Origin: Pagrus major
Taxonomy: Eukaryota > Chordata > Actinopteri > Spariformes > Sparidae
Direction: 5' to 3'
Assembly: GCF_040436345.1 (NCBI RefSeq)
Contig: NC_133225.1
Location: forward strand, 28,000,040 to 28,064,039
DNA: 64,000 nucleotides
Part shown: positions 1 through 64,000 of the stretch, one piece after another
How positions within the stretch are numbered: position 1 is the stretch's first letter
How the letters are laid out: each line of letters opens with the position of its first letter
Program-made: the position numbers and the translations under genes
The notes under the pieces: model-generated
The model's input: the letters and a program-made list of their open reading frames with translations, nothing else
What the model was told of the DNA's origin: nothing
Databases searched by the model: none

Positions 1-130
1 TGTTCAGGTTCAGTGCTTTTTTTTTGTTTTTTTAGTTCTTTGTGTCAGAATGTTTTTGTCTTGTTAATCTTTTCAGTTTGATTATTCAGTCCCTGAATCC
101 TGTTTATGTTTCTTGCACTCCTGTTTCTAG

Positions 131-3100
131 CCTAGTTTCTTCTCGCGCAAACCAACCAGACGAGATCGTTCCCAGGATCAGACGTACAATCTGTCCAGAT
201 GGACTCCTGTCATAAAAGATGTGATGGAGGTCAGTGAGAAGATTTTAGCATGTTATGTAATGTATCCAACTTCAAATTATTTATTTGTTTGCACAACAAT
301 TACATTGAAGCACACGTTGGCAATGATCAACAATGGTCAGACAATATGTATTTAAAAGAAGTCCACAAGTGATAAGGATTAGAATCTGAGGCTAAGACAT
401 AAAATAGTGCAGAAGTTATAATAGAGGAATTCAATGTAAAATAAAATGTAATGTAAAAACAAATACTGTGGTAGACTGGTGTACAGTAGTGATTAATAAA
501 ATGTGATATGTGCTGGTATGAAGAGAAGAGGGAAAAAATATTGTTTAAAAATTGACTCCTTCCAGCTAGATTTTTATTTTTCTCCGTTTTCGATGAAAAG
601 GAAGTTTAGCAACTATGCCAACCATAATGAGTTATGAGTTGTGTAGCATGACTCCAGAGGATTTAAAGTGGCTATAGATAGGATAGAAAAAGAAAAGCCG
701 GCATTAGCATGAGAACACAAAATACACATGTTTAGCTTTAGGTCACTGTGCTGCCGCAGTTATTATGAACAGAACTGTAAAAGCAGCACAAAAGGAGGTG
801 ATCAGATTCAGGTCATCTGATAAACAGTGTCACATGTACTGTATATGTGTGTTGTTTTGTACCATTTCCTCCTTTTGTATAAGACATCATCTTAGCATCT
901 ATAAGGCACAATAATGCATCAGTTATGTGTTGATCCCTGGGGATGAGCCTTCTGTGTCAGCAACATCCTTCTGTACTGATCCTCAAATACTGCTTTGTAT
1001 GTAAAATGTGTTATGGGGTTATTGTGGTTAGGCGAGATTGTGTTTTGTGTTAAAGCAGAGGTCGGATGTCAACATCACCTGTTGCCTTGCATAAAGAATC
1101 ATTGTGCATGCAGTGTCTGGTCTACCTTTCCACAGTGTCTTGTAAATAAATTGGTGGCTGTTTGTTTTCAATCTGGTAAGTTGAGTTGCCATCCATAAAA
1201 CATGGAAGAAATAATATATCAGTTCAGAGGCTATTTCATTTAAAACTCTGCTGTTTAGTCCACTTCTCAGAAATGGATTGGGAAATAGGAGGCAGAGTTC
1301 CATCACGACCCTTTGGGCAGTAAAACTTTATTTTTTTCCTGAAATATGACCTGATGACTGGTTCTGACAAAGAAGAGAAATTCACCAATTTGGTATCAAA
1401 TAAGGCCTGCAAGAGGAAAACTCTTGGCCACAGGATAAGTTAGATCAAAAAGATCTGGCTGACCTGTAACATAGTAAGCTCCTTTGTGTCTTGGCCTTTT
1501 TTTTCACTTGCTCATCCTGTTATAACTTGAAAAGCCATTTCTGAGCAGTCTTCACCACCCGAGCACCTGTCTTCCTGTAAACAGGGGTGAACAGTTTGCT
1601 CTTGTAGCAGGAAACAGACTCGTATTTGATGTGTTGCAACATCGAATCTGGTTGAAATCAGTTCAAACCAATCTGCTCCTTTTTAAAATTTTGTGTATTT
1701 TTCAGTGCTGAAAAAAGATGAGCTGTATCAGTTTAGAACCACAACTAAGAGCCAAAGTCTCTTAAACTGAGGAGTGCTTGACAACAGATTTGTTCCTATA
1801 TCCTTAGCTGTGTTTTGACATCCCCTGATGCACCTTTTAGTTAGCAACTGATTTGTTATATAGTTATGTGCTTTCTCCATAGTTCAACTTTTGTAGTTTG
1901 GTTCTTGGTCACAGATAAAAGACCACATATTTTCGTTCATTTAAAGTCATTAAAGTGAAATGTCATGCATTCCAAATGTAGAGAGAAGGATAGCAGCACC
2001 AGCAAAAATCAAAATCAATGTTTGAAACCTGGTATCAAGTGTTGGCGTGTCGGGCACATAGAAATATCTGCAAAACTGTCGGTTCAGCCTTTTATTAAAA
2101 AATACCCATAAGTAGGATAGCCTGCATTAAGTACAATCAAAAGTCAATCCTACAATCAGTGATATTGGATTGCCAAAGAGAGTTGGTCATTATGGGGCTC
2201 TGTTTACCTTGTGTTACTTTTAGGATGCTGTGGAGAACAAACTGGACACCAAGGAATGGCCGCACCAGTCTGAGTGTCCTGCTGCCTGGAACGGCTCCGG
2301 GGCTGTCAGGTACAGTAGGCCTTTATGAGTGATAAAACTAGGGTTTGTAGTTTATGGAAATAATTATGATTTCTGTCACTGATGATCTGATCAGGCTTTT
2401 AGATCCCAATTACTAACATTAATGTCAAAAAACTCATGCATGAGACTCTGAAAGCCAACCCTGTTTCCAAGTGTTATGAATGTTAGAACACTACTTGAAA
2501 AATCTCAATATTGTTGTTTTAAACTGTCATTCAAAAGTAATAGGCAGTTGTCTTTTCATATATGACTAACAATCCTAGGGGGATGTTTTTACACACAAGT
2601 TCATATTTGATTTACAGACAAGAGTCAATGTGTGATGAGATAGCGCCCTCCAGTGATCATTTCTGTTCCTACTTTGAGCGCAGGATTCTTAGTGTGGTGT
2701 TTCTGTAAGGGTCTGAATTGTCACTGTGACAGGGTTTACTCATGAGAATAATCTGGGTGTGTTTTAGCCTTATAAGTCCCTCACCCTTTCCCTGTCTTTC
2801 TTGCCAGGATGATGATTTTGGTGTGTCTTTCCACAATTTGGACATGCAGCTCCTACTCTTTCTATAAAATCTTTTAAAATTGCTGTTGTCCATCATCTGT
2901 CCCACAGTGCCCGACAGAAGCACAAAGCCAGTTTTCAGGATGAGCGCAGGACCGGGTCACGCCTCATCATCTTTGTTCTAGGAGGAATCTGCTTCTCTGA
3001 GATGCGTTCTGCCTACGAGGTCACCCAGGCAGTAAAATCCTGCGAGGTCATCATAGGTGAGATTACACAGATAAAGGATTAAATCACCTCTTTCCCTGGG

Positions 3101-3501
3101 CATATAAAGTAAATGCCTCTTATAGCAAATTGACTTTAAATTGGAGTTGGTACTCACTGACTATGCAAGGAATATTCTCAAGTTCTTATTTAAATGAGCT
3201 GAAGGTTGGTTTGATACAGTATCATAAAATTCAACTGAATTGGACTTAGGCCTGAAATTACCCACCCAGTTGTAAATGTAAAATGACTCAACAGCCCCTG
3301 TTTTTATTTCCAGCTCTTTTACTGGAGCCAGTCAGAACTGTGAGTTTGGTTTTATGCTCTAAATTGGGGCCTAATGGTTCTTGTACTTTGATTCCAGGGT
3401 CTTCTCACATTTTGACTCCCACCAGTCTCCTGGATGACATCAAGGCTCTGAGCAAACGCCCCATGGAGACTTTCACAATAGACGAAAGGAGCAATGCCTG
3501 A
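131..3501 (+). CDS. stxbp3: Syntaxin-binding protein 3-like (Munc18-3), last four coding exons
   Basis: Partial gene entering from the left edge. Coding exons are 131-229, 2224-2309, 2908-3056 and 3398-3501 (TGA at 3499-3501); all junctions are GT-AG and the phases agree, giving 145 C-terminal residues. The peptide contains [33 protein letters not shown], a Sec1 core strand [20 protein letters not shown], and [21 protein letters not shown]. Sec1/Munc18 proteins clasp syntaxin and assemble SNARE complexes at membranes; STXBP3 pairs with syntaxin-4 at the plasma membrane in mammals. The paralogue call rests on the remembered STXBP3 ending (SCEVIIGSTHVLTP, then LLDDIK), which fits better than STXBP1 or STXBP2. 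The N-terminal domains lie outside the window. There is no sign of disruption. Confidence 0.9.
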
Positions 3502-4215
3502 GAGGTGTGACCCTCCAACTAACAGCTCCCCAAACCTCCACTGCCTCTCTACATCTCGTATCGCTCGACACAGTGCACTCAACTCTACTTCCTGATTGGA
3601 AGGCTGAAGGGAATTTACCTTATGCTTATTATATTTTAATACTCTTTTCAAACCTGCTGCACATTTACAGCAGGCAAACTCTCTTTTAACTTTGTCACTT
3701 CAGGAAGCTGATTTACTTGTTGAAGATTAACTAAGATTATGGCCTGCTTCAGGCATTTATAGTTTGACAATTCTCATTTGATAATATAGATCATATTAAA
3801 AGTGAATTGACCTCATCCTGCAATGAGCATTTTAAGTCAAAATTGTCTAATCTGCCTGTGTGTTTGCCTTTGTCCATAAAAGAAAATATTGGTTTTGTTA
3901 CATGTTGAAAGATCTCTGAGAAACTTTCAGAGACAGGACTGAGGAAAGTAATGCAAAGCTCTGTATATATTGTATGTAAGCACTGAGTCCCTGCTTTGTC
4001 ATTCAGATTTTTTGGCACTATTGTTTGTAAACACTTAATGCAATTTTGAGTGTTTTCAACATAGAGTATATACGTTTTCCTTGAATTGAACAACTGACTA
4101 ATAAATGGATGAAGTGGTTCAAATTGTGTCTGAGTTGAAGTTATGGTTGATGTTGCTTTGTTTGATAGAGCAAAAAATATCAATATTGTGAAAATGCAGC
4201 AAATAAAACAATGTA
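3502..4215 (+). other. stxbp3: stxbp3 3' UTR with candidate polyadenylation signals
   Basis: AT-rich sequence follows the stxbp3 stop codon. AATAAA occurs at 4100-4105 and 4202-4207, giving a 3' UTR of about 0.6-0.7 kb if either is used. The end is inferred from hexamers only. Confidence 0.5.
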
Positions 4216-5271
4216 AGAAACTGACTCATGTACCTGGAAGAGCAGGGTGAACGTAAAACCTGATTCTAGATATTCATCTTACATTGACCTCAGTAAACTA
4301 CACATAAATAATTGTTACATTATGTTTGCACAGAATGAATCATTTGTCCAAGGAATGGTGGTAAAAGCACAATCACTCTGATCCATCAAAATAAAAACTT
4401 AATATTCATAACAAAAAAGCCCTTTTATAAACAGAAAACCAAATGTTCAATGGAGACCAGACCCAGTGTCCAATGAACATGCTGCACTTATACATGCTTA
4501 ACAGACAACAAATGAACCAAAGATATTATGATGTTATTCTTGTCACGTTACAGATCAAATCTGCCCTACTTTTCCTGCAGGTATTGTGCTTTTGTTACAC
4601 ATTATTTAGACTGTTAACCACTCTACACAATGTAGACGTGTACATATTTCCTGTGTTTTTTAAAAAGAGCACACATGAGAGGGTGTTGAATCTTTTAAGT
4701 TGTGGAAGCTTTGTATTGTGAGTAAATAGAACAAACACTAAGCTATACAGTGGATTGGCAGAGGTGGAGAGATTTTTCACTCCAATGTGTGGTGTAACTG
4801 AAGAGCAACAAAAGAGAGATGGGAAATTAAGTACATTTACCTTCAAAAAGCTTGTCCTCAAAAACCCTTCATCTCCTAGCTTGGATGTGCAATGGGAGGC
4901 ATTCCATAGGGTTAGTATATTAAAAATGTCACACCTTCAGAATTGCATTGTTTTGATGCAAAAATGATACTAGGATGCAGGGTTCCCTTAATTAACTGAT
5001 TTCCTGCCTAGTGTCACTGTGCTCAGATGATGTAAAATAATTCATAATTAGGGATCCTTGAAAGAGCAACAACCTAATGGCTACAGGCCCCATGGTGGGC
5101 AGCCCTGGCCTGACTGTTTATCATCATATGGATGCAGTTATAATGTGTTGTGGTTGGGATCCTGACCCACCAAACATCCTGGAAAGTGACAAAGTTAAGT
5201 TTTTCTCTAAATTACATAATTACATAATCTCCATCAGTCAACAGGATGCTGTCTGACTCTTTCACTTGCAG

Positions 5272-5359
5272 GGAGGGATGCGGTTTTATGGGAGAAAGTT
5301 CACTGAAGTCTCGGTCGGGAGGGCTGACCGTCGTGGTGATTCACTGCGACAAACACTTG
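5272..5359 (+). other. Candidate orphan exon in a CpG-rich block
   Basis: An 88-nt segment is bounded by a good 3' splice site (pyrimidine tract then ACTTGCAG) and a consensus donor GTGAGT at 5360. It is open in one frame and CpG-rich compared with its flanks. No protein family is recognised. It could be a noncoding 5' exon, a decayed exon, or chance. Confidence 0.2.
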
Positions 5360-5648
5360 GTGAGTTAAAGTTTTGTGCCGGGGACAGACGCTTTTTTTCG
5401 GGCAGAGTTGTGACGAAGAGTCGGTCGGACAGACAGGATGACAGACACTACTCCATGTATAACTGCGGTATTTTTTTCCTCATATAAGTTGCCAAAGACA
5501 CGACCAGTTACTACGTTACTGTTGTTTGGTCCTGTAACGTTGCTTTGTGGGACATTTCTCTATATTTTATTGAGTGAAGGATCTGTTTAGTTATCAGACA
5601 GTGAACACCATCAGATCAACACACCCTCTCTCCGCGCCGCCGGCTTAT

Positions 5649-5802
5649 CCGTTCACACTGGTTCGGTTCGCCAATACTGCGCAGAGGCGCATCAGAGGCG
5701 CAGCAAAATGTCACCCCTCGCCGCATCTGAGACTTTCACAGAGGCGGATGCAGAAAATTGGCGCAGGATCCCCGCATGCAAACGGCAGTGTGAATGGGGC
5801 TA
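5649..5802. mobile_element. Possible small TIR element (MITE-like)
   Basis: Starts with GTTCACACTG (5651-5660) and ends with CAGTGTGAAT (5786-5795), which gives inverted TTCACACTG termini around a CpG-rich interior. The size and ends suit a miniature inverted-repeat element. No target-site duplication was established. Confidence 0.3.
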
Positions 5803-7661
5803 CAGTGTTGGTATCAGGGCTTATCACTAGACAACTTTAATTCCCTTTAATTCAGCAGTTCAGGAGGGGGATTTTCTTTAATGTGGTTTTAACAGTTTTG
5901 GCACAAGAACCATCGCGTGGGGTCACTGGGTGATAATGAATGCTGATCACAACAGACAAAGGGTTCTTTCTTACTGCTTCTGAGCCAAATGCAAGATGTA
6001 AGTCCTTGCTCTGGCCACAGCATGGCACTCTTCAAATTGAAATGTGACCTCTCCCCTGACAGTTCTGCTGGCTGCTGTGACATTTAGAGTCAATACTGGA
6101 GTATCATGTGAGACCCTCACCGTCTCATTGCAATCCCTTCCTTGTATTTAGATTTAATGATGAATCCCATGCGTGACAAACCAATCACACATGCCCATCA
6201 GTGAAGGGACAGTGCTACAATCGGGCACAGCGGGGCTTGAGAGGAGCTCCCTCTGAAATCAGAACATGACTCTACCGAAATGAATCCCAATTTCTCTTCA
6301 CTCCATGTTTTTTTTTAAAGAGCCCCACCGGGTGGTTGGTCTTCCCAGTCAACATTAAGACTGACATCAGCGTAGCCATCTCATTACTCTCTGAGGGATC
6401 TGGGAGGTCAGTGCTATCAAGTGGAGTGGTGCTATAAAATAAATTGAATGTTCCGCAGAGGCTAATGTTGAAGGTGATGGACAGAGTTCCCCTGCTCAGA
6501 ACCACAGCTCACTCCAGCTCCCATGGGTGCTGCAGACTGGGACTGAACTGAGCAGCTGGATGACTGAATTTGATCTGCAGAAATGGCAGGATTTACAGTA
6601 TTTTAGGATTTTTAAGTGGATTTACAGTACACTTAAGAAAAACATCTGGCTATTCTAATGTCCAAACAGCATTTCCAAGATGTAACTACTTTGACAGCAA
6701 CATGATTCTGCCTCATCGTATGTGGTTGCCTTGATGTAAGTGGTTAACACAAACAACATTAGACAAAATCTCAAAAACCACGAGAGAAAACAATATCAGT
6801 ATGCCTTTCCCATTAGTATCACTATGTTGAAAAAGTTTTAGAGGCTTGGATCAAGACTCCATTTGAAAATCTTTTAGCTGAGAGAGCATCAATACTTAGC
6901 TCTGTAGTGTGATAATAAGCCAGATTTTGGTTGTCACTGACTGGCATTGATTGGTATTTATCCAAAATTAGAGTTGCGATTGAAATTGTGTTTTGAATCT
7001 CTGTTGCCATTTCCTCAACATACGACTCCTTGTTTTTATATTATTTTAAAGATCAATACAATTGTATTCAAAGTCCACTTTTGTGCAGCTATACTCTATA
7101 ATCATCCTAAAAACTGTCGGGTAGTTGGATGATAAAATTGTGAATGGGAAGCAGCCATTAGTTGGAGTGACAGCCGAGCCCGGTCACCAGAATAAAATGT
7201 TTGCCTTGAACTTTTCTGAAAAACATGCATACATTAAATTTGTACATTTCATAGTTTCATATACCAAACACAACAAAATGTGTTCAGATTTCATGTACAT
7301 GAGCCGATTTTCATGTCAGGAGTGGAAGGGATGGTGGTGCCGTGGCAGCTAGGTGAGAGACTGAGGGAGAGATGGCGTTTTAACATTTGTTGATATTTGA
7401 TATTAAACAAAATGATTAACAAAACAGAACATTTTCCATGACAAAATAGCAACAAAACAGTAAGTTAAAACTGGGCTTATTTATGTTGCATATTTACATT
7501 TCTTTAGGTTGAATTTTGTATTCCACTCTTGTCACAATGACATGTTTATGTCTAATGTCATGAAAACATGACAGTTTGGCTTAAAATACCTGTTTTGGTT
7601 GCCTTGATTTTCGGATGGAGATAGTCCTACTAGCTGGTTTTGAAAAATGGCTGGAAATGTC

Positions 7662-7699
7662 CCCAGGTGTCCTAAAAAAAAGTTTTAAGGACACCTGGG
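7662..7699. repeat. Short perfect inverted repeat
   Basis: Arms CCCAGGTGTCCT (7662-7673) and AGGACACCTGGG (7688-7699) are exact reverse complements separated by 14 A/T-rich bases. A local hairpin; function unknown. Confidence 0.7.
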
Positions 7700-10600
7700 T
7701 ACAAATAGTCATTCCTTTCTCTATTCTGCCTGAAGTTTTTGCAGACTAATATGTGGTCCTGATTTACTGAGCTTGTAAACTAACTCATTTCATTTTCAGA
7801 CTCTGTAGACTTTGAAATAAGCCACATACTGTGCACTATGTGTCTGTTTTCTCCATAAAGTGACACAAATAATTAATCTAAAGCTGTGCTGCAAAGAAAA
7901 TAGTTGACTTTGTTAGAGAAAATTATGCTTTTGGTGTAGTTTTGAATTTGCTTGTAACAGCCGCTAACGCAGCAGTGTAGCAGTGGCTCGCAGGCTTGGC
8001 ACAGAGACAATTTGAAATGTGAGCTCAATTATACAGTATGTATCCACGCCCTCATAAATGGCATATGTTGTTAGTTATGGGTAGTAACTCGTCCAAACCT
8101 GCATATGCACTGACAAATGGTTTTGTAATTATTTGGGTGTAATGGCTGAAATAAAGCGTGATGAGTCAGACAAATTGTTTTTAAAAATGAAGCAAAAAAG
8201 GCGTCTGGTTTGGCTTTTTCCTCACAGGCTTTTTGACAAGAAGTGGCTATCACGGCCAACAACCAGCCGGGCTCAAGATAAAGTATTTAAAAAATCTATT
8301 TAATCTCTGAAAGAAGTGTCTGGATTGCTTGTTGGTTTCCCAGAAACACCAGAATAGCGGTAAGCTTACAACTACTGTATTCACAATGACTGTCCTCCAG
8401 CGCACGGCGGGAGAAGCAATTTGTTGGAAGAAGTAAATCCATTTAGCCCCAACAGAAAGGTGGCGAGCCGACTTAATTGAGGTCTCCGGCTATATTTAAA
8501 AGGAGTAAATAATTTTTGGACGCAGCAGGTTATTTTGAGCTTGGGTCAAATGGCTGAATACACATCCCGGTAATGGAAAGACTACTCGAGCTGAAGTTTG
8601 TTCTGTAATTCTTGGGCTACACAAGCTCCACATTTTCTTGTCATATCTCGTCAAAGATGTTACAGTCTGTCCCACTTCTCTCCTTGATACCAGAAGACTA
8701 ATAACTCTCTCCCTTTATCGTCTGAAAAAATTTGAAGTCTTCTGTTTGGGCTGAGATGTCTGTTCTGCCAGAGTAAACACTGGTTTGAACTGCACAGCAT
8801 GTCACTGCTAAAAAACTCTGCAAAGAATGTGTGTGTGTGGAAATGCAAAATGTTTAATAGCTCAACCATGAATAAGTCATTTTTTCAATTCATTCTCACT
8901 CTGAGAGTCCGCACAAACTCTCTGAGGTGCATGCACTCTGTTGGCTGTACACACCAACATGCACAGTAACTCCATAAAACACCTGCCTGGAGGCTTAGAT
9001 TGAGACGGTCCAGAGCCAGGCGAGTCTTTGGCTCGCTTCCTCCAACACCACAACAGGAAAGTCACAATGGAGCACTCCTGACCCGTAAGCCCAGGGTCTT
9101 TTATGACAAGTGCTATATAAATGTGCTGTCTGGCCTACATTATTCAACGTCTCTCAAAAATGTGACAATTATTTGTCTGCACGATGCCCTCCTGGCCCCG
9201 CTCCCCCTCTTATCTGCTCTCTTCTGATTTATACATAGCCTACACTATACGTCGCCTAACACTATTCCAATAGAGTCACTGTGAACACACTTCAAGGCCA
9301 CTTTGTCTGAATATCTTTCAAAGGTGATTTCTAAGAAATCCACTTTTACCCTCCACAAAGCACTGGATCTAATGATTAATTGAGTGCTATTCTGGGGACA
9401 GGGGAGGGCACAGTTTAATCTTTGTAACTTAATCCACTTTTTGACCACTTGACACATTTTACATTTGGTCTTTTAAAATAAAATAACAAAATCTTCTTGT
9501 ACTATATAGTTGAGGCTTTGCTCATTATTTTGCTTGCTTTCACTTTTGTCTATATGACACTCATTATCCCAGAACCAGGAAATGACAAGTGGCATCTTCC
9601 TGTTGAAAGGCCAGCTGTAACTGAAGTCAATCAATACAGTCAGATGGATGACGCTGATGGTCCACACACTAAGAACTTTCCTTTGTTTGGATCCTCACGA
9701 ACTTGTCCCAAATGTCATCCATGTCTTCACTGCCACCTTTTGATTACTGCGTCCTTATTAGTCCTTTATCAGGAGGGCCATAACTCCTCAGCCAGGCGTC
9801 ATTATTTTGAGTGCGACATTAATGGAATCAATATTTTGACACCTCGCCTTCCCATTGCAGGTAATTGAAGTTACAGGTATGGCGGGTAATCGAGTTGTGT
9901 GAGGACATGATTGACAGGTGTTAGGATAAGGACTCTCTGAGCTCTGACATTGTCCCAGAGCCTGTTGCCTGTGTGTCATGAAAAATGGATTTTAGTTGGA
10001 ACAGAGTGAAGAAGATGATTTCATATTTATTGTTGTCAGCATACCTGTTACAAGGCTACTGAATTCAGCTAACTTGAAATATTTTCTTCTCATTTAATTT
10101 CCAATTTCAGTTTTCTTTAATCACTAAACCATTTCTAGCTGTCTTTCCTTGTTATTTCTTTTCAGCTTTCTGTTGTCTGGTGTTTCTTTATCTTTCTGTG
10201 AGTGAAATGCTTTTTTGAGCAAGAGTTTTTTCCAATGTCTTATAAAATATATATGTTGAAATCAAGATATTGATTGACAGTGAAGACAAACCCATGACTG
10301 ATAGGTCTAACATAATTAGAAGAAGTTTTAAACCTAAATGTAATATCTCAATATATTACAAAATATTTAAAAAAGACTAGACTTTTGCTATGTATATATG
10401 TATATATATGTATATATAGTACATATACACATATAGTACACATATAGTACACATAACTTTTTGAGACAAAGCTGAATATTTCCAAAAGTATTGTAGATAG
10501 AAAAGCCAAGTCATGTCATTAAAGAGCTGAACATTTTGATAGTTGAATGGTTTCTGTAGCTCAAAATGTGTAGGAGGAGAAGCGGGACGAAAAACGCACG

Positions 10601-11293
10601 GAAGAAGAATGATAACTTTAATAAATTCCAGAAGAACAATAGTTCTACAGCATTCACACTAATTATCTGAGACGTATTGAAAGAAAAATAATAAATATAC
10701 AATTGAATTAGTTCTCATACAACTCTAATAATGCTGTTTAGATAAATGTGATCGATGTCAACTGTTGTCATCCTACACCACCTAACTCCTGCAGCACACT
10801 GTAGGCTGAAGCTAACTCTTGCAGTGTCAGTTACAGGGTGAAGTGTCAGATGGCGCAGGAGCTCACTCACACACTCACAGGGTGGTCCTGCTCCACTGAC
10901 CCTAAAGAGGGGAGTACTTACACCTTACAAGGATATCCTTGCTCTCTAACAATGACCTACTCTCATTTAATTTTTCATTTATTTATCCAACCCTGCCTCC
11001 AGTCTGCAAGGAAGAGCTTGAGCAAGAGCAAATAGACACAAATTGCATGTGATTGTTTTACTGTCAAATATGGCTGAAAGAATTGGGGTCACACTTTATT
11101 GAAACTATAAATAATATGGTCTTCATTAGACAGTAAACAAAGACAATTATACAGTAAGTGAACTAATGAAAGATAAGCCATAATTTGTATCAAATTAGGC
11201 AAAAACTAGAAATGATATGGTCTATAATAGAAAATTTAAAAAACAGTTTTACCCCAACTAACTAATAAGACGTAACACGATGAATTTTATATC

Positions 11294-11413
11294 AAATAAG
11301 GCAAAAACTAGATGTAAGAGTAAACAAACCATACACCTAAATCAGCTCAATGGTTAAGAATTAGTTAAAGTATAACAGTTTGTTTACTCTTATTTCTAGT
11401 TATTGTCTAATTT
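11294..11413. repeat. Imperfect inverted repeat (foldback)
   Basis: The arm at about 11294-11329 (ending AAGAGTAAACAAAC) is the approximate reverse complement of 11378-11413 (beginning GTTTGTTTACTCTT), with about 48 bases between. A third, direct partial copy of the arm (GGCAAAAACTAGAAAT) lies near 11200. Likely a decayed TIR element. Confidence 0.5.
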
Positions 11414-11459
11414 TCTATGTAATTGAATGTAATTTATTTACAGAAGTCAAGGAGACTGG

Positions 11460-11460
<1 letters not shown>

Positions 11461-11501
<41 letters not shown>
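11461..11501. repeat. (CA)n microsatellite
   Basis: An uninterrupted CA dinucleotide run of about 40 bases just upstream of the duplicated segment. Confidence 0.95.
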
Positions 11502-11502
<1 letters not shown>

Positions 11503-12000
11503 CCAGTCCAAGGGCCACAAATGACGCCCCTGCCCCGTCCACGTGCCGTGAACCGAGTGGGGTGGAACAAGCTTTATCTTCAGTTAAAAAGCCACATTGA
11601 AGACTGAGAAGACCAGCTATTAGGTAAAGTGCACTTTACTTTACATTCTTGAATCACATACGTGTGGACAGGTGGACCAAAATAAAAAAGAGATTTTTGA
11701 ATTGTCATGTCATTATAGGCTGCATTATAGAAGGTATAGGTCTCTTGTGTTTCATATGACTGAGCCTACAATTAAAAATATTTATTCCTATCTCATATCA
11801 GACTTTGATCCTTTGTCTGCCTGCTCATCCCTGTGTCCAAGGACATTCCTTTATTTAAAAAGATTATTTAGCTATCAAAGCTATTTAATTGTTCTATAAA
11901 GGTTATTTGGGCATTTTGCTGAACGTAACTAAAAAGTAGTGTAACACGGGTTCACAGACGCGAGCACAAAATGACCGTTGCGTTTTCCAGCAGCAACCTC

Positions 12001-12640
12001 AACAACACAGACCTGACAGTATAAAGTTAATATGGGACTCAAACATACAGACCTGACAGTATAAAGTTAATATGGGACTCAACCACACAGACCTGACAGT
12101 ATAAAGTGAATATGGGACTCAACCACACAGACCTGACAGTATAAAGTGAATATGGGACTCAACCACACAGACCTGACAGTATAAAGTTGATATGGGACTC
12201 AACCACACAGACCTGACAGTATAAAGTTAATATGGGACTCAACCACACAGACCTGACAGTATAAAGTGAATATGGGACTCAAACATACAGACCTGACAGT
12301 ATAAAGTTAATATGGGACTCAACCACACAGACCTGACAGTATAAAGTGAATATGGGACTCAACCACACAGACCTGACAGTATAAAGTTAATATGGGACTC
12401 AACCACACAGACCTGACAGTATAAAGTTAATATGGGACTCAACCACACAGACCTGACAGTATAAAGTGAATATGGGACTCAACCACACAGACCTGACAGT
12501 ATAAAGTTGATATGGGACTCAACCACACAGACCTGACAGTATAAAGTTGATATGGGACTCAACCACACAGACCTGACAGTATAAAGTGAATATGGGACTC
12601 AACCACACAGACCTGACAGTATAAAGTTAATATGCCACTC
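12001..12640. repeat. 40-bp minisatellite array A (16 units)
   Basis: Exactly 16 head-to-tail units of 40 bp, each containing CAGACCTGACAGTATAAAG. Units vary at the next positions (TTAATAT, TGAATAT or TTGATAT) and at the unit start (CCACACAG or ACATACAG). The last unit ends TATGCCACTC instead of TATGGGACTC. It lies about 0.8 kb upstream of the thioesterase start codon. Confidence 0.97.
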
Positions 12641-12977
12641 ATGTCACTCATAGTTTTAAAACAAGACAATGATTATCTGGTCTCTCAGTCAAGGTTTAGT
12701 TACAGTTCAGGACTAATAGGCTACACATTTGTAAGAAATAGATTGATATTGACTTTTGACTATAGCTTATAGGCTTGTGCTAACATTGTATAGCCAGAGC
12801 TGTGTAGTAGAGTAAATTGTGAGCACTGGACTAATCAACAGGCAGCAGAGCCAAAGCTCGGTGTTATATTTGATTATTTTCTACATTTTATAGTCTCCAT
12901 AATTTCTCATTCATGGCCATGTTATTTATGAGATAGCCTCTTAATCTTTTACTCAAAGAGCATCAAACTGCCTTTTC

Positions 12978-13062
12978 TTCCGGGGCAGTATGCCCCCGGA
13001 CCTCACTAGAGGGTTCGAGGTCCACCCCCCATAGTTGAAATCCTGTGGGAGACCCTGAGTTC
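12978..13062. mobile_element. Possible hAT-like element remnant (in both duplicates)
   Basis: Contains GCAGTATGCCCCCGGACC, then a CTCACTAGAGGGTTCGAG segment, and ends near TGTGGGAGACCCTGA. This resembles a piece of nonautonomous hAT elements remembered from fish genomes. The same sequence recurs at 16515-16599. Weak recognition only. Confidence 0.25.
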
Positions 13063-13422
13063 TGTAAAATAGTTTTGCTAAATTGTAGGAAATAGTTTTC
13101 CGGTTGTTTTGCTAGTTTGAAGAAGATCGAAATAGATTATAATAGATAGAATATATTTTGTGGTTTTGACAGTGGAGACACTACCACTTTTGTCCACAGG
13201 GCTCCTGTGTGTTAGTCCAATTAACGGCAAAGCAAGCCATATTATTTGTCCGATATTTGTATTAAAATTCAACAAAAAGCATCAGCACCTCAAGAACAGC
13301 CAAGAGGTAACGATCAGTGACTAGACAGCTCCAGTAGCCATGCCCTTAATACTTCCTATCTTTAAGCCTTCATATAATGCATTGGCTTTGTTTTTCAGCC
13401 CTGAAGGTTGCTGCTTTAGAAA

Positions 13423-14212
13423 ATGTCACTGTCCTGTTTACTTTGTTGCAGTAACAGGATGAAAGGATCTTCAGCTTCAGACGAGATATCCTGCCAAGTC
13501 CTGCCAAGTGCCAGGTGCTTGTTTGACGAGCCTGTTCAGGTGAAGGTGGGTGGGCTGAGGTCGGGACAGTTGGTCACCATGAGAGCCACCTCAATCGATG
13601 AGAGGGGAGTGGTGTTCAGCTCCTCAGCCACCTACAGGGCTGATGGTAACGGGGAGATCGACCTGGACAGAGACCCCTCTCTCAGCGGGAGCTATGTTGG
13701 GGTTGAACCCATGGGGCTGCTGTGGTCGTTGAGGGCAGACACCTTACATCAGTACTTTTTGAAGAACAAAGTGCTAGAGCCCCACGTGGTGAAGTTGTCA
13801 GTACATGAGGAAGAGGGGGAGGGGAGAATGTTGGCAGAGGTGATCAATGAGAGGTTTCTGATTGGAGACGGGGTCAGCCGACTCTCTGTCAAAGAGGGAA
13901 ACTTTCAGGGAGTCCTTTTTACGCCTCCAGGTAGGTGGTATGCATCCAAAGTGCATCATCTGTTACATTATATCAAGATGTAGGGTTTTGTATGATCACT
14001 GTTGACATGTACTTTATGTTCCAGGAGAAGGTCCGTTTCCTGCTGTGTTGGATCTGTGCACCTTCATGTCAGAGAAAAGAGCCTGTGTGCTGGCCAACAA
14101 AGGCTTTGTGGTTCTGGCTGTAGCAGTGTACACTGATAAGCCTGACAATGTTAAAGAGATGCATCTGGACCGCTTTGAAGAAGCAGTGGATTTCTTACGA
14201 CAACAACCTAAG
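13423..14212 (+). pseudogene. Acyl-CoA thioesterase-like 5' exons, duplicate copy 1
   Basis: Coding exon 1 is 13423-13930 (a likelier start is the ATG at 13459, which gives MKGSSASDEIS). Exon 2 is 14025-14212. Both are bounded by GT-AG sites. Exon 1 encodes the acyl-CoA thioesterase/BAAT N-terminal beta-sandwich (CLFDEPVQVKVGGL, then YRADGNGEIDLDRDPSLSGS and VEPMGLLWSL). Exon 2 starts the alpha/beta-hydrolase domain (GPFPAVLDLCTFMSEKRAC, then LANKGFVVLAVAVY and HLDRFEEAVDFL). No third exon follows before the second copy begins at 14994. It could only complete a protein by splicing over copy 2 to the exon at 18583, which is allowed because exon 2 ends in phase 0. Otherwise it is a duplicated gene fragment. 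Confidence 0.75.
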
Positions 14213-14993
14213 GTGAGATGTTTGAGTAACTTTTAAACAGCAGCATAAAGTTACAAACCTTACACTAGCAAGGACCACACCATCAACAAGATACACTTTA
14301 ACAGTTTATTTACAATAATGGAAATGATATGATTGTAGTTTCTGATGATGGAGTTGCGGGCCCCAAAAACATGCATTATATAAGACAAAATTTAGCATAT
14401 CTGAGATCTTTGAGATCTGAACACTGAGGAGTGTCCAGAGTAGTGGATGGGAAAGATGCAAGGAGAGAACATGGTGTGTGTTGGTGGAACCAGAAATGGG
14501 TAACCACCTGTCCAGATTTTGAGTTGAAGAGAGGATCTTCCTGGGTTATATTCTGAGATTTCCGGAACTGCAAGTAGTTTGCGAGGGTAATGAAAGGGTT
14601 CAGTGATGATTGAATGTTAAAGAAGACGGGAGTGGGTTGACCAGTTTGGTTAGTTTTTGTTTCTTCAAGTAGTATACCATGGTATCCTCTGAGTAAAAAG
14701 ACAGGTCCAAAATTGCAGGCGTTGCAGAGGTTGCACAGCCAGTGAAGATGCGATTTGCCATTGTCACAAAAGCAGAAAACTGCTGGTTGCTGTGGATGAG
14801 GGGCAGGGGCTGCTGGCATCCCAGTGCCAAATGCCCCCGCTAGAGCAAGCCAGAAGGGGTGCGTTTGAGGTGTGGTCCTGCTCCTGAAACTCTGCTAGAT
14901 AACTCCAATTATGACACATTTGGTGATGAGCAAGTACTAATATGGTTTATATTTTTGCTGATAGCTTAGAAACACTATCCAACAATTACTCAG

Positions 14994-17900
14994 CATACGT
15001 GTGGACAGGTGGACCAAAATAAAAAAGAGATTTTTGAATTGTCATGTCATTATAGGCTGCATTATAGAAGGTATAGGTCTCTTGTGTTTCATATGACTGA
15101 GCCTACAATTAAAAATATTTATTCCTATCTCATATCAGACTTTGATCCTTTGTCTGCCTGCTCATCCCTGTGTCCAAGGACATTCCTTTATTTAAAAAGA
15201 TTATTTAGCTATCAAAGCTATTTAATTGTTCTATAAAGGTTATTTGGGCATTTTGCTGAACGTAACTAAAAAGTAGTGTAACACGGGTTCACAGACGCGA
15301 GCACAAAATGACCGTTGCGTTTTCCAGCAGCAACCTCAACCACACAGACCTGACAGTATAAAGTTAATATGGGACTCAAACATACAGACCTGACAGTATA
15401 AAGTTAATATGGGACTCAACCACACAGACCTGACAGTATAAAGTGAATATGGGACTCAACCACACAGACCTGACAGTATAAAGTTAATATGGGACTCAAA
15501 CATACAGACCTGACAGTATAAAGTTAATATGGGACTCAACCACACAGACCTGACAGTATAAAGTTAATATGGGACTCAACCACACAGACCTGACAGTATA
15601 AAGTTAATATGGGACTCAAACATACAGACCTGACAGTATAAAGTTAATATGGGACTCAACCACACAGACCTGACAGTATAAAGTGAATATGGGACTCAAC
15701 CACACAGACCTGACAGTATAAAGTTAATATGGGACTCAACCACACAGACCTGACAGTATAAAGTTAATATGGGACTCAACCACACAGACCTGACAGTATA
15801 AAGTGAATATGGGACTCAACCACACAGACCTGACAGTATAAAGTTGATATGGGACTCAACCACACAGACCTGACAGTATAAAGTGAATATGGGACTCAAC
15901 CACACAGACCTGACAGTATAAAGTGAATATGGGACTCAACCACACAGACCTGACAGTATAAAGTTGATATGGGACTCAACCACACAGACCTGACAGTATA
16001 AAGTTGATATGGGACTCAACCACACAGACCTGACAGTATAAAGTGAATATGGGACTCAACCACACAGACCTGACAGTATAAAGTTGATATGGGACTCAAC
16101 CACACAGACCTGACAGTATAAAGTTAATATGGGACTCAACCACACAGACCTGACAGTATAAAGTTAATATGCCACTCATGTCACTCATAGTTTTAAAACA
16201 AGACAATGATTATCTGGTCTCTCAGTCAAGGTTTAGTTACAGTTCAGGACTAATAGGCTACACATTTGTAAGAAATAGATTGATATTGACTTTTGACTAT
16301 AGCTTATAGGCTTGTGCTAACATTGTATAGCCAGAGCTGTGTAGTAGAGTAAATTGTGAGCACTGGACTAATCAACAGGCAGCAGAGCCAAAGCTCGGTG
16401 TTATATTTGATTATTTTCTACATTTTATAGTCTCCATAATTTCTCATTCATGGCCATGTTATTTATGAGATAGCCTCTTAATCTTTTACTCAAAGAGCAT
16501 CAAACTGCCTTTTCTTCCGGGGCAGTATGCCCCCGGACCTCACTAGAGGGTTCGAGGTCCACCCCCCATAGTTGAAATCCTGTGGGAGACCCTGAGTTCT
16601 GTAAAATAGTTTTGCTAAATTGTAGGAAATAGTTTTCCGGTTGTTTTGCTAGTTTGAAGAAGATCGAAATAGATTATAATAGATAGAATATATTTTGTGG
16701 TTTTGACAGTGGAGACACTACCACTTTTGTCCACAGGGCTCCTGTGTGTTAGTCCAATTAACGGCAAAGCAAGCCATATTATTTGTCCGATATTTGTATT
16801 AAAATTCAACAAAAAGCATCAGCACCTCAAGAACAGCCAAGAGGTAACGATCAGTGACTAGACAGCTCCAGTAGCCATGCCCTTAATACTTCCTATCTTT
16901 AAGCCTTCATATAATGCATTGGCTTTGTTTTTCAGCCCTGAAGGTTGCTGCTTTAGAAAATGTCACTGTCCTGTTTACTTTGTTGCAGTAACAGGATGAA
17001 AGGATCTTCAGCTTCAGACGAGATATCCTGCCAAGTCCTGCCAAGTGCCAGGTGCTTGTTTGACGAGCCTGTTCAGGTGAAGGTGGGTGGGCTGAGGTCG
17101 GGACAGTTGGTCACCATGAGAGCCACCTCAATCGATGAGAGGGGAGTGGTGTTCAGCTCCTCAGCCACCTACAGGGCTGATGGTAACGGGGAGATCGACC
17201 TGGACAGAGACCCCTCTCTCAGCGGGAGCTATGTTGGGGTTGAACCCATGGGGCTGCTGTGGTCGTTGAGGGCAGACACCTTACATCAGTACTTTTTGAA
17301 GAACAAAGTGCTAGAGCCCCACGTGGTGAAGTTGTCAGTACATGAGGAAGAGGGGGAGGGCAGAATGTTGGCAGAGGTGATCAATGAGAGGTTTCTGATT
17401 GGAGACGGGGTCAGCCGACTCTCTGTCAAAGAGGGAAACTTTCAGGGAGTCCTTTTTACGCCTCCAGGTAGGTGGTATGCATCCAAAGTGCATCATCTGT
17501 TACATTATATCAAGATGTAGGGTTTTGTATGATCACTGTTGACATGTACTTTATGTTCCAGGAGAAGGTCCGTTTCCTGCTGTGTTGGATCTGTGCACCT
17601 TCATGTCAGAGAAAAGAGCCTGTGTGCTGGCCAACAAAGGCTTTGTGGTTCTGGCTGTAGCGGTGTACACTGATAAGCCTGACAATGTTAAAGAGATGCA
17701 TCTGGACCGCTTTGAAGAAGCAGTGGATTTCTTACGACAACAACCTAAGGTGAGATGTTTGAGTAACTTTTAAACAGCAGCATAAAGTTACAAACCTTAC
17801 ACTAGCAAGGACCACACCATCAACAAGATACACTTTAACAGTTTATTTACAATAATGGAAATGATATGATTGTAGTTTCTGATGATGGAGTTGCGGGCCC

Positions 17901-18530
17901 CAAAAACATGCATTATATAAGACAAAATTTAGCATATCTGAGATCTTTGAGATCTGAACACTGAGGAGTGTCCAGAGTAGTGGATGGGAAAGATGCAAGG
18001 AGAGAACATGGTGTGTGTTGGTGGAACCAGAAATGGGTAACCACCTGTCCAGATTTTGAGTTGAAGAGAGGATCTTCCTGGGTTATATTCTGAGATTTCC
18101 GGAACTGCAAGTAGTTTGCGAGGGTAATGAAAGGGTTCAGTGATGATTGAATGTTAAAGAAGACGGGAGTGGGTTGACCAGTTTGGTTAGTTTTTGTTTC
18201 TTCAAGTAGTATACCATGGTATCCTCTGAGTAAAAAGACAGGTCCAAAATTGCAGGCGTTGCAGAGGTTGCACAGCCAGAGAAGATGCGATTTGCCATTG
18301 TCACAAAAGCAGAAAACTGCTGGTTGCTGTGGATGAGGGGCAGGGGCTGCTGGCATCCCAGTGCCAAATGCCCCCGCTAGAGCAAGCCAGAAGGGGTGCG
18401 TTTGAGGTGTGGTCCTGCTCCTGAAACTCTGCTAGATAACTCCAATTATGACACATTTGGTGATAAGCAAGTACTAATATGGTTTATATTTTTGCTGATA
18501 GCTTAGAAACACTATCCAACAATTACTCAG
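14994..18530. repeat. Tandem segmental duplication, copy 2
   Basis: This 3537-bp copy of 11657-14993 is 200 bp longer, exactly five extra 40-bp VNTR units. Differences seen outside the VNTR include A/G in the exon-2 GTAGC[A/G]GTGTAC stretch, G/C in exon 1 (GAGGG[G/C]AGAATG), T/A in GCCAG[T/A]GAAG, and G/A in TGAT[G/A]AGC. Confidence 0.95.
15338..16177. repeat. 40-bp minisatellite array B (21 units)
   Basis: Same unit as the array at 12001-12640, but 21 units (840 bp) and a different order of unit variants. Units 8-13 match between arrays in variant order, while units 4-7 and those after 13 differ. Confidence 0.97.
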
Positions 18531-18885
18531 CAGAAAAGCACATTAATACTTCAAAATGTTGTATTCACTCTCTTTCTCACAGGTGGACAGTAAAGGAGTG
18601 GGCATATTATCACGATCAAAGGGAGCAGACATTGCTCTTTCACTTGCTGCCTTTGTGCCATGTGTTCAGGCCATTGTGTGGATCAACGGCTGCAGTGCCA
18701 ATGTGGGCATCCCGCTCTACTACAAGAAACGCCAAATCCTCTCATCTTTACTGTTCGACCTTAGTAAGGTGATTCCCACTGAGTCAGGAGCTAGCATTAT
18801 CAAGCATATACTTAAAAATCCCCTTGCGGAGGAGAGCAAGGGCAGCCTGGTCTCTATCCAACGATATAAATATAGCTATAAATAG
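16960..18885 (+). pseudogene. Acyl-CoA thioesterase (ACOT/BAAT family)-like gene, 3'-truncated
   Basis: Exons 16960-17467 (alternative ATG at 16996), 17562-17749 and 18583-18885 join in phase to 332 or 320 residues; human ACOT1 is about 420. Family enzymes hydrolyse acyl-CoA to free acid and CoA, or conjugate bile acids to amino acids. The beta-sandwich domain is followed by a hydrolase domain with elbow GVGILSRSKGADIALS. The nucleophile is Ser (BAAT has Cys), but the usual first Gly of G-x-S-x-G is Ser. Homology runs through WINGCSANVG and NPLAEESKGSLVSIQ, then changes to RYKYSYK and a stop. The region that should carry the catalytic Asp (DDxNW) and His (GHxxEPP) is absent, so it is probably inactive. 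Loss of function is inferred; an uncaptured downstream exon or a misassembly remains possible. AATAAA lies at 19173-19178. Confidence 0.75.
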
Positions 18886-19185
18886 GTTGACAGGAAAGAT
18901 GAATACCAACAAAATCATTATAGCATGTTTATCAGTTAACCTAAGATAATTGTACACAGCTGAATGTTTTGCAAATGAGTTAAAAATTAAACGTTTAAGG
19001 GAATAAATTCTGTTGAAAGATGATCACAACCTGGTGAAGAATATTTTTGGTACTACTAGAGAATGTGATGCCTCAGCAGCATGTATGAGTGATTATGCTG
19101 TACCCTCAGGGTGAAGGGATTGTGAGGGAAGGATTAATGTAATTACATTAAAATTGAAACTTTGTATAACCAAATAAAAAAAGTG
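18886..19185 (+). other. Probable 3' UTR of the truncated thioesterase
   Basis: Noncoding AT-rich sequence after the stop codon with AATAAA at 19002-19007 and 19173-19178. There is no recognisable remainder of the thioesterase C-terminus in any frame. Confidence 0.35.
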
Positions 19186-19624
19186 TGCTGCTTTTTCTAC
19201 ACTGGACATGCTTCAAGCCCAGTGGCTACAACTGAAGATTTTCTCTGAAAATGCCTAAAAAAAGAGTACTCACTACAGCACACATATGGTGCCTGAAGTA
19301 TTTATGGTCTGCTTGTTTTTGTTTATTAAAAAACAATATAAATCTAAGTAAAATTGAGATAGCTACTGTAGTACAAACAAGGCAGGCTTGTTTATCATGT
19401 GTTGAATTATTTGTAATACAGGTTATTATGCTTGCTGAAGAGCGCAACTAAATGGTCAAAGTTATGGCCCAAACTTTCATTTGTAATTACCTTAAACAAC
19501 GTAATGCATTTAAATTAATATATAACTTTTTGGTTATTCATAAGTTGGAAGTATTTACATCCTCCACTGCGCCTGTGAATTTTTATCCTGGATCTTGATA
19601 AAAAACACTCACAATTAGACCACT

Positions 19625-19690
19625 CACTACCTGGTTGCCTCACAGCAGGAAGGTCCTGGGTTTGAATCCTGCTGGGGCAGAACATATCAC
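19625..19690 (+). mobile_element. tRNA-derived SINE head fragment
   Basis: Contains GCCTCACAGCAGGAAGGTCC and then GGGTTTGAATCCTGCTGGGG, which resembles the B-box region of tRNA-derived SINEs in fish. A related fragment follows at about 19845. No full element or tail is visible. Confidence 0.4.
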
Positions 19691-19844
19691 CAGCCACTCA
19701 CTATTTGGTCCAGACCACATGACGAACCACTTAGTAATTGGTCCGGACCATATATCACTTTTTCATGTTTATATAGTTAAAATAAAATATTCACATATAT
19801 AGGTTGTGAGCTGACATCTCTATAATGATGTAGGCTATACAGCA

Positions 19845-19910
19845 CGGTGGTTTCCACTGTTACTTCACAGCAGGAAGGCCCTGTGTTGGAATCCTGCTGA
19901 GGCAGACCAC
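19845..19910 (+). mobile_element. Second tRNA-derived SINE head fragment
   Basis: GCACGGTGGTTTCCACTGTT is followed by CTTCACAGCAGGAAGGCCCT and GGAATCCTGCTGAGGCAG. Diverged relative of the fragment 200 bp upstream, same orientation. Confidence 0.4.
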
Positions 19911-20149
19911 GCCACAAACCAAGCACTAACTGGTCTCTCTGGACTCTCAAAAGTAAAAAGAGTTTGCTGTACAAAAACATTTGTCTAGTAGAAAATATGT
20001 TCTCACCCCGTTATTTACGTATTAGTGTATCATTTTCACAAAACTAATGCCTAACTCACATAGAAAAGGTAACAATGTTCTGTTGGTCAGCACATCTCAA
20101 AATATTTTAATTGTTCTCCCCTAAAATCTGCATCATATTGCCAAAAACA

Positions 20150-20400
20150 GTCATACCAGTTTAATAAAGACCTGAAACAGAAACCAATGGCTGTCACATC
20201 TTACTGTTAAAGGTGCCCATCCAACTTTTTCATATAGAACACAGTGATGAGTGGAATAACAGTCACCAGTACAGAATCTGAGGGCGGATTGATAAACTGA
20301 GTCTAGTGGAGACAGAGGCTTGTCTATAGATAACATCACCATAATCCAGGACAGATAAAAAGACAGCTTCAGTGATCCGTTTCCTACACAACATGGGGAA
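20150..20400 (-). mobile_element. Degenerate LINE reverse-transcriptase C-terminal fragment
   Basis: Minus-strand translation gives, across a frame change, LDYGDVIY and then PLSPLDSVYQSALRF, STHHCVLYEKVGW and PLTVRCDSHWFLF. This is a characteristic stretch downstream of the catalytic region of non-LTR retrotransposon RTs in fish. The frame change and short length mark it as a dead copy. Clade not assigned. Confidence 0.7.
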
Positions 20401-20640
20401 AGTAGTGGCCCCTTTTTCCCCGTTTTATTTGTATTCTGTCATATTGCTTCTTGTCTGTTACCATTTTTAAGTACCATTCTATTTATTCGCTCTGTGATTA
20501 TGTTCGTTGTCTCTGTTTGTTACCACATTTGTGAACCTATTCTGTTTTTTTATTTGTGCTCTCGACATCATATAAAATGTGGACTTGCCCTCAATGATTT
20601 TTCGAGATTTAAATAAAGCTTGAGTGAATGAATGTTTGCG
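20400..20640 (+). mobile_element. Non-LTR retrotransposon 3' tail
   Basis: T-rich sequence ends in GATTTAAATAAAGCTTGAG and then (TGAA)n (TGAATGAATG), a typical non-LTR 3' terminus. It is head-to-head with the LINE RT fragment upstream, so probably a separate insertion. It ends only a few bases before the ankmy1 promoter motifs. Confidence 0.45.
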
Positions 20641-20648
20641 CATGCGCG
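20637..20648. promoter_or_regulatory. NRF1-type site upstream of ankmy1
   Basis: TGCGCATGCGCG matches the palindromic NRF1 consensus YGCGCAYGCGCR in all but the last base or one register. It lies about 180 bp before the ankmy1 start codon. Occupancy is inferred. Confidence 0.55.
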
Positions 20649-20664
20649 AGCACAGGATTCTGCT

Positions 20665-20678
20665 GTCGTCATGACAAC
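20665..20678. promoter_or_regulatory. RFX X-box upstream of ankmy1
   Basis: GTCGTCATGACAAC fits the X-box consensus RYYNYY-AT-RRNRAC at every position. It is 149 bp upstream of the ankmy1 start codon. RFX factors use this site to switch on cilium and flagellum genes. Confidence 0.65.
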
Positions 20679-20826
20679 CGGCGCTTACAGAAAAGTCAAA
20701 TCTGACTTCTGACAGCTGAAGTTTAATCCTCTGAGCACTGTTGTTACTCGTTCCTGTAACGTTACTAATTTCGTACTCAGATGGATCCAGGTGAGTCTCG
20801 TTAAGGAAACACACGCCCCGGTTGAC

Positions 20827-23800
20827 ATGCTGTCGACCTGCAAGGGTGCTGCGGCGGACCCCGGGCGAGGAGGAGCGGTGCCGGGGGCAGAGACACAAAG
20901 CAACGGCCACAGAGGGGCTCAAAGCGGGGAAGAGAGGCGACAAGGGCTCGGTGTCCAGGAGTGGCCCGATGGAGCCAGATATGAGGGAGGATTTGTGAAC
21001 GGATTTAAACACGGGGAAGGAAAGTACACCTGGCGAAATGGAGAGGTAATGTGACATTTTTACAGCTAAGGAAGTAGGAAGTACTTTTAGGAAGTAATAG
21101 GCCTATTTCTGTTAAAATATAGAGATTGTTTTGTTATGGCAGTTGGGGGGGACCAACAGGGGTCTTTGAGTATTTTGTTGGGGGAGGTAAAGAATAATTT
21201 AAAACAATATTATGTAACATTTTTACCTTAAAATAACAGCTTCAAAATCATGTTGATGCTACAGTGTCTTGTAATAGGGTGAATGTTGTCTCTGTCTCAG
21301 CCTCTCCACCCCCATCACTTGTTTCTGCTGTATAACTTCAGTGAGAGGGTGGGATCACAGCGTTACATACATGTTTACTTTAAGATACCAGTTTTCAACA
21401 CATGACATTGTTATGACATAATGATTTTTGTTCGTAGTTAGCACCTACAACAAACTGTAACAAACCTGGGATTTGTATTTACAACAGTGGTGTTGCACTA
21501 AGAAACTTTGGTAATACCAATTTCTACACAATGTTGCTTTAACTTTGATCACATCATTTGGAGGATGGAACAACAATGAAAGAAATAGGGTTGACCGATG
21601 TTGTTTCGAGCTCGTTTCCCCTATCGAGATCTTTGTTTATGTTTATAATTTAGAAGAAGATTGCCGGCTTCCAGTGCACTGATGCCATTGTGCACAATAA
21701 GGCTTATTGTTAAATTGTAATATATCCTGCCTCCATTTCATATCTCTGTCACAAGTGTTTGATAACCACATAGGTATGTATGAATATGAATATTGGCAGT
21801 TATATACTGTACTCCCTATTATAACTATCAGCATCAACCTCAGAAATACAGTATCAGTTGGGCTCTAGTGAGGCTAATTGAATGAAAAGGTTTGGGAAAG
21901 CCCTGTACAGAAAGCTCTTACATAAAACACAATGTCATTTTTTTATCCTTTTGTCTACTGTCAATTTTTCCTGAATTTAAATAAAGCAGATCACTTTTTG
22001 CTTCCCTTGTCTGCTGCTTTGTGTAGTACTATGAGGGCTCTTTCTACAAAGACTACAGGCATGGAGATGGGCTGTACTGCTGGCCCACAGGCCACAAGTT
22101 CACTGGCAAGTTCTACCTCAACAGAAAAGAAGGATATGGACAACAACTGTTCCCTGACGGATCCACCTTTCAGGTCAACTGGTTGGATGGATGGATGACA
22201 GGCAATTGAAGGATTTTTTAAAATATTATATCTATCAGTAAATAGCAATGTACCTCTCCCCTCCTCTCAGGGTTTGTACCATGCTGACCAGAGGTTTGGT
22301 CCAGGTGTTGTTAGTTATCCAGATGTGCGTCAGGATGTGGGTCTGTGGCTCGGGGAGCGCCTGTTAAAGCTCTGTGCCTCTGTGGAAGAGGGCTTTAGCC
22401 TGAGGAACCTTCCTGAATATGCTGCCTACATGGACCCAGCTGCCACAACAGATTCCCTGATTCAGGTACATGCTGACCACAGTCTCATCAGCAGGTCAAT
22501 AGGTTTGCCAGGCTACAACATCATCATTTTCATAAATACTGACTATTTGGTTTAAAATAATCCATCTTATTGTTTTTACTGAGATCCCAGCCTCAGCATC
22601 AAGTCTTTATAATAGTCAATCCCTCTTACTGGTCAGTAGTGTATTAGCACGACATTGTTATATCACTAAATATATTTATATGCATTTGCAAAAGACTCGT
22701 AACTGACCTCTCTGTTCCTCTCCTCTTCTTACCAGCCTCCCAGTAGTGGTGTACAGACATACTCACAGATTAAGCACTGCTATAATGAACAACTACACAA
22801 GCTCTGTGACTCTAAACATATCTAATATAACTTTTTCCCTGACCTCCTCAGGTGGATTCGGACAGAGATCTGCTGTCTAATGAGAATTGTATCCTTCCCC
22901 CCGGCATTGAGAGTTACTCAACAGATGGCGACCACTTGCCGCTGCCCTTTGGCCGTAGAAGAGAGTTGGATCAACACTTTTATGGCGAGCTGTGGGAGCC
23001 AGACGTTTATCCGCACCAAGGATATGAGCGAGACCCGCTTTCCAAACTGCCGTTACAGGCCCGCATGCAGGCTCACATACACAAACACAGGTCAGACACA
23101 GCAGAATAGTATTGCTTGAGTACTTGCACAAGGTGTCCTAAAATGTAGGTATTTTTGTGTGTGTTTCAGACTACAGGCTGAAAATGTGGGCTGGGACGTG
23201 GCCGCTGTTTTATCTCTGAACAGGGAACGTTTTGGTCCAAAAGGGCCTTTGGAAGTCAGTTCAGAGTTGTTGATCCAGCACGCCTCCCAAGGGGAACTGC
23301 AGGCTGTGTCACAGATCCTTCAGACTTGTTTGGTCCATCCTGATGTAGCAGATTCTCAGGGACACACTGCTCTCATCGCTGCCACAGTAACACATTATTA
23401 TTTCCAACTCATATTACTTTCAATTTTACTTTATATTTAACAATTACAATTAACAGTGGAAGAAAGGAATACTTAAGAGATTCAGAGGTTTTTTTTGTCT
23501 TTTGTCATTTTATTATTTGAGGTCTAATCCTCCACACTCAACCAAAAATGTTTTCGAAATATATATTTTTTTATGACATATTATTTAGTCATTCATTTAT
23601 ATATCTTTTGTTTTTGTGAGTAGCATAAATAGGCTACAAATGTAATGAATGTTGAATGTTTGTTTCTCTGACTGTTGTGTTTTGTTTTTTCTATCCATCA
23701 GGTAAACTGCCAAAATGATGTGATCCAGCTGTTGTTGGATATGGGTGCCAATATCGACAAGTTGAATTGTGAGGGCATGTCTGCGCTGGCTGTGTGTCAT

Positions 23801-26800
23801 GTCCTCTACTACCCTTTTCAGTCTTTGCACACCATTTCGGCTGAACCACCTGCCAAAACTCAAGTAAGATTCTACCTAATGTATTTTTTTTTTCTTTAAT
23901 CTCTGCTTCCTCATCACTACTATATCTGTCGTTCATAAGTGCAAACATAGATTGCAAAAAAATAGATAAAACATAATTAAAACAGGATGTGATAATTTGC
24001 TCATCCTTTTTGACATACACTCAATTTAAAAACATTACAAAGACAATTTAGTTCATTTTTTTTATTATCAGCTTCATAGATTTTTGTAAATATATGTTTA
24101 TTCTGAATTGGATGCCAGCAACACTTTTCAAATAAGTTGGGACAAGGGCAACAAAAGACTGGGAAAGTTGTGGAACTCCAAAAACACCTGTTTGGTACAT
24201 TCACAGGTAAACAGTTTAATTGTTGACAGGTGTCATGATTAGGAACATCTTCGAAAGGCTCGGTTGTTCAAAAGCAAGGATGGGGCGAGGTCCACCACTT
24301 TGCAAAACACATGATTGTATAAAGAATATTATTTCATTGCAAATAACTTCATTTTTGTTTTTAGTTGGTTTTTATAGTGTACCAACTCTTTTGCAATCGG
24401 GGTTGGATGAATCTGTGTTTTGTACAGACATTTAAACTGAAACAACCTCCAATGTAATGTGTCTTCAGGTTTTGAGGTCCCCATCTATATGTTGGAAAAG
24501 TCACCAGATCAGACCTCAGACTGCAAAAAGAACCCTGAGCAGCAGGACCAACCAGAGTCTCCTCTCTGACAAGTAGGAATGTATTATAGGCTGGATCACC
24601 ATGATGTTGCGCTAACATCAAAACTGTCAGTTATTTTATTTTGCTTAATACTGTGTCATTTTCAGCCATAACTGTGCATTCAAAGATACATTATATAGTT
24701 AAACATGTTGGTCCAACCTATCGGATGTTTCTACTGCGCTTATTTTATGTAGCTACTGTGTTGCTTTGCTGCCGTCTTTGATATCTACCTAACGGTGTGA
24801 CATCTCAGACAAACTGCTAGTGTGGGGTCAAATTAAGCTGTCATTTTCTGTCTGTGGATGGCCCAGCAGATAAATTAGGTCTCCAAGCTAGCGTTAGTGA
24901 AAGGGTTCTTTTTAATAAAATATTTAAGATGACTTAGATGTATACACTTTGAAATGAAATTGTAAAAAAAGGCAGTTAAGTTGTATGTAAGCTAGTGCTT
25001 GATGCAGCTGTTTTCTGCCTGGAAGTTACTGAGTCACTGATAATGGCCAAGAAACTTTCTAGATTTTCCACCCCCCACAAAAGTGTCACCCCTTTTGACC
25101 AGTTATGAAGTGTGTCTCGAAAATAAGCTGATTTATTAAATAAAGTTGCCTATTTGTTGTGGTACTTGCAGGACAGCAGTAGAGCTAATAGACGACATCT
25201 TAACACACAACAGTAAAGCATCCGCTGACAGTGAGCTAATCACTGAGCGCTGGCCTGTCCCGAATGAGCCTGAACACCTTCAGGAGGAGAGAAAAGAGAA
25301 AGAGGAAGAAGGAGGGGAAAGAGAAAGCAGGAGGGAGGATGAGAAAGAGAGCAAAGGGGAGGAGAGAGACATAGAGAGCGGATGTGATCAAATGTGTGAA
25401 AATGAGGTTAAAGGAGAGGGAAGGAAATTTAGGAACAGTGAAGAGAGAGAGGAAGATATTGACAGGAGAAAAAAAGAGTCAAGAAATGAGAATATGGAGG
25501 AGAGGGAGGAGGATGTGGAGGATAGAGTGAGGAATATTCACAAAGACGAGGATGCAAAAGAGAGAGAAGAGAGAGGAGATGAGGGTGGGCCTGGTGTGGA
25601 GCGCTCCATTCAGGTGATGGATGGTCACATCGCACTGGGCAGCGTGCAGTGGAAGGACTGTCGAGCTAAAGCAGCAGGAAGAACTCAGGTATAAAGCACA
25701 GAGGTATGTCCTGTGATTGGTTCGAGAAGTTGGTGCTTGTTTGAACTCACGTTTGTCTTCTGTCTGCAGCAGGGCAAACTGACCCCTCAACCTACCTTTG
25801 ACTCTGCCTGCTCCGTCAGCAGCTATAACATCCAGGTCACAGAGGAAGTAATGCAGTGCTCAGCAGAAGCGCTGAGTCGCACAGGGATTCCTCAGTGCTC
25901 TGACACACAGGAGACTGTACGCAAAATGGCTGCCATGAAAACCGAGTCAGTTCTGTCCTCTCTTTTCCTGTGCAGATTGTTCTGTTCTGATGACTCTGTT
26001 TTTGTTTGTGTATCTCTGTGTAATCTGATGTGTGTGTGTGTCTATCTGACCAGACATCGCGTTTGTTTGAACACCCTGAAGCTGTTATTGGAGCGAGGAG
26101 CTGACCCCAATGTATCTAGGGTCCCCATGCCTGTCCTCTTTTTAGCCATTATGGCGGCTGATGCTGAGGCTGTCAAGAGACTGCTGCTGTGTGGAGCTCA
26201 CACAGACATTCCCCTTCCACCTGAGGCAGGAAACATTTTTTTTTATTACTAATGTCATCAAACATCGGTGATATCTCAAAACTGAAACAAACAAAAATCT
26301 ATAAGCAAAGAAAACAAAATATGAGAGCATCCTTATGGCCAGCCCCTTCCCTTTTTCCTTAATTTCTATATTCTGATCCTCTTATAGAGAAAAGGTCTGT
26401 ATCCCCTGCATGTAGCTGCAGCACTGCCAGGTCCAGCTGGTCCCAGAATCATAGAGTTGCTGCTCCACGCTGTCACTGACCCAGACACGCGGGCGTGTGA
26501 CCACAATGAGACCTATGAACCATATAAGGTGTGTCTTCTTCTCCTTTAAGCTTTTTCCAAGTCTTTTGTAGTGATTGTTAAGGTGAGAAAAGTGTTTAGA
26601 TTGGAGATTTCCTCACAGATTTTCACGAAGGCCCAGAAACCACTGAGCACCAGTGAGAGCTCCCTGCTCAAAGAAGGGGGCCGAACAGCTCTGCATGTGG
26701 CCTGCCAGAGAGACAGTGACTACCAGGTCAGTACATAGCATGCATACACAGGCTCACGCCTATACACATCATGAAACAGGATCACTGGTGAAGGGGCGAA

Positions 26801-28064
26801 GGTATTTGTTGTATGTATTACATATGTTTACTTTACATGGAGCCACAAAACTTTCATTTATTCTATAAAATCTGTGGTGATAATCTTGCAAGGGATGTCT
26901 TTACTACTGATTAGATACAGGATAAAAACTTCACATGACCCTTCCGTTTGTTTGTTTCTTTACAGAATGCCAGTAAGGTGGTCGCCCTCCTACTCTCCCA
27001 CAGTGCCAGCACAGACTTCCTCTGGAGTGGACACTCCCCTCTCTCCCTGGCTATAGCAACTGGGAATGACCTGGTAACACCCCCTGTCCCACCAACACAC
27101 ACAAACACACACTAACACATGTGTACAAAACTTCACTTTGTCCTGGACCTGTTTCCTGTCCCTATCCAGGCAGTGGAGGAGCTGTTGAAGGGAGGTGCAA
27201 ACCCCAGCATCCCCCTGGGCTGCAGCGTGGGCAGCGCCCTCTGTGCGCTCACCAACATCAACTACCACTTAGGTGGCAACAGAGCTAAGATGGTACACAC
27301 ACAAGCACAGATACACAGACAAATAGCTGCTGTGAAATGTCTGACAGATACAGTAGGTTTCATCCTAAAGACATACCGGAGAGAGATATTTTATTCCACT
27401 GAACCCTCTTTTAGACATTAAACAAAAAATGAAAATAAGCTCCCACAGACTTTTAGCACTTACAGCCAATTTACCAATTTACAGCGACATGTTAGGATTT
27501 TCTAATGGTCCAAAGTGAAGCTGCCTAAATTGATTGTTTTTTTGTTTTATGATGAGTAAGTCATAAGGTTGACCCGTGTGTGTTTGTGTGTCTTTGATAT
27601 AGTTGGACTTGTTAGCTAAGGCTGGTGCAGACATCTTGATGCCAGTTAATTTGGGCGACGTTGAGGGAACTGCAGTTGACTACGCACACCTCTCCTTCAA
27701 CCAGGTAACACGCCAGCTGTAAAAACACTGCAGACATTTTAATTAAATACAAAAGCGTTGCAGTGGTGTGGTGGAGTTGAACAGGGCTATATTGATGTAC
27801 ACTCCACTTATATATGGAAATATATGTAACTAGGACGTGCATATTGCCAACACTCCCTTCCATGCTCTGAACATGCGGGAGAGGGAAACATACACAGCAC
27901 GGCGCCAGTTGCTGATAATGATGGGAGATCTCCTGAGACGGACTGCTGGACAGAGGGAGCGAGAGAATTCAGAGAGGGAACAACAACAATGTATCTGTCT
28001 TTTTTTGAACACATAAAACATATGATTATTACTTTGTGTTTTTGAGTATACCTGTAAATCATAG

Positions 28065-28115
<51 letters not shown>

Positions 28116-28949
28116 ACTGTAATAATGTAACAGGTGCCGCCCCCCCCAGCTGTGAAAGTCCACCACCTATAACAGAAAAACACAGGTACAAATACAGACA
28201 CATTCATGTAAGGCACCTCCTCTTTTCTTTTTCTTGTCCCTGTTTTTTTTTTTTTAACTTTTTTAACTCTTTCTAATTCTGTATGTGTGAATCTTTTTCT
28301 AGGAAACCACCGTTTAAGTTCTGCTATCACTGCGGTCGCTCTGTGTCTGTGAAGCTGACCGCTTGTAACCGTTGCCACAAGGTCTACTACTGCTCCACGA
28401 GCTGCAAACTGAAGGCCTGGGATAAACAACACAAGGAAGAGTGTGTCCGGGTGTCAGGTGGGAATCAGGGCTACTCTGTCCAACAGTTAGAACCCAGCAA
28501 ACCCAAACAAAACCAGCACCCAAAGCCTACCCCAGGAGCACTGAAGCTCGTACCATACAGTAAATGTCACCAAACTAAACGTTAATAAAATGACAATTTT
28601 TAACTTTCCCATTGTGTTTTTTGAATCCTTGGTGTATGTAGATAAAGTCATGCTCTGGATGATGTAGATTATCTGGGAACTTTGGTTTTGTCTTGTGGAT
28701 GAACAGAGCATGTAAATGCTTTGTCTATTTGTCTCTCTTCATCCAGCATCTTTTGAAGGCATCCAGAAGAGTGTTGTGTCTAAATCCCAAAGAAGCCCGA
28801 GGCCTCTGACTGCCATGGTTAAGTCCAAAACAGTCCCCCAGCCCTTGAGTGTCAAGGTTAAATCCCCAAGAGTCCCTAAGCCCTTGAGCATGGCAGAGAA
28901 GGTCTTGGAGAGCCAAATCAACCCAAAGGAAAACTACAGCTGCAACTGA
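20827..28949 (+). CDS. ankmy1: Ankyrin repeat and MYND domain-containing protein 1
   Basis: Nineteen coding exons: 20827-21045, 22027-22173, 22271-22465, 22852-23090, 23170-23386, 23702-23863, 24469-24572, 25172-25688, 25770-25945, 26054-26225, 26388-26528, 26619-26726, 26966-27073, 27170-27292, 27603-27704, 27834-27990, 28134-28185, 28303-28457, 28747-28949. All phases agree: 1098 residues (human about 941). Four MORN repeats (~50-145, e.g. [18 protein letters not shown]) are followed by ankyrin repeats near 290-385 and 660-900 ([42 protein letters not shown]), then a MYND zinc finger near 982-1025 (CYHC, CNRC, YC, then HKEEC). MORN and MYND modules suggest membrane and protein contacts; mammalian ANKMY1 is testis-enriched. 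The initiator is the ATG at 20827. An upstream ATG at 20781 stops after seven codons unless spliced at 20790. Exon 7 is the least certain exon, supported mainly by phase. Confidence 0.93.
23940..24405. mobile_element. Internally deleted DNA transposon in ankmy1 intron 6
   Basis: Contains AAGTTGGGACAAGGGCAACA, AAAGACTGGGAAAGTTGTGG, ACACCTGTTTGGTACATTCA and GGATGGGGCGAGGTCCACCA, then jumps to the terminal piece CCAACTCTTTTGCAATCGGG. These blocks match a Tc1/mariner-type element remembered from many fish genomes. The transposase region between them is missing, so this is a nonautonomous relic. The left end is diffuse. Confidence 0.65.
25284..25590 (+). repeat. Low-complexity purine-rich tract within ankmy1 exon 8
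   Basis: The sense strand is overwhelmingly A and G here and encodes a highly charged Glu/Lys/Arg run (for example [18 protein letters not shown]). The frame stays open throughout, so it is expressed sequence and not an intron. Confidence 0.85.
28069..28113 (+). repeat. (TG)n microsatellite next to ankmy1 exon 17
   Basis: An uninterrupted TG run of about 22 repeats ends 20 bases before the 3' splice site AACAG at 28133. Confidence 0.97.
28458..28589 (+). other. ankmy1: Alternative ankmy1 C-terminus with overlapping stop and poly(A) signal
   Basis: If the exon-18 donor (28458) is not used, the frame stays open for another 42 codons to a TAA at 28583-28585. AATAAA begins at 28584 and overlaps that stop. 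This would give an intronically polyadenylated isoform with a different tail ([18 protein letters not shown] and onward). Use is not proven. Confidence 0.4.
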
Positions 28950-29360
28950 TGGACACTGAAGTACAACTTTATCTACAATTACCTAAAATTACAATGCACT
29001 TCTGCTATATCACTTATTTCTCTGGAGTCTTAACTTTATATTTAGCTGAATAATAATGACAATATTTTGTGCCATAATCATGTCTCTTATTTATACCTGT
29101 AGGTTTACAGTTCTAGTACTGTAACATAGTCTAATAATGTCTACAAACACTGAATGGCTGCAGTAGGAACCAGTTCCAGATTTTTGCATTTGACTTCTTT
29201 CATATAAAAAATGTTCTTTGTTTTCTTTGTGAGTTATTAAGTAAGTTAGTATGTTACTTTTCCCACTTTTCCAGGGCTTTCAATTGCGTCTCATGCTGCA
29301 TCACCAGTTTCATTCTTCATGTTGGGAAGAGCAGCTTGACAATAAATAATCTCAGGTCCA
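28950..29360 (+). other. ankmy1: ankmy1 3' UTR
   Basis: Noncoding sequence after the TGA at 28947-28949. The first clear AATAAA is at 29341-29346. End inferred. Confidence 0.4.
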
Positions 29361-29374
29361 CTTATAGATTTTTG

Positions 29375-29510
29375 ACCTCAGCCAAGGAGATTATGTTTTT
29401 ACCTGTTTGGTTGGTTTGTCAGCAGCATTACACAAAAACTACAGAACAGATTTCCACGAAACTTGGATGGAGGATAAAGATGTGTGTCCTAGATCTGGTC
29501 AAGCAGTCAT
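29375..29510. repeat. Dispersed fish repeat (lysine-tRNA-unrelated, unclassified)
   Basis: CAGCCAAGGAGATTATGTTT, then TTGGTTTGTCAGCAGCATTA and CACAAAAACTACAGAACAG with GAAACTTGGATGGAGGAT. This matches a very common dispersed repeat that I recall from fish. Related ACTACTGGATGGATT blocks occur near 51.9 and 58.1 kb. Confidence 0.5.
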
Positions 29511-31379
29511 GGGTGGTTTAAAATGTATATTGATACAGAGCTATCGAGTTTGATACTGGATTAGGTTTAGGATAAGAGTAATTTTAGTTTCCAATGCTTT
29601 TAACTTCATCTCAAAGTCTTCATCAACAACTGGAGTTGTCTCAGTGGTCATGAAGATGGTGCAGCTGTAATTTTGGCCCCTGTAATTAAATCATGTGATG
29701 ACAACTTATATAACTTTGAAAGGAGCCAACTCCAATTGCTATTGGAGACCTTGAGATGTGGTTAAAAGCTCCAGAAAAAACTTGTAAGTGAAAGATTAGT
29801 GTTAAGATTTGTTTTCTTTGTCAAACTTCTGTTCCCAAAATAGAGACTAGTTAGCAGTCAAGTATTGTATATGGGATCTTTTCTTGCCCAGTCCCTGCTA
29901 CCTGCAATGAACCCAGCATTATAAATGTAAGTGAATAGTCACTGTACACACCTGTTCCTAGTTATTGTTAATATGATGAAAAGTGTCACTTATTATCCGG
30001 TACATTTTGGCTATTTGTCCTTCTTGTAAAGGTTGATAAATTAAGCCAGTCTGCCCAATGCTTTGGTCCAGGGCGCGTTACATTGACATTTGCTTATGAA
30101 TGTTTATGATACCACAAGATTGACCCGTAATGCTTTACGTGACACTGTGCATGTTATTTTTAACACCACCACCAACACCACCACCATCAGGTCAAGTGGT
30201 CCATCTGGACACAGCGAATATCAAAATCCTAAGTACTCGGCACACTCACTCCCTACACAGAATGAGTCATTTCTAGCTTCATCTCTTGTTGGGCTTTCCT
30301 TCACCTCTGCACACTGTCAGCTGTAACGACTGAACTGTAAAAACAATGTCTGTGTATTCTGGACGGTTTGAATCTCCAAGGCGACACAAGTGGATCTGAG
30401 GGTCATGAGATTATCAATGGAGAAGAAGAGATTTTTTTTTTTAAGAAAGAGTAAAAAACAGTTCTGCATTTGTGTGAAAACTTTATAATAAAAACACTTA
30501 AACTTAACTGAAACCTGAGTACTGTACTTAAGTACCAATTTGAAGTATTGAGGCATTAGCATTTTCTGCAACTTCATACTTCCACCATTTGGATGCAAAT
30601 ATTGTACTTTTTACTCCACTACATTTTTTTGGATAACTTTAGTTTTAATAGTTACCTTACAGATTACCGGCTGCATCAGAACCAAAGTAGCAGATTTTTA
30701 CATTAATTAGTTTATCAGCAGTCAGATTAAAAAATAAAACACTGATTCCGATAAACAGTAAAATGCTGAATATCAGATTATTGTCAGGGTAGATAATGAG
30801 TCAACCATTGCATACATACATGTAAATACATGTATAATTTACTTTTACTGGTACTTTTGATATTTAGGTACAGTTAATACCAGATACATTCAGACTTTCA
30901 CTCAAGTATTAATTATATGGAGGACTTTCACTTGGTTTTGGATTCTTTTTACAACACTGCTAACTACAACTGTCAAATGCATGTAGTGGAGTAAGCAGGA
31001 GCCTACAGCATTTGCCTCTGACAGTAGCATAAAATGGAAGTACTTGAATAAAGTGCAAGAAGACAGCCTCAGGAATTATACTCAAGTACAGTATGAGTAA
31101 ATGATGTACTAAGTTACATTCCACTACTGTTTATTCTGCATTTTAATGTGTACTTTACTTTATACCTCACTGGCAGAACGTTTCTGTGATATCCACATTA
31201 TTTCTTAATGCAAAAGTCACACATGCATGTTGTGTTTGTTTGGATGCACAACTGTTGGTTATGATTCTATGAGAGAGAGGTACAGGCGTGTTTAACATGA
31301 TGACCTTAAATGACTCATCATGACTCATGTTGACCTGTTTTGCATTATAATAACATCAGCACCATATACTGTCACTGCT
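29511..31379. repeat. Intergenic DNA with dispersed 'ACTTAAGTACC / ACTCCACTAC' repeat
   Basis: No gene seen. Between about 30.5 and 31.14 kb lie blocks such as TACTTAAGTACCAATTTGAA and TACTTTTTACTCCACTACAT, a familiar dispersed fish repeat. Reverse-oriented relatives sit in introns of the downstream ligase gene near 31.8-32.46 kb and 34.86-35.16 kb (for example ATGTAGTGGAGTAAATATAT). Confidence 0.55.
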
Positions 31380-31417
31380 GTGTGCTGAGCCTTGCGTCAG
31401 GCTCATGAGTCAACAGA

Positions 31418-31425
31418 GGGGCGGG
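31418..31425. promoter_or_regulatory. GC box upstream of the RNF14-like gene
   Basis: GGGGCGGG, an Sp1/KLF-type site, lies 173 bp upstream of the chosen start codon. No TATA box is apparent. Confidence 0.4.
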
Positions 31426-31597
31426 CATCAGGCACAGACCAGGAACAGACCTGATGCACTCAGGAACAGGGAACTCTGAACTACAGCACGAAACTGACCT
31501 AGAGCAGCACACAAGTTACTTCCAACTATTTTCAAATACGCTTCATAACCAGAGCGAGGAGGAAGTGAAGTGTCTTCCCGTGTGTTGGAGCGGAGGA

Positions 31598-34500
31598 ATG
31601 ACCTCGGACACTGAGGAGCAGGAAGACGAGCTGCTCGCTCTCCACAGTATCTTCGGTTCGGATGAGTTTGTCCGGGATGAGTCGAAGTCTGCCGGAGAAC
31701 TCCGAGTGTGTGTCGAGCTGCCTGCTGCCTTCATGGTGGCTCTGACAGAAGGTAAACCGGCCGAGCAGAGAAACAAACTCATTTTATAACACTTTAATCA
31801 GCAGGTACAAGAAGTATTAAGATCCGTTTCTGAAGTAAAAGTACTACACTGTGGAAATACCCCACTACAATAAGTATTATTTATGATTGGTGATGATTTA
31901 TGATCATAATCAACAAAATGTCATAAAAGCATCTCAAGTAAAAGCACTCATTATGCTGTAAAATGTTCCCTATCAGTGTTTTAATATTAAATCAATATCA
32001 CAGCTGCATTAATGTGTTTGTGTCATTTTACTGCTGGAGATGTTTGAGGCTGAGCTCATTTTAACTTGTTTAATCTAAGTCAACTCTTCACAAGAAAATC
32101 AGCCTGTTTTCAGTTTTGTGTCGATGCATAATGCTGAGGATTTGAATGAGGATAATGTTCTTTACCCATACAGGGATTCTTCATCCTTCAGTTATCACTG
32201 AAGTAACTAAAGATGTCAGACAAACGTAGTGCAGTAAAAAGTACAATATCGTATAGTAGTGGAGTAGAAGTATGTGGCACTAAATGGAAATTTAGCAGAA
32301 ATGGAAATTTGAGGACTAGAAATATTCACCAAACACAAAAATAAAAAAATCAGATATGTCACGGAATAAACAATCGAGTGAAAGACTAGACCATCCCAAT
32401 ATCCCTAACTATTTTGTGTAGTAGACATTACTGGAGTAAATGTACTTATTTACATCCCACCACTGATTAATTATAATTTCAAGAATGTTCAAAAGAAAAA
32501 AAAGAGTCAAGACTAAAATAAAGTGATATGTATGGATGTGTAGATGCGTCCACACCAGAAAAAGAACATTGAAAACAGCAATGTGTTTTAGGTTTTTGTT
32601 TATTTCCTTTGTTAATGTTGTCTTTTAGGTGAAACGCTGAGCCAGTACGAGATATCATTCCTCCCTCCTCTTCTTCTGACCTTTGAACTCCCTGAGGACT
32701 ACCCATCCTCCTCCCCTCCCTCCTTCACCCTCACCTGCAGCTGGCTGACGCACACACAGGTAATCAGTAGAAACAATGTGGGTCAATTCAAACATTATTG
32801 GTTGCATTTACAACCTGCCGGTGACTGAGAGAGAGATGACTAGATTGCAGTGGGTCAATAAAGATTGCATCAGTCTGTTTGCCCTCTCCTCCTGCAGCTC
32901 TCTGCACTGAGTGCTCAGCTCACCGATCTCTACCAGGCCACCGGAGGCGCTGTGGTGCTCTTCAGCTGGGCGCAGTTTCTTAAAGAAGATGCCCTCAGGT
33001 TCCTGGACATCGATACTCTGCTGGAGCTCCCCTCTGGTGAACACAGCACGCAGAACTGTAGCCAGGACTCATTAGATGTCGCACTCTCAGAAGCAAAGAA
33101 TAATAAACACACTCCGGCTACAGGACCGACAGATATCCAAAGTCTGGACCTCTCTGCACTGTCATTGGAAGCTGAACAGACCCTCCAAACCTCAGAGATT
33201 AAGGCTGACTACCAGGATGATCAGTCTAAACAAATCAGCAAGGAAGATTTCTTAAATGAAGGGAGTGTTTTGCTTCCCTCCAGCTCCTCAGGCCCACTTG
33301 ATGAAAGTGAGCAAGGAGCTGCTTCTCTGCCAAGAGAATCCCCTCCAAATGAAGACCAACGCCTCTCTGGTCGCTCCCTGACCCCCTCACAAGCTCTCCT
33401 CTCCCAGATCTTGATCTACGATGCAGCCCAGCAGCAGAAACAGTTTGCCACCACCGTGTTTGACTGTGGCGTGTGTTTCATGGGCTTGCTCGGAATGGAC
33501 TGCGTGCAGCTGCTGTGTGGCCACATCTTCTGCCGGACCTGTCTCTCCCAGTTCTGTAAGCTCCAGATAACAGAGGGGAACGTCCAGGGTGTCACCTGTC
33601 CTGATGCAGACTGTGATGCCGCTCCTACACCTGCACAGGTACAGTCCTGACCTGTCTGTCTGCTCTCTCTGCCAACTAAAGCTTCTCTTGGAATGTCTCT
33701 CTTTTTGTTGTGAGGCTTTGGGGTGCTGAGCAATGAGCCCTGCATTTTTATATAGAGCTTCAATTTAAAATCAATACAAAGTAAAATGCCTTCATTCAAA
33801 ATTGACTTAAATTCAATTCAAGGAACTGCCTGATGCTTCTATATGACCTACATAAGCAAATGAGACCATCACAAACATCTGTAACGGGGTCAGAGTAGTC
33901 ATAAAATTAAAACTATGTTTTATGGCAGAGTGCTGAGGATGAATTGAGGAGTCTCACAGCTGAGGGAAGAAGCTGCTCTGGTATCTGATGGTACGGCACT
34001 AAAAGAAAGTTCATGCTATTAGCGTTATTAATCTGACATAGCAACACACAATACCTCCTCACTGCATCCTGCAAACTATGGAGGACCACAGGTCACGGAA
34101 ATAGTAAATAAAGCATTTAACTAATTGTCCAATACAAATAGGCATCAATAAATTAGTTTACAAATGAATTTGTTAATCAATTAATAAATAAAGATTACAT
34201 TACAAAGTAATTAATTATTTGATAGTTTAATGGGCAATAAAAAGAGGAATTATAAATAGAACTAAAGAATATAAATAGTTCAAATTAAAAAGTGATTTAC
34301 AAAAACAACATAAAACACAGTACATAGTAAATCGTTTAAAAATACAATAATGAATTCAGAAATAAATAATGCAATTTAAAAATCTATTTGAAAATGCAGT
34401 TTGAAAAGAGAAATAAATAGCTGGATTCACAAATTGAATTAAGAAAACATATTTGAATCAGGCATTTAAAAGGGCAAATTCTTTTTCTATCTGCATTTCC

Positions 34501-36849
34501 ATTTACCCGCTGCTTTTCCTTTTCCTATTAGCTATTCCATTTGCTTTTTCATTTAGCTTCTGCTTTTAGCCTCTCCATTTAGCCTTTGCGTGACACTTTG
34601 GGCCCTGAGCTGGTAAAAAAAAAGTAAAACCATGCAAATTAGCCAATGTAACAAGCTCTCTGATTGGTTATTATCACCTGGCATGTCACCTGCAGACATA
34701 TGACATGCCTGGTGATAATAACCAGTCAGAGAGCTTGTTACATCTCATGGCTTAATGCACATAATAGTCAGATCAAGATCTTTATTAAAGGAGGCGATGG
34801 TGCTCATACCGCTTTTGTCCACAGGGGACGCCAGAAAACACAAAATTAAAGTTCATTGCAGCTGCTTTAAGTAAAAGTACTAAATAGGCGAAAATGGAGT
34901 TTATAATTTTATATTATATTATTGGATCATTATTGCTGATGTATTAATGTGTAAATATGCTTTTTTGCTGCAGGAGTTCGTTTTTTTTTTAAATATCTGT
35001 TGAGTCACAAGTTAGCTTTTGCCATTGAAATAAATCCAGTGGGGTAAAAACAAAATACAGCATTTTTCTCCAAAATGTAGTGGAGTAAATATATAAAATG
35101 GAGAACCCAAGTAAAATACCTAAAAAGTCTAGTAGTAAATGTACGTAGTTACTTTCCACCACTGGACATGTTGTGAAAAAATATACACATATTTTGATTT
35201 CTTATTTTGTTGCCTTTGCTGTAGTTTGAAGGTTATTATTTAAATTTGCATTGTCAAATGCTGCAGCGAGGCCAAAGATATACGATGTTCAGTCAGATCT
35301 GAAGGTATTTTTATGCCATGACATGCTTAATCTTCATCAGTGATCTCTGGTGCACAAACAGCGATAGTTTTTCTAAATGTCTGCAAACAACATTTTTGGC
35401 ATTTCTGACCTGTGATACACCAATACCCATATATCTGCAGATATGTTGGTACAGCTCAACAAAACACTCATTGCTGCTCTGTTTTCTCTGTTTGGTAGGT
35501 GAGGAGTCTGGTAGGAGAGGAGCTGTTCAGCCGCTATGATCGTCTCCTGCTGCAGAAAACTCTGGACTGTATGCCAGGTGGGTTTCCCTGACAGTATGTT
35601 CTTATAAAAATGAAGATGGATTCAAAGCATTTATACATTAGACTGACCAGAGATAAGAATATAGCAATTCCTCTGGGGATGTCAAATTATTTAGAAGAAA
35701 CTTTTCATTGGTCACTGCATAGGCGTGAATTAAAATGTGCATTCAAATGTTCTCATTAATGACAAGATCCATAAAAGTGATGTTTGTGGAATCTGCTCAT
35801 GTCTCTTCTTTCTTCTTCTGCCAGATGTGGTGTACTGTCCCCGGCATTCCTGTGGTTCAGCCGTCATCTGGGACAAGTCCAGCACTGCAGCGATGTGTAC
35901 TGTGTGCGCCTTCGCCTTCTGTGTCACCTGCAAAAAGACCTACCATGGAACAGAGGCCTGTCAGAAAAAGAAGAAGAAGATCATGACAGAAAATGATGCA
36001 GAGCAACCCACTGCTGCAGTGCCACGCTCACAAGGTACACAGGAAGTGTCATGTGAATATTCTTTCACTTTTTCCTGACATTTAATAGGCCAAAAATATA
36101 TATATTATTAATAGAGAAAAAAATGGTAGATTTAAGCTGCTGTAACTATTGTTTTCAAGCCTTCAAATATTCAATTAAGAGTAACACAAATAAATAACTA
36201 TGACATTAATAATTTCTTTGAATAGTTTAATTTCTTCTAGGCATTAAAATATTTTTATGTTGCCTTGGTCACGGGACACGACTGGTTGATATTTCATAGC
36301 AACCTTTGGTCAACAGATGTTCAGTTTTTGTGGATGCAGATGTGTCTGAAGCAGTGCTCTGTGTTGCTTTGTGTGACTCAGAGGGGATGAAGGCACTGTG
36401 GGACGACTATGTCAGCGGCAGTAAGCAGAGGAAACGACTCCTGGAGAGCATATACGGCCGCAGGTCATTGCAGAATGGTTTGGTGGAGTGTCTGAGTGAG
36501 GAATGGGTGGCCACAAACAGCGAGAACTGTCCCTACTGCTACTCCAGTATACAGGTATTTATTCATCCACCTATACAAGCATAGACATGTCAACACGTGA
36601 GCTTCTTGCATATCTGTCGTTTTTCTAACTGTTTAGTGTTTTAGACCACCTTGTCTTTGCTAATTCACAGCCTGTGCTGTTGTGTTTATGTTGCAGAAGG
36701 ACGGAGGATGTAACGTGATGAGGTGCTATTGGTGTAAACGGCTGTTCTGCTGGTCCTGCTTCGCCAAACTGCCATCACAAGGTTATTTAGACCACTTTGA
36801 CAACGGTACCTGCAATCACTTCGGATCGGACTTTTTCCCAGCCACTTGA
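31598..36849 (+). CDS. rnf14: RNF14-like RBR E3 ubiquitin-protein ligase
   Basis: Seven coding exons: 31598-31751, 32629-32759, 32898-33638, 35499-35577, 35825-36034, 36382-36554, 36697-36849. Phases agree and give 546 residues (human RNF14 is 474). An N-terminal RWD domain (EEQEDELLALHSIFGSDEF, then LLLTFELPEDYPSSSPPSFT) is followed by a Ser/Glu-rich linker. Then come RING1 (CGVCFMGLLGMDCVQLLCGH, CRTC), an in-between-RING domain (VYCPRHSCGSAV, CTVCAFAFCVTCKKTYHG) and the Rcat domain (NCPYCYSSIQKDGGCNVMRC, then CWSC). RBR ligases pass ubiquitin through a thioester on the Rcat cysteine, which should be the Cys of KDGGCN. An in-frame ATG at 31454 exists, but homology starts at 31598. Exon 6 might instead begin at 36340 in the same phase (+14 residues). 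It could be a teleost paralogue rather than the orthologue: the human acidic tail after CNRLFYAVD is missing. Confidence 0.88.
33935..34005 (-). mobile_element. LINE 3'-end fragment, antisense, in RNF14-like intron 3
   Basis: The reverse complement of GAGTCTCACAGCTGAGGGAA and GAAGCTGCTCTGGTATCTGA corresponds to the RT C-terminal coding segment SSFFPQAVRLL seen intact at about 53.67 kb. Short, truncated relic of the same family. Confidence 0.6.
34646..34743. repeat. 43-bp near-perfect inverted repeat with 12-base loop
   Basis: Arms 34646-34688 and 34701-34743 pair over all 43 positions except one U-U and one G-U in the RNA. The loop is CCTGCAGACATA. Lies in intron 3 of the RNF14-like gene. 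Could be a palindromic MITE or a precursor of a small RNA. Confidence 0.85.
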
Positions 36850-37400
36850 AAACATGTAAAAAGATGATGTGAAGCATGTTTTCAAACAATGATCATCACA
36901 ACACAGTTTGAATCTGATGGTTTTTGCTACAGACGAGTCAGTGAAGTAATTTAGTCTCAGTTCATACAAAAAATCCCAAAACAAACAAGTACTAAATTTG
37001 TCTCACTGTCAGAAATCGATGATGAAACAATATCTTTAACATCCTCACATCACTGATGAGTCTTACTGCGTCATGACCACTAGAGGGCGCTGAATAACAA
37101 GAATGACAAAACTGCTTGGTCACACTCCAGTAGCTTTACATGAGAAGCCCTTTTGGTTCTATCAAGAAAAGCATTTTGTTTCAAAACATGCTTTATCAGT
37201 AAAGTATTTGAAGAGGCTCTATGTAACAGTTTGCAGTAATGTACATCCAACTTATTTATTGGCCATATGTGAGCAGATTGTAACATGACATATAAAATGA
37301 CACCCCCGTCTCTCTCAGTTGTCTATACACGCCTGTGGACGATTTGTTTAAGTTGTTTAAAGCTGCTGGACTGTGAATTTTTTTTAGTGGACTCCAACCT

Positions 37401-37446
37401 GAAAACCCAACCTGAGTCCTTCACTAAGGACTCAGGTTGGGTTTTC
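37401..37446. repeat. Perfect 21-bp palindrome with 4-base spacer
   Basis: Arm 37401-37421 (GAAAACCCAACCTGAGTCCT plus T) is the exact reverse complement of 37426-37446, separated by CACT. It forms a very stable hairpin. Confidence 0.95.
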
Positions 37447-37739
37447 CGCGTCAGTCTAAAGGAAGTGACTCGAGTGCCTCGTCTCAGTGCCTCTCTCCGC
37501 TCCGCTAACAGAGAGCAACAGTAGCTAACGTTAGTTTAGAAATGGAGTCTGCTGACATAAACTAACGACCGGCTTCCAGCTCAACACAGAAGTTTCACAG
37601 AGGCCCTTTTATCATCAATCAATGCAGTGAAAACTGTTATGTGACGTGGATGTTTGCAGCTCCAAGACGAATAATCTATGAAAGAAAATCGCCCAGAGTG
37701 CCTTTTTTTGAATCAAGTCAGGGCATTTATACCAAAGCC

Positions 37740-37995
37740 ATCATCCCCAGTTATGATTAAGGTACATAGTGGGGTAATTGTTAGTTATTTCTTTGATTCA
37801 TTGATTAATAATAAGGTCTATAAAATCAGGAAGTAGTCACAAATACCCATCATAAGTTCTCAGAGCCTTTGCTGACATTTTTGAGGCTGAAACCAGTAAA
37901 ACTTGAAATGAATTTGGTATCAAAAGTGTTGCAGTTTACGCGTCTGTTGATCATCTAATTGATTCATTGACTAAGTGTTGCAGCTCCAGTAGCAA
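37740..37995. repeat. Dispersed 'ATTGATTAAT' fish repeat copy
   Basis: TGATTCATTGATTAATAATA near one end, then TCTAATTGATTCATTGACTA and GTGTTGCAGCTCCAG at the other, resembling the 'GCTGCAACTAACGATTAT' repeat common in fish. Further copies are listed near 51.3, 55.8 and 60-62.6 kb. Confidence 0.45.
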
Positions 37996-38578
37996 CAGGG
38001 AGTCACTCTTTAAACCTTTACAGCTTCCTGTAATGTGGTTATTGTTTTTTCCAAAACCTTTTTATCTTACAGAATCCAATGAATTGCTTCTACAAGAGTT
38101 GTAGTTGTGTGGTATCTTCATAATATTGATATATACAAAGAACAGTGCACAAAACAAACATCAAATGCAATGTCTAACAGAAAATGTAAGAAATATGCCT
38201 TTACTTAGCACATTTCAGGATTTTTAGTAAGAAGATGTTATTGTGTTCATCTCAGTCTGTCAGCACATGTTTAATGAGGAATTCTGCTGTCTTGTCCCTC
38301 AGTGCAGAGGCCAAATGAAACACTAGATGGCAGGAACAACATACTTTATACATACAGTATTGTGCTGTGTATTTATATGGTTTAATGTGGGTTTGATAGT
38401 TTTATTCCTGGAAGTGGGTTTCCTCCTGTTGTATCAAACCTCCAGCGTTCTCCCTTTGGCTGCTTTTACTCTTCAGATTGTTTAAATAACCAAAAATGTA
38501 CATTTAAATATCAAAAATGAACTGTATGTATGGCACTTTTAATATTTGGAAGCATTAAATGTTTCATTTTAAAGCAAA

Positions 38579-38604
38579 TGAGATGAGATGAGATGAGATG
38601 AGAT
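38579..38604. repeat. (GATGA)n microsatellite
   Basis: Five head-to-tail GAGAT/ATGAG pentamers. Followed shortly by unremarkable AT-rich sequence. Confidence 0.9.
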
Positions 38605-39337
38605 TTTAAAGCAAGAGAGTACAACAGTTTATTATTTAAAGTGTTGTATGAGCATGCAGAGAGTGGGAGAGGTGCAGAGTGTGCAGGTTGATTTGATGAA
38701 TAATGATGAAATATTGCTGAAAACATAAAGTGTGCCAGTTGCACTAAGTTGTGCAAAATGTATGTATATGTATAAGTTATAAGTTAAAAGTATTGCACTG
38801 TGCCAGAGGTTATGGTAATAAATCATTGTTGTACTGCAACAAAGCAGGATGAGTTTAAAAAACTGACAAGACAAAATGCACTATTTTAGTTCTAATTTTA
38901 TCAATAAACTCCAGAGAGACTGTAACCACAGTGTCTGTGTAGGTGTCACTGATCTTATTTTAATTGGTCTTTTTTAATCAGCAAATGCCACTTTGTGTCA
39001 CCTTGGAAACATCACAACAGAAAAATCAGTTGTAAAGAAATCTTCTAGCCTCAAATTGGTAAGTTTTTATAGGAGCATTTTCAGCACCTATTCTTCAGAA
39101 ACACACAGTATACAAATATTTTGATTCCCCTCAGAGAGCGCCCTGCAGGTAGGTATCAGGCGTTTTGCATCTACTGACTGACTTCCTGTTTTGGAAACCT
39201 TCCCCTTCCTTCCTCACTGTTCTGTCATAACAGTGGAACAAAGACCAGGGTTGGATATCCTCAGACTGTCTGAGACTCGATTGGGAGTCTACAGCTGTCT
39301 TTTATATGAAGCCAAAAAATACTGGCCTTCTCTACTG

Positions 39338-39340
<3 letters not shown>

Positions 39341-39409
<69 letters not shown>

Positions 39410-39427
39410 GTGTGTGTGTGTGTGTGT
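39341..39427. repeat. (TG)n microsatellite, about 87 bp
   Basis: The longest TG run in the window, interrupted once by GCG. Every frame reads through as Cys-Val, producing spurious open frames on both strands. Confidence 0.97.
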
Positions 39428-40221
39428 CTCCATCTCTTCCAGGAAAAAGCCAGTGTCCACACAGGGGTCTTCACTTCCTCATAAATGTCTAAACAACTGT
39501 TTGCCTTTCTGACCCACAGTCCTGCAGCAGGGCCCGGAGGACAGGAACTGGGGGAATGGTCATGTGAGTGTGTTTGTGGTTGTCAAGCCTCTTTGGCGGC
39601 ACAAGAGATAAAATACAAATATGACTCGAGAATTATCACCTGAGTTTTGTATACATTTTGTTGGGTTAGTTGTGTGTTGCTGCTTAGGTGTAAGCAGGCA
39701 TTTGTCCCAGGTGTCCTACATCCATCACGGTCACTTGTGTGTGTGGTTGTAGACCACAAGGTGTCCATTTTGTGCTGTGGTACTGGTAGTCACTTTTGTT
39801 GGATCTTTGTGTGCTGCTACTAGCGTATGGCAGCAATTCTGTAATTTAAATACTCGTTGTGACCCTTTTGTTTCATAGCTGCTGCGCTCCACTGTTGTGT
39901 TGATCACCTGTTTGGTGTGTGTGTTAACACAGTTATTATGCTACATTGGTTTTGTAGCCATTTTGTCGGTGGGAGTGGCATGTGACCTGATTTAGGTCCT
40001 GTTTAGATTCTGTGACGATTCTGAAGATGAAGTGTAGATTTTATGTAGACTGTGTGGTTTAGCAGGACAGAGATGGACACAGTTATTACAGCCCCAGAGG
40101 TCATATGAACAGTTTCTAAAATATGGATGTGTTCTGAATCCCATACTTTTAGTGCGTACTGCAGCTGCCCTTACAAAGTACATACTGTTGCATGCAGTAT
40201 GGATACAATTTGGACTTTTGG

Positions 40222-40764
40222 TGCGTTCCATTGTACTTGGGGAAAAAAAAACCCCACCTCCACCACCTCCATCTAGTTCGAAACACTCAGGCAAGACCCA
40301 TGTAGCCCAAGTCTGCCGACATAAGCACAGATGACATCACAGCAGTCTGGCGGCACACACAGTGAGCAATGAATTTTTACCTCTTCATCACTTTTTACTT
40401 CATATAGTATTTGTTTGTGAAATGTGCAGTAAATACAATTTGTAGTTGTACCTTCATTCCGTTGATCTGTACTCAACAGAAGTCTTTGAGAGTATGTGTG
40501 AGGAGCCGACTCCTCCTGTCTTTTTGTTAAGTGCTCTCAACTGTTAAATCAGCTGCTGTAGTTGCTTGTGAAGCTCACAGACTTGCCATTCAAACACCTG
40601 TTTGCCAGAAAAGCATGCTGGCTTCCATACTGCAAAAATGTGACCAGATGTAGGAGAACGTCCTAGTATTTTTGACCTACTGCATTTCACATACTGTGTA
40701 CTGGGACATACTATATCTTTTTCTGGCATACTAAACAGTGTTGCAGTATGGGTATTGGAACGCA
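40222..40764. mobile_element. Nonautonomous TIR element
   Basis: Begins TGCGTTCCA (40222-40230) and ends TGGAACGCA (40756-40764), exact 9-bp inverted termini. The interior near the right end has GGGACATACTATATC and CAGTATGGGTATTGG, typical of a fish DNA element built from 'CATACTATATACT'-type motifs. About 543 bp and noncoding. Confidence 0.5.
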
Positions 40765-42234
40765 GGGCATGTATGTGCTTTAATTTTCTCTGTGCTTTAA
40801 TCCCTCTCTGTTTTGAGACCTGTGTGAGTGTGTGATTGGCTGCAGGTGAGTTTGGCTAATTGAGTGAATAATGGTTCCAGCTTCCAGGCTGCAGGTTAAA
40901 GGCCGGCTCCTCCCAGTTCCTGTTGGCTCTCCTCGCTCTGCTTCCAGCTAGACTACCAGCGTTTCTGTTTCTGTTTTAAATGTGTCTTTAAATAAACCTT
41001 TAAATTCTTTGTTGCTGGTGGTTCTAGGGAGGTGGGAAGAGGCTAGTCTCATTTTCGTGTAAAAGAAAAGTAAAAAACTGTGACGTCGTCTGTTCACTCG
41101 GTTGTTGTTTCATTCAGTGCTTAAAATTGTATAACGCGGATGCTGTATTCTAAACCAGCAGTAATGATGACACAAATTCTGCAGAAAGGTTATTAATATT
41201 AAGCAGCAGAAAACTGATGTAATATTAAGTATTCATAGTAATTCATGTGCATGAATAATTTTTCTAAATGTACTCCTGATAACAGGGTATTTATGCAGAA
41301 ATCTAATCTCTTATCCAGCAGCTTTGTGACTGAACATGTTCCTCTAACAGCAGAAAACTGTCCTGTTTTACCCAACACACCATTAGTGCCCACATACATT
41401 CATTAAAATGTGGCAGTATTGAGATAATAAGGGACTTTGGACGGACATCTAATGACTAAGTACTCCAAACTGGCCCAATTCAAGCACTGAGTTCTTAGTT
41501 GCGAATGAAAATGAGTCAGAAATCGTGGCAGAAATCCAAGTCAGTGGATCCTCACTAAAACTAACTTAAACCTGAGGCCAGTGCAACACATTTCAGGCAA
41601 TCTGTCCATAAGGTTTGTGAGATATCCTGCTGACAGGCATACAAACACACTACCGCGAACAGCTTTCTTGGCAGAAGCAATTTCAAGAACAACGAGTAAA
41701 GCCTGGCTATCAGTGCAGTGGAAACTAGGCTATGTAGGGCGTCTTCTCCCTGTGAGCCAATAACAGCGTCAGCTAACAGAACGCTTATTTCCCCTGGAGC
41801 AGCGCGAGCTGAGCCGAGCCGTGGAGGACAACACATGAGACACACATTCACTACAATAATCATCAACTCAGCTCGGTTATTAATATCATCTGCACGTTTA
41901 TTCATCGGTCAGAAAACACACACATACACACACACAGCCTCAGAAATCAGTACATCAGTCGTCGCATCCATCCAGTCGGTCAGTCAGTCAGTCAGTGGTA
42001 TATTGGCAACATTGTTCAGAGGCACTGGAAGTGTGCTGAGGTTTTCACAGAGAGTACAGGAGTATATACTGTCCAGCAGGGGCGCTGCTAGGAGGTTTGG
42101 GGCCCCTGACAGTTGACAGAGGAGAGGGGTCCTCAGTTCTGTCAGTGTACAAGACTGACTCAGTCTCTCAGACCAGGATACATGAGGCAACTATTCTGTG
42201 ATCGGGTGACATTAGAATCAGTATAGCTGAGGTG

Positions 42235-42375
42235 GAGAGGCACACAAGAGTTAGATGAGGAGATTGATACCACTGTCATATCTGTATTGAGCCAGAGGGC
42301 GATTAGCTTAGCTTAGCATAAAGACTTGAAGCAGGGGAAAACAGCTGGTCGAGCTCTCTCTAAAGTTAAAGGTGC
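42235..42375. repeat. Dispersed fish repeat fragment
   Basis: AGTTAGATGAGGAGATTGAT, then ACCACTGTCATATCTGTAT, CGATTAGCTTAGCTTAGCAT and AAAGACTTGAAGCAGGGGAA match a repeat seen many times in percomorph genomes. Unclassified. Confidence 0.6.
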
Positions 42376-42574
42376 AAGATGTAAGAATTGGCTACCTGTC
42401 AAATTCATACTAAAAAACAAATAGGCGGCAGCATATCACAAGAGTACTCGCTAACTGCTGCTAACTGTAGCTGCCGTTTGCTAACTGGCTCAGTTAGCAG
42501 TCCGGATTTGGAGCTCGGAGCACGGGGGAACGCTAGCTGGCTAACATTAGGGGAGTACAGTATGCTGGGCGCGG

Positions 42575-42745
42575 TTCCAGGGCGGCATTCCAAAGGGCTG
42601 CCATTTCGAACGTTGACTTTCATGTTTCGGAATGCCGGCCCTTAATTATTTTTGAAAAAAGGTCGCCATTCCGAACCTGAAACCCTAACCTTAACCATAA
42701 CCCGGTTGGAATGGCGGTCCTTCGGAACAGGTGTCGCCCCCCGCC
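42575..42745. repeat. CpG-containing repeat with GGCATTCC inverted motifs
   Basis: GGCGGCATTCCAAAGGGC, GGAATGCCGGCCC, GGTCGCCATTCCGAACC and GGAATGGCGGTCC alternate in orientation around AACCCTAACCTTAACCATAA, a telomere-like stretch. It can fold into nested hairpins. Identity unknown. Confidence 0.5.
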
Positions 42746-45152
42746 GGGCGCAGACTATACAGGCCATTATTATGTTTTTTTTTTTCCACAACTACCAAGA
42801 CTGTTTACTGCTGACAAAACACAGATGCCATGTGATACCAACGGCATCATCAGTTTGATTTTAATATTTTTTTGAATTATTTTATTATGCTAAGCTAATC
42901 ACCTCCTGACTCTCCCTTCGCATTTGTACAACACAGACACAGCAGTGGGAGTTCTTCTCATCTGACTCTCAAGAAAGTAAGAAAGTGAAAAAGCAAATTA
43001 TCTGGAAACTGTGCCTTTTATAAACGCTACTTCTCAAAAACGAAAGACATTTTGGCTCTAATTGCAATGTATGTGAAGGTTTCTCTCAATCATCCAGGTG
43101 GTACGATGTCTGGAGAAAACTGAAATCACTTCATTGTTCTTCTAAAAATCTTCTTTAATTCTTACTGTTGTCGAGACGTGATTGTAACCACAGACTAATT
43201 TTCCTGCGTTTGGTGGTTACTTAATACCACTTTTCCCCAGTTTTTTTACAGTTATGATGAAGCCTGTGAAAAAGTAAAAAAAACTTTCTAGTACCTATTT
43301 TTCACCGTAAAATTAAAGAACAGCTGTGTTTGGATGCAAACTTTTACAGCTCTACAGTAATAATTCATGACCTCTTTGTTCGGGGATAAATACCTTTTGA
43401 TATATTAATTTGTGCCCAAACTATTTTCACAGGTTTCTAGTGTTTTTTTCTTAACCTCCCAGTGTTCTACCCTCAATCTACCCTGGTCCGATCAGTCCAA
43501 CAGTGCAACACATGGATAAACACACAGAATTACAAATATGATACACATCCATTACAGCTGAAACGTCTCACCTTGTAAACATTAGGATACAAATTATTGA
43601 AATGCAAAGAATGACAATGGTAGCAAAGTCGTCACTCGAACTAAACAGCATACAGTAGCATTATTTTCTTTTAAACACCAGTGTAGTTTTATATTCAGTG
43701 CAAAATATTCAGTGCACGATTCTTTCCATTGCCCCGTGTAGCTGCAATACAGCATTTAGACACTTCTATTTCCACTCTCGAACAAACATCTCAACAGTTT
43801 TTAAATATGACTTCGCTCATGCACAAATTAAACGAAATACAATTTATATGGTGCAATAATATGTAACACTTCTCTGTCATTAAAGCATGTAAGTGCTGAA
43901 ACACATCTGAATTCAGGTAACAGCAGTGAAACCAATAATTATCAGTATATTATAGTCTCTAACAAGTAAACAAACAGAAACAGTACCCCGGCTATTTGAA
44001 CATATCATCAGACCAAACAACTAAACAGTCTTTTTTAATAAGCATTAATGCAATCTAATGAATTTCAGTGAACACAGAGCAAATAAAAGTCTCAAAATAT
44101 CAAACCTGTTAACAGTAAATGGCCGTTTGTATGTAGATGTCTTTATTTACCACAGTGGTGTCTGGATTGTGTTGGCTTTGGATAGCTTAAAACATTTGTG
44201 CAACCTCCTTAAATGCAGAATTGTGTTTCACAGCATCCATAAATGGTCCCCTGGAAACGGAGCAGTTTACCGGAGGTTCGGCTTGTTTTAGCCCATTAAC
44301 TTTCAAATGAGTTTTCTCTGTTATTTCAGGCTATCCAGCTTCTTTTCAACTAGAGCCTGCTCGTTTTGAGATTTTCTTGAATCCAGTGAATAAACCAGTA
44401 GATGGACTGTTTTTGAGCTGTTTCCTTTGAAACTCTTTCAAAGGAACTAAGACGCTTTGGGTGAAATGCTAATTAACATAAGTAGTGTAAATTTAATCTC
44501 GTATGAGTCATCTTGTGTTTCCGAAAATAAACTAATCTAGAACCACTGTTGTGTTAGTTGTAATCGTCACATAAAAAAAGCCTTTATGGTTTTCAGCCGT
44601 GGTTCTAAACCTGAAGGTTAAAGATAAGCGTGAGGGGTCATGAAATCATTGAAATGATAAGAAGGAAAAGCCTCAGGCCTGTTTTTGTATTCTGATATAC
44701 TGGACACTTTCTCATCGTGCCTCTACAAATTCTTCAAATGCATGGCTGAACTTACCTTTTAAGAAGCCCCAGGAAGCAAACATATCCTGTTGGGCCCCAA
44801 CGTCCCACCCACCCTCTCTACAGCAAATTGTGTATTCTGTTGCCTCCAATTTCCCATTAATTACAGTGTGATCAGCAGACTCTATGCGATACCTTCAATA
44901 ATTGCCTAGAGACGAGATCACCTGGGGAGCGACATGGCAGCCAGATGGTTACAGTGCCTGCCACATCACCACAACATGGTTACAATAGAGCCTCAGGCCT
45001 TTGTTGCATTGTATACCCAAACTCTTCCCCTCGGTTGCTGTTTGCTTTTCTACTGCCTCCTTTCACACAACCTGTCCAAGGCGGGAGTGTTGCAGCGTTA
45101 TTCTGCCTTGTCGTGGTATGGGACTCGTTGCTGTTCCCCCGCTGAGCTGGCG

Positions 45153-45739
45153 TCCTATCAGATTTATGCTGTCTTGTCGAAAAATGCTACCGTAGCACAA
45201 ATCAGTCCACTTGTGTATAACTCTCACAGTATAATGACGCCTTTATTTATGCTTTTTATTACAAACAGGGGTAAGTGTACTGTAATAACACGGGGAGCAC
45301 ATTGTTTTTACTCCATAATAACTTTATTTAAATCAGGAAAGATTTCATTTTTTGGATTAATAAATTGCACTGATGACAGCTGACAACAGCAGAGAGGAGA
45401 ACAGATTTGAAGTTTGACAGCAGTGACATGATTGGTTGGTTGTTTTACTCAAGGAAACATCTGTTTGGTTTAACTGAGCTTCATTGGCATGGTGTGACAG
45501 ACCAATAGAGTCAAACAATGCTCCCACTACAGAATCATCTTATAATACACCATGACACACAGTGTGTACCTTAAAATAAGTTGTTACAGAGTATCAAATC
45601 TGCTCCCCACGTTATTTCAATACACTTTGCCTGTTTGTAATAAAAAGCATATATAAAGACGTCATAATACTGTGAGAGTTATACACAAATAGATCGATTT
45701 GAGAGCATTTTTAAACAAGGTAGCATAAATTGATAGAAC
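45153..45739. mobile_element. Foldback element with about 140-bp inverted arms
   Basis: The left arm 45153-45299 and the right arm 45601-45739 are diverged reverse complements around a 300-bp AT-rich centre. The 20-base core TGTGTATAACTCTCACAGTA (45212-45231) is matched exactly in reverse at 45668-45687, and the arms also share GCTTTTTATTACAAACAGG. No transposase is encoded. Weaker similarity may extend the arms outward. Confidence 0.75.
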
Positions 45740-46745
45740 ATTGGCAGCAGACAACAGAGTCAAATGAACGTCTGTGTAACAAGAGTGAGCCTGCGGGCCA
45801 GCACGATGGGACGAGGGTCAGCACTTTGACAGTGTTTTATGTATGCTACCAGCAACTGGGAGATTTAAAAAGCAGCGAGCAGCAGTTAGCAGCTAACTGA
45901 AAGAAGGAGAAAAGAAACTGAAAATGTCTGCAAAGTGGGGAGACAACGAGGTCAAGGAGCTCCTTTTCTTTGAAGCAGATGAGATTAACCACCGCCACGT
46001 TATCAAAAACCAAATACTGGGGCGTCTTTATACTGCCGTTGTTTGGTTCAGTGTAAAAAAATCAAAGCTTCACAAAGAAGGGTCATTGTGTAAAAAAGAC
46101 TCCTAACATCCAACAAAAAATGTATGCACTGGCCCAGGTTTTCAATGTCTTAGTTAATTTGGTTAAGTAAAACTTTATGTAGGAATGTGCAACATCTGAG
46201 CACAATAGAAACAAAAAAATAAAGGTCTTAAACGGTCATAAAATTTGATTTTGACACAGGAGGCTAAAAATTAGTGGTTGTACTTAAGTTGGCCAAACTC
46301 CTTAACAAGTTTTCAATATATCTAAGTACAAAATCAACCAGCATGCTGTGAATCTTTGGACTTTTGCGGCTTCTGGGGGTAAAAAGAAATAAAGTCTTTG
46401 GTTGTCATGAGGGGTCTTTAGATATTGCCACATTTTAAGGGGGTCCCAAGCCAAAACGTTTGGAGTCCAAATATATGACTAAACAGGCACAATACAGATT
46501 TCTAGACTGTCATCTTATCTTAAAGACGATGTTGGGACAGTGCACAGACCGTCAGGAGCCTGATACTCTCATATGATCTCCTCATTTTCCTCCATTCCTT
46601 TGCAGACAATTTTTTTAAATGCGTTTGCTGAAGGTGTTCATTAGCTGCATTCGAGTGTGACTCTCATTTTGAATCCAGGAGCCTGTCAACATAATAAAAG
46701 GTTATGCTACCCATGCTTTCATGTAATACAAAGCGTGTTATTTCT

Positions 46746-46776
46746 AGGAGGAGGAGGAGGAGGAGGAGGAGGAGGA
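46746..46776. repeat. (GGA)n trinucleotide repeat
   Basis: About ten perfect AGG/GGA triplets. Confidence 0.95.
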
Positions 46777-48179
46777 GTGCTATTAACAGACTGCAGCTCC
46801 GTCTAATGTGAGGAACTCGTCGACGAGCTGTGTCTCACCTACTGCTTTGGTTCCAGCTCTGCTTTCATCAGCTCCCCTTTGTTCCCGTTTTGATGAAACC
46901 ATACGGCACAGTGGGCTAATAACACAGCCAAGCATTTTATTTTCCTATGTTGTGTTTGGCAGTCTCTCTCTCTCTCTGGCATGTTTAAATCCCTAATCGC
47001 CACAGTACTCTGTCCTCACAGTGCTTTTCTCCTGAGTGTCCTCGTGTGTGATCAGGTGCGTGTTTGTGCTCGAGAGACAAATGTAAGATGTGAACAGCTG
47101 CCTCTCCCCACAGCTAACTACACCAAAAACAAGCCAGAATGCTGCTTTCATTTCGCTTTTTATGGCACCTCATTACATGACTCGATCAGGCCCTCCACTG
47201 ATTGAATTATGTGGGAGTGTGTGTGCATGTGTGTGTGCAGTGCAGTTGGAAAAGCAAATGAAAAGATAAACAGTTTTTTCTTCTCATTTCAACTACAGAT
47301 CTATTCTATTCTTGTATACTGTATAGGTGAACATGTAGACGTCTGACAATCTACTTTTAACTGCTACATAAAATGATTTTTGAGGCTTAAATCATTTTTT
47401 TCTATTAAAAGGATTAAAGGAACAATAATCTGTAAATAACTATGTAACAAGAGTGTTTTGTGTTTCAAATGATAAAAATGACTCCTTTTTGACCCTGCCA
47501 TTGTCTTCATAGCCAATATTGAAGACACAGCACACACTTTTACTCATTTAAAGTATGCCTGTATCACTCCAAATGCCTTGATCCTGCACTGTGTTCAGCT
47601 CAGCACCACTGAGCCGGAAAAAAAATCAAATAAACAGAAAATCCAATTTGATTCCAGTTATGTAACTGATCTTTTCAGGATGGGCTAAACACTGAAAAAC
47701 AGCTGGACCTGGGTCATATAGGGTAAAAAAAACAAAAAGAACACAACAACAACAAAAAAAATCTGTGTGCAAATCCAGATAAAATCCATGTCACTGCACT
47801 GCAGCTGTTTCACGCCGCAGTAAAACCTGGTTATGTTCCCTCTGGGAATCAAGACTGACTGGGAGAATTTAAGGATATGTCTCACAAGCAGAAACATCCA
47901 CGAGCTCTGCACACGTTCACGAGCCATTTGCAAACTAATTAGAAGTTTGGAGTTAAATGCTTTCGGCTGCACGCATCACTGTGAGTTTGCCGATGTCTCC
48001 CTCACAGTGCCAGTTTGGTTGTATTGTCAAAACAAAGCCTGCACACGGCCTCAAAAAGAAGGACATGGTCCTCCAGCACAGTCAAAATGATGACTAAGGG
48101 CCGTTTCAGACAGAATCAGGCGTTGTGGCTGCGGCGAAAAAGTTGATACAGAAAAAACTTCTGAATTCGAGAGATGATT

Positions 48180-48480
48180 TTGGCGAGGGACCATGGCGTT
48201 TCGACATTTGTTGCGTGACACTACAGGATACTTTATAAGTCGGGACAACTTCCAGCCATCTTTGCTGTGACCAAAACTGGACATATCTCTTGGAAAGTCG
48301 GGCTATCTCCAGCCGTGTTTGTGGCAACAAAACCAGGCGTTTTTAAGGAGAACTGCGGACATTTCAAGATGTCTTTGTCGCAACCAAAACCAGATCATTT
48401 TTACAGGAAGTTGGGACATCTCCAGCTGTGTTTGTGGAGACAAAACCGGGTGTTTTTAAAGAGACCCCTGCCATGTTTGT
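48180..48480 (+). repeat. Imperfect ~57-bp tandem repeat
   Basis: The core CCAGCCGTGTTTGTGGCAAC and variants recur at about 48250, 48309, 48366 and 48422, each followed by AAAACCAG/GG and a T-run. A diverged dispersed minisatellite, about four or five units. Confidence 0.7.
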
Positions 48481-50217
48481 TATGTATATTATGTTACAAC
48501 AGAGCCCTTGAGTAGAAGCTCAAAGTCAAAATTGAACGGAAGTTCAAAATCCTGATCGTCACATGATTCACACAAACTCCAGACAGTTCAAGGACGTCTT
48601 TGGCAGGCAATTGGAGCAGATGTATATAGAGACAGAATAGCGATTCTTGGGAATTAGTAGTCAATAAATGCATTAATGTTCTTCTGCTGAGACTCTATCG
48701 TGCTGTTAGTATTAATGGCTAATTTCCTGAACTATTGAGAGACTCCATGATCTGCCATTGCTGTGAAAAAATGGAGTAAACGGAGAAGACGTGACTCTCT
48801 CTACTGAAGGGCTCTGTGTCACACAAACAAGCCATGGAGGGACATTCCAACACACCAACCCTACAGCTAATCGCCACTACGCCTGATTTGGTCTGAGTGA
48901 GGCCTGACAGCTTTAAACTACAGACGGATGGTACCAGAGTTACTTTACCAATACACAAGTGCATCATCACCCGAGATGGTGTGGAAGGCCTATGAGTAAA
49001 ATCGGCACACAAACATACAGTGCTGATGGGAAAACATTCAGTCAGTGCACACTCTATACAAGATTCCTGATAATTATTAAATAGATTATGAGTATTTACA
49101 ATATATGCTAGGCTAACATGAACCAAAGGATCAATAGTGTTCATGTACTATATTTACATCTATAATGTAATTTGAGGATATTTACATAATATTTGAAGAG
49201 AGATGATGAGAGAATAAAGAAAAACCCATTCAATACTGTGGATTGGTTTCCACTCAAATGGCCAGCCAAAGCTTACTCTTCAGCCTAATTCACTAAAGGC
49301 ACAGGCAGGGTGTAACCTTCAGCTTCACACACACCAAAGGACCGCTAAGAGGTCAGCTAAGGCTGTTCCTATGTTGTTTGTTGTGCTTTGTTTTTTAAAA
49401 TGAGCGACAGTGCTTTGGATTTAATCACCTGTATCAGGTTATAAAGATGTTAAATTGGAGCCTTGTGTGGCTTTATGGTCACTAGGTGGCCCTGGAGTCC
49501 CTGCTGTTGGGCCTGTAGAAAATACCTGGAGGGCTGATTCACACACAAGAACTGAAAAACAAGTCTCAGCTTAAAACTTTGACCTCGGAGATGATTGTGT
49601 TCCCGAGGATGAGACTTGTTCTGACCTCAACTGTTTGTCTCTACCTCCTTCCTAAAAACCAGCTTCTCTCTGTTTTCCACATTTCGCATCCTCTCTTAAC
49701 CCTCGGCATGTCCCACACTTTTGGCTCTGTCCATGTAGCCTGAACAAGCTCAAGATTTCCTTGCAATTCATTTGCATCTACCTGTGTCCTTAGTCAGAAT
49801 GCAACCCACTCAAAGTCTTGGAGGAAAGTCTAACAGGAACAGTAAAACAAAAGGTGGTGGGTCAATTCTCAGGACTTGAGACCCAGAGGCAACATCACAA
49901 ATCCTCCTTTTTTCCCAATGCACAGTCCCCGTTCTCTGCATTTAAAGAGTAACACCCAGATCAAATAAATCCATCAAATCCAATTATGGCTTCATGTGGT
50001 AGAGCATTATGTCAAATACGAGGATTTAAGTGTTTGAGCCACATATCAAATGAATTGCAACAAGATCTTGAGGCCACTAAGGCTAATCCCTCCACTAAAT
50101 ACGCCCTTCAAACACGAGGCAGAATTTGCTTTCCTGCACTTTGGTCTCTTACTGTCCCTCCACCTATTCTGCCCCCGTCTAATCCCTGTCTTTTCTCCCC
50201 CTCCCCTCTTGTGTCTC

Positions 50218-52175
50218 TTAGCTGTAGCCGAGGTTCTCCATCTCGTGGCGGTATCTTAACTCCGACACTTTAGCTTTGTGCTGCTTGCTCTCCAGATGCT
50301 GCCTGAAGTCCGTCTCCTGTTCAGCTCCACAGTTGCACATGGAGCAGTAGAACTGTCCGCTGGGAGTCACGCACATGGCCAAGTCCCTGGGGATGCGCTG
50401 CCTCGGTCTGGGGTTGTAGTACGGCCCTGGAGGGGAAAAGAGAGGAGAGATGACAGACAGGACATAAAAAAAAGTGAACTGTAGCTGATTCATGCCAGAT
50501 TTATCCGTCATGACAGCTGGAGGCATAGGCGGTCTGGATCCTCCCCTGCCTGGGAAAAAAGATTTGTCCCCCCCCAATAACCCGAATCAGTGACAACACA
50601 TCATTCTAAATTACATAATTATATGCACTGAAAACACTTGTGCTAATTAAAGATGCAAAACAATGTGTTTTTATGTTTTTAAAGATTGGTCCCCCCCTTC
50701 CATATTCCTCACAGTGGTTCGGTCCACTGCCAATCAACCTGCACCTCCGTCACCTTAAAGGCCCAGTATGAGTGTCTGTAGAGCGGTCTCTGAGAGTGTG
50801 GTGGTGCTGGTTGATCTCTGTAAGCAGCTACTTTACAAAAGTTAACTTAAAACAAATAATCCTGGTTTTCTCTTGTCACAATGGGTTAGGTTTAAGTACA
50901 AAAACACTTGGTTTGGGTTAGAAAAACAGTGTTTTGGCTTAAAAAATCTAATTGTTTTGGTTGCCACAGACACGGCTGTAGATGTCCCGCGGTCTCGTTA
51001 AAAATGTCGCCATAAACATGGTTAGAAGGTGTGTTGAGTTCTCCGTAAAAATCTCCAGTGGTGTCACTTCTACAAATGTTGAAACACCACAATCCCTCAT
51101 CAGAAATATCTACCGTGAGTTCATTAACATGTAATGTGAATGTGATATGACATGTTTTGTAACATACATCTAATAAAACACTACTTTTGCAGGCACCTTT
51201 GGTGTCCCCTTCAGGAACTGCACTTTTTCCAGTTTATTGTTTTTCCCCCAACTGTGCAGTGAAATATCCGCCCTCGGCTGGAGAGATACTTAAATGTAGA
51301 ACTCGGTTGGTTGTCAAAAATTATTGAGATGACGGGGCTGCAACTAATTAATGTTTTTATAAACAATTATCTGTCTTTCTTTCAGTTAATTCATTGGACG
51401 TTTAGCCAGTAAAATGTCAGAAAAATTAAAAAGTGATAAATCAGATTTTTCCAGAACTCAAGGTCTTAAAATTGCTAATTGTTCTGTCGGGCTAGCAGTT
51501 CCAAAGATATTCAATTCAAAATTATAAAAGAACAGAGAAAAGTACATGGCATCTAAAAAGCAGCAAATGTTTAGCTTTTAATTTTTGGCTATTATGTTTT
51601 GGCCTTTTTCATGACTTTATTTAATAAAACAGCTGAAGAGAGACAGGCAATGCGATGAGAGAAAGAGAGGGGGATGACATGCAGCTAAGGGCCACAGGTC
51701 AGGCTTGAGCCCTGGGTGCTCCCGGATGTTTAACCAAACTACCAGCATGACCATATGGGATTGCAGTAATGTTGGTCCGTCAGCCGGTCAGTCAGCCTCA
51801 TTGGTGGCTGAAATATCTCAACGGCTACTGGATTAATCACCATATCCTCTAGCACCTTGTGGTTTTAAGTGAAATGTTTTCAACAACTACTGGATGGATT
51901 CACATGACATTTGGTCCTGACATTCACATCACAATGTTAACATTGTCATTGTGAGCATGCTGATATTAGCATTTACCCCAACACACCAAGTACATCCACA
52001 CACAAGCGTTAACAGGGCTAGCATGGCGTTAGACTCTTAGTCATCTGGGATTACAGCTAGGTGGATCATCTGAAAAAGAGAATTGCTTGTGTGTGTGTGT
52101 GTGTGTGTGTGTTAACACAGCAGAAAAATGAGAAGGAGATAGAGAAAGAGATAAAAGACAGTGAGAAGGCAACCG

Positions 52176-52213
<38 letters not shown>

Positions 52214-52494
52214 CAGCTATTTTGGGGTTTGTCCATCAAGAAAACTGATTAAATCAGCAGAACGTTTGGAGTGTGTGTGTGTGTGCGTGCATGTGCGTGT
52301 GCGAGAGTGGATGAAAAAGAGAGAGTGAGACAGGAAGGGAATTGGCTCCACTGTGTGATTTATCCTGCTTTAACTGGAGCTGAGGTGCTACTGTTTTTTC
52401 TCTGTGGAAAGATAGAGACATGGGGAAAGACGGCAAGAAAGAGATAGTTGTTTGACGTCAGCAGAAAGTCTGACGTTACCGTGTCTGGATCTGT

Positions 52495-52538
<44 letters not shown>

Positions 52539-55500
52539 AAGCTCACAGAGGCGAAAGCAAACACTCACACAAATGCACAGAAAACACGGTGAAGTTAAGA
52601 TCAGCTTTCAGCCAATAATGTTATCTGCTAAGCCCTTACAAAAGATTAAAACTCGGTCCAATCTGTGCAACTATCATTCCCTCGGCGATACAGTGGTAAA
52701 GCTTTGTGCCAGATTTCCAAAACATCAAAGGAGGTGGATAAGTACTTGCTCCGAAGAAGTGTAGAAAACAAAATCAAATGAAGTACTTTCGGTGAAAAGG
52801 TAAAATATTTACAAGATTATTTCTGCATGGTGTCGACGAACAGAGATACTGTGTCCTTGGCAGGGTGAACAAGCAAATGAAACATCAAATAAGGAGCTGA
52901 CTTTGTCAGGTTACCGTAAAAAGTCTCGTCTTGGGAAGACAATGTTTACAGTTTTCTAGTGTTCACCGTGTCTATTTATCCAGCTGCAGCAGTTTATTTC
53001 ACTGATATATTCTAACACAAGTGGATGGAAGAAATATTAGATTTTTTTTCTCTGCCCCAGGGAGTCTGCTACAGCTCAGTCAGCTACTGGAGTCCATAGT
53101 CGCATTCTAGACAGGAAAATTGACCTCAGGGTATATATACTGCACATACTGTATGTGCGGAGGACATTATGGATTACCTCAATATATGAGAGGAAAATAA
53201 ATTCTGAGCCACTACAGGACAAATAGCTGTGCCGCACAGTTTTAACGTGGACTATAGATACTTCCAGTTTAAAGGAAGTACTGGAGTGTGTCAAGTAACA
53301 ACCAGTGACACAGGGAGGATAAATGAATAGTTGACTGCTGATTCTTTCTCTAACCTAACTCTGAGACGGGTCAATTCCCCACCAAATTCATGTCAACTTT
53401 TACCCAAGAGCAATAGGAATCATTCTGACCAGAAACATCACAAACTGGCATGGTTTGTGGACGGCCCAGGACAAGAAGTCTCTACAGCGAGGGACTAAAA
53501 CTGCCCAGAACATCATTGGTGCACATCTACAGAGCATCAGTGATATCGGTTTGGTGAGGTCTCTGCACAGAGCCCAGAGGATACTAAAAGACAACACCCA
53601 CCCCAGCCACAGTCTGTTCACCCTGCTGCCGTCTGGCAACAGATACAGAAGTATCCGCTGCTGCACCACCAGACTACAGAGCAGCTTCTTTCCTCAGGCT
53701 GTGAGACTCCTGAGTGTTTGTTTTTGTGTGTGTATGTAGTTTAAGAATTACAAACAGAAATTCCATTGACCAATCTTCCGTTGCATGATTAGTGACAATT
53801 AAATTAATCTTGAATCTTGAATATGTAACGATTCATCTAGTTAGAAGTAGCTTGTTAGCATAGCTGTTTATAAAACACGAAATGTGTTTGGTTTGTTCAC
53901 TCTGGGCTACTGTAGAAACATGCCGATTGCAACATGACGGCCCCTATGAAGAGGACCTGCTCCCTCTGTAGATACACAAGCTCATTCTAAGGTAACGCAA
54001 TAGATCCCATTAAACCCCCTTAAATACTACACACTGGTCTTTTAAACATTAACAGTTCCAATTGAAGCAGAAACGTGCATCTAGGTCTATGTCACTGGGT
54101 GTATCTGTGTTTCTGAGCCTCTTTTTCTTAATTTCAAATATCTTACCTGGCATGGAGGCAGGAACCTGCGGGCTGCGGCGGTTTTTCACCAATCTGTACT
54201 CACTGCCATCTTTCCTGTTTCTTCTTGGGGTTGCCTCATTGCTGCCCTCCCTGAAACAGGCAGAGAGCCAGAGTGAAAATCACTTTCACACATTCTGAAC
54301 GGTGAGAAAAAAAACAAAGTATGTGTTTTCCACAGGTTTAGCTCGGCTTCGTCAGTAACTAACAAGTCAAAATCACCTAGTGTTAAGTTTAGTCATTTTT
54401 TGTGTAAAACGGAAGTGAACTCAGTAACTTCAATTCAGTCTATATCTACTCATGCCCATGCCAATGAGTGTCTGGTGAAGTGTGATAGTCCACAATACAT
54501 ACGAGAACTCTGTAAACTTACATGTTAATGGAGTTCTGTTGGGCCTCAGCGAGCCGTAGTTTCTTGGCATGGTTCTTGCCCTGGTAGTGGGCCTGTGCAA
54601 CTGCCAGTGAACTGAAGGAGGCGTCACACAGCTTACAATAATCATTCTCTGTGGCCAAGATGACCCGAGTCGCCCCCTTAAACAATGCCTGCAGAGATGG
54701 GACAAAGCCATGCAGTGTTTGTGATGAGAGGAGTCAAGAGTGAGAAAGAGAAGAAATAAATGTTTTTAGGTCCAGTGGGAGGAACTAAAGGAATTATTCC
54801 ACAACTTCCAAAAATTTTCAACTGGAAAATATACACTGATGAAAGTTATTAAATTATGAAAGAAGTCACATGAAAAAAAACATGAAAAACTTGCAGGTTA
54901 TGATGTCTATTATTTCTACACTTTTAGGATTATTAGGTGAGGTAGGCAGGTAAATATAACACAAAACTATTCTATGGTACATTTTATAATTTTGGCAAAA
55001 ATGTGCTATTTATTTATATTTTCAATCAATGCTTTTATCCAAAGTGAACAACAATGACAGCAACACAAACATAAAAGCAGCTCTTCGACAGCATGGTGAA
55101 TCCAGAAACCTACAATGACTAATTTTTTTGGGCCACGGGGAGGCAGCAGAAACAAACTGATTAGGTGAAAACAGTTGCTTATTTACACATTCAGCAGTTA
55201 TAGAATAACATTAGGATTTATTTGGAGTTATGCCTCAGGCTGCTGGGAAATATATTAGTCCTTTATTCACTGTCTTTTAGTCGCCACCAACTCCTGAGGG
55301 AAATATCTGACTCTTAAGCTGCTAAATGCTCCGTTATGTTTCACCTGCTTGTGCTAACTTTGTCTGTCTGCTGTTTGGTGCTGAGCAGGTGGTGTACTGC
55401 TGCTTTATAGAGCTTTTTCCTTGAAACAACTGCATCCTATGGCTGAAAATGACACTATAAGAGCAGTACTGTTGGAAAACACCAAAATAGTAGGTGGGGC

Positions 55501-58500
55501 AGACAATAAAACAATAAGCAATAAACAATAAAGTCTTTTTTATTTTTTTAAATATCGGCATTTGATCGATAAAAATATGGGTTACAGCCACTGTTTGAGA
55601 AAGTGTGGCTTTACAATAAAATGTATTATCTTCAACAATTTAATCTAATGACGTTCTTAATAGTAATTAGATATCCTGCTCCTAATTAGTTAATTTAAAA
55701 AAAATTAAATGTGCTGGTTTCAGCACTGGTGGACTTGCAGTAAAAGTGCCCACTTGGATGACAAATGAAACATAATAAAGTGCCATCTAGGCTGCACTAG
55801 TGGACATTACGACATTTATAGACAAAAGAATTAATCAATTGATCATGAAAATAATCGTCAGATTTATCAATAACAAACAAATGTTAGTTGCAGCTCTACT
55901 GTGGTTTTATCATCTTATAATCTGACTCTTGGTAGCACGGAGTAATACACATTTGAGTCGGAGGAAATACATATTTCCCTTTTAAATTGCTGCTACAAAG
56001 TGAGGAGACAGAAAATTGCTCAGTGGTGAGTGGATGATGTGAGTTTCCAGTGTTCGAATGAAGCAGCGTGACTCTGCAGTTCCCCACCGCCTCCTCACAG
56101 GGAAATGACCTCTCTCAGCAGATTGGCCACTTCAGCAGCAGTACACCCACCTACTCAACTAAAACTGTATCATTTAGGTAGGTTGGTGCTGAGTTGCTAA
56201 GTTTGGATCTGACCTGCTTGCCTGCGTCACCATCGTTGGATCCTGAGCTGAGGGCTGTCTGGCCAGCCGCCTCGAGGACTTCTGGGATCCTGATGGCTGG
56301 AGGCTGTTGACTTCCAGCGTAGAAATTTCTTAACTTTTTACTGTGGTTCTTCCCCTAGAAAGACAGAGATATAAATCTTTGTTTATTATTAATGTTTTAC
56401 ATGTTTTGTACAAGTATGAATGTGTAGTTAACTGACTTGGTAGTGAGCCTGTGCCTGCTGGGCGGAGTTGAGTGTAACGTTGCACAGTTTACAGTACAGC
56501 GGTTTACACAGTTCCCCCAGCCCCAGAGAGTCCTCCTGCTCCTCCGTACCCAGCGGGGACCCCTCATCCTGGGGCTGCTCGCTGACTGGGGCTGACTGAC
56601 CCAGGAGAGGACTGGGGATGATGCCAGACACCGGGGCAGGGATTAGAGTCGGTCCTGGTGGCCTTGGAGGCATCTGTGAAAGGTCTGGGCTGGGAGCGGG
56701 AGGGGAGGAAAGGGGGCTGGGAGGGAGGGGGAACTGGCCGGCTCTGGGCGCCACCACAGGAGGGGGCACGAGCGCGTGTGCAGGGTTCAGAGGTGGAGGC
56801 CCCAACGGTTGCGTGAGGTCCATGGTTGGAGGCACTATTGCTTGTGTGTGATCTACAGGTGGGGGCCCCAAGGTGTGTGCCATCGGTGGAAGCCTCAGTG
56901 GCTGAGCTGGGGCCATTGGAGGGGGGCCTAAGCGGTGTGGTGGGGTAATGGGGGGAGGCCTTAATGTGTGAGCTCCAGTTATGGGAGGGGGCCCTAATGT
57001 CTGGGTGGGAACCATAGTTGGAGGTCCAATTGCCTGAGCCGGGGTGATGGGTGGTGGGCCGAGAGGCTGCGTAGGCGCCATTGGTGGAGGTCCCAGCTGG
57101 TGCAGAGAGTCCATGTGGTGGAAAGGCTGCTGGGGGTGACTGAAGAGACTCAGAGGAGGCTTCAACATGGTCTCTGGGCCTGTTGACATCAGAGAAATTA
57201 CACACTTTGAGACATGGACAAATATTACAAATCAAAGACATTTATACAAGGAAATTTAATAACCTTGATGAGGAAGTCACTGTTGATGCAGACAGACACG
57301 GCAGCAATAACACGAGTGAACTACCATTCATGTTCAGTGAACAATATTTAACTTCTTGGGATTAGAAATTAGATTTATCTTCACTCCTGTTTATCAACCT
57401 GACTGCAGCAGCGATCCACAGAGGTGACCACCATTGTTTTTGTGTTTCTGTGATGTTAACTGCTGACTGGAGCTGGAGGGGAAATGTACTTTACTTCATG
57501 AACCTAACGTTACAGAGAAGAGAGAGAGAACCGGAGTCTCTGGTGAGAGCTGAATTGGTGTGCGCTGTTGCTTGCTAACGTTAGCTAATGGCTAATGTAG
57601 AGTGATGTAATCACTTTTTGGGGCAGATAAACTGCACAAATGATCGCTTTGTGGTAAATACACCATTAAGCAACCACCGCTGCTGATGAAAATCTATCTG
57701 AAGTGACAAGATAATGTGTGTTATGTTTAGTCACGTTTGCCAACTTCCCTATCCTCGAAGTAGCGACTGGTGATCACGTGAAATGCAACATAACTTTGAC
57801 TAAACTTGTGGATTTCTGTGGTTTGAATATTGTTGGAAATATTTGGGATAATGTAAGTACACAAATCAACAAAATATATGTCAAAGGTCTAGTTCTTTTT
57901 TGATATCTTAATGCAGAATTCCTTCATATATCTTCAAGGGCTTAATGGCTTTAAAATGTATGTGTATGAACACATGTGTACCAAAGAAATTGTTCAGAGA
58001 GTGAATGTAAAAACAGAACGTATTTAGACATTTTAAGCCCTGTCAGTTGGTCTGTCCAGATTGAAATATTTCAACAACTACTGGATGGATTGTCTTGAAA
58101 TTTTGTACAGTCATTTATGGTCCACAGAGGATGGCGCTGTCTTTTTTATCTAGCGCCACCTGCTCATTAAAATTTTCACTTCACTTCACATTGGCACAGA
58201 CGTACAATCGTTCCCAGATAAATTATCCAAATGATCCTCTGACTTTTCCTCTCCACCAGAGGAAGAAGGGTTGCAACAGTATGAGATTTTCATGGCAAGA
58301 TAACCATCTGAGAAAATATCACAGTATATGGTGTTACATCATGATTATTGTTAAGAAGAACAATTGTTTTTTTGTTTTTTTTTAATCACATACAAGGTAC
58401 AACGTAGTGAAACTGGTTCTCTGCATTTAACCCATCCAGGAAGAGCAGACACTAAGCTGTGCAGACACACAGTGCCCAGGGACAAGCCCCAGATCTAAGC

Positions 58501-59392
58501 TGGTGACATTAGTATGGTAGAACTCAATACCATAGATAAGATAATGTAGTAGGTTAACCATAATTTTCACACCACAGTATACCTTCAAACTGTTATACTG
58601 CTGCAACCTGAACGACCATGTATTCTGAAGGCTACCTTCTTATTCTGAATCATTATCTTAGCCTGCATCAAACTACACCTTGGAGAATGTAAGATATAAT
58701 AAATTGTTAAGCACCAAATTTTGTGAGTATCCACTGAGGCAGACATGGGTATGATCTCTTCTGGTAGATTTGTCCTGAAGCAAGTTATCAAGCAGAAAAA
58801 TGAATTTGAAGTCAATGTCTTGTATAAAAACAAATCAGGCCCACATTACTGAGAAATCTGCTTGTAAGATGTCCTACTGACTGAGGGACACAAACAAACA
58901 TCACACACTGTAAGCAAAATATCACTTCCCGTGGCAAAGATAAATATGATTTGCATTGGATTAGTCCAGTGACGAGTAGATGTTGCCTAACGTTCAATAT
59001 GTATACGTATGGAACTCTAATGAGCGATGTACAGTGACAGTAAAAGACGGCATGTATCTGTCGGAGCCCTGAGGCAGGAGCGATGTATAGAGATGGGCGA
59101 ACAGAAACACATTCTCGGACAGAGGAGCTTCACACTCCAATGAGCATCATGAAGATGAGGGCCAAGCCTGCAGCGCCTGCAGTCATGCATACAGGACGTC
59201 ACATAGACATACATGTGCACACACAGAGACAGTGACAATAAAAATCCTAAAGCTTCCCCAATCAGAAGAGATCACAGCCTGAAGTGTGAAGTGTGTGTGC
59301 GTGTGTGTACGTGCATGGCATGGCTTTGTATGGATTCAAAAAATGTTTTAAAAAGCACGTAGCTGCTTACGTTTGTGCCACTCTAACGCTCC

Positions 59393-59429
<37 letters not shown>

Positions 59430-62400
59430 CTACATATATTGTCAGGTCACTAATAGGCCAACAGCTGTGTCAAAACTCGCTGTGCTGGAAGCTTTTATCT
59501 GGAATCCAATTGGAGGCCCGATGGCAGTGATTCATGGACCCAAAATAACCTCGGAGTGTTTGTGTTTCCAACTGCTGCTCGCTGTCAGTCTGTCAGTCTG
59601 TCTGTCTCGCCTGTCTCGCTGCCTGAGTGTCACCTGGCATGGCTGACCTCAGGAGAAAGGTATGCTGGACAAGAGACTGACCTTACTGCTGTCCTGTCGA
59701 CTGCAAGACGAGACTGTGGAGAACTGTGGAGCAGAGCTGGGCGAGTTGCTTCCAGATTAATAAAGTCACATCATGCAGCAGTTGCGTATAAGTAAATATA
59801 AGTTTCACTCGTCACTGACTTTGTAAGTGTTGTGAGTGTCACATCCTGCTCATGAACGCTTGTACATTTGCTGTTTTTCAGAGCATCCGGAGCAGCAACT
59901 GTGATTCACTTGTATTGAACAGCAGAGGAAGTGGGTTAATATTGGCCACTGTGGTTGGACAGTCAAAGAAAAGCAGCTCACTAGGCCTACAACTAGCAAT
60001 CATTCCTACCATCGATTAATCTGCTGATTATTTTCACAAATAATTGATTAATAGTTTAGTCTTTAAGAATGTCAAAACACAATTTCCTACAGTCTTCAAA
60101 TTGCTTCTTTTGTCCAACTAACAGTCCAAAACAAAAAGACTCTTCATTCACTGTCATACATAACAAAGAAAAGCAGAAAATCCTCACATTTATGAAGCAA
60201 ATGTTTTTTGCTTGAAAAATGACAAAACTGATCTGTTAAGAGCTGGCATAAAAAAAAATCTAAATTCTAAAAAATAAAAGGAGGTGCCCAAAATGAATAG
60301 AGAATGTCTCTGCAACGACAAGGTCAATATGAAAAAATACTGGTACCAAAATAAAGGTAACACTTCTGATTTCTGCAGAGGTGTAAGCATCAGCGTAGAT
60401 CTCACTGGGTCAGAGGAAAATGAAGTTGGAACACAGCATCAATAAAATATTTAATATTTTGTAGTATAATAATATAATATAATGTAGTTGCAGTCCAAAA
60501 CCTCTAGGAGCACAACATCTGGACATTCCTCCTGTCAGGAGTGATGATGCTAATAAAGTGCAGCAGAGCAAAGTTATAGAGAATTTAGTGGAGATATATT
60601 CAGGCTGAATCTCCAAACGGGACATTTTAGCACATTTTGGCACCATCTTTTCCATTTTAGCTTCCTCAAGTTTCAGTCAGTAAAACTTCTTCAGTTTGTC
60701 TTACACTTCACTTTAGGTATTCATTCCATCAACATACAACTGTTTTTGGCCTTGAATCTGTAGCTTTTACATGGCGTATCGTTTGTATTGTCAGCACCAG
60801 CTTTGTAGGTTTTGCTTCAGTTGCTTGGTGGTTGAATTGTCTTTTCAGTGCATGACACAAAGTGCTGTCTACAGAGCTGCAGCACATACACATGTTCACA
60901 GCGGTGGACCTTGCTGCAAAGTCAAGAAAAACTTTGTTTGCATTTGAGTTTTTGGAGAGGACACAATCAAGTATCAGGATTATGTAATAATGCTCGTAAA
61001 ATAACTTGGAACTGTTTTTTGAGCTTGACTCAAGATTTCTTGGTTTGCTGGCTTTGAACCATCCTAAAAAAAAAAAAAAAAAACTCCTGTCCTGGAGCCT
61101 GATCATCTCATGGCCTCCACTGAGAATCTCTAAATAGGCCAAGTGTTCATTTTCTCTCGAGTTTTTCCTTGCCATACTGTGTTGTGTCACATCAATTATA
61201 GAGCAATGAGAAGCACATGCCTCCTGCACTTATTCCATCTGCTTCACTGGGCACTGGACGAGCGGAGGAAGCGATGAAGACGAGATAGGTCTTACTGTAC
61301 CATTACAATAAAGCCAGGCTTCCACTTGTATATCCCAGTAGTACTGAAGGCTTGAATGTCATCATAATAATAAACAATAAAGTGAGTTGTGCTCTTCTGT
61401 AAAGTCGCTAAGTGCTATCACCTGGTCTATGCATTAGGCTGCTGTTACTATATTGATCAGCAAACAACTAGCACAAGACATCTAGCTTTGTTGAGTAACT
61501 AATTAATAATTAACTGTATAAAAAGACAGAAACACTGAGAAAAGCCATCATGAAAAATCCCCAACCTTAAACGATTGTTGGTTTTGAAGAGTTGTCATCA
61601 AAAGTTCCCCGTTGATTCATGAATAATATATTGTTTCAGTACATATCAAAGTTGCAACGATTAATCGAATAACTGACACATTTTGGGAACAATGATAAAC
61701 ATTTTTCAACATTTTCAGACGTTTTATAGATGAAACAACTCATCAAATAATCGAAAAAATAATCAACAGATGAATCAACAGTGAGGGAAGAACAACAAGA
61801 GAAAAAAGAAAGTAAGCAAAGCCGATCGTTTTAGAAAATGGTGACGACAAGCTGTTTTGCTGATGATAGTCAGTCACTAACTGCTTTGACCTGCAGGGCT
61901 CATGTCTGGGCTGCAAGTACAGTCTGTTTTATGAAATTATCGCCAACTATTTTGATAATCAATTAATCACTTTGAGACATTAAGAAAAAAGTCAAATTCT
62001 CTGATTCCAGCTTCTTAAACGTGAATATGTTCTGGTTTCTTTCCTCCTCTGTGACAGTAAACTGAATATCTCTGGGTTGTGGACAAAATAATGGACTCAT
62101 CAACATTTTAAAGGACGACCAACTTATGGATCAATCAAGAAAATAGTCGACAATGGAAAAAATTGTTAGTTGCAGCTCTAAACATTTTATATAATTTGTT
62201 TAGTGGCTGCAGTGCAAGAAAGTCACGGCAAGATCAAGAAGAGAAAAAATAAAGTCCGAAGCCCATCACATTAGAAAATGATGACAGCAAATCGTTTCAT
62301 ATGTATTCATAGTCGGTAACAAACTGCCTCGTCCTGCAAGGCCCAAAAATAGTTCAAGTGCTTTAAATGTGGATGGTTTCTGGTTCCTTTGCTCCTCCAT

Positions 62401-63462
62401 GACAGTGAACTGAATATCTTTGGGTTGTGGACAAAACAAGACATTTAAGGACGACATCTTGAGCTCTGATCTACATTTTTCAACACGGTTTTACAAACCA
62501 AACAACTAATCGATTAATCAAGGAAAATAGTAATCAGATTGATCGACAATGTAAATAATTGTTAGCTGCAGCCCTACACTGTCTCAATTTGACTTCCAAT
62601 CAATTACAATAACTTCCACTAACTTCAATCTGACACTTTTTGCAGTCTGTGCATTCTCAACATGATAGATGGTTTAGTGACGTGACAGTTTAATGGCAGG
62701 AAGATTACCAGGAGGATTGACCGGCCTTAAGGCTGTGTCATCTGATTCATCTGTGTGGCTGTACATGATCATGATGACACATGCTGGCCTCAAGTCCCTG
62801 AAACCAGCAGCAAAGCCTGTTTTTGCAGGTGCAACAAAGAAACACTTAGTGTAATTGCCACATGCCACCATCAGCTTTACAGATCAAGCTTGCAAAGGCT
62901 AGAGCGAAGGGAGCAGCGATGATTCAGTTTCTATATCTTCACTTACACTTGATTGACTGCCATACTCGACAGATGAAAGTGAAGATTGCATTGAGGCTAG
63001 ATTACAGTCAGACATCAGAGGCTTCCTGAAGCATGACACATAGAGCTCTAGTGACCATTAGAGTATCTCGACAACCTCAGATTTTGCATCGCAGCATCCA
63101 TAAACTGAGCAGAATGATGGCTGGTGCACCCCTCGACATGACATGAGGATGATGAGGATGAGGATGATGATGATGACAGCAGCACCAGGGCAACCGGCTT
63201 CAACATCCACCCTCCCCAGAACAATCTGCAAATGTCTCTGGCTAGATTTTTTCCTCCATCCCTGCACATTAGCGCATAAGACCGCTGACAGTCAGAGCAG
63301 AGCAGAGGGGAGACCCTGCATGGCAAGCCTCTCCTTACCTGGCAATCGGGCAAGATAATGGCTGCTGTCACCGTATCTGACAGGCGGAGAAGTGTAATTT
63401 CTGCAGTAGTCTGCACTCTGGTAGTACGCTGCATCCCCGTTCTTCAGCTGCAGCGCCATCAT
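50218..63462 (-). CDS. zmat3: Zinc finger matrin-type protein 3 (Wig-1)-like, long N-terminus
   Basis: Six coding exons in transcription order: 63339-63462, 56437-57179, 56214-56354, 54522-54688, 54147-54250, 50218-50426. All splice sites are GT-AG and the phases agree, giving 495 residues (human ZMAT3 is 289). Three U1-type C2H2 fingers are present: LYCKLCNVTLNSAQQAQAHY with GKNH (~290-320), DYCKLCDASFSSLAVAQAHY with GKNH, and FYCSMCNCGAEQETDFRQHL with SKQH. The C-terminus RQRIPRDLAMCVTPSGQFYC to ENLGYS is near-identical to ZMAT3 from memory. ZMAT3 is a nuclear double-stranded/AU-rich RNA-binding protein induced by p53. Exon 1 encodes a Tyr-rich leader (AAYYQSADYCRNYTSPP). Exon 2 encodes a proline-rich repeat region. 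The start is one of two adjacent ATGs (63462, 63459). A second in-frame ATG at 57189 lies just upstream of the exon-2 acceptor and could serve a shorter transcript. Confidence 0.9.
50930..51060 (-). repeat. Inverted copy of the 48.2-kb minisatellite, in zmat3 last intron
   Basis: Reverse complement reads CGGGACATCTACAGCCGTGT, then CTGTGGCAACCAAAAC, matching the unit at 48.2-48.5 kb. Confidence 0.55.
51330..51560. repeat. Dispersed 'GCTGCAACTAATTAAT' repeat copy
   Basis: GGGCTGCAACTAATTAATG followed by TAAACAATTATCTGTCTTTC and CAGTTAATTCATTGGACG. Same family as copies near 60-62.6 kb. Confidence 0.55.
51790..52035. repeat. Dispersed 'CAACTACTGGATGGATT' repeat copy
   Basis: CTCAACGGCTACTGGATTAA, CAACAACTACTGGATGGATT, CATTGTCATTGTGAGCATGC and TGATATTAGCATTTACCCCA, in the order found in a common fish repeat. 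A second partial copy lies near 58.05-58.2 kb. Confidence 0.6.
52089..52535. repeat. Cluster of four microsatellites
   Basis: (GT)n near 52089-52112, (GA)n near 52178-52212, (GT)n near 52270-52290 and (CA)n near 52498-52533, all inside 450 bp of zmat3 intronic sequence. Confidence 0.9.
53400..53825 (+). mobile_element. 5'-truncated LINE (non-LTR retrotransposon), 3' end
   Basis: The open frame reads MWTAQDKKSLQRGTKTAQNI, then HRAQRILKDNTHPSHSLFTL, LPSGNRYRSIRCCTTRLQSS and FFPQAVRLLS, the conserved C-terminus of fish non-LTR RT proteins. After a stop comes a short 3' UTR ending in the heptamer repeat TCTTGAATCTTGAAT. Antisense to zmat3 in its last-but-one large intron. The frame is intact over about 90 codons, so a fairly young copy. 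Confidence 0.85.
55800..55900. repeat. Dispersed 'ATCAATTGATCATG' repeat copy
   Basis: AGAATTAATCAATTGATCAT, then AAATAATCGTCAGATTTATC and GTTAGTTGCAGCTCTA. Same family as 51.3 and 60-62.6 kb, opposite orientation to the 51.3 kb copy. Confidence 0.55.
56740..57096 (-). repeat. zmat3: 33-bp coding minisatellite (11-residue Pro-rich repeat) in zmat3 exon 2
   Basis: Eleven consecutive units follow the pattern [LI]-G-P-P-P-[MI]-x-P-x-[QH]-x: LGPPPMAPTQP, LGPPPITPAQA, IGPPTMVPTQT, and so on to LVPPPVVAPRA. One unit (LRLPPMAHT) is two residues short. At DNA level the units are diverged 33-mers (GGGGGTGGGCCNNG-like on the plus strand). Confidence 0.9.
60000..60190. repeat. Dispersed 'ATCGATTAATCTGCTGATTA' repeat copy
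   Basis: ATCGATTAATCTGCTGATTA, AATAATTGATTAATAGTTTA, then CTTCAAATTGCTTCTTTTGT and CCAACTAACAGTCCAAAAC, the standard internal order of a common fish repeat. Confidence 0.65.
61640..62585. repeat. Cluster of three more copies of the same dispersed repeat
   Basis: Copies are recognised at about 61640-61780 (CAACGATTAATCGAATAACT), 61930-62185 (AATCAATTAATCACTTTGAG to GTTAGTTGCAGCTCTA) and 62390-62580 (CTAATCGATTAATCAAGGAA to GTTAGCTGCAGCCCTA). The two later copies also share TGACAGTRAACTGAATATCT and TTTGGGTTGTGGACAAAA. Confidence 0.6.
63140..63177. repeat. (GATGAG/GAT)n repeat upstream of the zmat3 exon-1 donor
   Basis: GAGGATGATGAGGATGAGG followed by ATGATGATGATGAC, in intron 1 close to the first exon. 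Confidence 0.85.
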
Positions 63463-64000
63463 CGCAGTCACATCCCTCTGCCAACTTCTTCTCTCCAAAA
63501 ACCGGGCGGTCAGGCAGGATGACAGTCGCTACCATACGCTCAGACACCGTGGCTTTCCCCGCAGGGGTGATCTCCAGAGCAGAGCGAGAAACAGGAAGTG
63601 ACTGTACGTGTTAATCCACGACATGTAAACACGTTGCGTTTGTATTTTTAAAATAAATGTCGACAGAGATGCTCTAATCCGTGAAATTAGATTTTCCAAG
63701 ACACTAATCACGCCGAGGTTTCCCTTGGCACCCCTCTCCCTGTTGGTACAGTCCATTTCCGATGCCACCGCTGCTGATTTGCATGGGTGGCAATCATGAC
63801 ACATTGTATAAATATGTTACACCTCTGTGGTGCGCTCACTTCACCCGAGCGCCTATTTATGAGTGTCAGATCTGCTGGGAAAACAGCCGGAGTGATGGAA
63901 ATGTACAGAAAGATATGGGCAAAGAAAAGATACAGTGTTACAATAGTTATAAAGGTACTGAGCATGTACACATTGAATTAAAATATTTACAAGTAGATTA

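Follow-up and report, generated by a model that had tools for sequence, protein, structure and literature searches.

Two near-identical segments of DNA, each carrying the 5′ part of a thioesterase gene, stand directly one after the other in the window (by which we mean the whole stretch of DNA analysed, 64,000 bases long), and the question is whether they were produced by a tandem duplication in the genome or were placed side by side by an assembler. Self-comparison of the window put copy 1 at 11657..14993 (plus strand, 3337 bp) and copy 2 at 14994..18530 (plus strand, 3537 bp), the shared dinucleotide CA taking the second match to 18532. The copies are in head-to-tail order with 0 bp between them, and their starts, 11657 and 14994, define a repeat period of 3337. 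The best 60 rows of the self-comparison all came from this pair or from the minisatellite arrays inside it; the match between copy 1 and copy 2, ∼3 kb at 99.3% identity with array bases counted, was far above chance. The copy–copy junction (14992..14997) is gapless and reads AATTACTCAG/CATACGTG, while the left edge reads CTTGAATCA/CATACGTG and the right edge AATTACTCAG/CAGAAAAG; comparison of the three edges gives 2 bp, CA, common to both sides of the junction. There were no ambiguous bases (N) in the window. The copies thus stand head to tail and meet at a defined junction, as is characteristic of a tandem segmental duplication.

The alignment outside the minisatellite, 2695 bases with the shared CA counted, was free of indels and contained 4 mismatches, a divergence of 0.148% with a 95% Poisson interval of 0.04–0.38%. 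The mismatches, given as copy 1/copy 2, are G/C at 13824/17361, A/G at 14125/17662, T/A at 14743/18280 and G/A at 14928/18465. Two of them fall in coding sequence, the transversion GGG/GGC and the transition GCA/GCG, and both are synonymous; this is weakly informative because 35% of all possible transitions and 17% of all possible transversions would be synonymous anyway. The first-pass annotation had given the copy lengths, the direct order, the 2-bp CA overlap and ‘a few’ base differences outside the repeat, and in all these respects it agrees with what we found, with the boundaries exact to the base.

The remaining difference between the copies lies in a 40-bp minisatellite located ∼0.8 kb 5′ of each start codon. 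The array of copy 1 (11998..12641, plus strand) has 16.1 units in 644 bp and the array of copy 2 (15335..16178, plus strand) has 21.1 units in 844 bp; the motif TATAAAG occurs once per full unit, i.e. 16 and 21 times. The gap in array length, 200 bp or five 40-bp units, accounts for the entire difference in copy length. With full units coded by sequence, the unit order is ABCCDECBCEECDDCF in the first array and EBCEBEEBCEECDCCDDCDEF in the second, and the short terminal piece is identical in both. The best alignment of the two orders has 9 edits: four units are substituted, three fall in one gap and two in another (6 events when a gap counts once). Shuffled unit orders gave a mean of 12.5 edits (5000 shuffles, P ∼0.011), and the longest block common to both arrays is six units; given these observations, the arrays are of common descent and have since been rearranged several times. 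The earlier statement that the copies differ by exactly five repeat units is thus right as a net figure of 200 bp and wrong if read as a single five-unit step. Such rearrangement does not distinguish old paralogues from alleles. Elsewhere in the window there is a 57-bp tandem repeat at 48318–48464 (2.6 copies, 72% matches).

What is the gene that the copies share? In copy 1 the first coding exon (13459..13930, plus strand) encodes the acyl-CoA thioester hydrolase/BAAT N-terminal domain (PF04775) and the second (14025..14212, plus strand) ends in a phase-0 donor, AAG/GTGAGA. Their counterparts in copy 2 (16996..17467 and 17562..17749, plus strand) are likewise intact, with one synonymous difference each. 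A third exon, with the stop codon, is present once, downstream of both copies (18583..18885, plus strand). Joined, exons 1–3 encode 320 aa. The N-terminal domain PF04775 (Bile_Hydr_Trans) is matched over its full length (134.9 bits, positions 1–126 of 126), and by this predicted protein the gene is a member of the ACOT/BAAT thioesterase family. A tblastn search with exons 1–3 (E-value up to 0.01) hit these five exons and nothing else in the window, with no sign of another thioesterase gene. Domain and tblastn results therefore bear out the first reading of the locus, which had a thioesterase with two duplicated exons and a single downstream third exon.

Of the 210 positions of BAAT_C (PF08840), the joined exons match 1–113 (83.5 bits); the domain is incomplete, the stop codon of exon 3 coming 97 profile positions early. 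Two solved structures were matched, human ACOT2 (3hlk, E-value 1.3e-64) and ACOT4 (3k2i, E-value 1e-60). Like 3hlk, the window's protein has the N-terminal domain, the start of the alpha/beta hydrolase domain and an SKG motif whose Ser aligns with the ACOT2 Ser, the nucleophile; Ser in place of the Cys of BAAT points to a protein of ACOT type. Unlike ACOT2, it ends at residue 320 and lacks the last 97 profile positions, the part where the catalytic Asp and His sit. None of four motif patterns of the lost C-terminal part turned up when all six frames of the window were searched, a search that a diverged remnant could escape. Since exon 3 stops at position 113 of 210 and none of the C-terminal motifs was seen, the product is probably without the catalytic Asp and His. 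The gene may be a decaying or truncated paralogue; it may also have a further exon beyond the window, or the shortening may be a lineage-specific change. Two AATAAA signals follow exon 3 (at 19002 and 19173).

Over the whole window the Pfam scan took in 20 of the 127 stop-to-stop pieces of at least 80 aa, picked by eye, so the gene list is incomplete. At 20713–28582 (plus strand) a MORN repeat, an ankyrin match too weak for the curated cut-off and a MYND finger occur in succession, probably an ANKMY1-like gene; at 31409–36075 (plus strand) matches to RWD and RING, likewise too weak for their curated cut-offs, are followed by an IBR domain, probably an RNF14-like ubiquitin ligase. Two ORFs at 50221–57231 (minus strand) have C2H2 zinc fingers, of either the zf-met or the double-stranded-RNA-binding type; in the second ORF the surrounding sequence is proline-rich and repeated. 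No known RNA family reached the gathering score anywhere in the window. Each copy also has an antisense ORF of 172 aa (14379–14894 and 17916–18431, minus strand), which we treated as a chance occurrence; the copy 1 version, the one scanned, had no Pfam match up to E = 1.

Could the extra exons be used? The copies are identical at both splice sites of intron 1, which is of phase 1, and at the phase-0 donor of exon 2, AAG/GTGAGA; exon 2 of copy 1 joins exon 3 in frame. Splicing of exon 2 of copy 1 to the acceptor-like site just before the ATG of copy 2 (16989) would lead to an immediate TAA (QQPK, then stop), and an unspliced copy 1 message would run on into intron sequence and end after 227 aa. 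There is no AATAAA or ATTAAA in intron 2 of either copy; for a transcript reading through from copy 1 the first AATAAA would be the one at 15018, within the 5′ portion of copy 2. The sequence immediately 5′ of the ATG, TTTACTTTGTTGCAG/TAACAGGATG, resembles a splice acceptor, and because this site abuts the ATG a 5′UTR exon further upstream is likely. An alternative start exists as well, an in-frame ATG 36 bases 5′ of the one used. The promoter may lie within the copies or beyond them. From the left edge of copy 1 to the copy 1 ATG there was no match to the strict pattern TATA[AT]A[AT]; outside the arrays TATAAAG has 8 sites in the window, including a matching pair at 11895 and 15232 (plus strand scanned), and such near-matches are no evidence of function.

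These observations bear on two proposals of the first-pass annotation. That the duplicated segment includes the promoter is unproven, given the acceptor-like site before the ATG, by which transcription could start further upstream. That one gene has acquired two alternative 5′ units is permitted by the phase-0 donors and the reading frame; however, with exon 3 truncated, the product is probably not active from either unit.

We consider it probable that the pair is a real tandem duplication of ∼3.3 kb. One breakpoint would lie 5′ of the first coding exon of the ACOT/BAAT-family gene; the second would fall in intron 2, ∼50 bp short of exon 3, and the ends would have been joined via the 2-bp microhomology by end joining or by a replication template switch. 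Since the joining, 4 substitutions would have gathered and the arrays would have been rearranged several times; in a variant of this scheme the duplication took place between homologues that were different from each other beforehand. The original gene structure would be retained by copy 2 together with exon 3, while copy 1 would be either an orphan 5′ fragment or a source of exon 2a spliced to exon 3, giving an identical protein. The duplication would probably be nearly neutral functionally.

The main grounds for preferring a real duplication are the gapless junction, the lack of N and the resolved minisatellites. Two arrays of 644 and 844 bp, made of near-identical 40-bp units, appear with distinct unit orders, which suggests the use of long reads, able to span the 6.9-kb pair. 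We also counted in favour the unchanged frames and splice sites, the synonymous nature of both coding differences and the in-frame joining of exon 2a to exon 3. The CA overlap adds little on this point, because ∼16% of random joins would have an overlap of at least 2 bp by chance (computed with equal base frequencies) and 2-bp overlaps are common in end joining. Nor did we see anything unusual at the breakpoints: 121-base single-stranded DNA folds at the three junctions gave z of −0.65, 0.42 and 0.47. A perfect 16-bp palindrome, GTAAAGTGCACTTTAC, is located at 11624..11639, 17 bp left of the breakpoint at the start of copy 1. The window has three perfect palindromes of at least 16 bp, this one included; it was spotted post hoc, and we build nothing on it.

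A false heterotype duplication, in which the assembler set two alleles of a single-copy locus in tandem, is the main rival explanation, less likely than a real duplication but to be taken seriously. Minisatellite alleles of 16 and 21 units would be nothing out of the ordinary, and two synonymous changes out of two are what alleles of one selected gene would also show. The divergence of 0.148% (0.04–0.38%) is within the range of fish diversity, e.g. a π of 0.3% in Atlantic herring (PMC5524536). Divergence and array-length difference are thus just those of two alleles, and together with the synonymous changes they count against a real duplication. Adjacent partial-gene cases are documented: in an older zebra finch assembly 9 of the 11 coding exons of ZBTB11 were falsely duplicated next to the originals (PMC9516828). 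The present pair resembles these cases in having adjacent, allele-like copies of some exons of a gene, and differs from them in having neither a gap nor any N. According to the same study, the marks of a false duplication are a read depth of one half, gaps between the copies, discordant linked reads and k-mers present in single copy, with gaps as a primary characteristic (PMC9516828). No gap is present here, though one need not occur in every case. The microhomology at the join also speaks against an artefact, and 3.4 kb of extra sequence in a continuous contig would seem to need a specific assembler error. The caution raised in the first-pass annotation, that an artefact would look the same, was well placed: the sequence alone cannot separate a duplication from alleles set in tandem, and the divergence fits both.

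If the duplication is real, how old could it be? With the mutation rate of Atlantic herring, 2.0e-9 per base and generation (PMC5524536), the divergence would correspond to ∼370,000 generations, and with a five-fold higher rate to ∼74,000; the herring rate may not be that of the host, probably a teleost judging by the character of its sequence and genes, four substitutions underlie the figure, and gene conversion could push it too low. The copies would then have had roughly 10^5 generations of separate evolution at a fish-like rate, and the description of the event as very recent is too strong for this divergence and the several array changes. For the same reason an origin on one chromatid within a few generations, to which the high identity and the clean junction might point, is scarcely credible, as copies drawn from one template would not so soon have come to differ by 4 substitutions over 2695 bp and by nine edits of array units.

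A real duplication at this locus would have parallels. Shuffling of exons and regulatory elements by tandem duplication has been studied in Drosophila yakuba (PMC5460883). As in the cases described there, a tandem copy is able to alter gene structure or regulation, here by placing a second 5′ part upstream of a shared last exon; the present case differs in that the copies are near-identical and the gene looks truncated. Our literature search found no paper joining acyl-CoA thioesterase, BAAT, teleost and tandem. One could speculate that the duplication is not only real but fixed, and that a truncated, perhaps non-catalytic ACOT has gained two 5′ units whose use is tuned by unequal TATAAAG minisatellites; we regard this as very unlikely.

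The event itself is ordinary, since partial-gene tandem duplications and assembly errors are both of known kinds, and real or false its significance is local. If false, it would be a useful warning that a tandem copy of this kind, without a gap and looking like an allele, could pass in annotation for a gain of a gene or of exons. If real, it would be a further case of tandem duplication of part of a gene, cleanly joined at a microhomology and with copies that are still almost identical.
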